A stretch of 64,000 nt of DNA from Chimonanthus salicifolius. Taxonomy: Eukaryota; Streptophyta; Magnoliopsida; Laurales; Calycanthaceae. The position numbers were made by a program, and so were the translations under genes. The stretch spans positions 38,922,631 through 38,986,630 of the forward strand of contig CM023539.1 of NCBI GenBank assembly GCA_013350335.1, written 5' to 3'. Positions 1 to 64,000 of the stretch are shown here, piece by piece; positions within the stretch are counted from its first letter, which is position 1; each line of letters starts with the position of its first letter. A model generated the notes under the pieces. It searched no databases. It was not told the DNA's origin and saw only the letters and a list, made by a program, of their open reading frames with translations.

Positions 1-1020
1 TGGAGATCAGATTGGAGGAAACATGATGACGAATGAAGTGGCAGTCAATTGCAATGTGTTTCAGGAGTTGTTTGAGCCATAAGAGCTCAGAAGAAATATT
101 GGCCATTAGTCTATATTCTTCATCTGCACTAGATTGGACAACATTCTGTCTCTAATTTCTCCATGGTACAAGATTGATTCCCAAAAGAAAAAAAAAACAA
201 TATCTAGAAGTGGAATGACAATGTTCAAGAGAGCAATCCGATCTGCATTTGAAAGTTGAAGATGACCATGGGATTGATAAAGTATGCCAACCCAGGAGTG
301 CCTTTTATGTATCATAATATGTGAAAGACAAGTTGGAGATGAGTGTCTCGAGGGGCCTGCATATGCTGACTAACAATCCTAGCAACATAGGAAATATTAG
401 GCTATGTAATAGTTAGATACATTAATCTTCCCACTATCCATTGATAATATTCTAGATGTTCCAACAACTGGCCATCATGAGTACGAAGTTTGAAATTTTG
501 ATCATATGGTGTATCAATGGGTTTACACCCAGAGGTATCTAATGTTCTAAAGAAGATCCAAGGCATATTTCCTTTGAGATAAACATATGCCTTTTGAAAA
601 TTGTGCCATGTTAATGCCCAGGAAATATTAGAGGGGCCTCAAGTCCTTCATGTTAAAAAACATTATGAAGATGAGATTTAAGAGCGCAAATAGTCAAATC
701 ATAATTGCTAGTTAAAACAATACCATCATAAAAAAAAACATATATGACTGTAATCATTATCGTTGATTGCTGCGGAACACTTAATAATTTGACCAGTGTC
801 GCTTAGAAACATAGGAAATGATGGTTGCATTGAAGTTTTTGAACCATGCATAAAAGTATTTTTCATTTCAAATTGATGAAGTGGTTAGTTTAGAGTAGTA
901 GAAATGGAGAAGAGCACTCAAACAAATGTCAACTTTTCCATTGAGGCAAATGTCTCAAGATAATCAATGTTGTACCTTTAAATCCTTTGGTTCCATGCTT
1001 TATACCTGGCAATAGATCCA
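1..1020 (-). mobile_element. Ty1-copia pol relic (reverse transcriptase to RNase H)
   Basis: Read on the minus strand, broken frames give the usual order of a copia polyprotein. Near 1010-830 there is DYLETFASMEKL followed by PLHQFEMKNTFMHGS (early reverse transcriptase). Near 735-660 there is DGIVLTSNYDLTICALKSHL, near 560-470 GCKPIDTPYD, near 410-330 YLTIT then SQHMQAPRDTHLQLVFHI, and near 130-1 SSADEEYRLMANISSELLWL (RNase H). Stops, frameshifts and an internal loss before the final IDCHFIRHHV show it is dead. The element runs off the left edge; no LTR is seen here. Confidence 0.88.
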
Positions 1021-1280
1021 ACGTGATTGTTTCAGAGCAACAATCCACTTGTAGCTAGGCCTGTTAATGGAATGGGTTTGGGCTGGCCTGCATGTTCTGT
1101 TGCTTTAATACCATTTTATTTTGAGACATTCCCTTCAAATTCTCATTGCTACTTCTCCTTTTTTTTTTGGTGCCACATGTGCCTGCCCCTAGCCACCACC
1201 TCCTTGAGTTTGCTAATCTCCTACTACATTCAGTTCCTATTTAATGAAACCCTTTTCATTCAAATTTCTCTCCACCCAGC

Positions 1281-1629
1281 TAGGGCCGGCTCAAGGGGGT
1301 AGCAAGAGAGGCAGTTGTCTTAGGCTCCCAACTTGAGAAGGCCCAAAATTTAGGACTCTTTTTTGTTTTATTGAACAAAAAGGTATTTTATTCATGTTTG
1401 CATAGGTTTTTGTATATTTAATTGTTAATCTTTAGTAAAACTTGATATAAAAAATTAAGTAGTAATTTTGCATTTCAAAAAGCAAGAAAAATAGATTTTA
1501 GATAAATTCATTTTATTATATATAATTAAAATTTGAATTAAATATTACTTATAATAATATGCTAAATACCAAGAAGGCTTTATTTAGAAATTTTGCCTTA
1601 GGGCCTCAACTTGTGTCAAGTTGGCCCTG
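1281..1629. mobile_element. hAT-type MITE with perfect 8-bp target duplication
   Basis: A 349-bp AT-rich element without coding capacity. Its ends are imperfect inverted repeats: TAGGGCCGGCTCAAG at the left and, read on the other strand, CAGGGCCAACTTGAC at the right. The identical 8-mer CACCCAGC flanks it at 1273-1280 and 1630-1637. An 8-bp duplication and ends of this kind are typical of hAT transposons. It carries no transposase and must have been mobilised in trans. Confidence 0.85.
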
Positions 1630-1637
1630 CACCCAGC

Positions 1638-2590
1638 AGAAGTTCTCTCTCCTACAGTTAGATGACAAATCCATCATGCACCTATACTGAAAATGGCTGA
1701 GATGTTTTTACACTTGATGGCATGTGTGAGGAGCTCCTTTTCATGTGAGCTCCCTTCCATTTTCCTAGCTCTTAATCTTTATTCCTACATTTCGCTTTCG
1801 TCAGAATCTCCATCTGCATGCCTGCCAATGAGATTAATCTTTCCTCTCCCATTTCTGACACTTGATATTGATTTTTTTTCCATTGAATTGCAATATCGGG
1901 TTTTTAAAGTTTTTTTTTGGAAGTCCATCTTTACCAGAATCCCTGCTCCTTGTAGATCCTATCTTTGAATGCTCCTTCTATCCACTAGTCTCACTTTGCT
2001 AAAACTTCATTTGACTGCCATAGAAGTTTTTAACTTCCAGGTGTGCATGGGGATCTGTGAAACATTGGATCCACACCTTTTTTTTTTTTTTGTTTAGAGA
2101 TGGATCTACACACTCCTTTTATATCAAATGGCCTCCAACCTCCACTTATGTAGAGAGTTCAAGATCTCCTTCTAATTTCCTTCAACTTTCTTCTCCAAAT
2201 CTGTTGCCTTGTCTGCATAACCCACCATAACTATCAACTACTCATCCCCAAGCTTCTTAATCCTTTCACATTCAACCCTTGTTCCTGTAGAAGTCGCACA
2301 ATGTTCTCCAATGACAAAGATCTCTTCAATTTTCCAATTACGCAACTTTCCAACTATCTTAGGTCATCCATGATCTCATCGTCATAGTCCTTTACCACCT
2401 CCAACCCCTCTGTTGCTTGTCCTCCTTGTGCCCTTTTGTCAACCACCTTCCAGTATGTTTGCCTATCACCACCATCTCTAGTCACCAAAGTTTGATTTGT
2501 ATTTGCTTTTGCAACAATTGAACTTCTCGTCAATAACTAGTATAAAAATTCCTTCCCTTTTGCTTGGGTGTCTCACCAACCTCTAGGTTT
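1638..2590. other. Unassigned spacer, probably LINE-derived
   Basis: No intact gene was found. The stretch is pyrimidine-rich on the plus strand with short runs of T. It lies directly beside a minus-strand RRM-like LINE relic and may be the rest of the same element, but no diagnostic motif could be read in it. Confidence 0.35.
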
Positions 2591-2860
2591 TCTTAAGTAT
2601 GACTTGTTGGACCATTAGGGCTTTTTCCTTCAACAAACTAACCATTGAGGCCCCCTATTGTTTTGCATGCTTCATACTCTACCTCAAACTCGACAAAAGC
2701 AAAAATCGCACCTTTGGCATTCCTTGTCTTGGGAATGATGTCTCTATAGAAGAAGAAAGTCTCATAACCTATAGAACAGGAAATGACTCATCTTTTACCC
2801 AAACCATTTAAAAAAAACACATGCACATGTGGTTCTAATACAAGGACAAATGAAAGGGTT
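2591..2860 (-). pseudogene. RRM-like relic, probably LINE ORF1
   Basis: On the minus strand the region 2760-2640 reads KGAIFAFVEF followed by EVEYEACKTIGGLNG. The first string fits the RNP1 motif of an RNA-recognition motif (K-G-x-[FA]-x-F-V-x-F) and the second its C-terminal helix and loop. Stops lie in the frame. Plant L1-type LINEs often begin ORF1 with such a domain, and LINE reverse-transcriptase pieces follow nearby, so a LINE origin is inferred. A decayed host RRM gene is the alternative. Confidence 0.5.
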
Positions 2861-3722
2861 CCTACATAACCCATTACATCCATGCCCTTAATGACATATC
2901 TCATCTTGAACCTAAATTGTTAAAAACAACTAAAATGGCAATTACTTAAGTACCCTTAACGACTATTTTTTATTATATTTTTTAATTTTTATGTGATGCT
3001 TAAGTCAAATAAGCAAATTAGGAATAATTATGGTTTTGATAGTTTGGTTGCTAATACCTTGGCCCAAGCCAGAGTGTCCTTCCATTTCTTTTGGTGAGCC
3101 CTATAGGAGGTTTCAATAATTTGATAAACTGGAGAACAACTTACTGTATTTCAAAGCTTTTGAAAGCTAGCAAAGGTTTCAATTGGAGATGATGCTTTTC
3201 TTGATTCGACTTCCCACTTAGGAGTTTTAATCTCCTTTGAGGCTTGAGCCTTCAAAATCTTTTCTTATTTAGTGTCAGGCAAGCATTAAATGGGTGGATG
3301 AAGTCAACACAGTAGCCAAGAGTGAATCCAAAAGTGACATTTGTGGCAAAAAATGCCAAGATCAATGAAAGTAGCCACTCTTTTACCTATTCAAGCTTTT
3401 GATAGAGTTGGACTCGAAGTTCCATTCTTAGTAGATGAAATTAGAGAAATAATTGGGGAACTTACTGAAAATGGATCTCCAAGGTTGGATAGATTTCCAA
3501 TGCCTTCGTTAAGCACTTAAGGTAGATTATTAAAAATGAGTCACTTCATTCTTCGATGAGTTCCACACACCCATTAGGTTCTCAGAAGATCTTGCTGCTA
3601 TTTTTCTAGTCTTTATTTTTTGGTAAAAAGGGAGTTCTAACCTTGTGCCAACAACCTCCTTGGCATCATCTACATGATTATTCCAATTCCTTAGTCAACT
3701 GCCTTGGAAATGTGATGTTTAT

Positions 3723-4318
3723 TGTAATGACCCGCCCCTCTGAGGCGCTGCCGCGTCAACACTACGAGGTTCAGTACAATATTATCCACTCTGGACCCAC
3801 AAATGGGTGGGTCCGCACGACTTTGTCTTTGGACCAGGCCCAACTGGCCGGCCCAAAACGCGTTGTCCTGGTATCAGAGTTACGTAGCGGCAATATTGTC
3901 CTCTTTGGGTAAACACAGAGCAACCCTCAAGGCTTTGTTTCGGCGTGTGGCACACAGCTCCACACCCAAACGCGTTGTCCTGGTATCAGAGTTACGCAGC
4001 GCCAATATTGTCCTCTTTGGGTAAACACAAAGCAACCCTCAAGGCTTTGTTTCGGCGTGTGGTACACAACTCCACACCCAAACGCGTTGTACTAAATTAA
4101 GGGGTACCTAAGCCTTATTAACCCCTCAATTTTTACCTTAACTTCCGATGTTGGATTCTTGAAATCGCCCCTCACCGCTCGATACATCAACCCAATCGAT
4201 GTGTCTCAGCACCCAGCACTCGACACATCGATCCTGCTCGATATATCGCTTGCCACCACCACCCTATACATCGCCCATACTCGATGTATAGCTCTGGGCT
4301 CTGGGTCAGGGTATTACA
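3723..4318 (-). mobile_element. Solo LTR with perfect TTTAT target duplication
   Basis: A 596-bp insertion beginning TGTAATGACC and ending GGTATTACA, flanked by the identical 5-mer TTTAT at 3718-3722 and 4319-4323. The TG...CA ends and 5-bp duplication identify an LTR; no internal region is present, so it is a solo LTR left by recombination. Minus orientation is preferred because the minus start TGTAATACCCTGACC resembles starts of other LTRs in the window. It sits inside LINE sequence, so it is the younger insertion. It holds two tandem 112-bp units. Confidence 0.8.
3859..4082. repeat. Tandem repeat, two 112-bp units, inside the solo LTR
   Basis: Units at 3859-3970 and 3971-4082 are nearly identical; a third start (CGCGTTGT) follows at 4083. 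Each unit contains CTGGTATCAGAG, which resembles the initiator tRNA-Met primer-binding site normally found just outside an LTR, and, read on the minus strand, a GGACAATATTG segment that also occurs near the ends of the TRIM LTRs of this window. Confidence 0.9.
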
Positions 4319-5020
4319 TTTATGATCATTTTGAAGGGGTACAGGGCTTTCAAATGTTTCATTGAATTCTTATGTCCAAGAATACATAGATTCAATGTTT
4401 AAATCTTGAAAATAAGGCATCTTAGCAAATTGGATTCTAAAAAGGCTTTTGATATGGTTGATTGGTCTTTATTCAATACTCTCTCCTTTTTTAGATGATA
4501 ACATAATTTGTTGAAAAAAGGGTACAAGGTGTGCACAAGATAAAGGACAAAGGCATAAATAGTTACAAAGTCAAATATTGAGGAAAATATATCCAAGGAC
4601 AAACCTAGAAAGCCACACACAAAAGAAGCGGACTTGATACATGGCCACTCTCTAGCCTCTCTCTCTCTCAAATGAACTTTTAGTTACTTAGAATAAGCAT
4701 TAATTGGTCATGAATGTAGACTTACTCTACGTGCTGGTCGGACTGATTGGCCTACTAAAATGGGTTGAACCTTGGCCTAGATTTTAGTTTTATTTATTGT
4801 TATGCTTTACACAATAACTCACTTTTAGCTCACTTTATGATGTATGGTCTTACAATGCTGGGTGATGATTAGATTTGCTGTTGACCTCATCTCTCACCTT
4901 GTTACTTGGTTGAGAGCACGGGAATATGAACATGTTTTTGGTTACCTTAGTTTATCTTTTTGGTTATTCTTCAATTGTGCCTTGAGGTTTATTACTAATT
5001 TTGTAATCTTATCTCAACAG

Positions 5021-5218
5021 GGTGAATTTAATTCTGGTAAGTCTACCGTCATCAATGCTCTACTTGGGAGGAGGTACCTCAAAGAAGGAGTTGTTCCTAC
5101 AACTAATGAAATCACTTTGTTATGCTATTCTGAGATGGATTCGAGTGGGCAGCAACGTTGTGAAAGACATCCTGATGGGCAATTTATTTGCTACTTGCCA
5201 GCACCTATCCTTAAAGAA
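5021..5218 (+). CDS. FZL: FZL exon 1 of the window: P-loop (G1) and G2
   Basis: 66 codons, phase 0 at both ends. Acceptor CTCAACAG ends at 5020; donor GTTAGT starts at 5219. It begins with [16 protein letters not shown], a GxxxxGKST nucleotide-binding loop, followed by VVPTTNEIT with the switch threonine. It ends with LPAPILKE. The preceding exon is not in the window, so the upstream intron is over 5 kb. Confidence 0.95.
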
Positions 5219-8200
5219 GTTAGTTCCATCATAACTTTAAAGGCCCTCATCCATGTGTATGTTTAGTGCTCTTGTTAATTTATGAAGGCCATTTATCACA
5301 TAGAAATTTGATTGAATCATTAGAAGAGTAAAAAAAAAAGAATAATATGAGATATACATTGTAGGCATCCCAAATACTCAAGGCACTGGTCATGGTCTGA
5401 AAGATATTTTAGAGGTGCATGAAGGCCCATTTATAGGCCAGGGCCGTAACAGCTCCTATGAGATCCTAACGTCATGGCACACTCAATTATCTCTTAACCT
5501 AGCTATGTTAGGCTTTTCAACCATTGCTATGCTCTCCATATATATTGTATGCCCCCTATTTGTAGCTATTGACTATGGTGCACAACTTTCATTGTTCACT
5601 CATCATTTGTGAATTGATGGATTTATCATTGAAGGTGGTACTGCATATCCAACTATTCAATACAGCAATTTATTAGATTGAGCCCTTGGACACCTTTATG
5701 CAATCTTATCTCAATTGGGCATGTATAGTTTTGGGTTGTGTATTATTGATGATACCATAAGCTCGTAAGGGCATCCCCAAGATTTGCATATTAACTGATG
5801 CAGGCTTCACACCCAGTAATGGGGTGATACCATGAGCTCGTAATTTCAGATATGGAAATATTTTATTTTTCATTGGCCTCAGCTGGATTTGTGATACTTG
5901 GCTTATGCTCCATGCTTTTGGTTATAAATTTTTGCTAACAAGAAATAGCAGAAGCAGATTGGATTGCAATTCGTATGCAATAGTTTTCAAAATAAGTATT
6001 TAAGTGACTTCGGCTGTGGCTTAGCAATATATTACATTTCAATTCTTGTCCTTTAATAAACTAGCATTATGAATTGCCAATGGTCATTCACATGTTTTCT
6101 GGCTCCAAGTGGATGGGACAAGGCTTTGTTGACTGTTTTCATTTCTTTCAATGATGGACATAAGTTGTATCCCTTAAAAAAAAAGTAAGTTCTCTGTGTT
6201 CTTTCCATGAAACAGATGAACCTCGTTGACACACCAGGAACAAATGTGATTCTGCATAGGCAACAACGCCTTACTGAAGAGTTTGTGCCCCGTGCGGATT
6301 TGCTTCTTTTTGTCATTTCTGCAGATCGCCCTTTAACGGAAAGTGAGGTATATGAGCTGCACTTTACCTCTGATTGACAGAGTATCCTGTATGCTACTGT
6401 GTCATGAATATTGTAGTATTAGTAATGATGCTATCTAATCATTCAGAAGGAAAAGTAATGGTGTCGTTGACCATTTTTTGTCATTTCCTCTACCAATGAA
6501 GTTCACAGTGGCATGCTCTTAGAACCTTGTTAGTTTATAATTTCTTATTGAATTTGATTTTTGAATATATTTTAGAAGATTGAAGGTGTTAAACTTTTAT
6601 TTTCATTCAGCTAAAAAACAGAAAGTAACATAAGAAAAGATGAGGATGTGAAGAGTTTTTTTTTAATTGTGAGGAGATTAGATATTGATAATTTGTTTGT
6701 TGGTAAGATTCTATAGTTAATAAAATGCCAAATACTCATACTAATGCACTCTCCCTAATGTTGCATTGTAGACATCGATCATGCTTAGCTTGCCTAACAA
6801 GTAACAACTCGTCTATGATATTGCCTCCTAGAGCTTTCATGGATGGCTCTTCTAGTGTATCTTCTAACCTAACACACATTGGATAAATGAAGTGTCTATC
6901 TTCTCTCCAATGAGGTCATAGTTAACTTTGATATGTTTGGTTCTCTTACTAAAATAGGATTTTGAATAATATATGTTGCTTTTGGATTATTCACATGTAG
7001 TCCTATATGAATTTCACATCAACTACCAAGTCCGTTTTCAAGTTTTTGTCTTCATATCTTGCCAGCACTGTGAAACCATGCCACATCTATTCTACCTCAA
7101 TACTTGATCTGCCTTAACATTTTATTTCTCATGTCTGCATGTCACCATGTATTCTCCCACAAAGGTCTAGTATTTGAATATCGACTTCCTACTATATAAT
7201 GGCCAACCCAGTTGGCATCAGTAAACAGATACATCCAAATGCCTATGTTTTGAATTAAAGTAAACATTTCCTACAGATCATCTTGAGTACCTTAGATTTT
7301 TATTGGTTGCCTCTAAAGCAAGAGGTGATTGCATGAATTCATCTTCATAGCCACTAATTCGATCTATCCAAGGTTAGCTTTTTGAGTTCTACTTTTCTAT
7401 TCTACATAGCAAAAGGCATACCCTTACTTACTGTACAATCCATCATGTCTATCTTTATCCTTCAATCCAGGTTTTTTAATGGGCTTCCTTTCGTCTTTGT
7501 TATTTCTACTTGTAACCGTTCAATTTTTCATTGAAAGGTTTTTTCTAGTCTTCTATGCACGTGCCTGAACCATCTCAAATGCTTTCCCTCATTTCCATCT
7601 ATGGAGCTATTTTAAATTCTTTTTGATGCGGTCATCCAATTTTATCCTTTTAGTATTGCTCTCACTCATGATCTTACGACATGTATCTCTTTACCATTGC
7701 TTTGTTTACTTGTCTTTTCTTTATTATCCAGCACTAACTCTTTATATAATTAACGGCCTAATATCTGTTTTATAGAATCACCCTTTCAATCGATATGGCA
7801 CTCTTTAATCACATTATACCCTCTAGCTTGCTTGCACTTAGCTCAACTACTTATGTCTTATTGGTTATATCCAAATTTGATCCTCCATTTGGTTTGGCAA
7901 TTGCACTAATTATCTAAATTTGTCACAGTTTGATATCAATTCATTTCCAATTTTATAAGGTTCCTCTTTATTTTTGTCACTGAAGTTTCACTCCATGTGT
8001 TTTATGATGACAGAAGAGGGTTTTATGACTACTTAAACCATCAACATGAATAGAGGTTTTAGACTCGAGATCCTTGGATCTGAATCTAGGATTCTGAAAT
8101 GAAATCTTGGATATCCAATTCTCACTTTCACTCGAGAAAGGAAGAGATATTTCTAATTTCAATAGGACAAAATTCACCGAAGAAATTAGGTGTTCTAATA

Positions 8201-11200
8201 ATTCAATTCGAATGAGGAATTGGGAATCCGAATGTTGAATTCCAATGCACTTAATTAAATGCAATTAAGAAATTAACATATGTATGAATTCAAATCCGGC
8301 TCGAATTTGGATTGGAAACCAAAGAACTTTCTAATGAATCAATTTGAATGTGGAATTAAAATTTAATCGAGTAATTGAAACATACAGACATGAACACATT
8401 AAAAATTCATCATGCAACATTCAATAAGTAGATTAAAATTTAATTCAAACACAAATTCAAATAAGATCTAAAAGAAACCCAATAAAGAGACTCACCAAAT
8501 TTGCAAACTCAACAAGGAAGCAATGCTTAGAATTCAACTCAAATTTTTTTTTTCTTTGTATACAATGCTTGGCCGAACCATGAATTTATAGGCTCTAAAC
8601 AACATAAAGAAAAAAGGAAATAAATGCAAAAAATCCAAGCAAATTCGTGCTGGGCCTGCATGCCCAGATTTTGTCTGAATTGGGCCGGTTTCTAAATGGG
8701 TCCTTTTTACATAATTATTGGACTAAAAAAGAGACAGATTTTAAAATTATAAATAACCTGTATAAGATCTTGGTTGAGTACTGTGGACATCACAGCCTGT
8801 CCGGTCTCTTACCTTGCAAAAAATTCTTAAAATCCAGCCCAGTTTCGGTCCCAGCTCAGGCCTGCACGCTCAGATTCTGCAGGAATTAGGTCCATCTTCA
8901 GTTCTCACGTCTCTACAGTTTGCAGAGGATTTCAGCCACCAATTCAGCAGTGATTTTAGCCTCTTTTATTGGGGGTCTTGCTGAATATATCAGCACCATA
9001 GGTCGACCCATTCCATTATCAAAATTGCAATGCACGTGCAAGGAAACCTTCCATTATGGGTTTTCAATTTTGACCTGCAATATCCCGCCCATAGGGTGCC
9101 AAAGTCCCATATTGCTAGTTGCGTTGAAAATTCCCTAGTATATAAGTGGTGCCCTTCCTCCTTCTAACACAATGCCTTTTGAGAGCAACAGTGAATTGAC
9201 TCACCAAAACAAAGCCGTGTGGGCCCAAAGTGGACAATATTGTCTAGCGGTACGGATCGTTACAAATGGTATCAGAGCATGGTTCAACTCTCTACCTGAG
9301 AGTGTGGGCTTGGTTGTTGTGTGTGTAGAGCCGGGGACGGCTCTGGCTTTAAGGGGGTAGGTTGCAATACCCCGCCCATAGGGTGCCAAAGTCCCACATT
9401 GATAGTTGCGTTGAAAATTCCCTAGTATATAAGTGGTGCCCTTCCTCCTTCTAGCACAAGGCCTTTTGGGAGCAATAGTGAGTTGGCTCACCAAAACAAA
9501 GCCGTGTGGGTCCGTGTGTGGGCCCCAAGCGGACAATATTGTGCTAGTGGGACGGGTCGTTACACGACCACAAACAAGCCCACGAATACATGTCCTTAGT
9601 GATGCTGTTTTTTGAGTGCGTTCCTTGCCAAATTGGCATCCGTGGGGTCCACTTAGATAGTAGCTGATGTGGATTTCGAGTGGGTCCAGATGGAAACCAA
9701 ACGGGTTTGGTTTCTTGGGCATTTGGGCCCAAAATGTCTCTCAAATGGGCCGAGGCCCATGGATGATTAAATGGGCTTTAATCCATGTACAAGTGGGTCC
9801 ATTAAGATGCTCTAGAGACCCTCTCTTCCATCCATCAACTCTAGGTTCAATTTGGGTAAAAAATAAATTCATATGGGCCCCATTTTCGTCTAATGGACTT
9901 TCCACAATTTCACCCGATTCAAATGGGCGTTGGCCGATCATTTTATCTATGTTATGCTAATTTTTAGACCATCCATCTCTAAACTTTCCTCCATAAATCC
10001 AATTTCTTGTTTAATTAATTGCATAAATTGATTAACCATGTATATATTTTTTGAAAAGGGAATGAGAATACTTTTAATAAACTAACAAAACAGAGATGAA
10101 GACTAAGTGACCAAGATGGACACGAGAACAAAATCTTATGACAAATGAAAATAAAGAAAGAAAACGGTTAGAAGAAACCAAAAAGCACAATCAAAGTAGA
10201 GATGATTCAAAGAATGAATCACATCTAGTTTCTCCATGCTTTGCCAAAAAGTGTGCCACACCATTAGCTGACTATGAACATGAACAAAAGAAACATCCTA
10301 GGATAGGCATAGGTGTTTAATCTTCATAAACAGTATAATCATCTTCCACAGTAGGTTTTTTCCCTGAGACTAACTATATTAACCGGTTTAGAACCCACTA
10401 TGCACAATTTACCAGTTGTCCCTTGAAGCATAAACCCATTGGTATAGAAACTAGAAACTTTCTGAAGGTCTCCACGTGGAGTGTATTTATAAGGTCTCCA
10501 GTTGATGCAAAGAGCTATCCTTTTTTAGTGAGAGAATTTTAATTGGATTTGTTGGCACCAAAAGTTTTGCACATTGCTTCAAGAACACATAATTTAGATA
10601 TCTATAAGCTGCATCCAACAAGCTAAAGATCTTAAAAGATCCATGCAAGATCATGAAGATCCAAACTCTATGAACTCTAACCATGTCAATCTAATGTCAA
10701 CATTGTCCGGTCATGGCAATCTGATACTCATACAAATTGATTGAGTGAAGATCCAACAAGCTCCATGATGATTGGGACCTAAAGTTCAGTCAATCAAAAA
10801 GAAGACATCCATAATGCCAGAATGTCTAAAAGGATGATCTATGACATATCCAAGGTTCGAGGGATGTTAAAAACAAAAAAATCGTTGATTAGATGAGTGG
10901 ATCCAAAGATATAATAGGGGCCCACCTATGATCAGACTTGAGAGAAACTTGATGATCCTTTGATTACCTTCCAAACACAACTTACAGAGCGCCAATTGGA
11001 TACATAGATCAAAAAATACAAGATGCGGCTCACTCATGATGATTGTACGATCATGACTTGGGAATCACTTAGGAGATTCTTCTGTTGTCTTCCAAACACA
11101 ATTTACGGATCGTATATTAGATACATGGATCAAAAGATAAAAGATGCGGCCACTCTTGGTGATCATAGATCATGACTTGGGATCCACTTGGGAGATCCTT

Positions 11201-14200
11201 CAATTACTCTCCAAAAACATCTTAAAGATCAATCAGATATTATGGATCAAAAGATACAAGGTGTTGTCCACCAATCATCACACTATCATTTGTTGGACAT
11301 CATTTTATATTAGCTTCCTAATGCAACTTATGGATCTCAAATCTAAGTTTGGATTAAAAAGGGAGGTAAAAAAACTTGATCAGATATGATAATAAACTTG
11401 CTAAAAGTGTGGGAGTGGAGGAGTAAGGATCTCGATCACATAAGATACATTAAGGATGAAAACTAGATGATCTCAGTTAAAGACAACGACATAAAGAGTA
11501 GGTGGGAGACTTTTAATGATCTTTTGAATACCGTATATGAAAGCGAAGTTTATATGGAAGGAGTGGCCAATGAGGGGGATGGTGAAGTAAACCTAGCCTT
11601 AAAAAAGATGAAGAAGCGTAGAGTGCTAGGACCGAATGGTATCCTTATTGAGTTTTGGATTGTGCTAGGTGAAATTGGAGTGCATTGATTGACCCGATTA
11701 ATCAACAAAATTTTATTCTAAAAAAGAATGCCTAATGAGTGATGCAAAAGTACAATGGTTCCTTTCTATAAGAACAAAGGAAAAGTTCAAAGTTGCACAA
11801 ATTATCGTGTGATTTTAAACTCGTTAGTCACATTGTGAAACTTTGGGAGAGGGTAATAGGAAGCTCGTTTAAGATTTGAGCCAAGTGTCTCTAAAAATCA
11901 ATTTGGATTTATGCTAGGTAAGTGGACAATAGAACCCATCTTTCTAATTAGACAACTCAGAGAGAAATCGAGGGAGAAATGGAGAACCTATTTATGGTGT
12001 TTATCGACCTAAAAAGACTTACGACAAATTCCAAGGAAATTGATATGGAGAACATTATGAAATAAATGTATTCCCAAATAATATATCGAGATTATTAAGG
12101 ATATTTATGATGGCGCAACCACCAATGTTAGAAACGCTTGTGGAGAGCAGGTGGAGTTCCTAGTAGGAGCGGGTCTCTATCTAGGATCTACATTAGCTCG
12201 CACCCATTTGTGTTAATCATAGAAAACTTAGCATTAGAAATTGAAGATAAAGTGCTATGTTGTATGCTTTTTGTAGATGATATATTATTAATTAGTGAGA
12301 CAAAGCAACAACTCAATATTAAGTTGGAGTATTGGAGGAAAACTTTTGAGGCGGTTTGGTCATGTAATTCGAAGACGTGAGATGAGAGGTTACATGTTTT
12401 AGGTACAAGGAGAAGGAGTAGACTACTTAAAATGTGAAGGGAAGGAATAAAAAAAACACATGATAGATAGTGGAGTGACTGACTATATGGTGTATGATAG
12501 GGTCAAATATAGAAGTAGAACTCGAAAAGTTGACCCCAGATAGATGAGATTTTAGCTTTTGATGATGATGATCCAAAGAATCGAATCTATTGGTAACTGA
12601 GGTTCCAAGCACATTATATAGCAAGTATTGTATACACACAAGCATACATCTAAGAATAATAATTTTTAATTAAGCATTACTGACAATTACTTCATGTTAA
12701 CTATAATACTTACTAAATATTACAAAATTATAAAAATAGGCATATTATAGAAAAACTTTCTTAAAAAAAAACCTAGGTAAGTGCCTAGGTGCAAAATTGG
12801 TTAGGCAACTTGGAAAACTAGGCATGCTTTTGACTACTATGTTGATCTCCATATACTTCTCTTTTCATGCTTTTTGATTTCTGTGTACTAGTGATGTAGG
12901 ACACGACCCGAACCTGATTCACGTGTGGACCCCACTTTTTTTTTTTTATTTAGCAAGTTTGTTTAGAATTCTTATTTAGTTAGTTTCCTATTTAATTTAG
13001 ATTTCCTGATGTAATTAGGATTCTTGATAGGTTTCTTTGGTTTTTATATAAGGTGGCTAATAGAGAGGAACACAACTCTCATATATGATGGAATAAGAAA
13101 AAATTCAGAAGTTTGTTTTATCTCTTTTTTTTCCTTTCTTTCTCTCATGCCGTGAGTTGCAGGCTTGTTCGTTCTTCTCCCGGTCTCGACGAAGACTCAG
13201 GATCCCTATTTTGCTGGGTCTCTCTGCCGATAGCATTGATCCCGCATCAAGTGGTATCCAGAGTAGATTCTCTGCGTGATAGAGACGATTTTGTTCAAGG
13301 TATTTTTTTTGAAAAAAAAAAGAAGCCAAAGCCTGGGCGTTATCCCTAGCATGCTTCTTTTGCAAACGGCTTCACAAACCTTTTATCCTTTCTCAGTTAC
13401 CCTCCCACCCTCCCTTTGAAAAAAAAGGGTTCCGAAAAAAATCCATTATTGCTGTTCTCCTTGCCTCAAGCCGTTCGCTAGATCTGTAGGAACGACACAT
13501 GTCACTCCTCTAGTGTTGCCTGAGCGCACTTGATCTGTTGGAGACGTCTCTCGGCCTGATAATGCTATCCTACCTCGCAGAAACAGAGCCCAATCGTCTC
13601 TGTGTCTCTGTTGTCCATCGCACGTCCAGGAGCTTGCCATCTCTAGCCCAATTTTCTCTCCCTCCTCTCCCTTCCTGCGCTCACCTCGCCTGACTCCATC
13701 GCTTCCGCCAAATTGCCCTTACCCCATTCGTCCCTGTTCCACCAATCCAAAGCCTCCAATTTCTCGAACAAGCCCTGCACAATTTCACAGCCTCCCTCCC
13801 TTTTGTTGGCCAGTCCGTGTCTCTGCACTCTTCACCATCGTTCCTTTCTTTTGCATATTTTATCAATACCCACATTTATATCAACTAGCCATTTAACCCA
13901 AACACTCATCTGTGTCCCTTCCATTCTCAACACCTTTATTTAATGCCCATCTCCCATCAACTCTACATCATATTCCATTAAATGCCCACCTCTCTCTCCA
14001 AATCCCTCCACTTCTTTTTCACTATTCCCAAATGAACACTACCTCACATGAGCCCCATTTGACCAGCTTGACCACTTTTGACCGAACCTATCTCCATGTC
14101 TTACCGTTGGTCCCAACCTCACCCACCCATTAAGCCATTTACCCAGTCCTACTACCACTCATTTAATCCCATCACCTATCCATTGAACCAATTTAATGAG

Positions 14201-16646
14201 ACCTTTAACTCCCAATTGGTTCCTTTCTATTCCCATTCATCTGAGTCACCCAGTTATTTCCAAACTCCGAACCAATCCAACCGCTGCGTCTTGGACTCTG
14301 TGGGCAACCCGATATGATGAGTCGTATGTCACAAGACTTGTGTGCAACCATTTTATATCTACTGATCCCCATCTTGTCCCTGGATCTGATTGCCCACTAC
14401 ATCACATTGACTCGATGGCATCCCACAATGATGACGAGTTCAAAGAAATCCGATCTAGCCTTGAGAAGGTGAAAGATATGCTTCTCAAGTTCGTTGAATC
14501 CAGGCGCAATGCGGAATATAGAGACATGATAGTGAACAATACATCTAAACGTTCCCATCCATCAGGACCTGTGTCAACATTCAAGTGCATTTTGCAGACC
14601 CCTTCGCAACTAGATTGATTCATGTGAGCTTGAGCTCGTGTATGGTCTTTGCTCCGTTCGTCCCGCAGATGGTTCACTCTTGTCGTTCGTGCCCTGATCA
14701 TTGCACAATTGCCAGCTTTGTCATTCGGCTCTACGGAATTGGTCTCCACCTCTGTTGGGTACCTTGTTGAGTTCTTTTATTTTTATTTAGCAAGTTTATT
14801 TAGAATTCTTATTTAGTTTGTTTCCTATTTAATTTAGATTTCATGATGTAATTAGGATTCTTGATAGGTTTCTTTGGTTTTTATACAAGGTGGCCTTGTA
14901 ATAGAGAAGAACACAACTCTCATACACAATGGAATAAGAAAAAAATCAGAAGTTTGTTTTATCTATCTTTTTTTTTTTCTTTCTTTCTCTCCTGCCGTGA
15001 GCTGCAGGCTTGTTCGTTCTTCTCCCAGTCTCGATGAAGACTCGGGATCCTTATTTTGCTGGGTCGCTCTGCCGATAGTATCAACCCCACATCAATTAGA
15101 GTCTTTTCAAAAGTTCTTGTATAATGCTTGAAGAAATTTAGCTGCAGACAACTAAGAAAAAAAAATTAACACTTTACTTTTTAATTTTGTTTTTGGGTGG
15201 GTGACTGGGTGGTTGGGGGGCTTGGTTTGGAAAACAGAGGACAATAGTCAACAATTTAAGACAAAGTTACCAATGTCATGAAGTTTGCATTGACGCATAG
15301 TCATGTGTCATTATAATAGGAAGATAATTAGGATTATCTTTTTCAAGAGAATCACATGTTTGTTGGTCAATAAAAACCTCAGTTTGAACTTCTTTTTCCA
15401 ATGTCTTGTGCCTTTAAGTTTGATCATTCCATCTAAACCAGCTTACGTAGTGATCTCAGAAACCTGTTGACCAATAGGAGCAATAGAAAACATAACAATA
15501 GAAAGCATTTGCTGAATCTGATTGCTCTGTTCTTCTGCATAGATCCCCCATGACGAGTAATATACTTCCCATTAATGAGAAATATGGTTTGAACTTAAAG
15601 TGACACTCATAGTAAAAAGTCCATTGAAATGAATGGCTGATATGGAAATGCAGGCAGGCGTAATCCCTTAATCAGAAATGAAGTTGTTTTCAAATGGCAT
15701 TTATATATCATTTATAATTGATTCCCACTAGTGATGGTTGTCACAAATTGACCATTACTTGTGGTTCTCATGAGAAGCAGCATCCTTCAGTCAGTATGCC
15801 CTATGAAGGAGAGATCTCTTCCTCTGGATACTACGATATAATGCAAACAATCTAATGGAATAGAATGATAAATGATGAAGATTAATGATCTGTAATTTTT
15901 TTTTTTGAAAGGTAAGGTTAATATCCATTTTCCTTGTATTTTTTAGTATATGGATAACAATCCTATTCTAGACAGGGTTTACATTGATTTTATTTGACAA
16001 GTATACCTAAGAAGCAATGATTGTCTACCTCAGAATGGAATGGAAACAATGACTGTCTATTATGGTAGCATATTACCCGGTTTGAGATCGTGCTTGTAAT
16101 GTCTTACATTGGTCCCAATTAATATGAACCTATAAACTTTATCTTCTAAAGGATTTGAATATTTTATTTTGCATTCATTTCATTAGAGCTCCTATTTTCT
16201 TATTTTTGATAGGCTTCATCTTGATTTTATCTGACATATTGCTATTGTTAATCAAAGTGAACATTATTTTCAAGATGATCATTTTGTGAGACGGTAATTT
16301 TTGTTGTTTAACTAAATCACCCGAGTCTTGGCTATGAAAATGTTTCTCTAGTGGTTATTTTTAACTCTCTCCTTTTACTTAAAAAAGTATAGACTATGAA
16401 CTCTTTCTCTCTCTCTCTTCCCCATCAAGGCTGAATCAAATCTAGACTCATCCTTCATTCTGATTCTTTCAGGTTGCTTTTCTTCGTTATATTCAGCAGT
16501 GGAAAAAGAGGGTTGTGTTCGTTTTGAATAAATCTGATCTCTATCAGAATGACTTTGAGGTTTTGTTCTGCATTTTCAAGTGCCATGCCTGTTGATATCT
16601 TTAAATGTCTCCTCTTACCAACACACACACACACACCCCTCGTGTA

Positions 16647-16682
<36 letters not shown>

Positions 16683-19600
16683 CTCGTGTATCACACACAC
16701 ACACACACACACATACATGTACAAGCCTCGTGTATCGGTTAGCTCCGGAGAGAGTCAAACCTGAGAAGGCTAGTCTATTTCTAGAAGCTCAAGCCAACTG
16801 CGCTACACATGTGGGCACCTCTCACCTGTTGGTAGATTCTTAGTTTGAAGTAGTTTGGAAACCCATGCCAGTACCAGGACTGAGTTTCTCATTGGATCAA
16901 GAAGACTAGGGACCTAGTGGCTCAACCAAGCAGGTCAAAAAATTATTAAATTTATCAACATGTATAAGAAATTGCAAATATATAGTAAATATGATCAGGA
17001 ACTACCTTCTCCATCCTTGTTTTCCTTGTTTTCCCATTCCAGTGACTCGCCTTACATTTGGGGAGTCAATTAAGTTGATCTCTGAATCAGCCTATCTGGT
17101 TTTCAAGAAACTTTCGCGTAGCTTGTTTTAGCAAACCAGTTGTCTGGTATACAACCTGGCTAAGTTGACTCGTTAGTTGACCCACTCGGTTTAGACTATG
17201 CCCTTGAATTCCCCATTTTGTTTTTCACTTCATTATTGGAGCTTTCTAGCTGACTGCTAGTTTGATTCCCAATCATTTTCCTACATGGTTGTAGCTTGAA
17301 GAAGCCACTGGATTCATTAAAGAGAATGCACAAAAGCTGTTGAATGCAGAGGATGTGGCGTTGTATCCGGTATCTGCACGCTCTGCACTCAAAGCAAAAC
17401 TATCAGCTTCATCACATGTTGGAGAGCATTATGAGCAGTTACTTTCAAGCGATCCCCGTTGGAGGACCAGTGGATTCCCCGAACTTGAAAGTTTCTTGTT
17501 TAGCTTTCTGGATGGTTCCACGGACACTGGAATTGAAAGGATGAGACTTAAACTTGAAACACCAATTGGCATTGCAGAGAGACTACTTTCTGCTTGCGAG
17601 GCTCTTGTGAGGCAAGAATGTGAATATGCAAATCAGGATTTAATCTCAGTTAGGGAAATAAGTAGCAGTGTCAAAGAGTATGCAATGAGGATGGAAAGAG
17701 AAAGCACTTCTTGGAGGAAACAGATGTCATCTCTGGTACTACTCCATTCAACCCAATCCTTTTAGTCATGAGTAGCAGATAAATTTTGTTTTTTCTAGTC
17801 TTTTTATTGTGCAGTATTAAATTGGTTGCAACATTTAGCAGACTTGCCTTTCTATATATATCCAAAGGAATGAAGAACCTTGAATTTGTCTGCGACAAAT
17901 CGTCTATGTCATGACTTGCAGATTGAGATGGCACAAGCCCGTGGGGTGAAACTCACAGAATCCACTCTTCAATTGTCGAATCTCGATCTTGTTGCCTCAT
18001 ACTTCTTTAAAGGGGAGAAATCTACTGCATTGCTTGCCACCTCAAGCTTTCAAAATGAAGTTATTAATCCTGCACTTTCTGATTTAAATGTAAGTTTGTT
18101 TTCTATTTTATTGGGTATCTATTGAATTAATATCTACAGTTCAATTCTTGTCATCGTTGTTGTTATTATTATTAGGGCAGTGATTTTTGCACCATGATTT
18201 TTTCTCATGGTGCACCAAGCACCAATTTCTTTTTTCTTTTTTTTTTGGAGGGGGGAGAGTTACTCCAGATCACACCCAATTTTCCACTTTAATGGGCAGA
18301 TACCTAACTAGCATATTAGCTATAACATTGGCATATAAATTCATCCTGTTTCCTGGATACATATGAAATTAATATCACAATTTCTTTTTTCTCAGTGTCT
18401 AATTTGTGACCACTAGTTGTTGGGTCCATTGCAATGTGGGCTTTAGCAAAAGACTACCCTCCTTTTACATTGGGTGTCATCATATCATGTTCTAATTGCT
18501 TAACAAAACACTATCTCTTTTTACATTTGTTGTCATCGAATCAAGTTCTAATCATTTAATTGCTTTAGTGAACACCTTGTGAAGCTCATACCATGGGCAA
18601 AATTCGACTTGAATGCCATCCGTGGCAGTTCAATGGCCGTCTCGCTAGGGTCTTTGAATCTAAGATCTTATATTGATATATCAACTGGCTTGAAAGGAAG
18701 AATCCATTTTCTATATCTAGAAATTTAATGAGCCTTTAAATTTCCAGATTACTAGGAGGGAGAGCAGAGAGTGGTGTATAACCTTTTGTTGAGGAGCTGG
18801 CAAACAAGCCTATTTTCTCATTTTTGCTCAACTTTTGACCAAATTTTCCCTTTAGAAGGCTGGTGTATCTTTGTTAGGGTTATTGCCATGCTCTAGACTA
18901 TCAACTTTTTGTTCAACTCCTCGACATGTTTAGGCATATGCTTCTTAACTGGAATCTTTTATATGTCTCTGTCAATATAACGTTGTTGGACGAAACCTTG
19001 ACCCTTCACTCGATATTCCTACTAGACCCATATTTTGTAAGTAGAAAGAAATGTGATTAGGTCTTTAAACTTGAGGTGTCTACTCATGGTTTTACTTGAG
19101 ATTCTCTTTGATTTGTTAGTCTTTGTTAGGATGTGTTACAATTAATTTTTTGAAATGGATTTCACTAGTGAAACATTGCATAAAATAGGAGAAATGGGAC
19201 TCTTCTCTATTTGCCTACCTCCTCCTCTCCTCTTTAGGGAAAACAATGAAGGCTCACTCTTGGGCTTGCTCCAACCACTCTACTCACCACTCTTTCTAAT
19301 GTGGCGGAAACGGGGATAAAAATCAAATCAAGTCGGTCCTGATGAGTCTTTGGGTCGCACACGTGAGTGGCTTCGCACGTGCGAGACTTAACTTAAATGA
19401 AGGGGTTTCTTTGGCACGTGTGGGACTTAAGTTAGGGCTGCTTTTAGGGTGAAAACGAATGGGAAGAAGAAAAAAAAAGAAAGTGGAAATGGAACAGAGG
19501 GGCAGCGGCGGCAGAAACACAAAGAAGAGGAAGGAATCGCAGAAGGAGATAGAAGGAAGAAAGAAGGAAGAAGGCAGAGGGAAGGAGGGAGAAGGCTTGG

Positions 19601-22600
19601 GATCAACTGTACCTGGGTTTGTGATGAAGGAGAACCAAATCTGTTCACAGCGAACAGAGGGGAATCGTGTGGCAGTGGCGGAAGTGACGACAATGGTGAC
19701 TTGGGATAAGGCCCAAGCAACTTGCAGTGGTGGTATCTCTTGGGATGAGGCCCAAGATCTGTAGATGTAGAGGTCTGGAACTGGCCAGATGGAGATTCGT
19801 CTGCAACTTGGGCAGAAATAGAGGAGATAAACAATAAACAACTGGTAATCTTTTTATTCAATTCATAATATCGAAAATGTGTCTATCTCTCTCTTACATC
19901 TATCGTATTTATAAGAAAACAAAGAGATAAAAATAGAAAAAGACTCCTAAACAAACTAGGAAAGCTACGAAAGTGGTTTCCCGACTCTAGCACAACTTCT
20001 AATATTATTTGGACTCCTAAACCAAACTATGAAAGCCACGGACCTGGCATTCTTACAAGGACTCCAAAAATAAAATACTAAAATACGAAAATACTAAAAA
20101 GAGTTGTATCCGTGTCCTACATCACTTTCCCCCACCTCCTTAATAGCATGTTTTTTTATTTTATTTTTTATTGGAGATACAATCTCAGGAAAAAAAAAAA
20201 AAAACAATGAAGGCTCACTTTTGAACCATTTATTCTACCAAAATAAATATTGGCTCCTTCTCCCACCAAAAACTCCATATGATCTTTAATCTTGGAACCA
20301 GCCCCATGATCCAGCTCATCAAATTTTGAGATTTCTTTCCAAATCCGAGAATTGCCTCTTTTAGAGTCTCTAGTCTTTAATTTTATGACTTCTCTCAGCT
20401 TCCCTCTCCTCATTGAATCTCCACCATAGTTTGGATTATGAAAAGGAATGGATAATAGACAAGAATGTTGATTGGAGTAGATTTAATGAGGACAATAGGA
20501 CCACCAAAGAAGTGAAAGATTTTTTCTTGGGCACTAGTTTTTTACGGAATCGTTCAATAACTAGCCGCCCCCCACCCCTCTATCAGCTAAGCACTGCAAT
20601 TTGTTTTGGAACAAGAATGCCTACAATATACTATGAATGTTCAGTTTGAGGCTGGAAATTATTTTGAAGCATTCAAGAACCCTGAAAATGTTGAGGAACT
20701 GATTGTTATCATCTTTGTTGAAAACAATCATGTCGGCAAAATGCATGTGGGAATTGGATAAGTGGGAAATAGTTATCTGGAATCCCTCTATGAGACTTTC
20801 ATACTCTGCTTTTTGAAAAAAAGCCACAAAGACCTTCCATATCTAAGGAGAAAAGGATTGCGGATAGAGCATCCCCCTGCTTAGGACTGACTTCTTATCA
20901 ATACTCATTGCTTACATTATTTGGTTATTTGGTAACTTAAATAGCAATTGCATTCTGTTCAGGAACGTGGGGGTGGATTGAGGGCTGGACTAGTGGATTC
21001 AAGAGGAGTTTAACATCTCAATTTTTTTTGAAAGATATTAACATCTCAATTTTGAAAACTATATTAGGCAAGTACATAGAGTGATGAAGTCCCATTTTAA
21101 GGAGGAATACAATGGAGACAAATGGAATTTTTATCGAACATGGTGTACAATGTGCATTGGTTGGGTAGGATACAGGAACTAAAAATTGTGAAAATATTTC
21201 AAGTTCAATTTGCTAGACCAAAAACAGTTCGAAAGACGACAGTACCCCATAAATGGAAGCTTTTTGTCAAAGAGCTACACCATATAGAATCCTAACGCAA
21301 GTTATTGAAAACGTCTTCATTCCTAATGTGTATTTTCATTTTCTTTGGTGGACTAATGAGTACTTCATTGATTAATGTTGTAAGATAAAGTGTACATACA
21401 GTTTTTGTGTAGGGTGCAAGAGAGTTGACCTTAGATTGATCACTTGTGCTAATTAGTGCTGATTGATATTACATTTAATTTTTTTGGGTTCTCCATGATT
21501 TACTCTTTGTATTCTATTTATTCTTGTAATTCATGTGAGGAATATATAGAACAATTTCTCCTCAGAATTTTTTTTTCTTCCCTCAGTTGTTATTGGGATA
21601 TCTTGCGGAAAATACCTCCAAAGTTGCGAATGCGGATCAGTTCCCCTTCAGAAATTGAAATTGGATCAGGGTGCCTTATATGCCTGGTTAGACTTTTTTT
21701 GGATTAAATTGCCCACAGCGGGCGATAGCTTTTTCTTCTATAAATATATTTATAGTCTAAAGAAATACTAGCGCGGGTGCTAGCTTTTTCTTCTATAAAT
21801 ATATATATAATCTAAAGAAGACATGGAAGCTATTGTAGTTTAGTGATAAAGATACTTGTTTCTTATGTAAGTGGCCTGGGTTCAAAACTTGGAGATGACT
21901 ATTTTCTTTCATTTTACCCTATTGTTCATTTGTCATAGCTCGACCTAAATAAACAGGCTTGGACAAAGATTTTTTGTTCCACGAGTCAGGCTCGGGCTTT
22001 TAAGCTTGTTTATTTTTTTAAGCCCAAGCACAATTAAGTATGAGAGCCCAACAAGCTTTTAAGCCCAACGTGCTTGAGCATAAAGCATAAACAGGCTTAA
22101 AAGCTTGAACCTGATTCTTCGATTAAAAAATCTTTGTTGAAGCTTGTTTATTTAGGTTGGAGTTGGGCTCAGGCTTTTACTTAAAACCCGTTGAGCTTGT
22201 ACTTAACTGTACTTAGGCTTAAACAATAAATGGGGCTTAAAATCCCTAGCTCGACTCGTCGAAGAAAAAATCTTTGTCCAAGCCCTTTGTATAGGTCAGG
22301 ACTGGGCTCGGGCTTTTATTTAAAGCCGGTTAAGTAAAAGCCCGTTGAGGCTCGTTTGGCTCGTACTTATTGTACTTGGGCTTAAAAATAATCGGGCTTA
22401 AAAGCTCAAGCCTGGCCTGACGAAGAAACAATATTTGTCCAAGCCTGTTTGTTTAGGTCGAGGTTGGGCTCGGCCTTTTACTTAAAGCTCGCTGAGGTTC
22501 GTTGGGCTCGTACTTAACTATGCTTGGGCTTAGAAAAATAAATGGCTTAAAAGCCCGAGCCCGACGAACAAAAATCTTTGTCCGAGCCCGTTTATGTAGG

Positions 22601-25600
22601 ATGGGCTGGGACAAATGAACACCTCTTAATTATTACTCATTTTTTTCAAAAAAAAAATATTGAAAAGAGGATGAAAAAAAAAAATAGTCATCACCAGGAT
22701 TTGAATCCAAATCACTTACATGAGAAACAAATATCTTTACCACTAGATTACAATAGCTTCCATGCCTTCTTTAGACTATAAATAATATTTATAAAAGAAA
22801 AAACTAACACCGGCGTTGGCTAATCTATCACCTGGGCTAGCGTTGACACTGGTAAATCTAGCGCGTGCGCTTATAAAACCAACGCGGGCAGTCACAACTG
22901 TCATCCGTGCAATCCTCTTCAAAATGGGGGTAATTTAGTCCAAAAAAGTCTGACTAGGCGTACGAGACACCCTAACCCAATTTCAATTTTAAAGGCATAC
23001 TGACCCAAATTCACAAGGTATTTTCTGCAAAATATCCCTTTGTTTTTCTTTTTTATTTTATTTTTTCTATCATGTCTACAACGTGGTATTTAGAAGTGAA
23101 CAAGATCTGGGAGTTTTCCTTCAACTGACAACCTTTTTGAGGTTCTGGCCTTCTTCATTCCTCTATCTTCTTTTGTCTACAATTGTTTGTACCAGATTGG
23201 AGGTCAGTAATTTTATTTAAGGGAAGAAAAATAAAAAAGTTTTTTTTACCAAACTAGAAAGTTTGAACTACAATATCAAGAGGGTTCTTTGGCTGATCTG
23301 TGTGGAAACCCCACAAAGCCCAATCACAATTTGCTTTTGGATCTATCTATACAGCCCTCAATCTGTTTTGGAATTTGTGGGGCCCCCTTGGATCTCTCCT
23401 TTCTGCTGTCTGCATGTGACGCCAGAATACCTTGGATTGGAATTTTTTTTTTTTTGTTCCTTAGAGCTAGATCTGGTTTCTAGGGGTTGGATCTGTAGTA
23501 TACAACATTCTAGCAATTATTTCTTCATTATAAAGAATGATTTTATTGTTTCCCCTTGACTGGCTCTATGATGATAACAATTTCTGATTTGACACTCCCA
23601 TCTGGATGATTGGGGGTTCAATCAAACCTTTATGGACAAACCCCTTTTGATGTAACCGCACTAGTGCGATCACCACTACTCTTCTCAATGAGACCAATTA
23701 TGTGCAGTAGTCTCATTATGCCCTCGTGTTTATTGACGCAAAGAAAATTTGGATTTTATAGGTGCCAGCTTCCTATCTAAAGGGATGCAAAATGTAACCA
23801 ATGATTGTCATTCTACTTCAGGATATTGCATTTTCTTTGGTGATCACCTTGTCTCCTAGTGTGACAAGAAGCGAAATGCACTAAGTGCAGCAGAATTGAC
23901 CTTAGATTGATGAGTTGTGCCAATTGGTGTTGATTGATTCTACATTGTAATTTTTTCTTTTTTGTTCTCCATGATTATCTCTTTGTATTCTATTTATTCT
24001 TGTGAATTGATGTGAGGAATGCACAGAACATTTTCACCCTCAAAAAGGTTACTTTCCCTCAATCCATTCACTATAAGTTCTTCAGTGTTTTTTTATTTCT
24101 TTCTTCTTCTTCTTCTCATGGAGCTATTCCAAGAACTGCTCTCATGGATTGATGGAGGGATAACTCTTTCAATTGGAAAGGATCATGCCTTGTGGAAAAT
24201 TGTGCCACATTGCCATTAGGATGGGAAACTTGGAAGGAAAGGAATAGTCATAACAAAAAATTGTTCTTTGGTGCCATAGGGAGCCTATTGGAGAAAGAAT
24301 TTAATGGAATTGGACATGGGACTTGTAAAGAAATTAAAGATGTGTTATTCAGTTATAAAAATAGATTTGAAGTAGTAGGGAGTATGGAGGAGAAGTAGAG
24401 ATCAGATTGTATTTATGTGTTTTGTAGATGTTTCTTTTCTTTGGTTGTTCACTAACTTCATGTTCTTTTGAAATTCTGTTTGTATGGTGTCTTTATTATT
24501 ATTAAAATTAATTGCTACTCTCTCTCTCTCTCTCTCTACCCCCTCTCTCCCCGGAGAGGCTTGTATTGTTTCTTACATTGCACTGCAGTTCTACTATCAG
24601 GGGAAGGCAACCCTCATTGTCCTCAAACTACTAAAAGGTCCTAAAATGATTTAAGCATGGTTTTACATTAGTTAGTTATAATATCATTTTTTCTTGCAGA
24701 TTTCTGATAGTTTTAGAGCTCTGATGTCACCTAAATGCTTTGATGCCCCTTTGGAATGTCAACCACCAATTTGATGCTAAGATGATACAACCCATGCTGA
24801 TTTTATGACAAATCTAGGACCTAAAAAATCAAAACCCTTGGTTGATGATCCAATAATCTCAACACAATATCACACATATGTTTTGCACCAAGTGAAGAAG
24901 ATACACTTGTCATGTTGGGTAGGATTCACGCCTAATGGCTTTCTTAACCAATGCGCAAACCTACAATTATCAACTTCAACATTCGAAATAACTTTGAAAA
25001 AGTTCACAACTAACACAACTTGTTAACTTACCTAGGAGCATGAAGAGGACAAGAAGCATGAAATCATACTCAAGCATTAGCTATGATCACATATACAAGC
25101 TAGAAAAGGTTATGCCTAAGACTTTTCAAAAGCTCTTTTAATTGATTAATAGAAAATAACATAGAATAGAATGGTCCATGTGATGGGGTATTCAACCCTA
25201 TTTATTTGTTACTAAATCTTTGAGCAGTTCCAATTCAACTCCCATTCAGAATCCTACTTATTTTCTTCAAAGTTCCAACTACCAAGCATGACATTTCTGG
25301 AGGAATTAACTTGCTAATTATGGTTTCATGAGTCTAGTAGGAAGAACTTCTTTCTCAATTATTGAAGGTTACCCAAATCTTGCAACTCTAGTTTACCTAC
25401 TAAAAATGTTCCATAACAATTGAATGAACTTGGGGTTGTAGGAAAGCTAACCAACCTATGGAACACACTTGATATCATCAAGTGGCACCATTACTCAACC
25501 AACACTAAGGGCATACAATCTAACCTAGACGGAATGATGCAATCCATGATTGGGCCCACTTCCCACTTTTACAACTAGTGGTATCGACAAAAACTCTGTG

Positions 25601-28600
25601 GTCCAAGCTCTTTCCAATAATTTAGTTGGATTTATTTTGTTAGAGTCTTTCTTAATAAGTTAGTATGATTAGTACATTAAGGAGATGTATAGTAGACTAG
25701 TTTGGAATTCTATTTGTTTTTTTTTATTCACCCTATTTTTTTTTTTTTAATTCGTCTATTGCGTATTTATAGAAGTCATGTAAGGGATGGTTGTATTCTG
25801 TTTTTGTTAATAAAGAGTTTTTTATTACTTGCATTTTGAGTGTTTTGGTGATTGTTGACCATAGAATTTGACTTCAAAAGATTTGGGTTGTGTGATGTGG
25901 GCATCGTCAATAGCACCATTTACAATAAAGAAGATCAAAATGAAGATGAGCCAAATTTAATTTACGAAGACAACCTCGCAGTGGCTTTCAACTCACAGGA
26001 AATTTTAGCGGAGCAGAAGTGGGCCCAAAATGGCTTCTGTTGGGGCCTGAAATGAACAATTTATTGGCTCATAATACTGGAGTAGTGGGTCGAGCCTCCA
26101 ACTCCATGAAATTTGGCCCAATCTAACCCAAATAAGTAGTCCATTTGCAGCCCACAAAGTGGAGTGACGAGAATCCAACTTGGCATGCCATTGCATGAGC
26201 CATGTCACCAACTCTCCCAATCTTTTTTTAGTTGCTTGGAATCCTTACAAACTTTGGAAGTCTCCAACGCATGGAGAGCGCTAAAATCTTGTCTCTCAAC
26301 GAAAATGGAACGAAATTTGCAAGCGATGGACGACAATGGAGAGAGATTTTTTGAGTTGAGTGATGCAGTTTCAAGAAGAGTCTTTAGCAAGTGTGCCTCT
26401 TGGGCTTCCTCTACCGCGGAATTCAGGAATATTTCGTTGAATGGCATTTTGCAAGCCTGGAAAGAATGTATTGACATAGCTTAAGATTTTTTCGTGTATT
26501 ATCCACTTCTAGTGCTGTTTTTTGGGTGCATTGGAGTCACAGTCTGTTTTCTTCTTTGTTTCGTTTCATTTTCTTCTGTATTTGCACCTCTGGTGCCTCC
26601 TTTTCTATTATTAATATAATCACCATTCAAAAAAAATGGAGAGAGAGATTTTAGTTCTCAGAACTTGCCCCACTCAAAAGCAAGTCAAAACTGTGTGCAT
26701 CATGAGGATTGAATGGAGAAGAATTAGGATCTAGGAAAGTAAATGTCGTGTAAATGAGGGTGGAGAATGACATGTAAATTCCTATGTTTTAGGATCTTTA
26801 GCAAAACCCAAGGAACCAATGATTGAATGGGTGTTTTCCATTTTCTTCACACGCCTAAACTCATGTATAAATATGTGGCATGGGTTCCATTTTATGCATC
26901 ATCCAATTCAACCAATAAAAAAATTATTTTGAAGGTTTCTCTCCATATTTAGTGAGTGTTTTATTTTAATTTGAATTTCATCAAATTACTTATCTTCAAT
27001 TAATTTTATGCTTGCCAATTTTCAATTAATTGATTGTGGATTGTTTGAATTTAATCCAGCAGCTTCAAATTAATTATTGCACATTTAATTGTGAGAACTT
27101 CAAATTGAAAATTGAAGCTTTTATCAATTTTATTCCGGTGAGAATTATTGACCTACGTGAGATTAGGACCTTTGATTTTTCTTGTTGAGTGAAATTGTTT
27201 GGATCCTCTAATCGATTTCTAGGGCTCTATGTAAAATTGGGCCGGATTTAGATTAGTTCCAGGTGATCAATTTGGTTTCCCACCATCTCTAGCTTTGAAT
27301 TTCCAGAGAGGTCAAATATTACATTTTATTGCGGATTCGTGTCATTTGACCTAGCCTCCAATTTTTCGATTGGAGCCTTTGGCCGAACCCAAATCCTGTG
27401 GCCGAACCTTCTTATGTTTGCTTTGAAGCTAGGCTACATCACTATGTCATGGGTGCCTTGATTTTTCTGGGATTGTCCAAGGCTAACCTGGATTATATCA
27501 ATGTTACTTTGATATCTCTAATATTTGAACCAATCAATGTCAATTTCTATATCTCAATTTATATATGTTTACTTTGAAACTGATTGGCTTTTCTTGCATG
27601 GATTCTTCATTATGTTGACATTTCAGAGACTACTTAAGGAATATCTGATATGGTTAGATTCTAGTAATGCTTGTGAAGGGAAGCGTCTTAAGGAGTCTTT
27701 TGAGAAAAGATGGCCAACATTAGTAAATTCACACAGCCAAATGCCTTCAGAAACCTATGGTTTGCTGGGAAAAGGAAAGGAACTTAGCTTGGAAGTGGTA
27801 AAGAACTTCAGCCCTAGTGCTGCTGCAAACCTCTTTGAACAGGAACTGCGCGAAGTGGTGAGTTTAATATTGATGTTAAAAAGTAGGTATTCTTTGTTCT
27901 AAAGAAAGAGGAAGGTCTCAAATGCCATTTCAAGCTATTCATGTGCTTATTTTTTCCCTCTTGTTTTCTGTAGAGAATGAAGCATGGATTTCTTCATTCT
28001 CTAAAACTTTCCAATCTCATATTTAATGTTGTCACATTTGAAAGATTTTTTTCTTTAAAATCCTAAATGAATGCGATTCAATTTCTACATCAGTTTCTCT
28101 TTTGATTCAAGTTTTGTGTAAAATACTTGAACCTTTGCTCTCAATGCATAGTTCATCGTCAAGTGCCATCTTATTTCTAGAGGAATTCTAGACTTGTTAA
28201 GGTTGAGATCATACTTACCTGATTTTCTTGTTCATGTGATATGATTGTGTGATAATGGTTTTGCTATGTCTACTTTGGAGTGTACCTGCTCTGCTATATA
28301 GGTGTAATTTGCGGTTATTCCTATCATTAAGAGTTCACTGTTTGGTTGTCAGTGGTGAGTTTATGGAACTCTTGATCCTTAGAATGGTCCAATCTTTCAA
28401 AAATGAGTGCAACTTCAACTTTTTGCATGAATTAGAGGGATCTTGATTTGAGGACATATGTTAAAATGTTCAGCTATATGAAGAAGGGAACTTTTGATCT
28501 CGGTTCCAAGAGGGATTTACCTTCCATCTAAGAAATGTGCTATTGCTTGAGAAAATTTTCCCCTGCCTGTACAAGGTTATCAGCCAGTCTACTCGTCATT

Positions 28601-31600
28601 GTTTGAGTTCTACTTCTTCACTCTACTTTGTCTAAATCAACTCCACAACTATAATGTCCTTTATCCCCTGAGGTGAAGTTTTGAAGGGACTTCTCCTTGT
28701 TCCATCTACTTGTAGCCCTCAATCCTTTGAACTGTCAGATTATCTCATCCTTTTTAAGAGCAGTGGATCTAGTGCCTAAAACTTTTTTGATATGTATTCT
28801 AATGTACAAAAGAACACTACTGTAATATTCATGGTGCATTTATGTTTTATTTATTTCACATGACCTGGGCATACATCTTCATACAATCCTGGAAATTCAG
28901 TAACTTTTGGTGATAAAAGTTCCATTCTTTATATGGTCACTGCAATTTATACCTTATTAGATAGATGGCTCTTGTAGGTGGATGTATTACATTGGCAAAT
29001 AGATTGAGAAAAATGGCATATTAGTTTTAAGGAAAAGAGCACAATTAACAAAAAAGTATTTTCAGTGAATGGCTTATGAGTATTCTTACTATTAAACATT
29101 GTCCTAACTCTGATGTGAAGTTTCCACATGCAACTTAGATTGCATGGTGGGATTTTCGGAGGATTCTATCCTGGAAATACAGATGAGTGGAAAGGTTTTA
29201 TAGGCATGAAGATGGAGTTCTAAGTCATTATTGGTAAGACGTCTTAAAATATATTGGTGGGCCACCAATAGACTCCTTGATCTTCATCAAGTTTCTACTG
29301 AACTGTAATTTTAAATCCAAATTGTGCTTTAGCAATATCCATAGCCTATCTCATATCTTGTACTTGCGAGACATGAGGCAACTCTTTCTTGCTATAATGC
29401 AATGCCTTTTTTATTATTTGATGAACATGATAATGAAATAACCATTCTATTTTGCTCATGAAACATGCCCCCTCTCAATTTTAGGTTTTAGGAACTTTTG
29501 GAGGACTGGGAGCTGCTGGGCTTTCTGCTTCTCTTCTAACATCTGTGCTACCAACCACATTGGAAGATCTACTTGCTTTGGGCCTTTGTTCTGCTGGCGG
29601 GTACAGACTGCCTTTTCTCCATGGGTTTAATATCACAATAGATTCTTATTTATTTGTTTTGCTGGTGTGTGGACACTGCTATCTCTATGAGATTTGATAG
29701 TATCATTCTCTCTAATTTATAATTCATGGAGGTTCAAATGGTAAAAAGTTCATCTATGCATGTTGGTGCAGGGTAATTCCTTGCTCACCAACATGTGACC
29801 ACTTTTTCACATGATGCCAGGGCCCTTCGGAAGGTCAATGTTTGACTATGGGGCCTACGAACGGATGACTCTGATGATGCAAATGGATGGATTGAACCAA
29901 TTTTTCAAATCCACTGGTGGATCAGTCTACAATTTAGTTTATCCATGGCTAGATTTATCTCTATCCATGGTCGGCTTTATTAGAAAGATGGAAAAGATCA
30001 TTATCCAACCTTGCTGAGATATAAAATAGATTTTGATGTATCCTTCTTCGTTGACATCCCATGATGTCCTTGTCAATGTTTGAGGATAGACTAAGAATGG
30101 TGATGGCAAGTAACATATCACCACTTTGAGGAAGGGATCAATTTAGGTAAAGAAAATATTATATCAAATTTTCATAGTAAATGAATGCCTAGATTCAAGT
30201 TAAAGAGCCAAAAAAGTATAGTATGTAAAATAGATTTGGAGAAAGCATATGACAATGTGGGTTTTGATTGTTAAGAAACATGCTTCATGTTTGAGTTTTG
30301 GTGTGAAGTGGAGATCATGGATGTTGAATTGGGTATCATCAACTCAAACTTTGATTTTGGTGAATGGCTCACCAAAAGGTTCTTTCTGTTTTAGGAGTCT
30401 TGAAACATGGTGATCTATTGTCACCATTCTTATTTGTGGTGGTAGGTCTTAGCAGAATTTCAAAAGGTGAAGCAGTTTCATTGCTTTTGAATTGGAGGCT
30501 CAGCTATTAATCTTGCAATTGCATTTTGTAGACAACATCATTACGTTTTGTGATGCAACAAGTTGACAAATGTAAAATGTCTCTAGATTAATGAAATGTT
30601 TTGAAGTGGCATTGGATTTAAAAATGAATGTTCAAAGAGTGCAACCATAGAAATGAGCCTTCAAGTCCATGGAGTCCAACGCTTAGCCTCTTTGATTGGC
30701 TGTGGGGTGGGATGTTTTCTTTTCAATCTTGGTCTTCCTCTCAGCAACCCTAAGTCTGCATCCATGTGGAGCCTTATCATAAGTTTTCAAAATAATTATA
30801 ATAAAAAAAAAGCTGTTTGGAGGAAGCCTTACTTTTAGTGGCCAAATGGAATTTATGAAAGCAACATTGGCCAATTTGCCAGTATGTTACATTTCTTTGT
30901 TTGAAGTTTCAATGAAGTAGCAAAAATGCTAGAAAAATTCCAAAGGATTTTTATAAGATGAGGCCGGGACCAAAAAAAGGATGTATTTTGTAACTTGCCA
31001 AATGGTTAATTTGCCATGGAAAATGGTGGCTTAGGGAGGGGAACACTGCAGAAAAATGGGTTCTTCTTTCAAAAATTTGGTGGTCATATCGTGAGGAGAG
31101 AGATGTTATCTGGTGAAAAGTGATAAAAAAGATTCATGCTGAGGATAGTGGGGTTTGAGATCTAGTGGATAGTGGGAGGAAAGGGGTTTCAAAGTTTTGG
31201 AGAGCTTTGTGTAAGTTTTGTGGCAAAAATTTGTGCGGTTCAACTTTAAGAGAGAATACAGGGATTTTGGGAGTATAGATGGGTGGAGGAACAAACAACC
31301 TAGATGTTGTGGATTCAAGTCCCATGGGAATTAGATAGGTAGGCAGCCCATGAAAATAATTTGCTAGGATCTAGTTTTCTTTTCTAGGAGTTTATAGCAT
31401 TACTAAATAAAAGGGGGCGATGATAAAGGACCATGTGGAATAGATTGGAGATCCAATGTAATGGGAACTAATATTGAGAATGGAATGGGAATTAATGTTG
31501 AGAGAAAATCTAATGGACTATGAAATCCCCCAAGTGGAAGCACTCTCTAATGTGATAAAAGATGCATTGACAATTAAGGGGGGAGAGGAAGAGGATAGCA

Positions 31601-34423
31601 AAGGTTGTGTTAATGCGCCCAATGTGGTTTTTGCGAGCATACTTATTGTTTCCATGAATAAACTGAACGCTCACATTTTGATGTAGGTCAAGCTGGTAGC
31701 TCCGGTCCACACTTGCACTACAGTTGAAACCAAATTAAACCTTAGACTCTGATAAGGCTTAAATGGTTTGTTTGAAGTTTGACTTAATAGATACTAGTGA
31801 GGTTAACAAACTCAATTTGAATGCAAATCCAAAAAACAACCAATGATTATCATGATTTGAAATTAACTTTACTGCCCGTTTGACTCAAAAATCAAATAAG
31901 AATTTAAACCAAGACTTGAGATGGTTGTATGCGGGATAGCACCAAACCAAAATCAAATTTAATTCGTGAACTTGAAGTAGTTATTTGCTATTAATACATA
32001 TCCCAAATCAAGTTAATATGGGCCGAATTTTGGACTGCAAAATTTGATAAGAAATTCAACACGGATCTGTTACTTAACCGAATTTGGACATATGGATTAC
32101 TTGCAATCAAACAAAGTTTATTACAAACATAAACTAGTACAAATCAAGACTGACTTGATATAACACCAAGTCCAACTATTGGACTTCAAGTCTTCATAGT
32201 CTTCACACAAGATTTCAATCTCACACACACAATTACATGCTGCTCTTCAATGTTGGCAAGCATTGGTATTTATAGACTACAAATGTTAACTACCTAAAAC
32301 TACTAATTTGAAATCCATCCATCCATCACCAACGCCCTTTGGATCTAATGGCTGAAATTGAATGTGCAAAAACTACCAATAACCATCATTTTTAATCCAT
32401 CCGTCCATCAGCAGCTTCTTCTCAATCCAATGGTTGAAATTTAAATCTCCAACAACTCCCAATAACCACCAATGGTCAAATTTGAATTTGATTTCCAATA
32501 ATCACCAACGGTTAAATTTAAATTTGAATTCCAACTACCAATGCTAGGTGGCAATCCAAGTGTGCTTGAATCCAGCAATGGATTTGTGCAATGTGGATTG
32601 GATGGTTGTGGATCCTCCAACCATCAGCAGCTTCTTCTCAATCCAATGGTTGAAATTTAAATCTCCAACAACTCCCAATAACCACCAATGGTCAAATTTG
32701 AATTTGATTTCCAATAACCACCAACGGTTAAATTTAAATTTGAATTCCAACTACCAATGCTAGGTAGCAATCCAAGTGTGCTTGAATCCACCAATGGATT
32801 TGTGCAATGTGGATTGGATGGTTGTGGATCCTCCAATGAAATCACGCCAAGTGGATTGTTGGTTGCTTGGCTTCTCCAATGAAAACATGCCAAGTGGATT
32901 GTTGGTTGCTTGGCTCTTCCAATGAGATCATGCCATGTGGATTGAATGGTTATTTGGTTCCTCCAATGAAGAGACACCACATCTTTTGGACGCCTCCAAT
33001 GAGAACATGCCAAGTGGCTAGGTCAAATGGCACACAACACATGTGCTACTCTCCATTGGAAACATGCCAAGTGGCTAGGTCAAATGTCACACAACATATG
33101 TGCTATTCTCCAAGGGAAACATGCCAAGTGGCTAGATCACATGTCATCACTAGTAGGTGTGCAAGTTAGCAAAGGATGGTTTCAACTTGGCAGCTTAATT
33201 TGGACAGCCACCCCTTATCCCAGCTTGCTCGAACTGGTCGTAGTAACCTCGTCTGCCCCGTCCAATGGTGAACTAGTGTGTGAAACTGTGAGTTGGTCCG
33301 GATGTCCTCATCACATTTGTTTCCCCTCCAATGCAATTTTAAAATCTTTAGCTCCTCCAAGGGTAGAGGCATTTGATTGAATAGTAGCTTCTGAGAAAAT
33401 CTTGGCTTGCATAACCTTAGAACCATTTATTTAATATTCCTAATGTTTGTTTTCTTCATTGGTGCTTTGAGGACTCCATTGATCATTTATTCATCCATTG
33501 CCCAGTCTCATATCTTTTATGGATGGCGTTGTCTTCCATGTTCAGTTTTTATGGGACCTATCCCTAGTTCTTTCTGGTCTCTCCTTAATGTATGGGAACA
33601 TTGACCCATTAGCAAGAAAGATAATGTATTACAAAAAACTTTGTCATTAGCAATAGCTTGTGAAGTGCAGAAAGAATGCAATAGAAGAATTTCATGGGAG
33701 TCTAGACATGAGCTGTCTTGTGAATTCATGTGATTAATGCTAGATTGTTGCAAAATGATGATCCACGTGCTCATTCAGAACGCATGCAAAATGATATCTG
33801 GCATCAATATTCATCCATTAATCTAATGTCAACATGTATGACATGTGATATCTGTGACTGCTGTTCCTCTTTTGCATTTGTTGCTGTTTCATCATTTCTG
33901 TATATATCATCAACGAAATTTGGAATCATATTCTTTTGATTGCCGTTAACCTAGTTTGCTCCATGTGGACGGTAAAAGCATCTCTGAATTAAGTTTATTT
34001 GATTTGTGGAATTCCAGTTTATGTCTGACCAAGACCACTTGCATAAATGGAGACATACCCATGTGCATACTTAATCTAGTTTTCTTGAACAATTTAGTTT
34101 CATTTTATGGAGAGCTAATGGCATTCTGTGTTTTCAATAGTTTTTTGGCAATCTCAAATTTCCCAACCCGTCGAAAGGAAGTGGCAGACAAGGTGAAAAG
34201 GGCTGCACTTGCCTTGGAGCGTGAGCTCAAAGAAGCCATGCACAATGATCTCTTGCAGACACTCAAGAATCTAGAAGGCGTGGTTGAACTCCTAGCAAGG
34301 CCTTATCAGGACGCAGCACAACATAGACTTAACAGGATGCTGGAGATTCAAGAGGAGTTGTCAAATGTTGAGAGAAAGCTGCGATCGTTGCAGGTTGAAA
34401 TCCAAAACCTTCACATTGCTTGA
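5021..34423 (+). CDS. FZL: FZL, chloroplast dynamin-like GTPase (3' portion, 8 exons)
   Basis: Exons 5021-5218, 6216-6347, 16473-16559, 17295-17735, 17922-18089, 27627-27857, 29485-29600 and 34141-34423 all have AG acceptors and GT donors and join in one frame to 551 codons plus TGA. The product matches plant FZL (FZO-like), a dynamin/mitofusin-related GTPase of thylakoid and envelope membranes needed for normal thylakoid architecture. G1 is [10 protein letters not shown]2 lies in PTTNEIT, G3 is DTPG and G4 is NKSD. A helical stalk follows, then a glycine/alanine/leucine-rich hydrophobic stretch encoded by exons 7-8, then a charged coiled coil ending NLHIA. Arabidopsis FZL is about 900 residues, so the transit peptide and roughly the first 40% lie upstream of the window. 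The first seven visible introns' junctions are phase 0 except the last, which is phase 2. Introns hold mostly transposons. No frame break is seen, so the gene is probably functional. Confidence 0.95.
6216..6347 (+). CDS. FZL: FZL exon 2: G3 motif
   Basis: 44 codons, phase 0. The acceptor is GAAACAG; the exon starts at an ATG that is internal ([10 protein letters not shown]), not a start codon. It carries the G3 DTPG motif and [18 protein letters not shown], and ends PLTESE before donor GTATAT. Confidence 0.95.
6740..7330 (-). mobile_element. Ty1-copia RNase H relic
   Basis: Minus-strand reading near 7260-7190 gives HLDVSVYTDANWVG, the copia segment that opens the RNase H domain. Near 6960-6860 it gives [17 protein letters not shown], the conserved RTKHIE-D-H-FI-EK block, and near 6800 [11 protein letters not shown]. 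Stops and shifts interrupt it. It is distinct from the copia piece at the left edge of the window. Confidence 0.85.
7440..7720 (-). mobile_element. RTE-type LINE relic, C-terminal end
   Basis: Minus-strand reading around 7590-7540 gives [15 protein letters not shown]. The string LRWFGHVxRR is the hallmark of the C-terminal region of plant RTE-clade LINEs. The rest is too decayed to place. Confidence 0.7.
7975..9960 (-). mobile_element. LTR-like retroelement fragment hosting a TRIM
   Basis: On the minus strand a GGGCCC-rich stretch is followed by a TATA box (TATAAATTC, 8591-8583) and then a long AT-rich leader without clear genes, the layout of U3, promoter and R/U5-leader of a retroelement. 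Ends are not defined. The complete TRIM at 9076-9564 lies within it. An old host promoter region is the alternative. Confidence 0.45.
9076..9564 (+). mobile_element. Complete TRIM retroelement (489 bp)
   Basis: Two LTRs, 9076-9264 and 9363-9564, start TGCAATA-CCCGCCCATAG and end CGTTACA. The 98-bp internal part begins with a primer-binding site TGGTATCAGAGC (9267-9278), complementary to the 3' end of initiator tRNA-Met, and ends with the purine tract AAGGGGGTAGG. Each LTR holds GTCCCAYATTG and a TATATAAGTGG box. Flanks TGACC and CGACC are a 5-bp target duplication with one change. No coding capacity, as expected for terminal-repeat retrotransposons in miniature. Confidence 0.92.
10040..10420 (-). 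mobile_element. LINE 3' relic with RNase H-like end
   Basis: Minus-strand reading near 10290-10220 gives [14 protein letters not shown], matching the last block of LINE-encoded RNase H (usual form REANxVAHxLAK). It continues toward a 3' end that reads TTATTAAAAGTATTCTC before a short A-rich tail. Stops are present. Confidence 0.65.
10920..11290. repeat. Tandem repeat, about three units of ~120 bp
   Basis: Recurrent blocks such as CTTCCAAACACAA (10967, 11089, degenerate at 11209), GATCATGACTTGGGA and ATGGATCAAAAGATA recur every 120-122 bp. Units are diverged. No coding sense was found. Confidence 0.75.
11460..12540 (+). mobile_element. RTE-type LINE reverse-transcriptase relic
   Basis: Plus-strand frames give the reverse-transcriptase blocks in order: [13 protein letters not shown] (11615-11655), [11 protein letters not shown] (11758-11790), NQFGFMLGK (11900), [20 protein letters not shown] (12110-12170), and [17 protein letters not shown] (12262-12312) with the catalytic VDD. 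The order and the TNVRxxCG block fit the RTE clade. Many stops and shifts. Confidence 0.88.
12892..15094 (+). mobile_element. Non-autonomous LTR retrotransposon (2.2 kb)
   Basis: LTRs at 12892-13249 and about 14774-15094 are highly alike, both with GATGTAATTAGGATTC, a TATA region, and CTGCCGATAG near the end. The left LTR opens TGATGTAGGA and closes GCATCA, followed at 13252 by TGGTATCCAGAG, a degenerate tRNA-Met primer site. The right LTR lacks its first ~50 bp. Flanks ACTAG (12887-12891) and ATTAG (15095-15099) suit a 5-bp duplication with one change. Internal sequence has no pol; frame 14415-14618 ([20 protein letters not shown]) may be a gag start. Confidence 0.88.
16473..16559 (+). CDS. 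FZL: FZL exon 3: G4 motif
   Basis: 29 codons, phase 0, acceptor TTTCAG, reading [20 protein letters not shown] then SDLYQNDFE, so it carries the G4 NKSD base-specificity motif. The donor is GTTTTG, a weak splice donor compared with the others in this gene. Confidence 0.93.
16615..16835 (-). mobile_element. tRNA-derived SINE with CA-repeat tail
   Basis: On the minus strand 16813-16737 resembles a tRNA-derived head: A-box-like TAGCGCAGTTGGCTTGAGC and B-box-like GGTTTGACTCT at the expected spacing. It is followed by a compound (TG)n tract on that strand, seen on plus as (CA/AC)n blocks at 16619-16712 broken twice by CCCTCGTGTATC. The repeat is probably the expanded SINE tail. It begins about 60 bp past the exon 3 donor of FZL. 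Confidence 0.65.
17295..17735 (+). CDS. FZL: FZL exon 4: end of G domain and stalk start
   Basis: 147 codons, phase 0, acceptor TTGTAG, donor GTACTA. Begins [16 protein letters not shown], includes [14 protein letters not shown] (G5 region) and then the helical segment [19 protein letters not shown] to WRKQMSSL. Match to plant FZL is continuous. Confidence 0.95.
17922..18089 (+). CDS. FZL: FZL exon 5: stalk
   Basis: 56 codons, phase 0, acceptor CTTGCAG, strong donor GTAAGT. Reads [11 protein letters not shown] through [20 protein letters not shown] to NPALSDLN, part of the helical bundle after the G domain. Confidence 0.95.
18188..18214. repeat. Perfect 10-bp stem hairpin
   Basis: TGCACCATGA and TCATGGTGCA are perfect reverse complements separated by 7 bases. 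It lies in an intron just upstream of a T-rich run. No element ends were found around it. Confidence 0.7.
19320..20124 (-). mobile_element. LTR-like fragment
   Basis: On the minus strand it begins TGATGTAGGACACGG at 20124, the same opening as the LTR at 12892 (TGATGTAGGACACGA), and has a TATA-like CTTATAAATACG followed by AATAAAAAG. Toward 19450 it becomes a purine/pyrimidine-biased leader (poly-GA on plus). The left end and a target duplication could not be fixed, so it may be a solo LTR or an LTR with a leader. Confidence 0.55.
20195..20925 (-). mobile_element. LINE reverse-transcriptase relic
   Basis: Minus-strand frames read, from 20900 down, [10 protein letters not shown], then [25 protein letters not shown] (a decayed FADD box) and [14 protein letters not shown], the standard order of L1-type reverse transcriptase. 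Near 20400-20230 there is [19 protein letters not shown], matching the VGxGxxxxFW region further downstream. FADM in place of FADD shows loss of a catalytic residue. Confidence 0.82.
21595..23038. mobile_element. Mutator-like inverted-repeat element with tRNA-like arms
   Basis: A 1,444-bp element whose ends read GGGATATCTTGCGGAAAATA at the left and GGGATATTTTGCAGAAAATA on the opposite strand at the right. The arms stay alignable for over 300 bp and, with inner subrepeats, for about 460 bp. Each arm carries a tRNA-like segment (left 21826-21896, right 22689-22755). The centre is a run of ~140-160 bp subrepeats, the first inverted relative to the rest. Flanking 9-mers GTTGTTATT and TTTGTTTTT agree at 7 of 9 positions, the duplication length of Mutator elements. 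No transposase. Confidence 0.8.
21940..22600. repeat. Inner subrepeat array of the Mutator-like element
   Basis: Units marked by TTTGTCCAAGCC-like starts at about 22131, 22270, 22433 and 22574 run on plus; 21940-22060 holds the same unit inverted. Each has GGGCTCGGGCTTTTA and GGGCTTAAAAGC-like palindromic parts. Confidence 0.8.
24140..24520 (+). mobile_element. LINE 3' end relic
   Basis: Frame at 24225-24290 reads [20 protein letters not shown], like the WxxWxERNxRIF block that follows the zinc-binding region at the C terminus of plant L1-type LINEs. It runs to a TTATTATTATTAAAATT end. No other domain remains. Confidence 0.55.
25600..25850 (+). mobile_element. LTR-like fragment
   Basis: Contains GTATTTATAGAAG (TATA-like) followed about 50 bp later by GTTAATAAAGAG (poly-A signal), an arrangement common in short plant LTRs, after T-rich sequence. 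No partner copy or ends were found. Confidence 0.35.
26220..26640 (+). mobile_element. LINE 3' end relic with poly-A
   Basis: An open frame at 26164-26484 ends [20 protein letters not shown] then QAWKECI, similar to the last residues of some plant LINE proteins. A T-rich 3' part ends ATTATTAATATAATC followed by an A8 run at 26629. Assignment rests on these weak resemblances. Confidence 0.45.
26740..27420 (+). mobile_element. LTR/leader-like fragment
   Basis: A TATA box (TATAAAT, 26866-26872) is followed by an AT-rich non-coding leader dense in AATTAATT, much like the minus-strand sequence at 7975-8600. No primer site or ends were identified. It lies about 200 bp upstream of FZL exon 6. Confidence 0.4.
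27627..27857 (+). CDS. FZL: FZL exon 6: stalk
   Basis: 77 codons, phase 0, acceptor TTTCAG, donor GTGAGT. Starts [18 protein letters not shown], contains [19 protein letters not shown] and ends FEQELREV. Continuous with the preceding exon in the plant FZL alignment. Confidence 0.95.
27858..29484 (+). other. FZL: FZL intron of 1,627 bp, no feature seen
   Basis: GTGAGT to TTTTAG. AT-rich; no transposon motif, tandem repeat or RNA gene was recognised in it. Confidence 0.85.
29485..29600 (+). CDS. FZL: FZL exon 7: hydrophobic membrane segment
   Basis: 116 bp, phase 0 in and phase 2 out; acceptor TTTTAG, donor GTACAG. Reads [18 protein letters not shown] then [20 protein letters not shown]. With the first residues of the next exon it forms the paired hydrophobic segments that anchor FZL in chloroplast membranes. 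Confidence 0.95.
30180..31680 (+). mobile_element. L1-type LINE relic, reverse-transcriptase part
   Basis: Frames in order: [11 protein letters not shown] (30220-30255), a VNGSPKGSF equivalent (30360-30390), an SPFLFVVV equivalent near 30420-30445, [15 protein letters not shown] (30510-30555; FVDN replaces FADD), then a decayed connection region. The 3' part of the same LINE seems to resume at about 33200 beyond an LTR-like insertion. It lies in the last FZL intron. Confidence 0.82.
32405..32836. repeat. Tandem duplication, two 216-bp units
   Basis: 32405-32620 and 32621-32836 are nearly identical (both open CCATCAGCAGCTTCTTCTCA). They lie in what would be the U3 part of the LTR-like insertion. 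Confidence 0.93.
32829..33150. repeat. Minisatellite with ACATGCCAAGTGG core
   Basis: About seven units of roughly 45-62 bp share CTCCAATGARAWCATGCCA and AGTGG. Two subtypes occur: an early one with GATTGTTGGTTGCTTGG and a later one with GCTAGGTCAAATG. It directly follows the 216-bp duplication. Confidence 0.85.
33200..33800 (+). mobile_element. LINE zinc-binding 3' part
   Basis: Frames read [13 protein letters not shown], stop, [10 protein letters not shown] (33340-33412), then [20 protein letters not shown] followed by CP (33440-33503), the CxxC-x-HLFxHC zinc-binding block of plant LINE reverse transcriptases, then LLWMALSS. It is the likely continuation of the LINE at 30180-31680. Confidence 0.82.
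34141..34423 (+). CDS. FZL: FZL last exon: membrane segment end and coiled coil
   Basis: Acceptor TTCAATAG ends at 34140. The first base completes a glycine codon, then [18 protein letters not shown], a long charged helix ([38 protein letters not shown]) and the end [11 protein letters not shown] before TGA at 34421. This is the C-terminal coiled coil typical of FZL. Confidence 0.96.
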
Positions 34424-34574
34424 AACTTCTCTATTCATCATCAAGAAATCGAGTAATATCCACACTATCTACCCATCTTTCATTTGTTTTCACTTTTCTA
34501 CCATTTTATACTGCATTCTTTCATGTGTCTTTATTGCCCATTTAAATTTTAGATAGTACAGGTGACGGAAGCCA

Positions 34575-34580
34575 AATAAA
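34575..34580 (+). promoter_or_regulatory. FZL: Poly-A signal for FZL
   Basis: AATAAA 152 bases after the stop codon, followed by T-rich sequence. Position and motif suit the 3' end of the FZL transcript. Confidence 0.55.
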
Positions 34581-34599
34581 GATTGGGAGCTGTCACAGG

Positions 34600-36260
34600 A
34601 TGTTGTTGTATCTCTAATAACATATTATATGCTAGTTGCGTCATTCTGTTTGAATGTCATCATTCCTTAAATCCTTGTGAGTTATTTGCATTTGCTCAAC
34701 CAATGTCCAGAACACACGGACTTCTTTTCTTTCTTTTTGTTTTTATTTTTTGCCCCTTCTGAGGTGTTAGTACAAATCTTCTGATCCTTTGCTAGTAAAT
34801 GCGCGTTAGTACAAGATGAAGCTGTCATCCTCTTCTCTGCAACAAGTACCAACTAGTAATATAAAAATATCTCTTGGGAACTGAATTTTTTTTAAATTAT
34901 ATTTAGCATCACCACCCTGCTTGAAATATCATCCACAGATAAAATATGAGGGGGACTGATTCTAACAGAGCTACATGGACAAGAATGATATTTGTTTTGT
35001 GCCAAACTTCACATTTAGTGAAAGGGCAGTAGCCAGTAGCTGCATGACATGTCTGCATGGTTTACGTATGTGGTCCTTTTCTCTTTCAAGAGTAGACAAG
35101 GAAAATGGAGGGGAAAGGTGGGCATAACATGGTCAAAAAGCAGGACGAGTGCACTTATTTACATGCTTGTCTAAGCCTCAAAGTGGGATTCCTCATCTTT
35201 CTCAACAAAGGCAATAAAGAATAAGAAAGGGGGGGGAAAAAATAAAAACCATAGGGTTGGCTTTCATGGCATGGAGACAATAGGAGACAGCGATCTCCAC
35301 CTTTTCTTAGTTCAAGACACTGAACTTTTCTTTGCTTATGCAAGGCTCAAAACAAAAGGTGGGATTGCAAGTTGAAGGCTAGGGATTTGAGAAGGCCATG
35401 GGACAGATTCTCATCACTCCACTATTAAAGAGGCCCTCATGTTTACTGTGTTAAAAAAATATAATATAAATTATTCATCTGCCCTGTAGTCCTGTACTTG
35501 TGTGAGTGGTCTTCCAGAAAGTGTGTGTTTTTACAACCACCAACGGTTAGTGACATCTTCCCTCTTCATTGCTTCTGCTTTTGGACCACTTTGTCCTCCT
35601 TTCAAGTAATCTTATTTATTCTTCTAGGGTTAAAAAGAGTCACCAGCAAAGAGTTTATGTTAGTGAGGCACAACAAGTGAGACTAATAGATGATGGATCC
35701 TATATAATTAGGTTCATTTAGTAGGTGATTACATTGATATGAAGTATATAAAGTTTTACTATCAATTAGTAATCTATCCATATAATCTTCGCCTTTAAAT
35801 TTTGATGTGTATAGGTCATTGATTTTTGAAAGTCTAAAAATTATTGAATAGAATGATCAGGTGAAGGTGAAACTTCGTACACAAACATCTACTCATATGG
35901 TCCTTTTTACATCACATTCAGCTGTGGATATTCCAAAATCAATTCGATGGTATGTCTTGTTAAGGAATCTCGAAAAGAAAAGTATGGGTAAAGTTTTTTC
36001 CCAGCAAATATAAAATTCTCTCTCTCTCTCCATTCTGGGAGAAACAACAATGAAGTGGGTATGGAATAAGCATTGAATGGGCACATGGGTTTGCCTTGTT
36101 AAAGCAATTTGGTTAGGAAAAGGGAGCAGCTAGTGAGTATGGATTTATGGAAATGAGTACGGATGAACGTGGGTGGGTTGCATGTTCTCACACACACAAT
36201 CTCGAGAAAGAACAGGGCCATAGTGAACCCTAACTCGTCAGACAATCACTTCTTTCCTTT
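34600..36260. other. Spacer, mostly unassigned
   Basis: No gene recognised. The segment 35730-35925 resembles 53236-53430 (both have GAAGTAT-TAAAGTTTTA-CATCAATTA and a shared TTTACATCA end) and so marks an unnamed dispersed repeat. A CT run sits near 36017. Confidence 0.5.
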
Positions 36261-36269
36261 CTCAGCTAT

Positions 36270-36518
36270 GGGTTGCACCTCAGGAGCACTCAAAAAATGT
36301 ATTCTTTGATCGCCTTGACCGGCACCCACCAAACGGTCGAGCTCATCATGTGGGCTGGGCCCTTGTCAACATGTGCAACCTAATCAACGGTCAGTTGGCA
36401 AGGGACTGTGTTCAGGACTGAGCTTGATTTAAACTGATAAGAAACTCCATTGATGGACTAGTTATGATAATTTAAATGGTCCCAAAACTTTTTGAGTGCT
36501 CTTGAGATGCACCGGCCC
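36270..36518. mobile_element. MITE with ~30-bp terminal inverted repeats
   Basis: Left arm GGGTTGCACCTCAGGAGCAC then TCAAAAAAT pairs with the right arm read in reverse, GGGCCGGTGCATCTCAAGAG then CACTCAAAAAG. About 250 bp, no coding capacity. A target duplication was not resolved. Confidence 0.7.
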
Positions 36519-36929
36519 TTTCCCTTTCCTGAAGTGGGTAGTCCTCTTAGTCTATGTGCAATTGGTAGGCAATTCTGAGGCCAATGGGAAGATAGTGCTA
36601 AAAAGTATAGAAATGCACATTGCTTGTAAGCATCGCTTGTTTGCCTCCTCTCCTTTCTTTCTTTGGGAAAACATCAAGGGAAAAGTAAGCCTTTCCCATT
36701 CCATTCCATGGAAAACATCAAAGTAATGGCGGTTCCTTTGTTAATTGACGTTGCATTTGGTCGGTAGAACTTGCTTTCTTTAAGAGTGACTGGTATATAA
36801 CATTTTTTACTTTTAAAGAAAGTTGCTTAACTATTCATATGCTTATGCAATGCTCCACGCCCCTCGGTGCAATTGTAGACAAAAGAATATTTTTGTTGCA
36901 TATTATATTATTTACTATAATGGAGGTAG

Positions 36930-37082
36930 GAATTTCGCAGTCCTGTGGCGCATCGAATGTACAGTTTGTCGCAAGCTGAATTCCTTATCTGACGGAGAGT
37001 GACCCTTCACTGGAGTTAACAGGATTGAACCTAAGACTTCAATTCTGAATCATTTTGTCTCAACCACTAGGCCAACCTCTTG
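36930..37082 (-). mobile_element. tRNA-derived SINE fragment (family B)
   Basis: Minus strand reads TGGCCTAGTGGTTGAGAC (A box) and, about 30 bp on, TAGGTTCAATCC (B box), then CAGTGAAGGGTCACTC. The last part recurs as CTCTAAAGAGTCACTC at 42190-42212 and in reverse at 45493-45511. Confidence 0.65.
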
Positions 37083-38112
37083 GGAATTTCCTTATTTAAG
37101 ATTTAGTGTGATGAGCCAATGTATCAGCATCGTTGCCCTACCGGTGATGGTCAGAAGTTTCCTATATTTCCTAGACTGGTGGATCCTAACCCTTCAATCA
37201 ATGGTCCATCAAAATGTCCTTAAGGCCCCGCAAGAGGGCGGGTGGAGAGGGGGAGGGAGGGGTCACCAAGTTCCATTGATTTGGGGGATTATTAACTGCC
37301 TTTGTGGCAAAGGAAGCACAATCTATTTTCAGTTAACGTCGCTATCATCACCATTGAAGTCTTATCCTGTTTTTTCACATGTTTTTAGCTGCTAATTTAC
37401 TGGAAGACCTCGAATTGTCCACGTTAATAATCTTGATTTGTGCCAACATTGCCCTTCATTATTTAATATAGACACTAATGCATGTTTCGATTCGATATTT
37501 TGGTAGGCCATATGCACACTATCATCAGAAGCACGTAATTTATATATGCACAATGGGCCCAACCTACATGCACAAATCAAATGATAAAACAAATTAAATA
37601 AAAGGGTCTCTTTGTGCCAATAGATTAGATGGGTCTAATCATATAATTTACCTATGCAGTAATATGATCGATCATCAATGGTTAAAATGGACTGGATTGG
37701 GCCTTTGACAAGTCTACTTAGTCCAGTACCAAGAAGTAAAGCTTTTTTTTTTTATGAAGGTTCTATGCCACCTTTTTTCTGCCCACAAAAATATGAAATC
37801 TAGGGGCCTGAGCCAGTAGATATGCTTGTTGAAACAAGTGGTCGTCTTAATCTAGCTTAATCCAAACATAATCCATGTCAGTGGCTGCACCCATCTTACA
37901 AAACATACAAAACAACTAAGCCAATGAAAACTTCTACGAATAGTAAAACTTATTGGTTTGTGTCAAGTGGGTTTTTCAAATCTTTTCGGGTTTTATTTAA
38001 ATAAATGAGTAAAAATCAAATAAAACTGAATAACTCGAGAGAGTCATCCTCAAATGAGATCTTTGCCAAGTCAAACAGTTATCCACCGTTCATCAACAGA
38101 ATGGAGTTTATG

Positions 38113-38260
38113 ATCTTGTAGCTCTAAATATTTAGAAGGTTGAAGGTTTGAGTCTCCATGGCTTAACTTTGGTGTGCCTTAAGAGTAGTAGACTCATCCG
38201 TGAGATTTTAATAGGACTATGTTTGAGTTTCCCAGACGTTAATTTAAAAAAGAAAAAAAA
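38113..38260 (+). mobile_element. tRNA-derived SINE (family A)
   Basis: B-box-like AAGGTTTGAGTCTCCATGG is followed by the family body (CTTTGGTGTGCCTTAAGAGT) and a 3' part ending ACGTTAATTTAAAAAAG plus A8. The A box is worn. The same body occurs at 45330, 49226 and 56453-56705. Confidence 0.75.
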
Positions 38261-38968
38261 TCTCAAGAACACTTGTGAACCATTGACACCATTTAGAAGA
38301 ATGTCTTGATCAATTTTTAAAACCGCACATATTCACAAAAATCAACAGTTAAAGTTAAAAAAAAAAAAAAAAGATTCTAATGTTTACCACGCTTGAGAAT
38401 CTGTCAACAATAATAACGTGGAGATTAAATTCCTAAGATACTGTAGCATCCTTGTATCACGGGAAACATAGTCCAGTTGCAGGAGGAAAGAAGTCGGCTC
38501 TGAACTTGAGATTGCAGTCACATGGAAGTCTGTCGTGAATCTTCTTTTATCGAAGTCATTATCTCATTTATTTTGATGATAATTCTCTTTATTCTATAAG
38601 AAAAAGGGAAGAGCTGTTGTCATGTTTTCAAAATTCCCCACAGAGACCCACATGCATTGTTTCATTCAATTTCAGTGACTTAGCCGCTAAAATTGAAAAT
38701 CATATATTCATACTCATTTTAATATTAAATTAAGTAGGAATGAGAAAGATGAGAGGAGAGTACGGCCCATCGCTTTCAAGAAATATATGAAGAATCCTTG
38801 GTTTTCTGTTGGTTTTGTTGGTTTTCTATTTGGAAGGAAAGGAGGAGAGAATAGGGTGGAAGCTCTCCATTCCTTTTCTTCTCTCTCCCATCTTTCTTCA
38901 TTTCATTCTTCTCTCAATAAATCTCATGCTAATTTTTTTCACATGATGATAAGTTGATAACAAACATC

Positions 38969-39316
38969 TAGAGCTGTAATTCAGATTGGGTCGGATTTTA
39001 ATAAATCCAACTCAACTCATGTGAAAAACTTATTGAATCCGATCCGACCTGATTCAAAATGTTGATCCAAATTACTCAATCCGACTCGACCCAAAGTTAT
39101 GATCCGATTACCGAGTGTTGTTTTATAACTTAGTTCACTCGGATTACGTCGGGTCAGATCGAGTTGATTTTAAATTTCTTAACCCAATTTGAACTAAATT
39201 TCATGTGGATTCTTTTTCTCCAACCCGATCAGACCCAAAATATACAAATATATTACCCAAACTCACTGATTTCTTGGGTTGGGTCATTCGGGTCGAATTT
39301 TCAAGTTCCACCCCTA
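38969..39316. mobile_element. hAT-type MITE (family with CCCGACC repeats)
   Basis: 348 bp. Ends: TAGAGCTGTAATTCAGATTG and, on the other strand, TAGGGGTGGAACTTGAAAAT. Flanks CAAACATC (38961-38968) and CAAACATT (39317-39324) match at 7 of 8. The interior repeats GGGTCGGAT/GATCCGACC-like words on both strands. Confidence 0.8.
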
Positions 39317-39329
39317 CAAACATTCATGT

Positions 39330-40161
39330 GAGTATGTGAATATGGGCTGAATTAAAGTGGTTGAACGAGAGTTATCCATTAAAGATTCTTTAGGTAATAT
39401 GCAAGAGCACCCCATTTTGTAGTCTCATGAATCCTGAATGATGTTCTCTGCCGTGGATGGATTGGGTGGGAGCATTAGTGATTCAGTGGGTTTCATTTGT
39501 TTCTTGCTGAACACAACAGAAGGCTAAAATTAAGGGACCAAAAGTATCCATACTGAGGTCCAGATGGATGAATGGTGTGAACTGCAATCTGGGTCTCCAC
39601 CCCACAAACAGCACCCAATCTCATGATAACAATTTCAGATGGTCCTGCTGATTACAAAAGCAATTATTTAAAAAAAAAAAAAACTATTTCTTTCCCCTGT
39701 ATTTATTTAATTTTCTTCTTTTTTTAATGTGTGGCAGAATAGATGTTCTATCATTCTAGTGGCCTAAAAGGGTCCCTCTCTGCACTCTACTCTTCTATGG
39801 CACTTTTGGAGCCTACAAATTCACACCCTCCCCCTTCACCAATCTCCCATGTTTTTACTCTCAAGTCTCCCTTCTCTCTCCCTCGCCACTTCTCTCTCAA
39901 AAAACCAACACATTTCCCTCTCTTCTCTCTTCATTTATAGCAAACAAGACATGGGTCCTCATCAGTGTCTTCATCCCCTGCCTCCAAGACCACATTCTCT
40001 TGCATTCCCTCTTTGCTGATCATAGCTCCAATTCTCTTCTCTAACCTTTCTTCCTATCTTCATTGACTCTCTACCTTGGAATCTTCAAATTCCTCTAACG
40101 TATTCTACTCAAAACGATTTTCTCCATTTGTTTTCTACAAGATTTATTCTCTTCCACAGCC
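39330..40161 (+). promoter_or_regulatory. Upstream region and likely leader of the FAF gene
   Basis: No other gene is seen. 39750-40160 is strongly CT-rich, usual for a plant 5' leader. A TATTTATTTAA at about 39700 is a possible TATA element; the start site cannot be fixed from sequence. Confidence 0.35.
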
Positions 40162-41110
40162 ATGTCTTCCACTGTCTGTCAAGGCCTCCAATCATGTTTG
40201 GAGCCCCGGCTTGTGGAACAACGAGCTCTGTGCCTCAGGTTGGTGTCACCTAAGGCACATGATTTCAAGCGAATGGAATCTCAAACGCTCACTGGATGTG
40301 CCAATTGGCCCTTCATGTTAGAATCTGATAATGAAACTGTAAGCAAATGCAATGGTAGCGATGTGGGCGAAAAAGATTTAGGTGCCTTCAGTTCAATTCA
40401 GTCTCTCTTAGCTTCTCCTCAAGAGAAGGTGACTCAAGAGAGTGTCTATGTCCACCCTCTCTTGGGGAGAACTTCCTCATCACTTAGTGAGAAGAGCTTA
40501 GAATTGTGCACGGAGAATTTGGGGTGCGAAACGGGCACCGATATCACCGAAAACAGCTATCTTGCTTCTTCTTCAGAAGAAGAATCGGAGAGCAAGCCTC
40601 CAAGAAGAAAACAGGTCCAACCAGTCAATTGTATACAGAGGGAGCAAGTGTGGAACATTTCCACCTCCCTTGACTTCAATTGCTGGTGGGGCAAGCATCC
40701 ATGTCAGGTCCTATAGAGAAGAGGGAAGGTTGGTCCTCAAAGCCAGCAGTCTCCCATCAACGGGCACCTACTTTCAAGCTGAAAGGGGCGGCGGTCGCCT
40801 TCGACTCCGCTTTCTAAATCAAAATTCTCTGTCCTCTGATGTTGAAGCCGCCACCAAAGAAGAAAAAAAAGAAAATGGGGTTGAGGATGAGGATGGGTAT
40901 GAGAATGGAGAAAGGGAGGAAGAAAATTGTGGCATGGTCTACTCGGAAAGGAATACAAAGATGATGGAGGATGTGAATGGGAATGAAGGAAATGTTGGGG
41001 GTGAAATGGGGATGGACAAGATTCAAAGGCTAAGTAGATGCAGTGAAGGAGGAGGGCGTGGAAGCAAGGAGATGTTGAGATGGAAACCTTTTTTGGTGGC
41101 TAGTTCCTAA
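40162..41110 (+). CDS. FANTASTIC FOUR (FAF) family protein, with one frameshift
   Basis: An intronless gene. Frame one starts MSSTVCQGLQSCLEPRLVEQ, the usual FAF-family opening, and runs through an acidic serine stretch (SSSEEESESKPPRRK) to a stop at 40714-40716. The conserved FAF domain lies in the next frame: FPPPLTSI (about 40655), VRSYREEGRLVLKA, YFQAERGGGRLRLRFL, then an acidic tail (ENGVEDEDGYENGEREEENC) and the family ending CSEGG..KEMLRWKPFLVASS before TAA. A net +1 shift between roughly 40603 and 40655 separates the halves. FAF proteins of Arabidopsis limit shoot meristem growth and repress WUSCHEL; close paralogues are less well studied. Both halves are otherwise clean, so the shift is either recent or a sequence error. 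Family assignment is firm; the exact member is not. Confidence 0.9.
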
Positions 41111-41326
41111 AGCTTTCTTTTGGAATTCTCCATACCAACTTGCTATTTTACTTGGTTTTTGCTCTATCTTCTTCTCTTCTTCAATGTGTTGGAAGATTTT
41201 TGTTTTTATATTTTGTCAACCTTGGGCCTGGTGAAATATGCTAATGGTAGTTATTATCGTTGTTGGACACCTCTCTCTCTCTTGTCGTTGTATTGTTCCC
41301 AATATACCCTCTCTAGTCTCAATGAA

Positions 41327-41332
41327 AATAAA
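41327..41332 (+). promoter_or_regulatory. Poly-A signal for the FAF gene
   Basis: AATAAA about 217 bases after the stop at 41108-41110, downstream of T-rich sequence. Confidence 0.5.
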
Positions 41333-41339
41333 GAAAACC

Positions 41340-42120
41340 AACATACATTCCCTCTATTGCAATATGACTCACTACATTGCATACTCCATGTTAACACCAA
41401 GGCTGAGTTTGGATCGGAGAATTGGGGCTAACCCCCATTTGGTAACAGAGGGATAAGAGTAAAAAATCAAATTTTTATCTCCCTCCTCCCCTCCTACTTT
41501 TGAAAATCCTTTTTCTATTAAAGTGTATTTATAATATTCAAAGTAACCCGTGATCAGAATGTAACCTTTACAAAATTTACGTATCATCCAAATGCAGTCC
41601 AACTCAATTCATTAAGTGGAATTGTCCTTCAATTTCCTACTCAACTCATCCAGCATCTTCTTCTTCTCTCTTGGAGAGATGGGGTAGTCTAAAGTAATTA
41701 AAGGTGGTGAAAATTGGCATATGAAAGCATGGGCATTTGATGATGGAAGAAGAAGAATTTGTTGGACGGTTATCCCCATTCTTCAAAGCCCAAAACTTGG
41801 ACTACACTTGTACGAACACTAGCAAAGTCTTAGGACCTACTACCATATAAAGTCCTCAAAGGAATAATGGTAGTACCGTAGCAGTGTGGTGGTACGAATT
41901 TGGTTTCTTCTTACATTTCTTTAGGCATAACCCAAGATTTTATGAGCAATTTCCATTCTAACCAAGTTTTCTTAACGTTTTAGAGCTCCACTCTTTTTGC
42001 TAAAAAATGGGCCCTTTTAAACCCTCGAGTGCGGAAGAAAGAAGAAATCTTTTACTGGTGAATAATTGATTTTGACACCGGTACTTTCAACAAGATGAGA
42101 TTTGTGAGAAGAGGGAGTGA
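41340..42120. other. Spacer, nothing recognised
   Basis: AT-rich sequence with short open frames that look random. No repeat partner was found elsewhere in the window. Confidence 0.6.
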
Positions 42121-42124
42121 ATGA

Positions 42125-42235
42125 GGTTGGAGTGCTACTCAATAACCCATCTTATGAAGTAGGGGTCTTGAGTTCAATTTTAACTCCACTCTAAAGAGTC
42201 ACTCTTCATAGAGTCATCGATATGTGTGGATAGAA
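42125..42235 (+). mobile_element. SINE fragment (family B)
   Basis: GGAGTGCTACTCAATAACCC and CTTGAGTTCAATTTTAACTC stand at A-box to B-box spacing, followed by CTCTAAAGAGTCACTC, shared with the minus-strand fragment at 45493-45575. Confidence 0.6.
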
Positions 42236-42257
42236 AAGTTTGCACATGTTCAAAAAA

Positions 42258-42319
42258 TTAGTCGGGTGCTCAAAAAGGCTTGGGCACCTTAGTCGGGTGC
42301 TCAAAAAGGCTTGGGCACC
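42258..42319. repeat. Perfect 31-bp tandem duplication
   Basis: Units 42258-42288 and 42289-42319 are identical (each opens TTAGTCGGGTGCTC and closes TTGGGCACC). Confidence 0.97.
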
Positions 42320-43735
42320 TTAATTATTAAAAAAAAATATTGTCTCCATTTTACATTTCATTTTATCGTGATAAATTGAAAAAGTGAAAAACTAAACTAA
42401 TAACATTATCATTTATAACAAAAATATGAACAACAAAATAAAAATAGTACTCCATCTTAGTGAAAGTACCAGTGCCCAAATTAATTCTGTTCAGTGTCTT
42501 CTGGTAAATAAGCCCTAGTTTTCAATTTGATGGGTCAGTAAGAATGGTAAAAATGCTTTCCTATGTATTGGGGATGGTGAAAATATTCAAAGGGAATCTT
42601 GGAAATCAGGCGGTGCACTTGTGACTAAAATGATTATTGTTCAACTTAGGTATTGTACCTAAAAATCTAAAATGATTCCAATCTCGACTTCAACAATTGT
42701 TTGTCTGTATATAGTCTTTGATAAAAAAAGACATTACAATTATTCATAGATTAAGACATGGCTTCTAGTCGTATGCAAAACATAAACAAGATTTCAAAGT
42801 TGATTGGGAAATTTCTAGAAATATAAAAACTGGAAGATGAAATGAGTGGGAAAGGTTATTGTTTGGTCAGTGTCGGATAAGATATCTTAAAATTTCATAG
42901 GTTCTAAGAAAAACCGTTAAGATGTGGTCCTTTGTAGAGGCCTTAAAATTTCAGGGGCTCTACCACAGGTTATCTTTTAGACTTATTTTAGAGGACTCTA
43001 GGCGACGGCCTACACCGCCTATAATCAGAGTCAGTTATCTATTTGGTACACTTGAAAACTACTTAGGAGACCTTTTTTTTGTCTTCGTGAAATTACAAGA
43101 TGACCCAAATTCCATTTATCTCTTTGTTTCAGCGCAGAGAGATTTGGATGGCCTTAAAAAAATAATATAATAAAAGAAAGAAAAGATTTAGGTCACGTGC
43201 TTTAGGTGAGCTTTACTAATTGAGAAAAATCGTGTCAAAATTGAGAAACTGGTAAGCCAAGGACAAATGGCCATTTGGCCCTTTCTCAGTCTCTCCAGTC
43301 AAGTGGGCTGTTTTATGTATTAACATGATAAACCCTAATTGCTTTATTATTTTCCTTTCAAAAAATACATGGATGAAGAAGTACCAAGGCTCCTTGAATT
43401 TAAATAGGCATCACTCATGCTTCTAATCAGGGTTTTATGATCAGTACTTCAGTATGATTTGATTATATAAAAATCTATTTCATAAATATTTTCATAAAAA
43501 TGAATGTGATATTCTTTTATATTCCCTGAATAATCAATTATCTTATAAGGTTTAAAAAATAAAGAATATACTACAGTAGATTAATAAATAAATAAAAAGA
43601 ACTTATATGATAAAAACTCAACCATTATTAAGTTGACCTCCGAAACACATCTCCATCTTTGAGAAAATCAAAATGCATGGGCTGAGTTTAAGGATAATGG
43701 CTTTATGACCTACTTGGCCAGGGGCATAGGCAGGA
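42320..43735. other. Spacer, nothing recognised
   Basis: AT-rich; short frames only. No transposon ends or RNA genes were seen. Confidence 0.6.
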
Positions 43736-43739
43736 GCAG

Positions 43740-43905
43740 GAGTCGATATTTCGTATCGGCAGATATCATCGACCGATATTTCGGTTGATAAAATTTTCTC
43801 TCTTTATTTTTTTTTTTAAACAAAAACCACTGAGATATCGGCCGATATGATGCAGCCTAGATATCAATCGTATCGGCTGATATTCGGACCCCTCTGTAGG
43901 AGGAG
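43740..43905. repeat. ATCGGCCGAT-type palindrome repeat, short copy
   Basis: Several TATCGGCHGATAT-like words (GTATCGGCAGATATC, GATATCGGCCGATATG, GTATCGGCTGATAT) around an A/T tract. A longer copy lies at 48250-48545. It ends 12 bp before a hAT MITE. Confidence 0.7.
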
Positions 43906-43917
43906 ATGGGTTTACAA

Positions 43918-44285
43918 TAGGGTTGAAACTCGGGTGGATTGAATTTGATTTTAATAAATCCAACTCAACCCATATAAAAAAATTATTGAGCCTGGCTCGA
44001 CCTGAGTTGTTCTGGCCCAACAACCCGACCCATTTTAATCTAAATTTGGAGAAAAAAAAATCAGCAACAAGTTTTTTATCTTTCTTAAAACTCGGGTCGA
44101 ATCAAGTTAATTCAGGTCGGGTCGAATTGATTGTAAATTTCTGAGTCCAATCCGATCCAAATTCCATAAGGATTTTTTTCTCAACTCAATCTGAACCTAA
44201 ATTTACAAATACATAACCCAACCTACTAATTTCTCAGGTCGGATCATGCAGGTCAAGTTAAAATCCAGTCTAAATTTCTCCCCTA
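43918..44285. mobile_element. hAT-type MITE (same family)
   Basis: 368 bp. Left end TAGGGTTGAAACTCGGGTGG; right end on the other strand TAGGGGAGAAATTTAGAC. Flanks GTTTACAA and GTTGGCAA match at 6 of 8. Interior rich in CCCGACC/GGTCGGG words. Confidence 0.72.
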
Positions 44286-44299
44286 GTTGGCAAGAGACT

Positions 44300-45325
44300 C
44301 TGAAGAAAGTAAAAGAAAATGAAAAGGAACCAAGATTGAGAGGCCCATCAAAAGTGGGAAGGGCAAGAGGCTTTGAAGGTTTAATCTCTAATTTACACAT
44401 GTTTTTTCTAACTTTGATTGTTTGGCATTCATAACTATTGATAATTGTGAGGGCAAAATAATAGCAATTGTAACTAATTGAGATGGAAACATTATCCACT
44501 TTTTAAGAGCTATTTGTCATTTTTTTATTGATAGAAAATGAAGAGAAGAGAAAATAAAACCATCCTATCTTCTTTCATAGAATAAGGACTCTTTATTAAA
44601 ATCGTAAAAAATGACTACCTTCCCTCTTGAAATTCATCTTTCATACACAAGATAGAAAACGAGTAAAAAAGAAAGACATTCTCCACTCGCAAAGCTAATG
44701 CTTCAATCATTTTTCAATGAAAATAATTTTTTTGATCTAGATCCAATACAGGGCTGAATTTCATGACACTTTGTAGATGATATAAATTGAGTCTAAATAT
44801 ATATATTTTTTTCTATAAAATTACACTTTTCAAAGAAATGGACAAACAATCTCTTAATTTATATTACTATATAATTTATATATTTCACATGATAATAAAA
44901 ATAAGCATGCTTACAAGAAATTATACGCAATTATTAGGTGAAAAACACAGAAGAGTGGTTTACAGGATTATAAGCTGTAATCAATCTATGATGAGGCTAC
45001 AATTCCAATGGCTTCAGGACCAATGCTTACGAATGGTACTGATCTGCCATTCTGCCCAAGTATTCTATTTCCACAGGAGCATTTTAGGTGGTCTCTTGAG
45101 GCCCTTATTGCAAGAGAATATGAGAGATATCATGAATAAAAGTATTATTATTTAAACATAAAATACATGGTTTACATGTTTTGATGATATACGTTATATA
45201 CATTACATATAAACAAGTGAATCGCTCATTTTAATCCATAAAATTATGATTAAGATGTCAAGATCTTTCAGAGTACCCGATTAATCTTCGAGAAGTTTCC
45301 CTACACACACGGGGTAACTCTACAA
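44300..45325. other. Spacer, nothing recognised
   Basis: Very AT-rich, with TA-rich runs near 44800-44890. Open frames are short and unlike known proteins. Confidence 0.55.
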
Positions 45326-45329
45326 AGAG

Positions 45330-45492
45330 TGGGTGCAGTTCAACTGGTTACCTCCTACCTCAAGAAGCGGGAGATCGTGGGTTCGAGCCCCCATGGCCTA
45401 ACATTGGTGTACCTTAGGAGTAGAGTCTACCCATGGGGGTTTTACGCTGAGTATCCCGCGATTTTTCACACGTAAATTAAAAAAAAAAAAAA
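45330..45492 (+). mobile_element. tRNA-derived SINE (family A), best copy
   Basis: A box GGTGCAGTTCAACTGGTTAC (from 45332) and B box GGTTCGAGCCC (45380-45390), both near tRNA consensus; then CATTGGTGTACCTTAGGAGT, GTTTTACGCTGAGTATCCC and CACACGTAAATTA followed by a long A run ending at 45492. Well preserved, so probably one of the younger copies. Confidence 0.9.
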
Positions 45493-45575
45493 GAGTGACT
45501 CTTTGGAGTGAAATGGAAATCAAATTCAGGACTCGTGCTTCGTGAGATGAGTTCTTGACCATCACTTTAACTTTT
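45493..45575 (-). mobile_element. SINE fragment (family B) abutting the family A copy
   Basis: Begins directly at the A tail of the plus-strand SINE. On the minus strand it reads CTCACGAAGCACGAGTCCTG and ends CTCCAAAGAGTCACTC, like 42125-42235. The two SINEs are tail to tail. Confidence 0.65.
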
Positions 45576-45584
45576 GAGTTTATG

Positions 45585-45931
45585 TAGGGTTGCAACTCGG
45601 GGTAGGGCAGGTCTGATTTTTTAAAACTCAACCCGACCCGATTTGATATATATGGAACTCGACCCGAATTCTCAACCTGACCCGACTCGAATTCTAATCC
45701 AAATCAACCCAAATTCTGACACGACCCGTATTCTGAACCCATTTTAGCCTTATTTTTTCTGGGTCGAGTTAACTTGTAAAATTCTCAACCCGACTCAACC
45801 CAAATTTCATACGGGCTTTTATCTTTTCGACCTGACCCGACCTGCTGACCAGAAGTTCTCAACCCTACTCACATGATTTCTTAGGTCGGGTCATACGGGT
45901 TGGGCCAAAACCAACCCGAGTTGCAGCCCTA
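45585..45931. mobile_element. hAT-type MITE (same family), well preserved
   Basis: 347 bp. Left end TAGGGTTGCAACTCGGG and right end (other strand) TAGGGCTGCAACTCGGG differ at one base of 17. Flanks AGTTTATG (45577-45584) and AGTTTATT (45932-45939) match at 7 of 8. Interior dense in ACCCGACCCG/CGGGTCGGGT-like words. Confidence 0.88.
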
Positions 45932-45939
45932 AGTTTATT

Positions 45940-48240
45940 TATGCATTACCCATTTGATATCTATATAAGCATTATATTAATTATTAAATATGCACCAAAA
46001 AGATTTTCATAACCTCATTGAACAATGAAACCCTGAAATGATGTGTTAAAAAGATACGATAGAGATCTTCAATTCCTACTGTGAGTCAGGATTTCGCCTC
46101 TATTCCTTTTCCAAAAGCTAAGCTCCAAAATGACTTACAAATGAAAAATCACTTGATGCCACTTGCAAGTTATGTAAGCAAGGATAGCCCACCTGCACAG
46201 AGCAGATATTCTTTATGGTACTTTGAAATTTTGAATTATAAGTTTTTAATTTATTTTTTGAAATACATTCATATCACTTTAAACAAGAGAATTAATAGGG
46301 GCACTGATATTTTTTACAATAAGAACATTGTGATGTACTTTTGTTCATTTATCATAAAAAAATAAATAGTGAAAAATATATACGGTGTCTCTTATTATAA
46401 AAAAATATCAGTATTCTTATCATTTTCCACTAAATAAAGATGAATAGATCTTTATAGTTTATATTGACTATATTAAAACCCTTTTGAAAAAATAAAATAA
46501 AGAAGATAATAATGGTATTGTACTCATTACGTGTCTATCTTATTCTTTTACATTGGTGATTAAAATTCAACAATGATCAAATCTTAATGTATCTCTAATA
46601 TAAGATGATGTCTTTTCATTTAATAGGCTGTATTTTCCTTGTAAAAATGTTGTAGTATAATTTTTAATTTGGAGACTACGTATTTATTATAGACTGTATG
46701 CCACATCTAAGTATCACAACATTTCGAGATAGGGTATAAAAAATAACAATTTATTGTAAATTAAAATTTTAAAGTCTAAAATAATCAGACAATGCTTAAA
46801 TTTTGCACATCAAATATATATATATATATATATATATTATAATATTACATCAAAAAATATGTGGCCACTCTAATATTAAAGAGTACTCTCCCTAAATAGG
46901 ATGAATTGATAAATGTTCTTTTAGTTGTATAGAAGTATTTCTGTGAATTTGTTAATGAATAGAAGTTTGATGTTGATGGGAGCGCATCAAAATCAAGGGT
47001 GGCAGTGTACGAATGTACGAATTAGGGGCTGTAGCTATCAAGGGTGAGCCCCACACCGTGCAACATGCACTGAGTCAGTGCCACTGGCCTTATTACAGGT
47101 GCCCACTCCTCTGCTTCTTATCCATATTTACAGATAAGTCCTTCACTGTTCCAAACCTTTACTTAACCACCCAATCTTCTTCTTCCTCACCATTGTCAAT
47201 GCATATTCATGACTTCTGTAGCAGCCAATTTCGTACATGTGAGGCTTTGATCCTGTAATCTAGACCGTTGATGTGATGGACGGCCAAGAAAGAAACAAAT
47301 TAGACTTAAGATAGAGAGGGATTAAGTTGCTTCGACTTAAAAGATTTTTTGCGGCATCCCTTTGATCATTATATTTTCACCTAAGAATTGACATGGGAAT
47401 ATAGCAAAAGGGTGTAAAATTTGAGTAAGATCAGGTCGGTTTTAGATCAGCGATTCAGTTCCATAATATTTAATTCATTACTTATTTATTTATTAAATAG
47501 ATTAGTTGCTTTAAGACTATTTCAAATTGATTTACAAAATTTTAAATAGATACCTATTTAAATTGCTCAGTAATTACGTCGGGTCAAATTTTGCCAAGTC
47601 TAGTTCAAAGTAGACTTGGCAATGGATCGGTTGGACTATGTCAAGTTTAGGTCAACAATTTTCAGTCTATTACTTGTTTACTAAATAGATTAATCAGTTT
47701 GTGTCATAAAACTTTAACCCATACCCCTTTTGAAATACTCAGGTTCAATTTGTCTAATTAAGTCATGTCAAATTTTTCCATCTCTATTGTAAAATGTATA
47801 AAACATCTCCTCCATTTCGAATATGAGTTTTATTTTTGTCATATAAAAGTAAAATTTTATAATTCAACCTAAATAAATAGAACATTGGCAGTAATGATTG
47901 AAAACAAATAAAAGAGGAATGCAAAAAGTAAGTTGAATTGAACCATTTATGTTTGTGATTTTTACTTTTGACAGATAAATTTAACTTCAGCTACAATAAG
48001 TGACAATGGCCGACAACGCAAATTGTGCCGACATTCTCCATGAAAACAAATGTGAAATTTAATGGGATAATGCAATGTATTCAAAATTTAGCGGTGAATA
48101 GCTCACATGAAAATATGAGATATTATTTTTAAAGTTGAAGTGGTGAAGGGTTGTTTCAATAAATTTGTTAATCAAATAGATGGAACAACCTCACTCATTA
48201 TACCTACGAAAATGGCTTCTTTTTCAAAATTTATCATGTA
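45940..48240. other. AT-rich spacer with one (TA)n tract
   Basis: No gene recognised. A (TA)n microsatellite occupies 46814-46838. 47400-47800 holds two loosely repeated segments (TATTTATTAAATAGATTA and GTTTACTAAATAGATTAATC) and a palindromic AAGTCTA..TAGACTT pair. Confidence 0.6.
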
Positions 48241-48249
48241 AAACATTAA

Positions 48250-48545
48250 GGCTCTAATCATGGGTCAAATATCGACCGATACGAAATGTAGTCGGCCGAT
48301 ATGATATGGGTTTTAAGTGCCTTATCATATCGGCCGATACGTGTTGTATCGGCTATACACAATAGTACTAGGTCGATATGGCCGATATATATCGGGCCGA
48401 TATTAGCCGACATCCATAATATCAGTATTTTTAAAAAAATAAAAATAAAAACGGTGGTGGGTCCCGAATTGATATCTTGGCCGATGTCGGACCAATATCG
48501 GCCGATATCGGGCCAATATCGACCGATATTTTCGTTTTCAATTTT
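48250..48545. repeat. ATCGGCCGAT palindrome array
   Basis: At least eight GCCGAT/ATCGGC words, many joined as the perfect palindrome ATATCGGCCGATAT or its one-base variants, split by an A-rich middle (48425-48455). The array is nearly symmetric on both sides of the middle, as in a hairpin-type MITE. An A/T tract follows to about 48660. Confidence 0.8.
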
Positions 48546-48792
48546 TTTTATTTTTAAAGCTTTCTTTTGGATTTTTTATTTATTTTTTAATTTTAAAAAA
48601 AAGTAACAAAAAAATATCGATATTTTAAAAAAAAACACAAAAGAGGAGAGAGAATTTTATATCGTTCGGCCCTGGCATTTTTTGAACCCCTGGCTCTAAT
48701 ATTCCTTTTGACGGTGACAATTTTCAAAATATTAGTAAAATTTAATAAAATTATATAGTGTATTTCAATCCAACAACGGACATTATTTCCAA

Positions 48793-48993
48793 AGGTAGCT
48801 ATTTAGACACCCCACTTTTCTTTTAAGAGACACATTATTTCAAAATTTTATGTGAAATTACTATTTTACCCTTCAGTTTTGTGTGGATGAATCATCTTTT
48901 TTAAAAATTGAGGGGTAAAATAGTAATTTTCATATAAAATTTTGAAATGTTGTGTCTCTTACAAAAAAAAGTGAGTTGTTTAAATGACCACCC
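48793..48993. mobile_element. Hairpin MITE with 9-bp target duplication
   Basis: 201 bp. The two arms (about 48793-48882 and 48906-48993) are near-complete inverted repeats sharing TTTCAAAATTTTATRTGAAA and TTACTATTTTACCCYTCA. Flanks TATTTCCAA (48784-48792) and TATTTTCAA (48994-49002) match at 8 of 9, the length of Mutator-type duplications. Confidence 0.85.
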
Positions 48994-49225
48994 TATTTTC
49001 AATCTTAAATAATGATAAGAGAGGAGGGCCAAATTTGAACCCCACCGACAAGTCAACAACATTCCATGAAAGAGGAGAGTAGCATCTTATCGTGAAATGA
49101 GGGCATCCATTCATTAAGGTTGAATGGTCATATGAGATTTTATTTGAGAGGTTGGCTTTTATCTATTTGCATCATTGTGTCTCTATAGCATTGTCTTTGA
49201 AAACTCTAAATCCTCTAATTTTTAT

Positions 49226-49383
49226 GGCTTAGCTCAACTTGTTGTCTTCCGTCTCAGAAAATGAAAAGTTACAGATTCGAACTCCATGGCCTAATAGTGG
49301 AGTGTCTTAAGGATAATTGGCTCATCTGTGGGAATTTTTGTAGGACTGTGTCTGAATTTTTCACACATTAATGTAAAAAAAAA
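49226..49383 (+). mobile_element. tRNA-derived SINE (family A)
   Basis: A box GGCTTAGCTCAACTTGTTG, B box AGATTCGAACTCC (from 49272), body GTGGAGTGTCTTAAGGATAA, 3' end TTCACACATTAATG and an A9 tail. Confidence 0.85.
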
Positions 49384-49389
49384 TACACA

Positions 49390-50585
49390 GTCAAGATGTT
49401 AGGTTTTATTTGAAAGAAGTGTTATATCAAATGCAATAATATAATATAATAATAATTTTGACTAAAATTCCAATGCCATTCTTCCTCGTTCCTAGATTAG
49501 GGGACAAAGTGGACCCTCTTTTGACCCAAGACATAGAAAGATTCTTATTGCTCTCCCCTTAATGGATCTATCACTCATGAAGAATGTTTGTGAACTTGTT
49601 TCATTAATGGGATTTTCAAAGCAAATCATTTTTAAGGAAAAGCTATAAGAAAATTAAGGTATAGACTTTTGACGAAGAGACTCTACATTTATTATGAGCT
49701 AGAGGATTTTATAGATGATATAATTCAAAGAGAAATTCTCAATTTGATCATAACAATATCGTCAAAGGAGCTAAAAAAAATCGACAACTTACAGTAATAA
49801 AATTTTCAAAATCCAAAATCACAAGAGGACAATGGTCAGATGATACTAAAGTTTATATATCTAATGTATTTTATTATTTTTCACATATTTTAAGAGTCTA
49901 GAGTTTTTCACTGTCAAGAGTCTGTTTTCATTATTTTGATTTGTTTAAAGCAAATCATTCCCAAGTGCATGTTTCCATTATTTTAATTTGCTTATAATAT
50001 TTTATGCATGCATGAACTTGCTTAAACAAGAATATTTTAAGTTGTTGGAATGTATAGATAGATGGATGATTGTTGTGTTTTCTTTGAGTCTTGAACTTGA
50101 GTTCTCCATTAAAAAAAGTTTAACTACAGTAACACATATTGACTAAGTAAATGGAATCCTTTCTTTAATCAAATCATAGAATTGCTATGCTCTTAAAGAA
50201 AAACAATAAAAATGTTATCATAAACTGTTGATTATGGGAATTTCAAAGATAGAAGAGGAAAGAAAACCTGACTTCAATTAGCCACATTATTGAAAACGAC
50301 TTGACAGACACAGATGGAATGATGAAGAAAATTCATGGAGCAAAAGCAAAAAGCTTTTTGAATTTGACTTCAAATTGAAAAGTCTGTAGAATGCTTTTCA
50401 AAAAAAATTTACAAGTTGCAAGGTTTTCAATGTAATTTTGAGGTTCACCTAATAGTGTTGATATTTGAGTGTGGGCCTCAAGAGATCACTTCAATTTAAG
50501 CTACATTTTTTAAAAAATGTATTTTATTTTTATCTTTGAGGAATTTCAAATCTTTTAGATAAATCCATTATTTCATCCTTTTGTA
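49390..50585. other. Spacer, nothing recognised
   Basis: AT-rich; no ends, domains or RNA genes were identified. Confidence 0.55.
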
Positions 50586-50593
50586 GGACAGTA

Positions 50594-50929
50594 TGTTGGG
50601 TACGAACGAGTCCCACGTCGGTGAGAGAGAGAGAAAAAGAGGGAGTTATATGGGGTTGGAGAACTCCACCTATCAGGTTAGTCTTTTGGGTTGGAAGTCG
50701 AGATCCAACAAGTGGTATCAAGCCAGGGCTCAAGCCACCGATGAATCCCTTGGCCAGATTAGATAGTCGGCGATGTTTATCTGCCGGAGAGCCTCGTTCA
50801 AGGGGGGAATTGTTGGGTACGAACGAGTCCCACATTGGTGAGAGGGAGAAAAAAAAAGTGGAAGTTATATGGGGCTGAGGAACTCCACCTATCAGGATAG
50901 TCTTTTGGGCTGGAAGCCCAGGTCCAACA
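50594..50929 (+). mobile_element. Complete TRIM retroelement (336 bp)
   Basis: LTRs 50594-50710 (117 bp) and 50811-50929 (119 bp) both start TGTTGGGTACGAACGAGTCC and end GGTCCAACA or GATCCAACA. The 100-bp interior opens with primer site TGGTATCAAGCC (50713-50724), two bases short of the tRNA-Met match, and closes with the purine tract AAGGGGGGAA. GTCCCACRTYGGTGAGAG and a GTTATATGGGG box lie in each LTR. Flanks CAGTA and CCTTA do not match, so the duplication is lost or the site is mutated. A different family from 9076. Confidence 0.92.
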
Positions 50930-50965
50930 CCTTATTCTAGAAAATTTGAAGATTTTTCTTCCCAA

Positions 50966-52722
50966 ACATGATGCTCAACTGGCAAAAACTTTGGCTAAGG
51001 AACCAGAGCTTCCAGGTTCAAGTCTCGTAGTAACCCAATGTATGTGGCTTACATGATGTGAAATTCCGTTACTAAAATGATGCAAGACCTAGAGAGGGGT
51101 GAATAGGTCTGATTCAATTTTATTTCTCTTTTTAAAATAAATCAATTTAATAATATGTGTAGTGAAATAAACATGTGTGCAAGTGATAAACAAATGAATA
51201 AAACCATCAAAGCAAACCACATTGCACAATCATTTATAGTGGTTCAGTTCACCTGAACATACATCCACTGTCAGATTTCCCAACTCTCAGGTCGTCCCAA
51301 TATACTATGAATGGGCTTCACACCCAGATAGTATAACCTAATTTTTATAGAGGTTCGACCCCCGTGGTCTAATCCTCGACGTCTATTTTTTTGAGTGGTT
51401 CGAACACAATGTTCTAGTCCACCTTACAATGTGATATCAAATAAAAAGATTAAGAGGAACACTTGCCTTGGGCCTTAACAATTCTTCAAAATGTGTGTTA
51501 TTTTTGTTGATATCTTCGTGCATCTTCCTTCAGATTTGGTCCATTCTTTAGTGAGCTTTGGCACAGTGGAACATGGATTTTAAGACAATGATTTTACTAG
51601 TTTTTAGGTCCTAATAAATCAATCCTCATCTTCTTCATAATTTAAGCATCGTATACTTTTTCATGTCCTTGCAAAGGATGATAAGAAGAGAGGAAGAGGG
51701 ATGGGAAAGGTCTCTAGTGGCTGTTTTTGATTTACCAATATTCAGCTCTCCTTTTTTAATTCAGCCAGCCGTACATTTATAAGACTGTTTTAGAATAGTT
51801 AAGTCTCGAGGCCTCCAGATTGTCTTCGAGGCCACCAGACTGACTGTATATGGTAATACAGCTCAAGATTTTCCAGATTTCAAAACTCGATTTTAGTGAT
51901 ATTTAGTCAAAGGTCAGCTAACCAAAACTCAGCACATATCTTTAGGTTTGTATGTGATTGCAAATCACGATGTGACTTATCTCATTTTTCCATAATTTTA
52001 TTCCACAAAATCAAATCATGAAGTGGCAATTAGAGTTTTAATAATCTTTTCAAATCAAGAGGAGCATTTCCAAATATGTATGAGATTGCCACCCACGTTT
52101 TTAGATTTGTTCAGGATTTATGAGATGGCAAACATATTTTCCATAATCAAAGAAGACCCTTGTATATTCTTCATATTTCTATAAGAATCCTAATCATGAT
52201 AAGACGTGGGATTTTTTGAAATCAAAAGGAGCCTTTCTCTTTTCCAAATTTTTCTTACCATATCTTATGAGATTTTTGGTCAAAGGACAGAAGGACTTGA
52301 GATTTCACGCTGAAATCCAGCTGTCATAATTTTCACTTAGATATATACAGTCTTTGAGGCCTCGACAAAATGCTTGAGACCTCGAGGCTGAGAGTCAAAC
52401 AGTTTTCAGTTTTCCAATTTTATAACCATTGACTTCTAAGGTATTTTAGGCTTAACCTAAGGTCCACTTACCTGTGTGTCAATTACATGTTCGGTGTAGA
52501 TTCTTCAATGCACATTAGATCTTCTGACATCTTTGCATTTTTCAAAGGCAAGGTCCAAGACACACGGTCACGCTCGGTCATGAATTGACAATACATAGAC
52601 TCGGTCCAACCGAGGCACTAACATGATGTTGTCGTGCATAGAGAGTTTTACCCAATGCTCCCGCACTGGAGGGAGAGGTAGGAGTGTTGAATTTTTTCGT
52701 TTATTAAAAAAAAAAAAAAAAA
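50966..52722 (+). mobile_element. SINE (family C) split by a solo LTR
   Basis: The 5' part (about 50966-51058) holds A-box-like TGATGCTCAACTGGCAAAAA and B-box-like CAGGTTCAAGTCTCG. The 3' part (52624-52722) continues TTGTCGTGCATAGAGAG, GCTCCCGCACTGGAGGGAG and ends in an A18-type tail at 52722. The 5-mer TGATG is repeated at the break (51054-51058 and 52624-52628), as expected when an LTR element enters an existing SINE. Confidence 0.8.
51059..52623 (-). mobile_element. Solo LTR (1,565 bp), copia/SIRE-like
   Basis: On the minus strand it starts TGTTAGTGCCTCGGTTGGAC and ends TAACGGAATTTCA. Perfect 5-bp duplication TGATG. Near its end it reads CTATTCACCCCTCTCTAGG, a string common at the 3' end of long plant copia LTRs of the SIRE group. 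It also has repeated GAGGCCTCGAGAC-like words. No internal domain, so a solo LTR. Confidence 0.85.
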
Positions 52723-52724
52723 GC

Positions 52725-54480
52725 CTAGGATGCATGATCATTTCTATCCCTATTGGACTAAGTTTGTGCTCAACTATATGCTCAGGGTTATTTAAATTTT
52801 AAAGCATTTTAAGAAACATAAATTTTCATTGTGAGCTATTTTATTAATTGTTATGAATAAAACTACTAATATTTTATAACGCTCATTCTGATGACAAGGA
52901 TGACCGGTTTGGAATATTTATTCTTGTTTAGGAAATGTGTCAAATATTAACATGTAATTATAGTTTTATAGGCTAGAATATTTTAACCATTCATATAATT
53001 GAACTCAATCTAATAGTGAGTTTTCTCTTGAAAATTGAAATAGATTCAAATTGGATATGATTCCAGCTCATGGAGTGAAAATAAGTATGAGAGAGAAAAT
53101 TAATGTAAATATAAATCTGATTAAAAATTAATTATCAGTTCATAATGAACTAATTCAGAATCGATAATTTCTCTTCAAGAAAAAATAATCAGTCAATCTC
53201 TCTAAATTTATAGTTAGTTGATGGATAATTGATCGCATGAATATGAAGTATGTAAAGTTTTATCATCAATTAATCATTAAAGCTATATAATCTTGACCTT
53301 TTAAATTTCAATGAATAAAAATAATTGATTTTAAAAATTAAAAAATCAAGGCTATCAGGATTAAATGAGAATAAAGCTTTATACACACTCTATTCATGTA
53401 GTTCTCTTTACATCATACCTAATCATGTGAGACCCAAGACCCATTTAAAAGACAATTTCCGTAAGAAAAGTTTTACTGGAGTTTTTGTATTTTAAATAAA
53501 TGATTTTATAAAATACGCAATTTACAGGTATGGGTCCACATATTGTACTAAATGAACACAATTCTTTGATTCATTCTGTGCACAAAAAACTAGATATTTA
53601 ATCATCGCATATAAGTTTTAAAATGAAAAATTGATACTGATAGCATGTAATTTTTTTATTGTAAGAAAGAATTTTAATAATAATAGTTGGCACTTATACA
53701 AAATCTTTAGAATTTAAAGGGAGCTTGAATTTTGTACATGAATAAACTAAAATTTTATTTTATTTATTTGATAAAGGAAAATCTACAATAAAATTGAATA
53801 GTATACACTCTATTCCATATCATACAAAATTACTTAAAAATTTAACTTAACGAGTGGGAAAACAAATGCAGGAGATAATTTTGTGCTAGTACACCTGAGT
53901 ATTGTGTCTGTATAGGACACTTTTTCTTTTATTTTAATTATATTTTGAAAGTGGGTACCTAGCTTTAGGATATGACAACACATTCCACATCCCAATTAGT
54001 GGGGACCATAGATGGACCAGGTGATTTTTATGTGATAATCTGATTCCACATTCCATCAAGTGAAAACCCTTGAATCCTCACACCACAAATTTTCTCAAAG
54101 TATGCACCAACAATGGGTATGATTATGATTATCATCCCCAATCTACATAAATATAGCATTAATCAAGTTTCAAATCTATACTTAGACAAAAGTTTCCTTT
54201 GGTCGACTCATGATTATTATCCGTCTCTAAATTCTAATAAAAGTAAAATAGGGTTAAAATCCATAAGTAAAATTTGAAAAGTAAATTTCAAATAGATAAG
54301 TTTGTGGTTGATGATGATAATGATGATGATGAAATCTCTAGAGAACGTTGTATAGTCATTTAGTAAAATAAATTTTAAAGCACTCATATGCAAAAGCTTT
54401 TGCAAAAAGTCATTATTTTAATATAAAAAATTCACATTTGTTTGTAATTATAAGCTAAATATAAAAAATGATTATTGAAG
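52725..54480. other. AT-rich spacer with a dispersed repeat copy
   Basis: No gene recognised. 53236-53430 resembles 35730-35925, sharing AAGTTTTATCATCAATTA-like and TCTTTACATCATACC-like ends in the same order. A (GAT)n tract on plus lies near 54312-54332. Confidence 0.5.
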
Positions 54481-55290
54481 TGTCGTGCTAGGATGGATCA
54501 ATCTATTCAATAAATGATTTGAATATACAAAATTTGGATCATCAACAAGTTTGACGAATAGGCTTAGATGAGTCAATCCATTAAACTTCATTTAATATTT
54601 TGATTGGCTCTAACCTATTTGATAATGAATCATTTTAGATATGGGTTGGATTAACCCATTCCCATTTATGCTTGGGAGACCAATTAATTTGATAAATAAA
54701 TTAGGCTAGGTATAGGTTGAATGAACCGGTCTAATATTGTTTGGATTAGGTCAACTCATTTAATAAATAGCTTGGGTTTTATACGTGTTAGGTGGGTCAA
54801 CCTTTAAATAAATGGGGCAGGTTTGATCTACTCATTTAAGCTTGGTAGGATATTTGGGTTAGGCGAATCATTCAAAAAATGTGTTAGGTCTTAAAATTAA
54901 TGGGATCGGAACCCATTTAATAAATGGATAGGATTAGGTTGGGTCAATGGTCACATAAATGGGCTAATTGGGGTTAAACCTTTAAACACAATTCGGTATT
55001 TGGATTGGTTAATTTGTTTAAAAGACGAGCCTTGTCAAGTATAGGATTTCATCAACCCATTTGAGATTAATTAAGTTGGATTAGCCCATTGAATAACTTG
55101 AAAATATACGAGTGTTAAGATGCTTATTTAATAAATGGACTAAGTTAGGTCAATGTAACTAATCTTGATTGGATTGGTTAAATCATTTAATAACTTGGCC
55201 AGGTAGATCAACTTTTAAGCTTGATGAAATTGTGTTAATTTGTTTAATAAATAGATCAAGTGGTATACATACGATTAAGGCATTTAAGAT
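54480..55290. repeat. Degenerate CATTTAATAAATGG repeat field
   Basis: More than ten loosely spaced units of about 50-70 bp with words such as TCAACTCATTTAATAAATAG, GGGTTAGG and GGGTCAACC. Strongly diverged tandem array; partly self-complementary. Confidence 0.6.
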
Positions 55291-55548
55291 TAGTTCAATT
55301 AAGACAATGATCTTCTGCTTTGTAAAAAAATTCCATGGGTATTGATGGAAAGATTTTGTACTATTTCTTAGGAAAAAAATGGTTATTTTTTTTTTACAAA
55401 CTCCATGCTATTAAAAGTTCTTTTAAAAGAACTAATATGCTACCCATGCTTTGCACATATTTGAGTTTGAGGTTGAAATTTGGCCATCTATAACTCACAA
55501 AGTATACTTTCAATCCATACTAAGGGCGAAATTTGTTTGGGTCAGGCT

Positions 55549-56045
55549 AAGTTTTCGACTCGTCCCACTAGCATGATATTTTGTTCGTTCTGGACCTCAC
55601 ACACAGTCCGTACGACTTTCAATTGGCGAGTCAATCTACTGTTGCTCCCAAAAGGCCTCATACTTGAAGGAGAAAGGCTACCATTTATATACTAGGGAAT
55701 TTCCAATGCAACTAGTAAAGTGAAACTTTTTTCTCCACATGCATGCTCCACACTATTGACCCCATCCTCCCTTAAAGCCGAGCTCTGCACACACGAAGCA
55801 TTCTCTTATACCATTTGTAACGACATGTCCCGCTAGCATGATATTGTCCGTTCTGGGCCTTACACACAGCCTGCACGGCTTTCAATTGGCTAGTCAGCCC
55901 AATGTTGCTCCCAAAAGACCTCATACTTGAAGGAGGAAGGCTACCACTTATATATTACGGAATTTCAATGCAATTAGCAATGTGAGACTTTTTTCTCCAC
56001 ATACATGCTCCATACTATAGATTCCCTCACGAGCGGGATATTACA
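55549..56045 (-). mobile_element. TRIM retroelement, minus strand
   Basis: On the minus strand the 5' LTR (56045-55816) starts TGTAATATCCCGCTCG and ends CGTTACA, then AATGGTATAAGAGA (primer site with changes), AAGGGAGGATGGGG (purine tract) and a second LTR to about 55549 that has lost its first bases. GTCTCACATTGC and TATATAAGTGG mark the LTR promoter. Close to the 9076 element in order and wording (e.g. GGGAGCAA, AAGCCGTG), so the same family. Confidence 0.87.
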
Positions 56046-56452
56046 CTTAGTCCAACAATATCTTATTTAGCTAAGTCCAACTTGGTCCAACCCAACTTAA
56101 AAATCTTACTTATTCTAATTTGAAAGTCCTGTATCAAAAACAACTTAGCCTGCGTTCTCTTTTCCTCTCACTTATCTATTTCTCAGTAATGGCTTGTATG
56201 AAGTAGACGGGGAGAAAATCTACCTACGAAAAGGTGCCAATGAAGAAGATGGAGACCAACGTTGCTCGAAAATCGAAAAGGGGAGAAGAAGGAAGATGAT
56301 CGAAAAGGGAAAAAAAGTTTGCCTAGTTATATAGAATTTACAACTCATTTATATAAAAAGATGATAGAAACATTGGTGTTTTTATTATAAGAGATACTGA
56401 TATACTTCTCATCACTTAGATGATGACAAGTGGATAAAAGAAAAAGTTCAAT

Positions 56453-56612
56453 ATTTTTTTTTTAAATTTACGTGTAGGAAAACTCAGACACAGTTCTATT
56501 AAAACTCTTATAGGTGAGCCCACTATCCCTAGGGCATACCAAGGTTAGGCTATGGGGCTCGAACCCGCAACCTCCCTCTTTCTGAGGGGGGATGCAACCA
56601 GTTGAGCTATAC
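56453..56612 (-). mobile_element. tRNA-derived SINE (family A), minus strand
   Basis: Minus strand: A box ATAGCTCAACTGGTTGCATC, B box GGGTTCGAGCCCC, body CCTTGGTATGCCCTAGGGAT, end CTACACGTAAATTTA plus an A run (T run on plus near 56453-56463). Confidence 0.88.
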
Positions 56613-56705
56613 TAACTTTGGTGTACTTTAGAGGTAAGGGTCCACCGATGGAGGTTTTATGTTGGGTTATTCAGCGATTTTCTACACGTAAATTAAAAAA
56701 AAAAA
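56613..56705 (+). mobile_element. 5'-truncated SINE (family A), head to head with the previous
   Basis: Starts within the body (AACTTTGGTGTACTTTAGAG) without A or B box and ends TCTACACGTAAATTA plus an A run to 56705. It abuts the minus-strand copy at the point where that copy's tRNA head begins. Confidence 0.85.
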
Positions 56706-56709
56706 TTAA

Positions 56710-57100
56710 TATCTTTCGTTATATAAAATAATGTTGTTTATCGCTTTTCATTTAAATGACGCTATTAATTAAAAGAAAGTTATATAAATATTTTGGGATA
56801 TTAATAAGTGTCAACCCTATCCTTTTCCAACTAAGAGATGATAGGACTGGATCCCCTTCCATGCACGTATCCACATGTATGGTTTAAAATAGGAAGCAAG
56901 CAAGGACCAAAAGCATGTCCTTGTTGGGACTAACAATCCAAGTCACACCCACGTCCCAAAGTCCATATTTCTCAACCAAAGCACTTCCTTTCCATTTGCC
57001 TTTGGCCCCAGTATCATGTCCTCACAACCTCGGACAAAGAAGGACGACCCAATTGACTTGTTCTTTCACTCCATTATTCTCAATTAATCATGGTTAGATG
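56710..57100. other. Spacer, nothing recognised
   Basis: No ends, domains or RNA genes. A 60-codon open frame at 56915-57097 has no recognisable relative. Confidence 0.5.
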
Positions 57101-57108
57101 GTTACAAG

Positions 57109-57410
57109 TAAGGGTGAAACTCGACTCAGGTTTTAAACTAATCTGGAAAATTAGTGGGTTTGAATTATATATTTTTATATTTTATATTGGATCGAATCGA
57201 AAAAAAATTGTACGAAATTCAGACCAACTTGAGTTGAGAAATTTAAAATCAAACAGACTCGACCTGATGCGACGTAACCTGATGAGATCCCAATGCACAT
57301 TATAAAACAACACTCGAATTGAGTCGAATCAAATTGAGTTCAAGAAATTTTTACATAAATTAGATTGAATTTATTAAAATCCAATTCAACCCACTCGAAT
57401 TTCAGCTCTA
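57109..57410. mobile_element. hAT-type MITE with perfect 8-bp duplication
   Basis: 302 bp. Ends TAAGGGTGAAACTCGACTCA and, on the other strand, TAGAGCTGAAATTCGAGTGG. The 8-mer GTTACAAG stands intact on both sides (57101-57108, 57411-57418). Interior has CGACTC/GAGTCG words, placing it with the MITEs at 38969, 43918 and 45585. Confidence 0.9.
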
Positions 57411-57419
57411 GTTACAAGG

Positions 57420-59110
57420 CTGCTCCTCACCTCTCTTCTCTCTATTTTTCTGATCCATTCTAAATCCTAAAGACAAAGCCATAGCTGACTCGGCTCTTGT
57501 AATCCTTGTGTGGATGATATCCTCTTCCCACCACGTCGCTCTTGTCAAAATGGTCCGTGTTAAAGAGGACCGCACCGCCCTGGCGGTGGAGACGCAATGA
57601 TCGGTTGGCCTCACGACGCCAACAACGCGGCCATATCCGCCATTTCATCGACCAACTTATGTGGCCACTCCAATTTCGACCACCTTCTCTTATGTGGTCA
57701 TGTCGACAGTAGTTTTTTACATGTGTGGACCCCTTCCTTTCCAAGTCCAACCCCTTCTTTCTATCCCTATTGCCTGTCCTTGTCAGCCACACCATTCCTT
57801 GTCCTCACCATTCTCATGCTTATCTAGACTTTAGTCTAAATTGATCTAACCATTTATAGAAAAAACTATTGACATTGACACATTGTTAGGAAATCAAAGT
57901 CATAATCTTACTTCGTATTTCTCATTAATAAGATAAATTTATTTATTTATATTACTATACTTCTTTTTTAACACTATATTTATTAATTTATTAAAGACAT
58001 GATTAATAGATCAAAAGCTTCTTCTATTTTATAACATGGGTATCCTCAATTATAATCATACGAATACACACAAAGCCACCTACAAACGTCGCGTATCAGA
58101 TAAGTCTGGAAAAAATCGAATCCAAAATTTCTAATATAATGTTAAAAATTTAGACTAATTGAATTATCGTGTGAATTTAACACTGATGAAATCTAGAAGA
58201 TGAGTCTCTTTAAACTATTTTTTAATAGGTTGACTTATACTTTAAAAGTGAACTCCACATGACATGTGATGGACAATATGATTCTCAGTTTAATTGATTT
58301 TGCTCATGAAATTTCTTCATTATAACATCAAAACATTTCCTATTCACCTAATACATTTGTTTCTTCATATAAGGTCCATTTTTCTCGTCTTCTTTTTTCT
58401 AAATATGTCATAAATTACAAAAAGAGAGGAAAAGAGGATAATGATGACATGGAAGCGCCCAACCATGGTTGGTGGTGAACTCTAACCATGGCCACTAGAC
58501 TGTGGACCCACCACCTTTTCATGTCTTTCATGTTAAAAAAATGGTCGTGATCAGAAGTTGATGTCATGGTGGATGTGAAATCATGCATGGATGCCTAACA
58601 TTTGGTATCTTTCATTTTGTTTTATTTTATGTTATTTTCATTCATTTACAAAAAAAAAAAAAAATGATTGGTGTTTGGGTGGTGAAAGTCGTGTGGTTAT
58701 CTTTGGACTGGAAAATGTCCCACCTAAATTAAAACCTTTATAAAAGATTTAGTTTTCTTTTAATTTCTTTCTTTCTTTTTTAATTAAAACCTTCATGAAG
58801 TCTTGTGGTTGTCTTTCTGCCCCCAAATCCATTCATGTGGAGACCATGTCTCAGAGATAAAGAGGAGGATGTTATGGGTCAATAACCTAGATGTGGATAG
58901 AGGATTTTTATAAATAAAAAAAAAAAAAGGAAGAAGAAAGGATTGGAGATCCTTATTTTTCAATTTATTTTCCTGAAGGGAATGTTTTGAAACTATTCTA
59001 GAATGAAAGAATAAGATTATAGCGAGGCAAATGTTATTTGTAGCAAAATTTTTTGAAAATATGAGTATTTATGTAACTGAGATTAATCTTATACATATAT
59101 AAAATTGTTT
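57420..59110. other. Spacer with an unexplained GC-richer island
   Basis: 57480-57800 is less AT-rich than its surroundings and has overlapping open frames on both strands (minus 57795-57460, 111 codons; plus 57597-57827). None resembles a protein I recognise. It could be a worn gene fragment. The rest is AT-rich with A/T runs near 58650 and 58920. Confidence 0.4.
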
Positions 59111-59115
59111 GTAAG

Positions 59116-59295
59116 CTAGGTGAGTAGCCCAAGTGGTCTTCGGCGTGGGGTTTGCTCTCTCATGTTCTGGAATCGAACTCTGATGCTACCACCTGACTTA
59201 TCTGGGATGGCTGTTTGGATAATGGCAGTGTGGGCCTTGGAGATTAGTTTTGTTGGGTCAATACCTCAGGGATACCCTCGTTATCCCAAAAAAAA
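59116..59295 (+). mobile_element. tRNA-derived SINE (family D)
   Basis: A box GTGAGTAGCCCAAGTGGTC, B-box-like TGGAATCGAACTCTG, then CACCTGACTTATCTGGGATG, TTGGGTCAATACCTCAGGGA and TACCCTCGTTATCCC followed by an A9 tail. A different SINE from families A-C. Confidence 0.85.
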
Positions 59296-59389
59296 TTGTC
59301 TCTAATCCTCATATATTAGGGATACACGAAATTGCATGTCATAACCCAAGATATGAGAATCCATTTGGACAATCCATTCACATGGTCTT

Positions 59390-61347
59390 TGTTAGTACCT
59401 CGGCTTGGCCAAGTCCCTATGTTTGTTAATTCCATGACTCAAAAAGAAGTTGTCATATAGTGGCCCATGAGCCAAAGGCCAGGCCCTAGAAGGGCTGATC
59501 TAAGTGAAACTGAGCCCTGTTGGTCAGACCAGCAGTGTGGGCCGGTCAGATCCGACAAGCCCAGCAAGTGGGAGTGCATGTGGGAATTTTGGAGAGTCCC
59601 ACATCGGAAGTTAAGGACTTCCGGATGGGGTTTATAAGTGGTTGCCCCTCCTTAACTCATGTGATGCGTTTTGGGGCTACCGGATTGGGCCAGGCCCAAA
59701 GGTAAAACCGTAGGGCCATTTTTTGGACCCAGAGGGGACAATTTCACACTGACTTAGACCCTAGGCCCTATTCAGGGCATTTTGTTTCACTGTCAGCTCG
59801 ACTAGTCATTCTCACCGACCCCTCGGTAGAGATAGGATTGACCCATCATGGTCAAAGATTGGTCAGCCAGATTGACGTAGGCTCTGGAACATAGAAATGT
59901 CATTCTGGATATACCTCTAATTGAGAGTCTCGTATGCACTGACCCCTCAGTGAAAAGCTGAAACGACCTCCCGTGGTCAACTACTCCTTGATCAAGATCT
60001 TGAGTTCTGGATCTTTGAACTCAAATGCACTCTCGAAGAAACAGATATATCGGCATTCAAAGACCGATCGAGAGTACCAGGATCGACCCCTCGGTAAAAG
60101 GCGACATGTCATTTTGGGTAATAGGTTTCTAGAGATGAAACTATTGTCAAGCATGTTTTGCACCAGAACGAGCCTCTCGTATGGACCAACCTGTTGGTAC
60201 CATAAGTGTCGATCCATTGACGACAACGACATGTCGACCGGGAATGATTATTACCGTTAGGAGTGCACTTAATGCACAACGGTCATGATTGTAATAGTAA
60301 CATTTCTAGTCATCGACCCCTCGATGCGACCGACCTGTCACTACATTACTGTTACTGCAACTGGTTGCCTTCGCTATATAAACCAACCTTTATACAACCA
60401 GTTGGTATCTTTCTGAATGATCAGTTGGACCATCATCTTCACCAGTGAGCTTAAATAAGAGTCTCTCTCTCATGCTTAGACTTGGGGAATCAAATACAAC
60501 CAATCAGATGGATTGAGTTGTGAGGGAGAGAGGAATGATGAAAACTCATAAACAACCAATCTGAAGATGGAGTTTGAAAGTGAGAAGGAGAGAAGCATAA
60601 ACTAGGAAACCTTTGGTAAAACCAGTTTCCTTGATACCCGGGACTGTGATTGCTAAACGACAGCTACGATGTGGAGCGTCGGCATACATAGGTGGGATCT
60701 TGAAGAAACACACATCAAGAAAAAAAGCTTCAAAGGCAAGTGCTTCTTGGTTTTAAATTTTCTTTTAAAACCTTTGTTCCGAAAGTGGATTAATCGGGAT
60801 TTGCTCTGGAACCACTATAAAAAATTGTAGAGCATCGTCTCTGGCACAGTAGTGGGTGGAATTCCCAACTAAATGGACAAGTGGAATTTTTTTTTGACAG
60901 TGGTGGGTGAAATTCCCAACCGATTGAGTGAGGTGGAATTCCTACTTTAATTGTAAGGGTGTAAGCCCCCACTTAGTAGTTTTAGAGGATAGCTCAAGGT
61001 TGAGTGAGTTCTAACAGTGGATGTAAGGTTGGCTAACCGAACCACTTCAAAATGGTCTTATGGTGTTTGATCTATGTATAGTTTGTATTTAGTATTTAAG
61101 TACTCTTCTAACACACATCACTTTGCATATTGATTATCTTATTCTACACATTATGCACAATTATCGATATCAAACATTATGTAAAAGGTCATAATCTTAG
61201 TGTGATCGCTTAATGAAACTATCACACTAAACAAATCTCTTGATGAATGTTCCGCTGCACTTTAAACAATCAAGAAATTTGTAAAACCATTAAAATGGGA
61301 TTGATCATATTCATCCCCCTCTAGAGGTCAATCATGATGTTCTAGCA
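59390..61347 (+). mobile_element. Copia/SIRE-like LTR, interrupted by TRIM-LTR sequence
   Basis: Starts TGTTAGTACCTCGGCTTGGC, matching the start of the solo LTR at 51059-52623 (TGTTAGTGCCTCGGTTGGAC). It has repeated CGACCCCTCGRT words, a TATATAAACC box at about 60375, and near its end ATTCATCCCCCTCTAGAGG, the counterpart of the solo LTR's closing string. No matching 5-bp flanks were found, so its right edge is approximate. The segment 59455-59785 is foreign to it. Confidence 0.7.
59455..59785 (+). mobile_element. TRIM LTR copy (family of 63397)
   Basis: Follows the 63397-63758 LTR step by step: GGCCCATGAGCC, AGTGTGGGCCGGTCAGATCC, GAGTCCCACATCGGAAG, GGTTTATAAGTGG, GGGCCAGGCCCAAAGG, GGACAATTTCACACTGA. 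Both ends are worn. It splits the copia-like LTR into two parts and is therefore younger than it. Confidence 0.8.
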
Positions 61348-62331
61348 TATTGAAAATGAGAACTTTCACTCTTTGCGCAACTTCAAGTGAGTAGCATTCC
61401 AATATAACATTCAAGCATGGTCTATTGTACCATTCAACATGCCTAGAAATTCATAAATTGGAGGGAGGTTTCACATACATAGTTTATTCCCCAATTACAT
61501 CCCTCTACAAGGGTTCCAAACCCATTTGGAGCTTAAATCTATCCCATGCAAGGCTCCAAACATCAAATCCCCATTTTTCTCCATTGTTTCTTCTCTATTT
61601 TTGGCATACATTGTCATTCTAACCCCATTCCATGAAAATCTCTAGCAAAAATCCAACATTAAAGAGAAGAGTGTGGAAGACTAAAGAACTTACTTTGGGA
61701 AGGAGAAAATCCAAGAAGGGAAGAGCCTAAGATGAGTCCTACTCGAAAATCCAACATGCAATGGATGATTGGAAGGAGAAGAGAGAGGAAAGATGGCTAG
61801 GGTTCAGCTGGAAGGGGGTTTGCACGAATTTGAAAGGAAGGAGAGTGGAGTGAAATTTTCGCTCAAATGGGGTTTAAATATCCAACCATAAGTCGCATGT
61901 CGGTCGAAACGACGATTTGCAGGACTCTCCCTATACTGCTCTCTGAAGGTCACACCGACAACACTTGTCGGTCGCACCGATAAAGCCACAGTTCTCGAGT
62001 CAAGAGACTCTTCAGTTTTCTTCTATTTGAAGGTCACACCGACGCCCAATGTCAGTCGAACGGAATGATGCCCCATTTCTTTGGTTGGTCTTCCACTCAA
62101 CCCTTGTCCAAACTCTATTCACAGAAGGCCTGACAGACGGTGCTTGTATGTCGCATCGACAAACACGCCACTTTTATTACTTTTCTTATTTCTCTACCTG
62201 GCCATCTCAATTCTGGACTTTGAGAACGTGTGCAATAGGTTGGACCCACGCGGAGCCCTCGAACACCACTCACACGTGCGATGTGAGTCCATAAATCGAA
62301 ATTAAGGTAAATTAAGGGTTAGGCCATTACA
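61348..62331 (-). mobile_element. LTR-like element, minus strand
   Basis: Minus strand starts TGTAATGGCCTAACCC at 62331, comparable to the solo LTR at 4318 (TGTAATACCCTGACCC). It has repeated GTCGGTGTGACC words, a TATTTAAACCCC box near 61880 and then a CT-rich leader (61850-61690). Left edge uncertain. Confidence 0.6.
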
Positions 62332-62334
62332 GGT

Positions 62335-63395
62335 ACACATTATGAGGAATTTATACTTGAAATTGTTATTTTATTTTTAAATTTAGATTCAACATTTTTA
62401 ATGTTGATTTGATGTATTAAATTATCAGATTCAGCATCACAAGTAAAATATTATCTAATAGTTTTCTTTTGATCTTATAAAATAAAGGATCAGATGATTT
62501 GTTGGACCACATTTTAGACAGTTTGATGGTACACATGATGATCTATCCAACTATCAAATTTATATATCATAAAGTGGGTCCCATCCTTTGACACAAGCAC
62601 ATAGCCCATCAAGCCCAAGCTTATGCAAACAATATCACTGATATTTTTTTTAAAAAAAAACACCACCCATCCCTATGGGTAGAGTTATTTCATGTAAGAA
62701 GTTTAAAAAATATGGCTTTAATTATCTCATTTAAGTAGTTTTTTTTAATCACATGTAACTCTTTAAATATTTGTGATAGATCCATCAAATTATTCTAAAG
62801 TGAATCTCATGTTTAGTGCTAAATTCAAAATAAAGGCATAATGTTCATTTCGAACCGTACCATTAGAATAAAATGACAACTGATTATGTTGAAGTTGTTT
62901 AATTGACTTTACTTGCAGCACCTCAAGGGGAAAAATTATTTTTCCTTATCACACTCATCTATTATTTGTGAATTAAATCCCTCTCTAATTTGAACATATT
63001 TTATATTGATTTCACTGGTGAGTTATAAATCTATATAAAATTGACCCTGTTTTGACTTTTGATATTTGAATTTTTAAAATTTATCACTTTTTAAATTCAA
63101 TAATTTGATTTTTCATCAGAATCATCATCCTCAAAATACCTTTTAAATACATCCATTATCATGTAATGGAGCTCACTCTTGTGGACTCCACTGGAGGCCA
63201 AAGTATCTTATGTTGCATTTAGAAGAGGGGAAAGTAGAGGAATGGAAAGTGTTGCGCATGTAAATTATACAAGACGGAGGTGAATTAGGTATTTTGACAA
63301 ACTTGACCTCTTATAGAAGATTATCACAAATTCAAATCAGGAAGGAAAACAATAATAAATATATCAATAAAGCAAGCAATTAGAGAGAAATAGAT
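62335..63395. other. Spacer, nothing recognised
   Basis: AT-rich with A/T runs near 62645-62660. No feature identified. Confidence 0.6.
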
Positions 63396-63396
63396 T

Positions 63397-64000
63397 TGTA
63401 ACGACCCGGACCTTCCTATGCGATATCCTGACCCATGAGCTAAAGGTCACGCCCTAGAGGGACTGATCTAAGTGAAACTGGGCTCTGTCGGTCGATCAGC
63501 AGTGTGGGCCGGTCGGATCCGACAACCCAGCAGTGGTTGGGCGTGTGGGAGCTTTGCAGAGTCCCACATCGAAAATGAGGAACTTACTAATGGGGTTTAT
63601 AAGTGGTATCTCCCTTCACTTAGGTGTGACGCATTTTGGGCCTACCGGGTTGGGCCAGGCCCAAAGGCAAAACCGTGAGGGCCATGTTTTTGAACCCAGA
63701 GCGGACAATTTCAAACTGAGTTGGACCCTAAGCCTTGTTCACAGGTCGGGCCGTTACAAATTTGGTATCCGAGCTCCGGGTTCTACACTCAGGCTATGTG
63801 GACTTACTGCCTTCCACTGGGTTCGTTGGGTCGAGCCGAAGGCGACTCTGGGCCTTAGGGAAGTGGATTTTGATATCTTGACCCATGAGCCAGAGGCTAA
63901 GCCCTAAAAGGGCTGATCCAAGTGAAACTGGCCATGTCAGTCGGACCAGCAGTGTGGGCCGGTCAGATCCGACAGCCCAACAATAGTTGGACGTGTGGGA
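63397..64000 (+). mobile_element. TRIM retroelement, cut by window end
   Basis: LTR 63397-63758 starts TGTAACGACCCGGACC and ends GGGCCGTTACA. Then a primer site TGGTATCCGAGC (63763-63774), a ~100-bp interior with no coding sense, the purine tract TTAGGGAAGTGGA, and a second LTR from about 63871 (its first ~30 bases lost) that is still running at 64000. GTCCCACATCG and TTTATAAGTGG mark the promoter. Confidence 0.9.

Follow-up and report, generated by a model that had tools for sequence, protein, structure and literature searches.

The 1444-bp non-coding palindrome at positions 21595–23038 of the window (here, the whole 64-kb stretch of DNA that was analysed) contains two genuine tRNA-like blocks, one per inverted arm. 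We consider it reasonably probable that this is a dead, non-autonomous Mutator- or foldback-like transposon, situated within an intron of an FZL-like gene, whose arms both carry a captured tRNA gene. Its sequence suggests that a DNA transposon once took up a tRNA gene into its own inverted repeats.

Structure of the Palindrome

The GGGATAT ends and long inverted arms reported in a preliminary description of this DNA are real. The ends, at 21595 and 23038, belong to a 23-bp terminal inverted repeat (TIR; 21595–21617 on the plus strand, 23016–23038 on the minus strand) that is 91% complementary, and the arms themselves (21595–21960, plus; reverse complement of 22580–23038, minus) are identical at 289 of 356 aligned bases, or 81%. 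Transitions are in excess among the arm differences (45 of 67), and CHH sites account for 25 of the 45 C/T differences, which means that decay of the CG/CHG methylation type cannot be the whole story. A tandem pair of an AT-rich stretch (21718–21819, plus) occurs in the left arm only, with 47-nt copies at 21718–21764 and 21773–21819 that lie 55 bp apart and match at 91%. The RNA fold predicted for the element (−654.8 kcal/mol; z −28.4 against 40 shuffles) pairs 273 of the 366 left-arm bases with the right arm.

Between the arms, the subrepeat core with an inverted first unit was likewise borne out. One plus-strand unit, L1 (21939–22060), is followed by four minus-strand units, R4 (22070–22160), R3 (22201–22300), R2 (22341–22464) and R1 (22496–22606), in subrepeats of ~160 bp. 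L1 is 79–80% identical to each of R1–R4, which are 68–77% identical to one another. Inspection by eye for the core as a separate nested transposon showed no duplication at its ends.

The 9-bp flanks, GTTGTTATT (21586–21594) and TTTGTTTTT (23039–23047), are a possible target-site duplication. Their near match, described earlier, stands at 7 of 9 positions, but it is weak evidence, because T-rich local DNA often matches equally well (98 of 825 local 9-mer pairs; 816 of 20000 simulated pairs).

Ten of the 11 listed open reading frames (ORFs) of the element contain neither a Pfam family above cut-off nor a MURA-type transposase, and a protein search with the 76-aa ORF that spans the core and right block gave no candidate. 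No further copies of arm or core were found elsewhere in the 64-kb window; two 20–25-nt matches (E 0.006) involve the A/T-run portion of the right arm and were discounted as low-complexity sequence. Exact patterns for the blocks, upstream junctions and TIRs had no match among viral contigs, nor did the two block patterns among genome contigs (bacterial, not plant) or the element among plasmids by distant blastn; plant DNA is not expected in any of these three sets, and these results therefore say little about other copies. Another ORF of the window had no relative among the viral contigs.

tRNA-Like Blocks and Their Surroundings

The earlier claim that each arm has a tRNA-like segment bearing an A box and a B box holds. 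The left block (21829–21900, plus; anticodon position CTT) and the right block (22686–22757, minus; CTC) score 25.4 and 31.6 bits against Rfam RF00005, below and above the gathering score of 29, respectively, and across the window no other sequence reaches an Rfam gathering score besides the right block (E-value 0.012 for the whole window over all families). ARAGORN reports no tRNA in the window at default settings; at -ps95 the two blocks are the only hits in 64 kb, with none in 300 dinucleotide shuffles of the element. Further relaxation adds a third window hit at 56543–56615 (-ps90; 1/300 shuffles with a hit) and then brings the total to eight (-ps85; 29/300). Counted by hand, the A and B boxes lie at about 21836–21847 and 21879–21889 (left, plus) and about 22739–22750 and 22697–22707 (right, minus). 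Neither block is thus an intact tRNA gene at the standard finder threshold, the right one alone passing Rfam gathering; each has what a decayed tRNA gene would have—A box, B box, upstream TATA and downstream poly(T). As the blocks occupy the same place in both arms, the block either predates the separation of the arms or was copied from one to the other.

This outline extends outward from the blocks. The word TATAAATA lies 35 bp upstream of the left block (21794–21801, plus) and 36 bp upstream of the right (22786–22793, minus), a position that fits the TATA word of a tRNA gene. Terminator-like T-runs, T4 on the left (21902–21905, plus) and T11 on the right (22674–22684, minus), begin 1 nt past each block. 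Only 0.2% of window positions have TATAAATA within the −45 to −20 interval, and 0.016% of 127700 window positions have it together with a T-run, figures for an exact word picked after being seen. The AT-rich stretch before the block is identical at 40 of 44 positions between arms, and AT content upstream is 76% and then, beyond 50 bp, 72% in the left arm, as compared with 80% and then 48% in the right. Plant tRNA genes, in the available portion of one survey, have an AT-rich upstream 50 nt, a TATA motif in 22–32% of cases, a poly(T) signal in 67–72% and a CAA motif in 78–82% (PMC11700998); no CAA motif occurs within 50 bp upstream of either block.

The two blocks differ at 12 of 72 sites, A-box and B-box positions included, and 10 of the 12 differences are transitions. 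At 11 of these sites one arm keeps the letter of tRNA-Glu-CUC, among comparison sequences that we take to represent the tRNA isotypes, and at 10 one arm keeps the Rfam consensus letter. The ancestor would therefore have been more tRNA-like than either block, and the pattern is what one would expect if both blocks had decayed from a real tRNA. By z-score against the same presumed tRNAs, the left arm prefers Asp over Glu; the captured gene was probably of Glu (CUC) or Asp type.

Insertion Site

Using a query that we take to represent the FZL dynamin-related protein, tblastn returned eight exon-like matches across 5021–34420 (plus), and the element lies between those ending at 18083 and starting at 27624; a Dynamin_N domain is encoded in the ORF at 4841–5263 (E 7e-10). 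With that presumed protein, these matches place the element in a predicted intron of an FZL-like gene, a position from which Pol II read-through could make a hairpin. The left flank resembles an element-free second copy of the region at 23885–24038, and the likeness reaches 21585, 9 bp from the left end. When joined without the element, the flanks align to 23861–24240; right of the junction they do so through T-rich DNA only, and we therefore do not count this alignment as proof of an empty site. The best match of the right flank alone has E 0.035 and is on the opposite strand.

Class, Origin and Alternatives

Membership in the Mutator group, as proposed in the preliminary description, is probable rather than proven. 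The TIR-MULE rules in the accessible part of one study ask for TIRs of 100–500 bp that are >75% identical and for an 8–11 bp duplication with at most two mismatches at 9 bp or more (PMC3903597). Arm length and identity fall within these values (88 of 108 aligned bases over arm positions 1–117; 289 of 356 over the whole arm), and the 7/9 flanks conform too, but in this T-rich DNA 98 of 825 local 9-mer pairs conform as well. The 55-bp tandem pair, confined to the left arm, and the core array of ~160-bp units are possible foldback features. A literature search for the GGGATAT end words gave only papers that are unrelated by title.

We propose that an ancestral element took up a nuclear tRNA gene complete with the AT-rich, TATA-bearing stretch upstream of it and the T-run terminator downstream, and that the gene came to lie in the long arm or in sequence that only later formed it. 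Palindrome formation, or the copying of one end onto the other, would then have doubled the arm and left the gene facing inward on both sides. For any movement, another element's transposase would have had to act on the ends. The tRNA genes would have been passengers; Pol III may once have made short tRNA-like RNAs from them, silencing may have followed, and they would since have been worn, largely by transitions.

The preliminary description had left the choice between capture of a SINE and descent from a tRNA-like unit. Capture of a SINE fares worse than capture of a tRNA gene, since the latter better explains both the immediate T-run and the TATA word at tRNA-gene distance. Two independent SINE insertions are rejected, because arm homology continues past the blocks on either side. 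One insertion of a tRNA-derived SINE into the arm, ahead of palindrome formation and with the block as the SINE's head, is a more serious candidate, as it would account for the box-bearing block of each arm and as SINE sequence is known within the DNA transposon MER6 (in the part of PMC6887750 available). Yet the T-run 1 nt past the block in both arms leaves no space for a SINE body before the Pol III stop, and TATAAATA upstream is common to both arms; flanking duplications, the mark of a SINE insertion, were inspected around the blocks by eye only. We regard this origin as unlikely. Somewhat further from favor is the reading that a single repeat unit, made up of arm and core unit, was duplicated in inverted orientation long ago and that the outer ends of the resulting structure merely resemble a TIR. 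It draws on the arms and core units being repeat copies in two orientations, on the weak flank duplication and on there being no other known copy, but the terminal 22 aligned bases, few as they are, match at 91% against 79% in the next 86 inward, and the left flank resembles the element-free copy up to 21585, the right side doing so through T-rich DNA only.

T-runs terminate Pol III, and with T4 and T11 beginning 1 nt past the blocks the polymerase should release a tRNA-sized RNA; the giant hairpin transcript from Pol III promoters proposed in the preliminary description was rejected on this ground. The broader notion that the element is active now—through live inward Pol III promoters or as an intronic source of hairpin small RNAs, in either case affecting the host gene—seems to us very improbable. 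The whole-gene outline of the blocks and the very strong predicted fold would suit it, as would the report, in the accessible text of PMC10004981, that many of the miRNAs derived from MITEs in dicots, a major share, come from Mutator-type MITEs. Against it are the differences between the blocks, which reach into both boxes, the decay of the arms to 81% and the Rfam miRNA matches in the core, which are far below cut-off (40.6 vs. 100 and 33.7 vs. 139.7). Hardly credible is a chance likeness to tRNA in AT-rich DNA: while default ARAGORN finds nothing and the Rfam E-value for the whole window is 0.012, no shuffle gave a hit at -ps95, the only two such hits in 64 kb fall at homologous places, and tRNA letters lost in one arm are mostly kept in the other.

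Implications

Among the literature matches listed, it is for protein-coding genes that the uptake of host DNA by DNA transposons of plants is discussed. With a tRNA gene in each arm, Pol III factors would be brought close to the ends where transposase acts, and tRNA genes would gain a way to multiply, and to become pseudogenes, through DNA alone. It is a long shot, but the plant may contain a family of Mutator/foldback transposons with an inward tRNA-derived Pol III unit in both arms that is in use, where TFIIIC at the ends would keep them open or insulated from silencing, or tRNA-like RNAs would be supplied, and a Pol II read-through hairpin would feed small RNAs. If such a family exists, the idea that transposons evade silencing with the help of Pol III promoters could be tested on it directly.

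Comparison with Known Systems

With TIR-MULEs and Pack-MULEs, the element shares long inverted arms >75% identical, a 9-bp flank match with two mismatches, and host-type DNA carried without transposase. Pack elements are described for coding DNA, whereas here both arms hold the relic of a tRNA gene; neither a review on gene capture (PMC13317346) nor a Pack-TYPE study (PMC8903248) uses the word tRNA in its main text. Foldback-type Mutator elements come close as well: Tm1 of root-knot nematodes and FARE of Arabidopsis, as cited there, have long composite inverted repeats, tandem units and non-coding members, and Tm1 has mostly 9-bp duplications and one group with a histone-hairpin RNA motif, in the portion of PMC3169594 available. 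By that same account, Tm1 differs in that its tandem units are 13–15 bp (here, ~160 bp in the core) and its RNA motif lies between the repeats rather than in the arms. MER6, a Tc1/Mariner MITE and likewise a DNA transposon, took up and spread SINE sequence, but as a SINE body and tail without the tRNA head, whereas here the tRNA part alone is present, twice (PMC6887750, in part). In the wheat tRNA-Lys expansion, tRNA genes are borne by mobile repeats, as here, with 83 of 131 tRNA-Lys genes on chromosome 6B in Gypsy LTR elements or de novo repeats; the accessible text of these studies does not describe inverted arms for those repeats, unlike the arms that carry the tRNA-like blocks of the present element (PMC3989483, PMC6230948).

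Structure of the palindrome

The element is a 1444-bp palindrome (window 21595–23038) whose 23-bp ends are 91% complementary and whose arms, at 21595–21960 (plus) and 22580–23038 (minus), are identical at 289 of 356 aligned bases (81%). By segment, arm identity is 20/22 at the terminus, 68/86 over left-arm positions 24–117, 53/72 over positions 118–190, 40/44 in an AT-rich stretch (positions 191–234), 60/72 in the tRNA-like block and 48/60 inward of it. The RNA fold of the element has a predicted energy of -654.8 kcal/mol (40 dinucleotide shuffles: mean -358.6, sd 10.4; z -28.4). The palindrome is without recognised coding: no Pfam match above cut-off was obtained from the 10 ORFs scanned, out of 11 (at least 45 aa) around it.

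The core comprises one plus-orientation unit (L1, 21939–22060) followed by four minus-orientation units (R4, R3, R2 and R1, between 22070 and 22606), as in the preliminary description of a subrepeat array with its first unit inverted. Because L1 is closer to each minus-strand unit (79–80% identical) than these are to one another (68–77%), the array is consistent with an L1-like unit having been copied repeatedly. Weak Rfam miRNA matches in the core (MIR7993 and MIR2606, at 21986–22116 and 22019–22221), far below cut-off, are probably due to hairpin shape.

Origin and decay of the tRNA-like blocks

The right block (22686–22757, minus) scores 31.6 bits against the Rfam tRNA model, above the gathering score, and is the sole match at that level to any Rfam family in the 64-kb window; the left block (21829–21900, plus) reaches 25.4 bits and so falls short of that score, which is 29. 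ARAGORN at default found no tRNA in the window. At -ps95 it returned exactly two window matches, both within the element, with CTT (left) and CTC (right) at the anticodon positions; a third match (56543–56615) appeared at -ps90, and -ps85 gave eight. When 300 shuffles of the element were scanned, 0 matched at -ps95, 1 at -ps90, 29 at -ps85 and 125 at -ps80. Given these scores relative to the shuffles, the tRNA likeness previously proposed for both arms is real, yet worn.

Such blocks may have come from a SINE instead of a tRNA gene, and a SINE would be expected to have a tRNA head followed by an unrelated body. Here, a T-run begins 1 nt past each block (T4 left, T11 right), which makes a SINE body less probable, and remnants of a tRNA gene are the favoured reading. 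Neither block contains T4, and TATAAATA lies 35–36 bp upstream of both. When 127700 positions of the window were scored, 6% had a T4 run within 5 nt, 0.2% had TATAAATA between -45 and -20, and 0.016% had both; the last two frequencies are qualified by the post hoc choice of this exact TATA word, once seen. Plant tRNA genes, according to PMC11700998, have an AT-rich upstream 50 nt, with TATA in 22–32%, CAA in 78–82% and poly(T) in 67–72%. The CAA motif is absent from the 50 bp upstream of either block. Upstream AT content is 76% in the left arm (still 72% beyond 50 bp) and 80% in the right (48% beyond 50 bp); the AT-rich stretch of the left arm is duplicated where AT-richness extends past 50 bp.

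Among 18 presumed plant tRNA sequences, Glu-CUC scored highest (right block 45/72 identical, left 44/72), followed by Asp-GUC (right 41/72, left 42/72); the left-block z-score slightly preferred Asp (8.2) to Glu (7.9). Score thus favours Glu-CUC and the left-arm z-score Asp, and the isotype is probably one of these two. At 12 of the 72 sites the two blocks carry different bases, in 10 cases through a transition. One arm keeps the letter of our presumed Glu-CUC at 11 of these 12 sites (left five, right six) and that of the Rfam consensus, a reference not picked for fit, at 10. Since two different letters are on offer at each of these sites, roughly half would be matched by chance, and the shared ancestor of the blocks was thus probably more tRNA-like than either present arm. 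Transitions make up 45 of all 67 arm differences. C/T differences number 10 in CG, 10 in CHG and 25 in CHH contexts, against 10, 12 and 71 conserved C; changed sites are thus enriched in CG and CHG, with CHH still more than half of changes, and we infer that this excess resembles methylated silent DNA.

Genomic setting and potential transcripts

If once active, the blocks would have yielded RNAs about tRNA-sized, with Pol III stopping at the T-runs. The giant Pol III hairpin envisaged in the preliminary description is therefore not borne out, and Pol II would be needed. A Pol II hairpin transcript is plausible because the element is intronic. Specifically, the presumed sequence of FZL, a chloroplast dynamin-related protein, gave eight ordered, exon-like plus-strand matches (5021–34420), one of which ends at 18083, ahead of the element, and the next of which starts at 27624, beyond it; Dynamin_N in an ORF at 4841–5263 is independent of that query. 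A match to plastid psaA/psaB at 5346–5609 (Pfam E 4.5e-16) may stem from an insertion of plastid DNA next to one of the FZL exons.

Other repeats occur in the window. A 112-bp tandem pair (3856–4090, 95% matches) includes TGGTATCAGAG, which we take to resemble an LTR-retrotransposon primer-binding site. Direct repeats of ~315 bp (12938–13250 and 14775–15095; 90% identical, 1.5 kb apart) are possibly LTRs of a small element. A 216-bp tandem pair (32405–32836, 98% matches) holds nested 36-bp repeats, and one repeat has distant inverted copies at 9101–9559 and 55556–55991, each also locally duplicated.

Relation to known elements

Kinship with the Mutator superfamily, proposed earlier, is probable, not proven: arm length and identity fall within the TIR-MULE rule of PMC3903597, and the 9-bp flanks, with two mismatches, barely do so. 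However, of 825 pairs of 9-mers drawn from the surrounding sequence, 98 also pass. Sequence left of the element (21414–21561) is 83% identical to 23885–24038 (128/154 alignment columns). With small gaps this likeness extends to 21585, 9 bp short of the left end, and past the left junction it goes on solely in T-rich DNA. The pair forms a direct duplication of 154 bp, one copy (21414–21561) adjoining the element and the other (23885–24038) without it.

Among the matches listed, in titles and abstract openings with subscription journals mostly uncovered, we found no description of a tRNA gene in Mutator-like arms, which is weak evidence of absence; the single locus here is insufficient to establish a family. 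Gypsy or de novo repeats contain 83 of the 131 tRNA-Lys genes on wheat 6B (PMC3989483), and capture of tRNA genes by transposable elements has been proposed as speculation (PMC6230948). The element is reminiscent of the foldback Mutator members Tm1 and FARE, whose composite arms carry tandem units (PMC3169594). MER6, a mariner-type MITE with a SINE body and tail, is without the tRNA head (PMC6887750), whereas the element here has a tRNA-like block in both arms.
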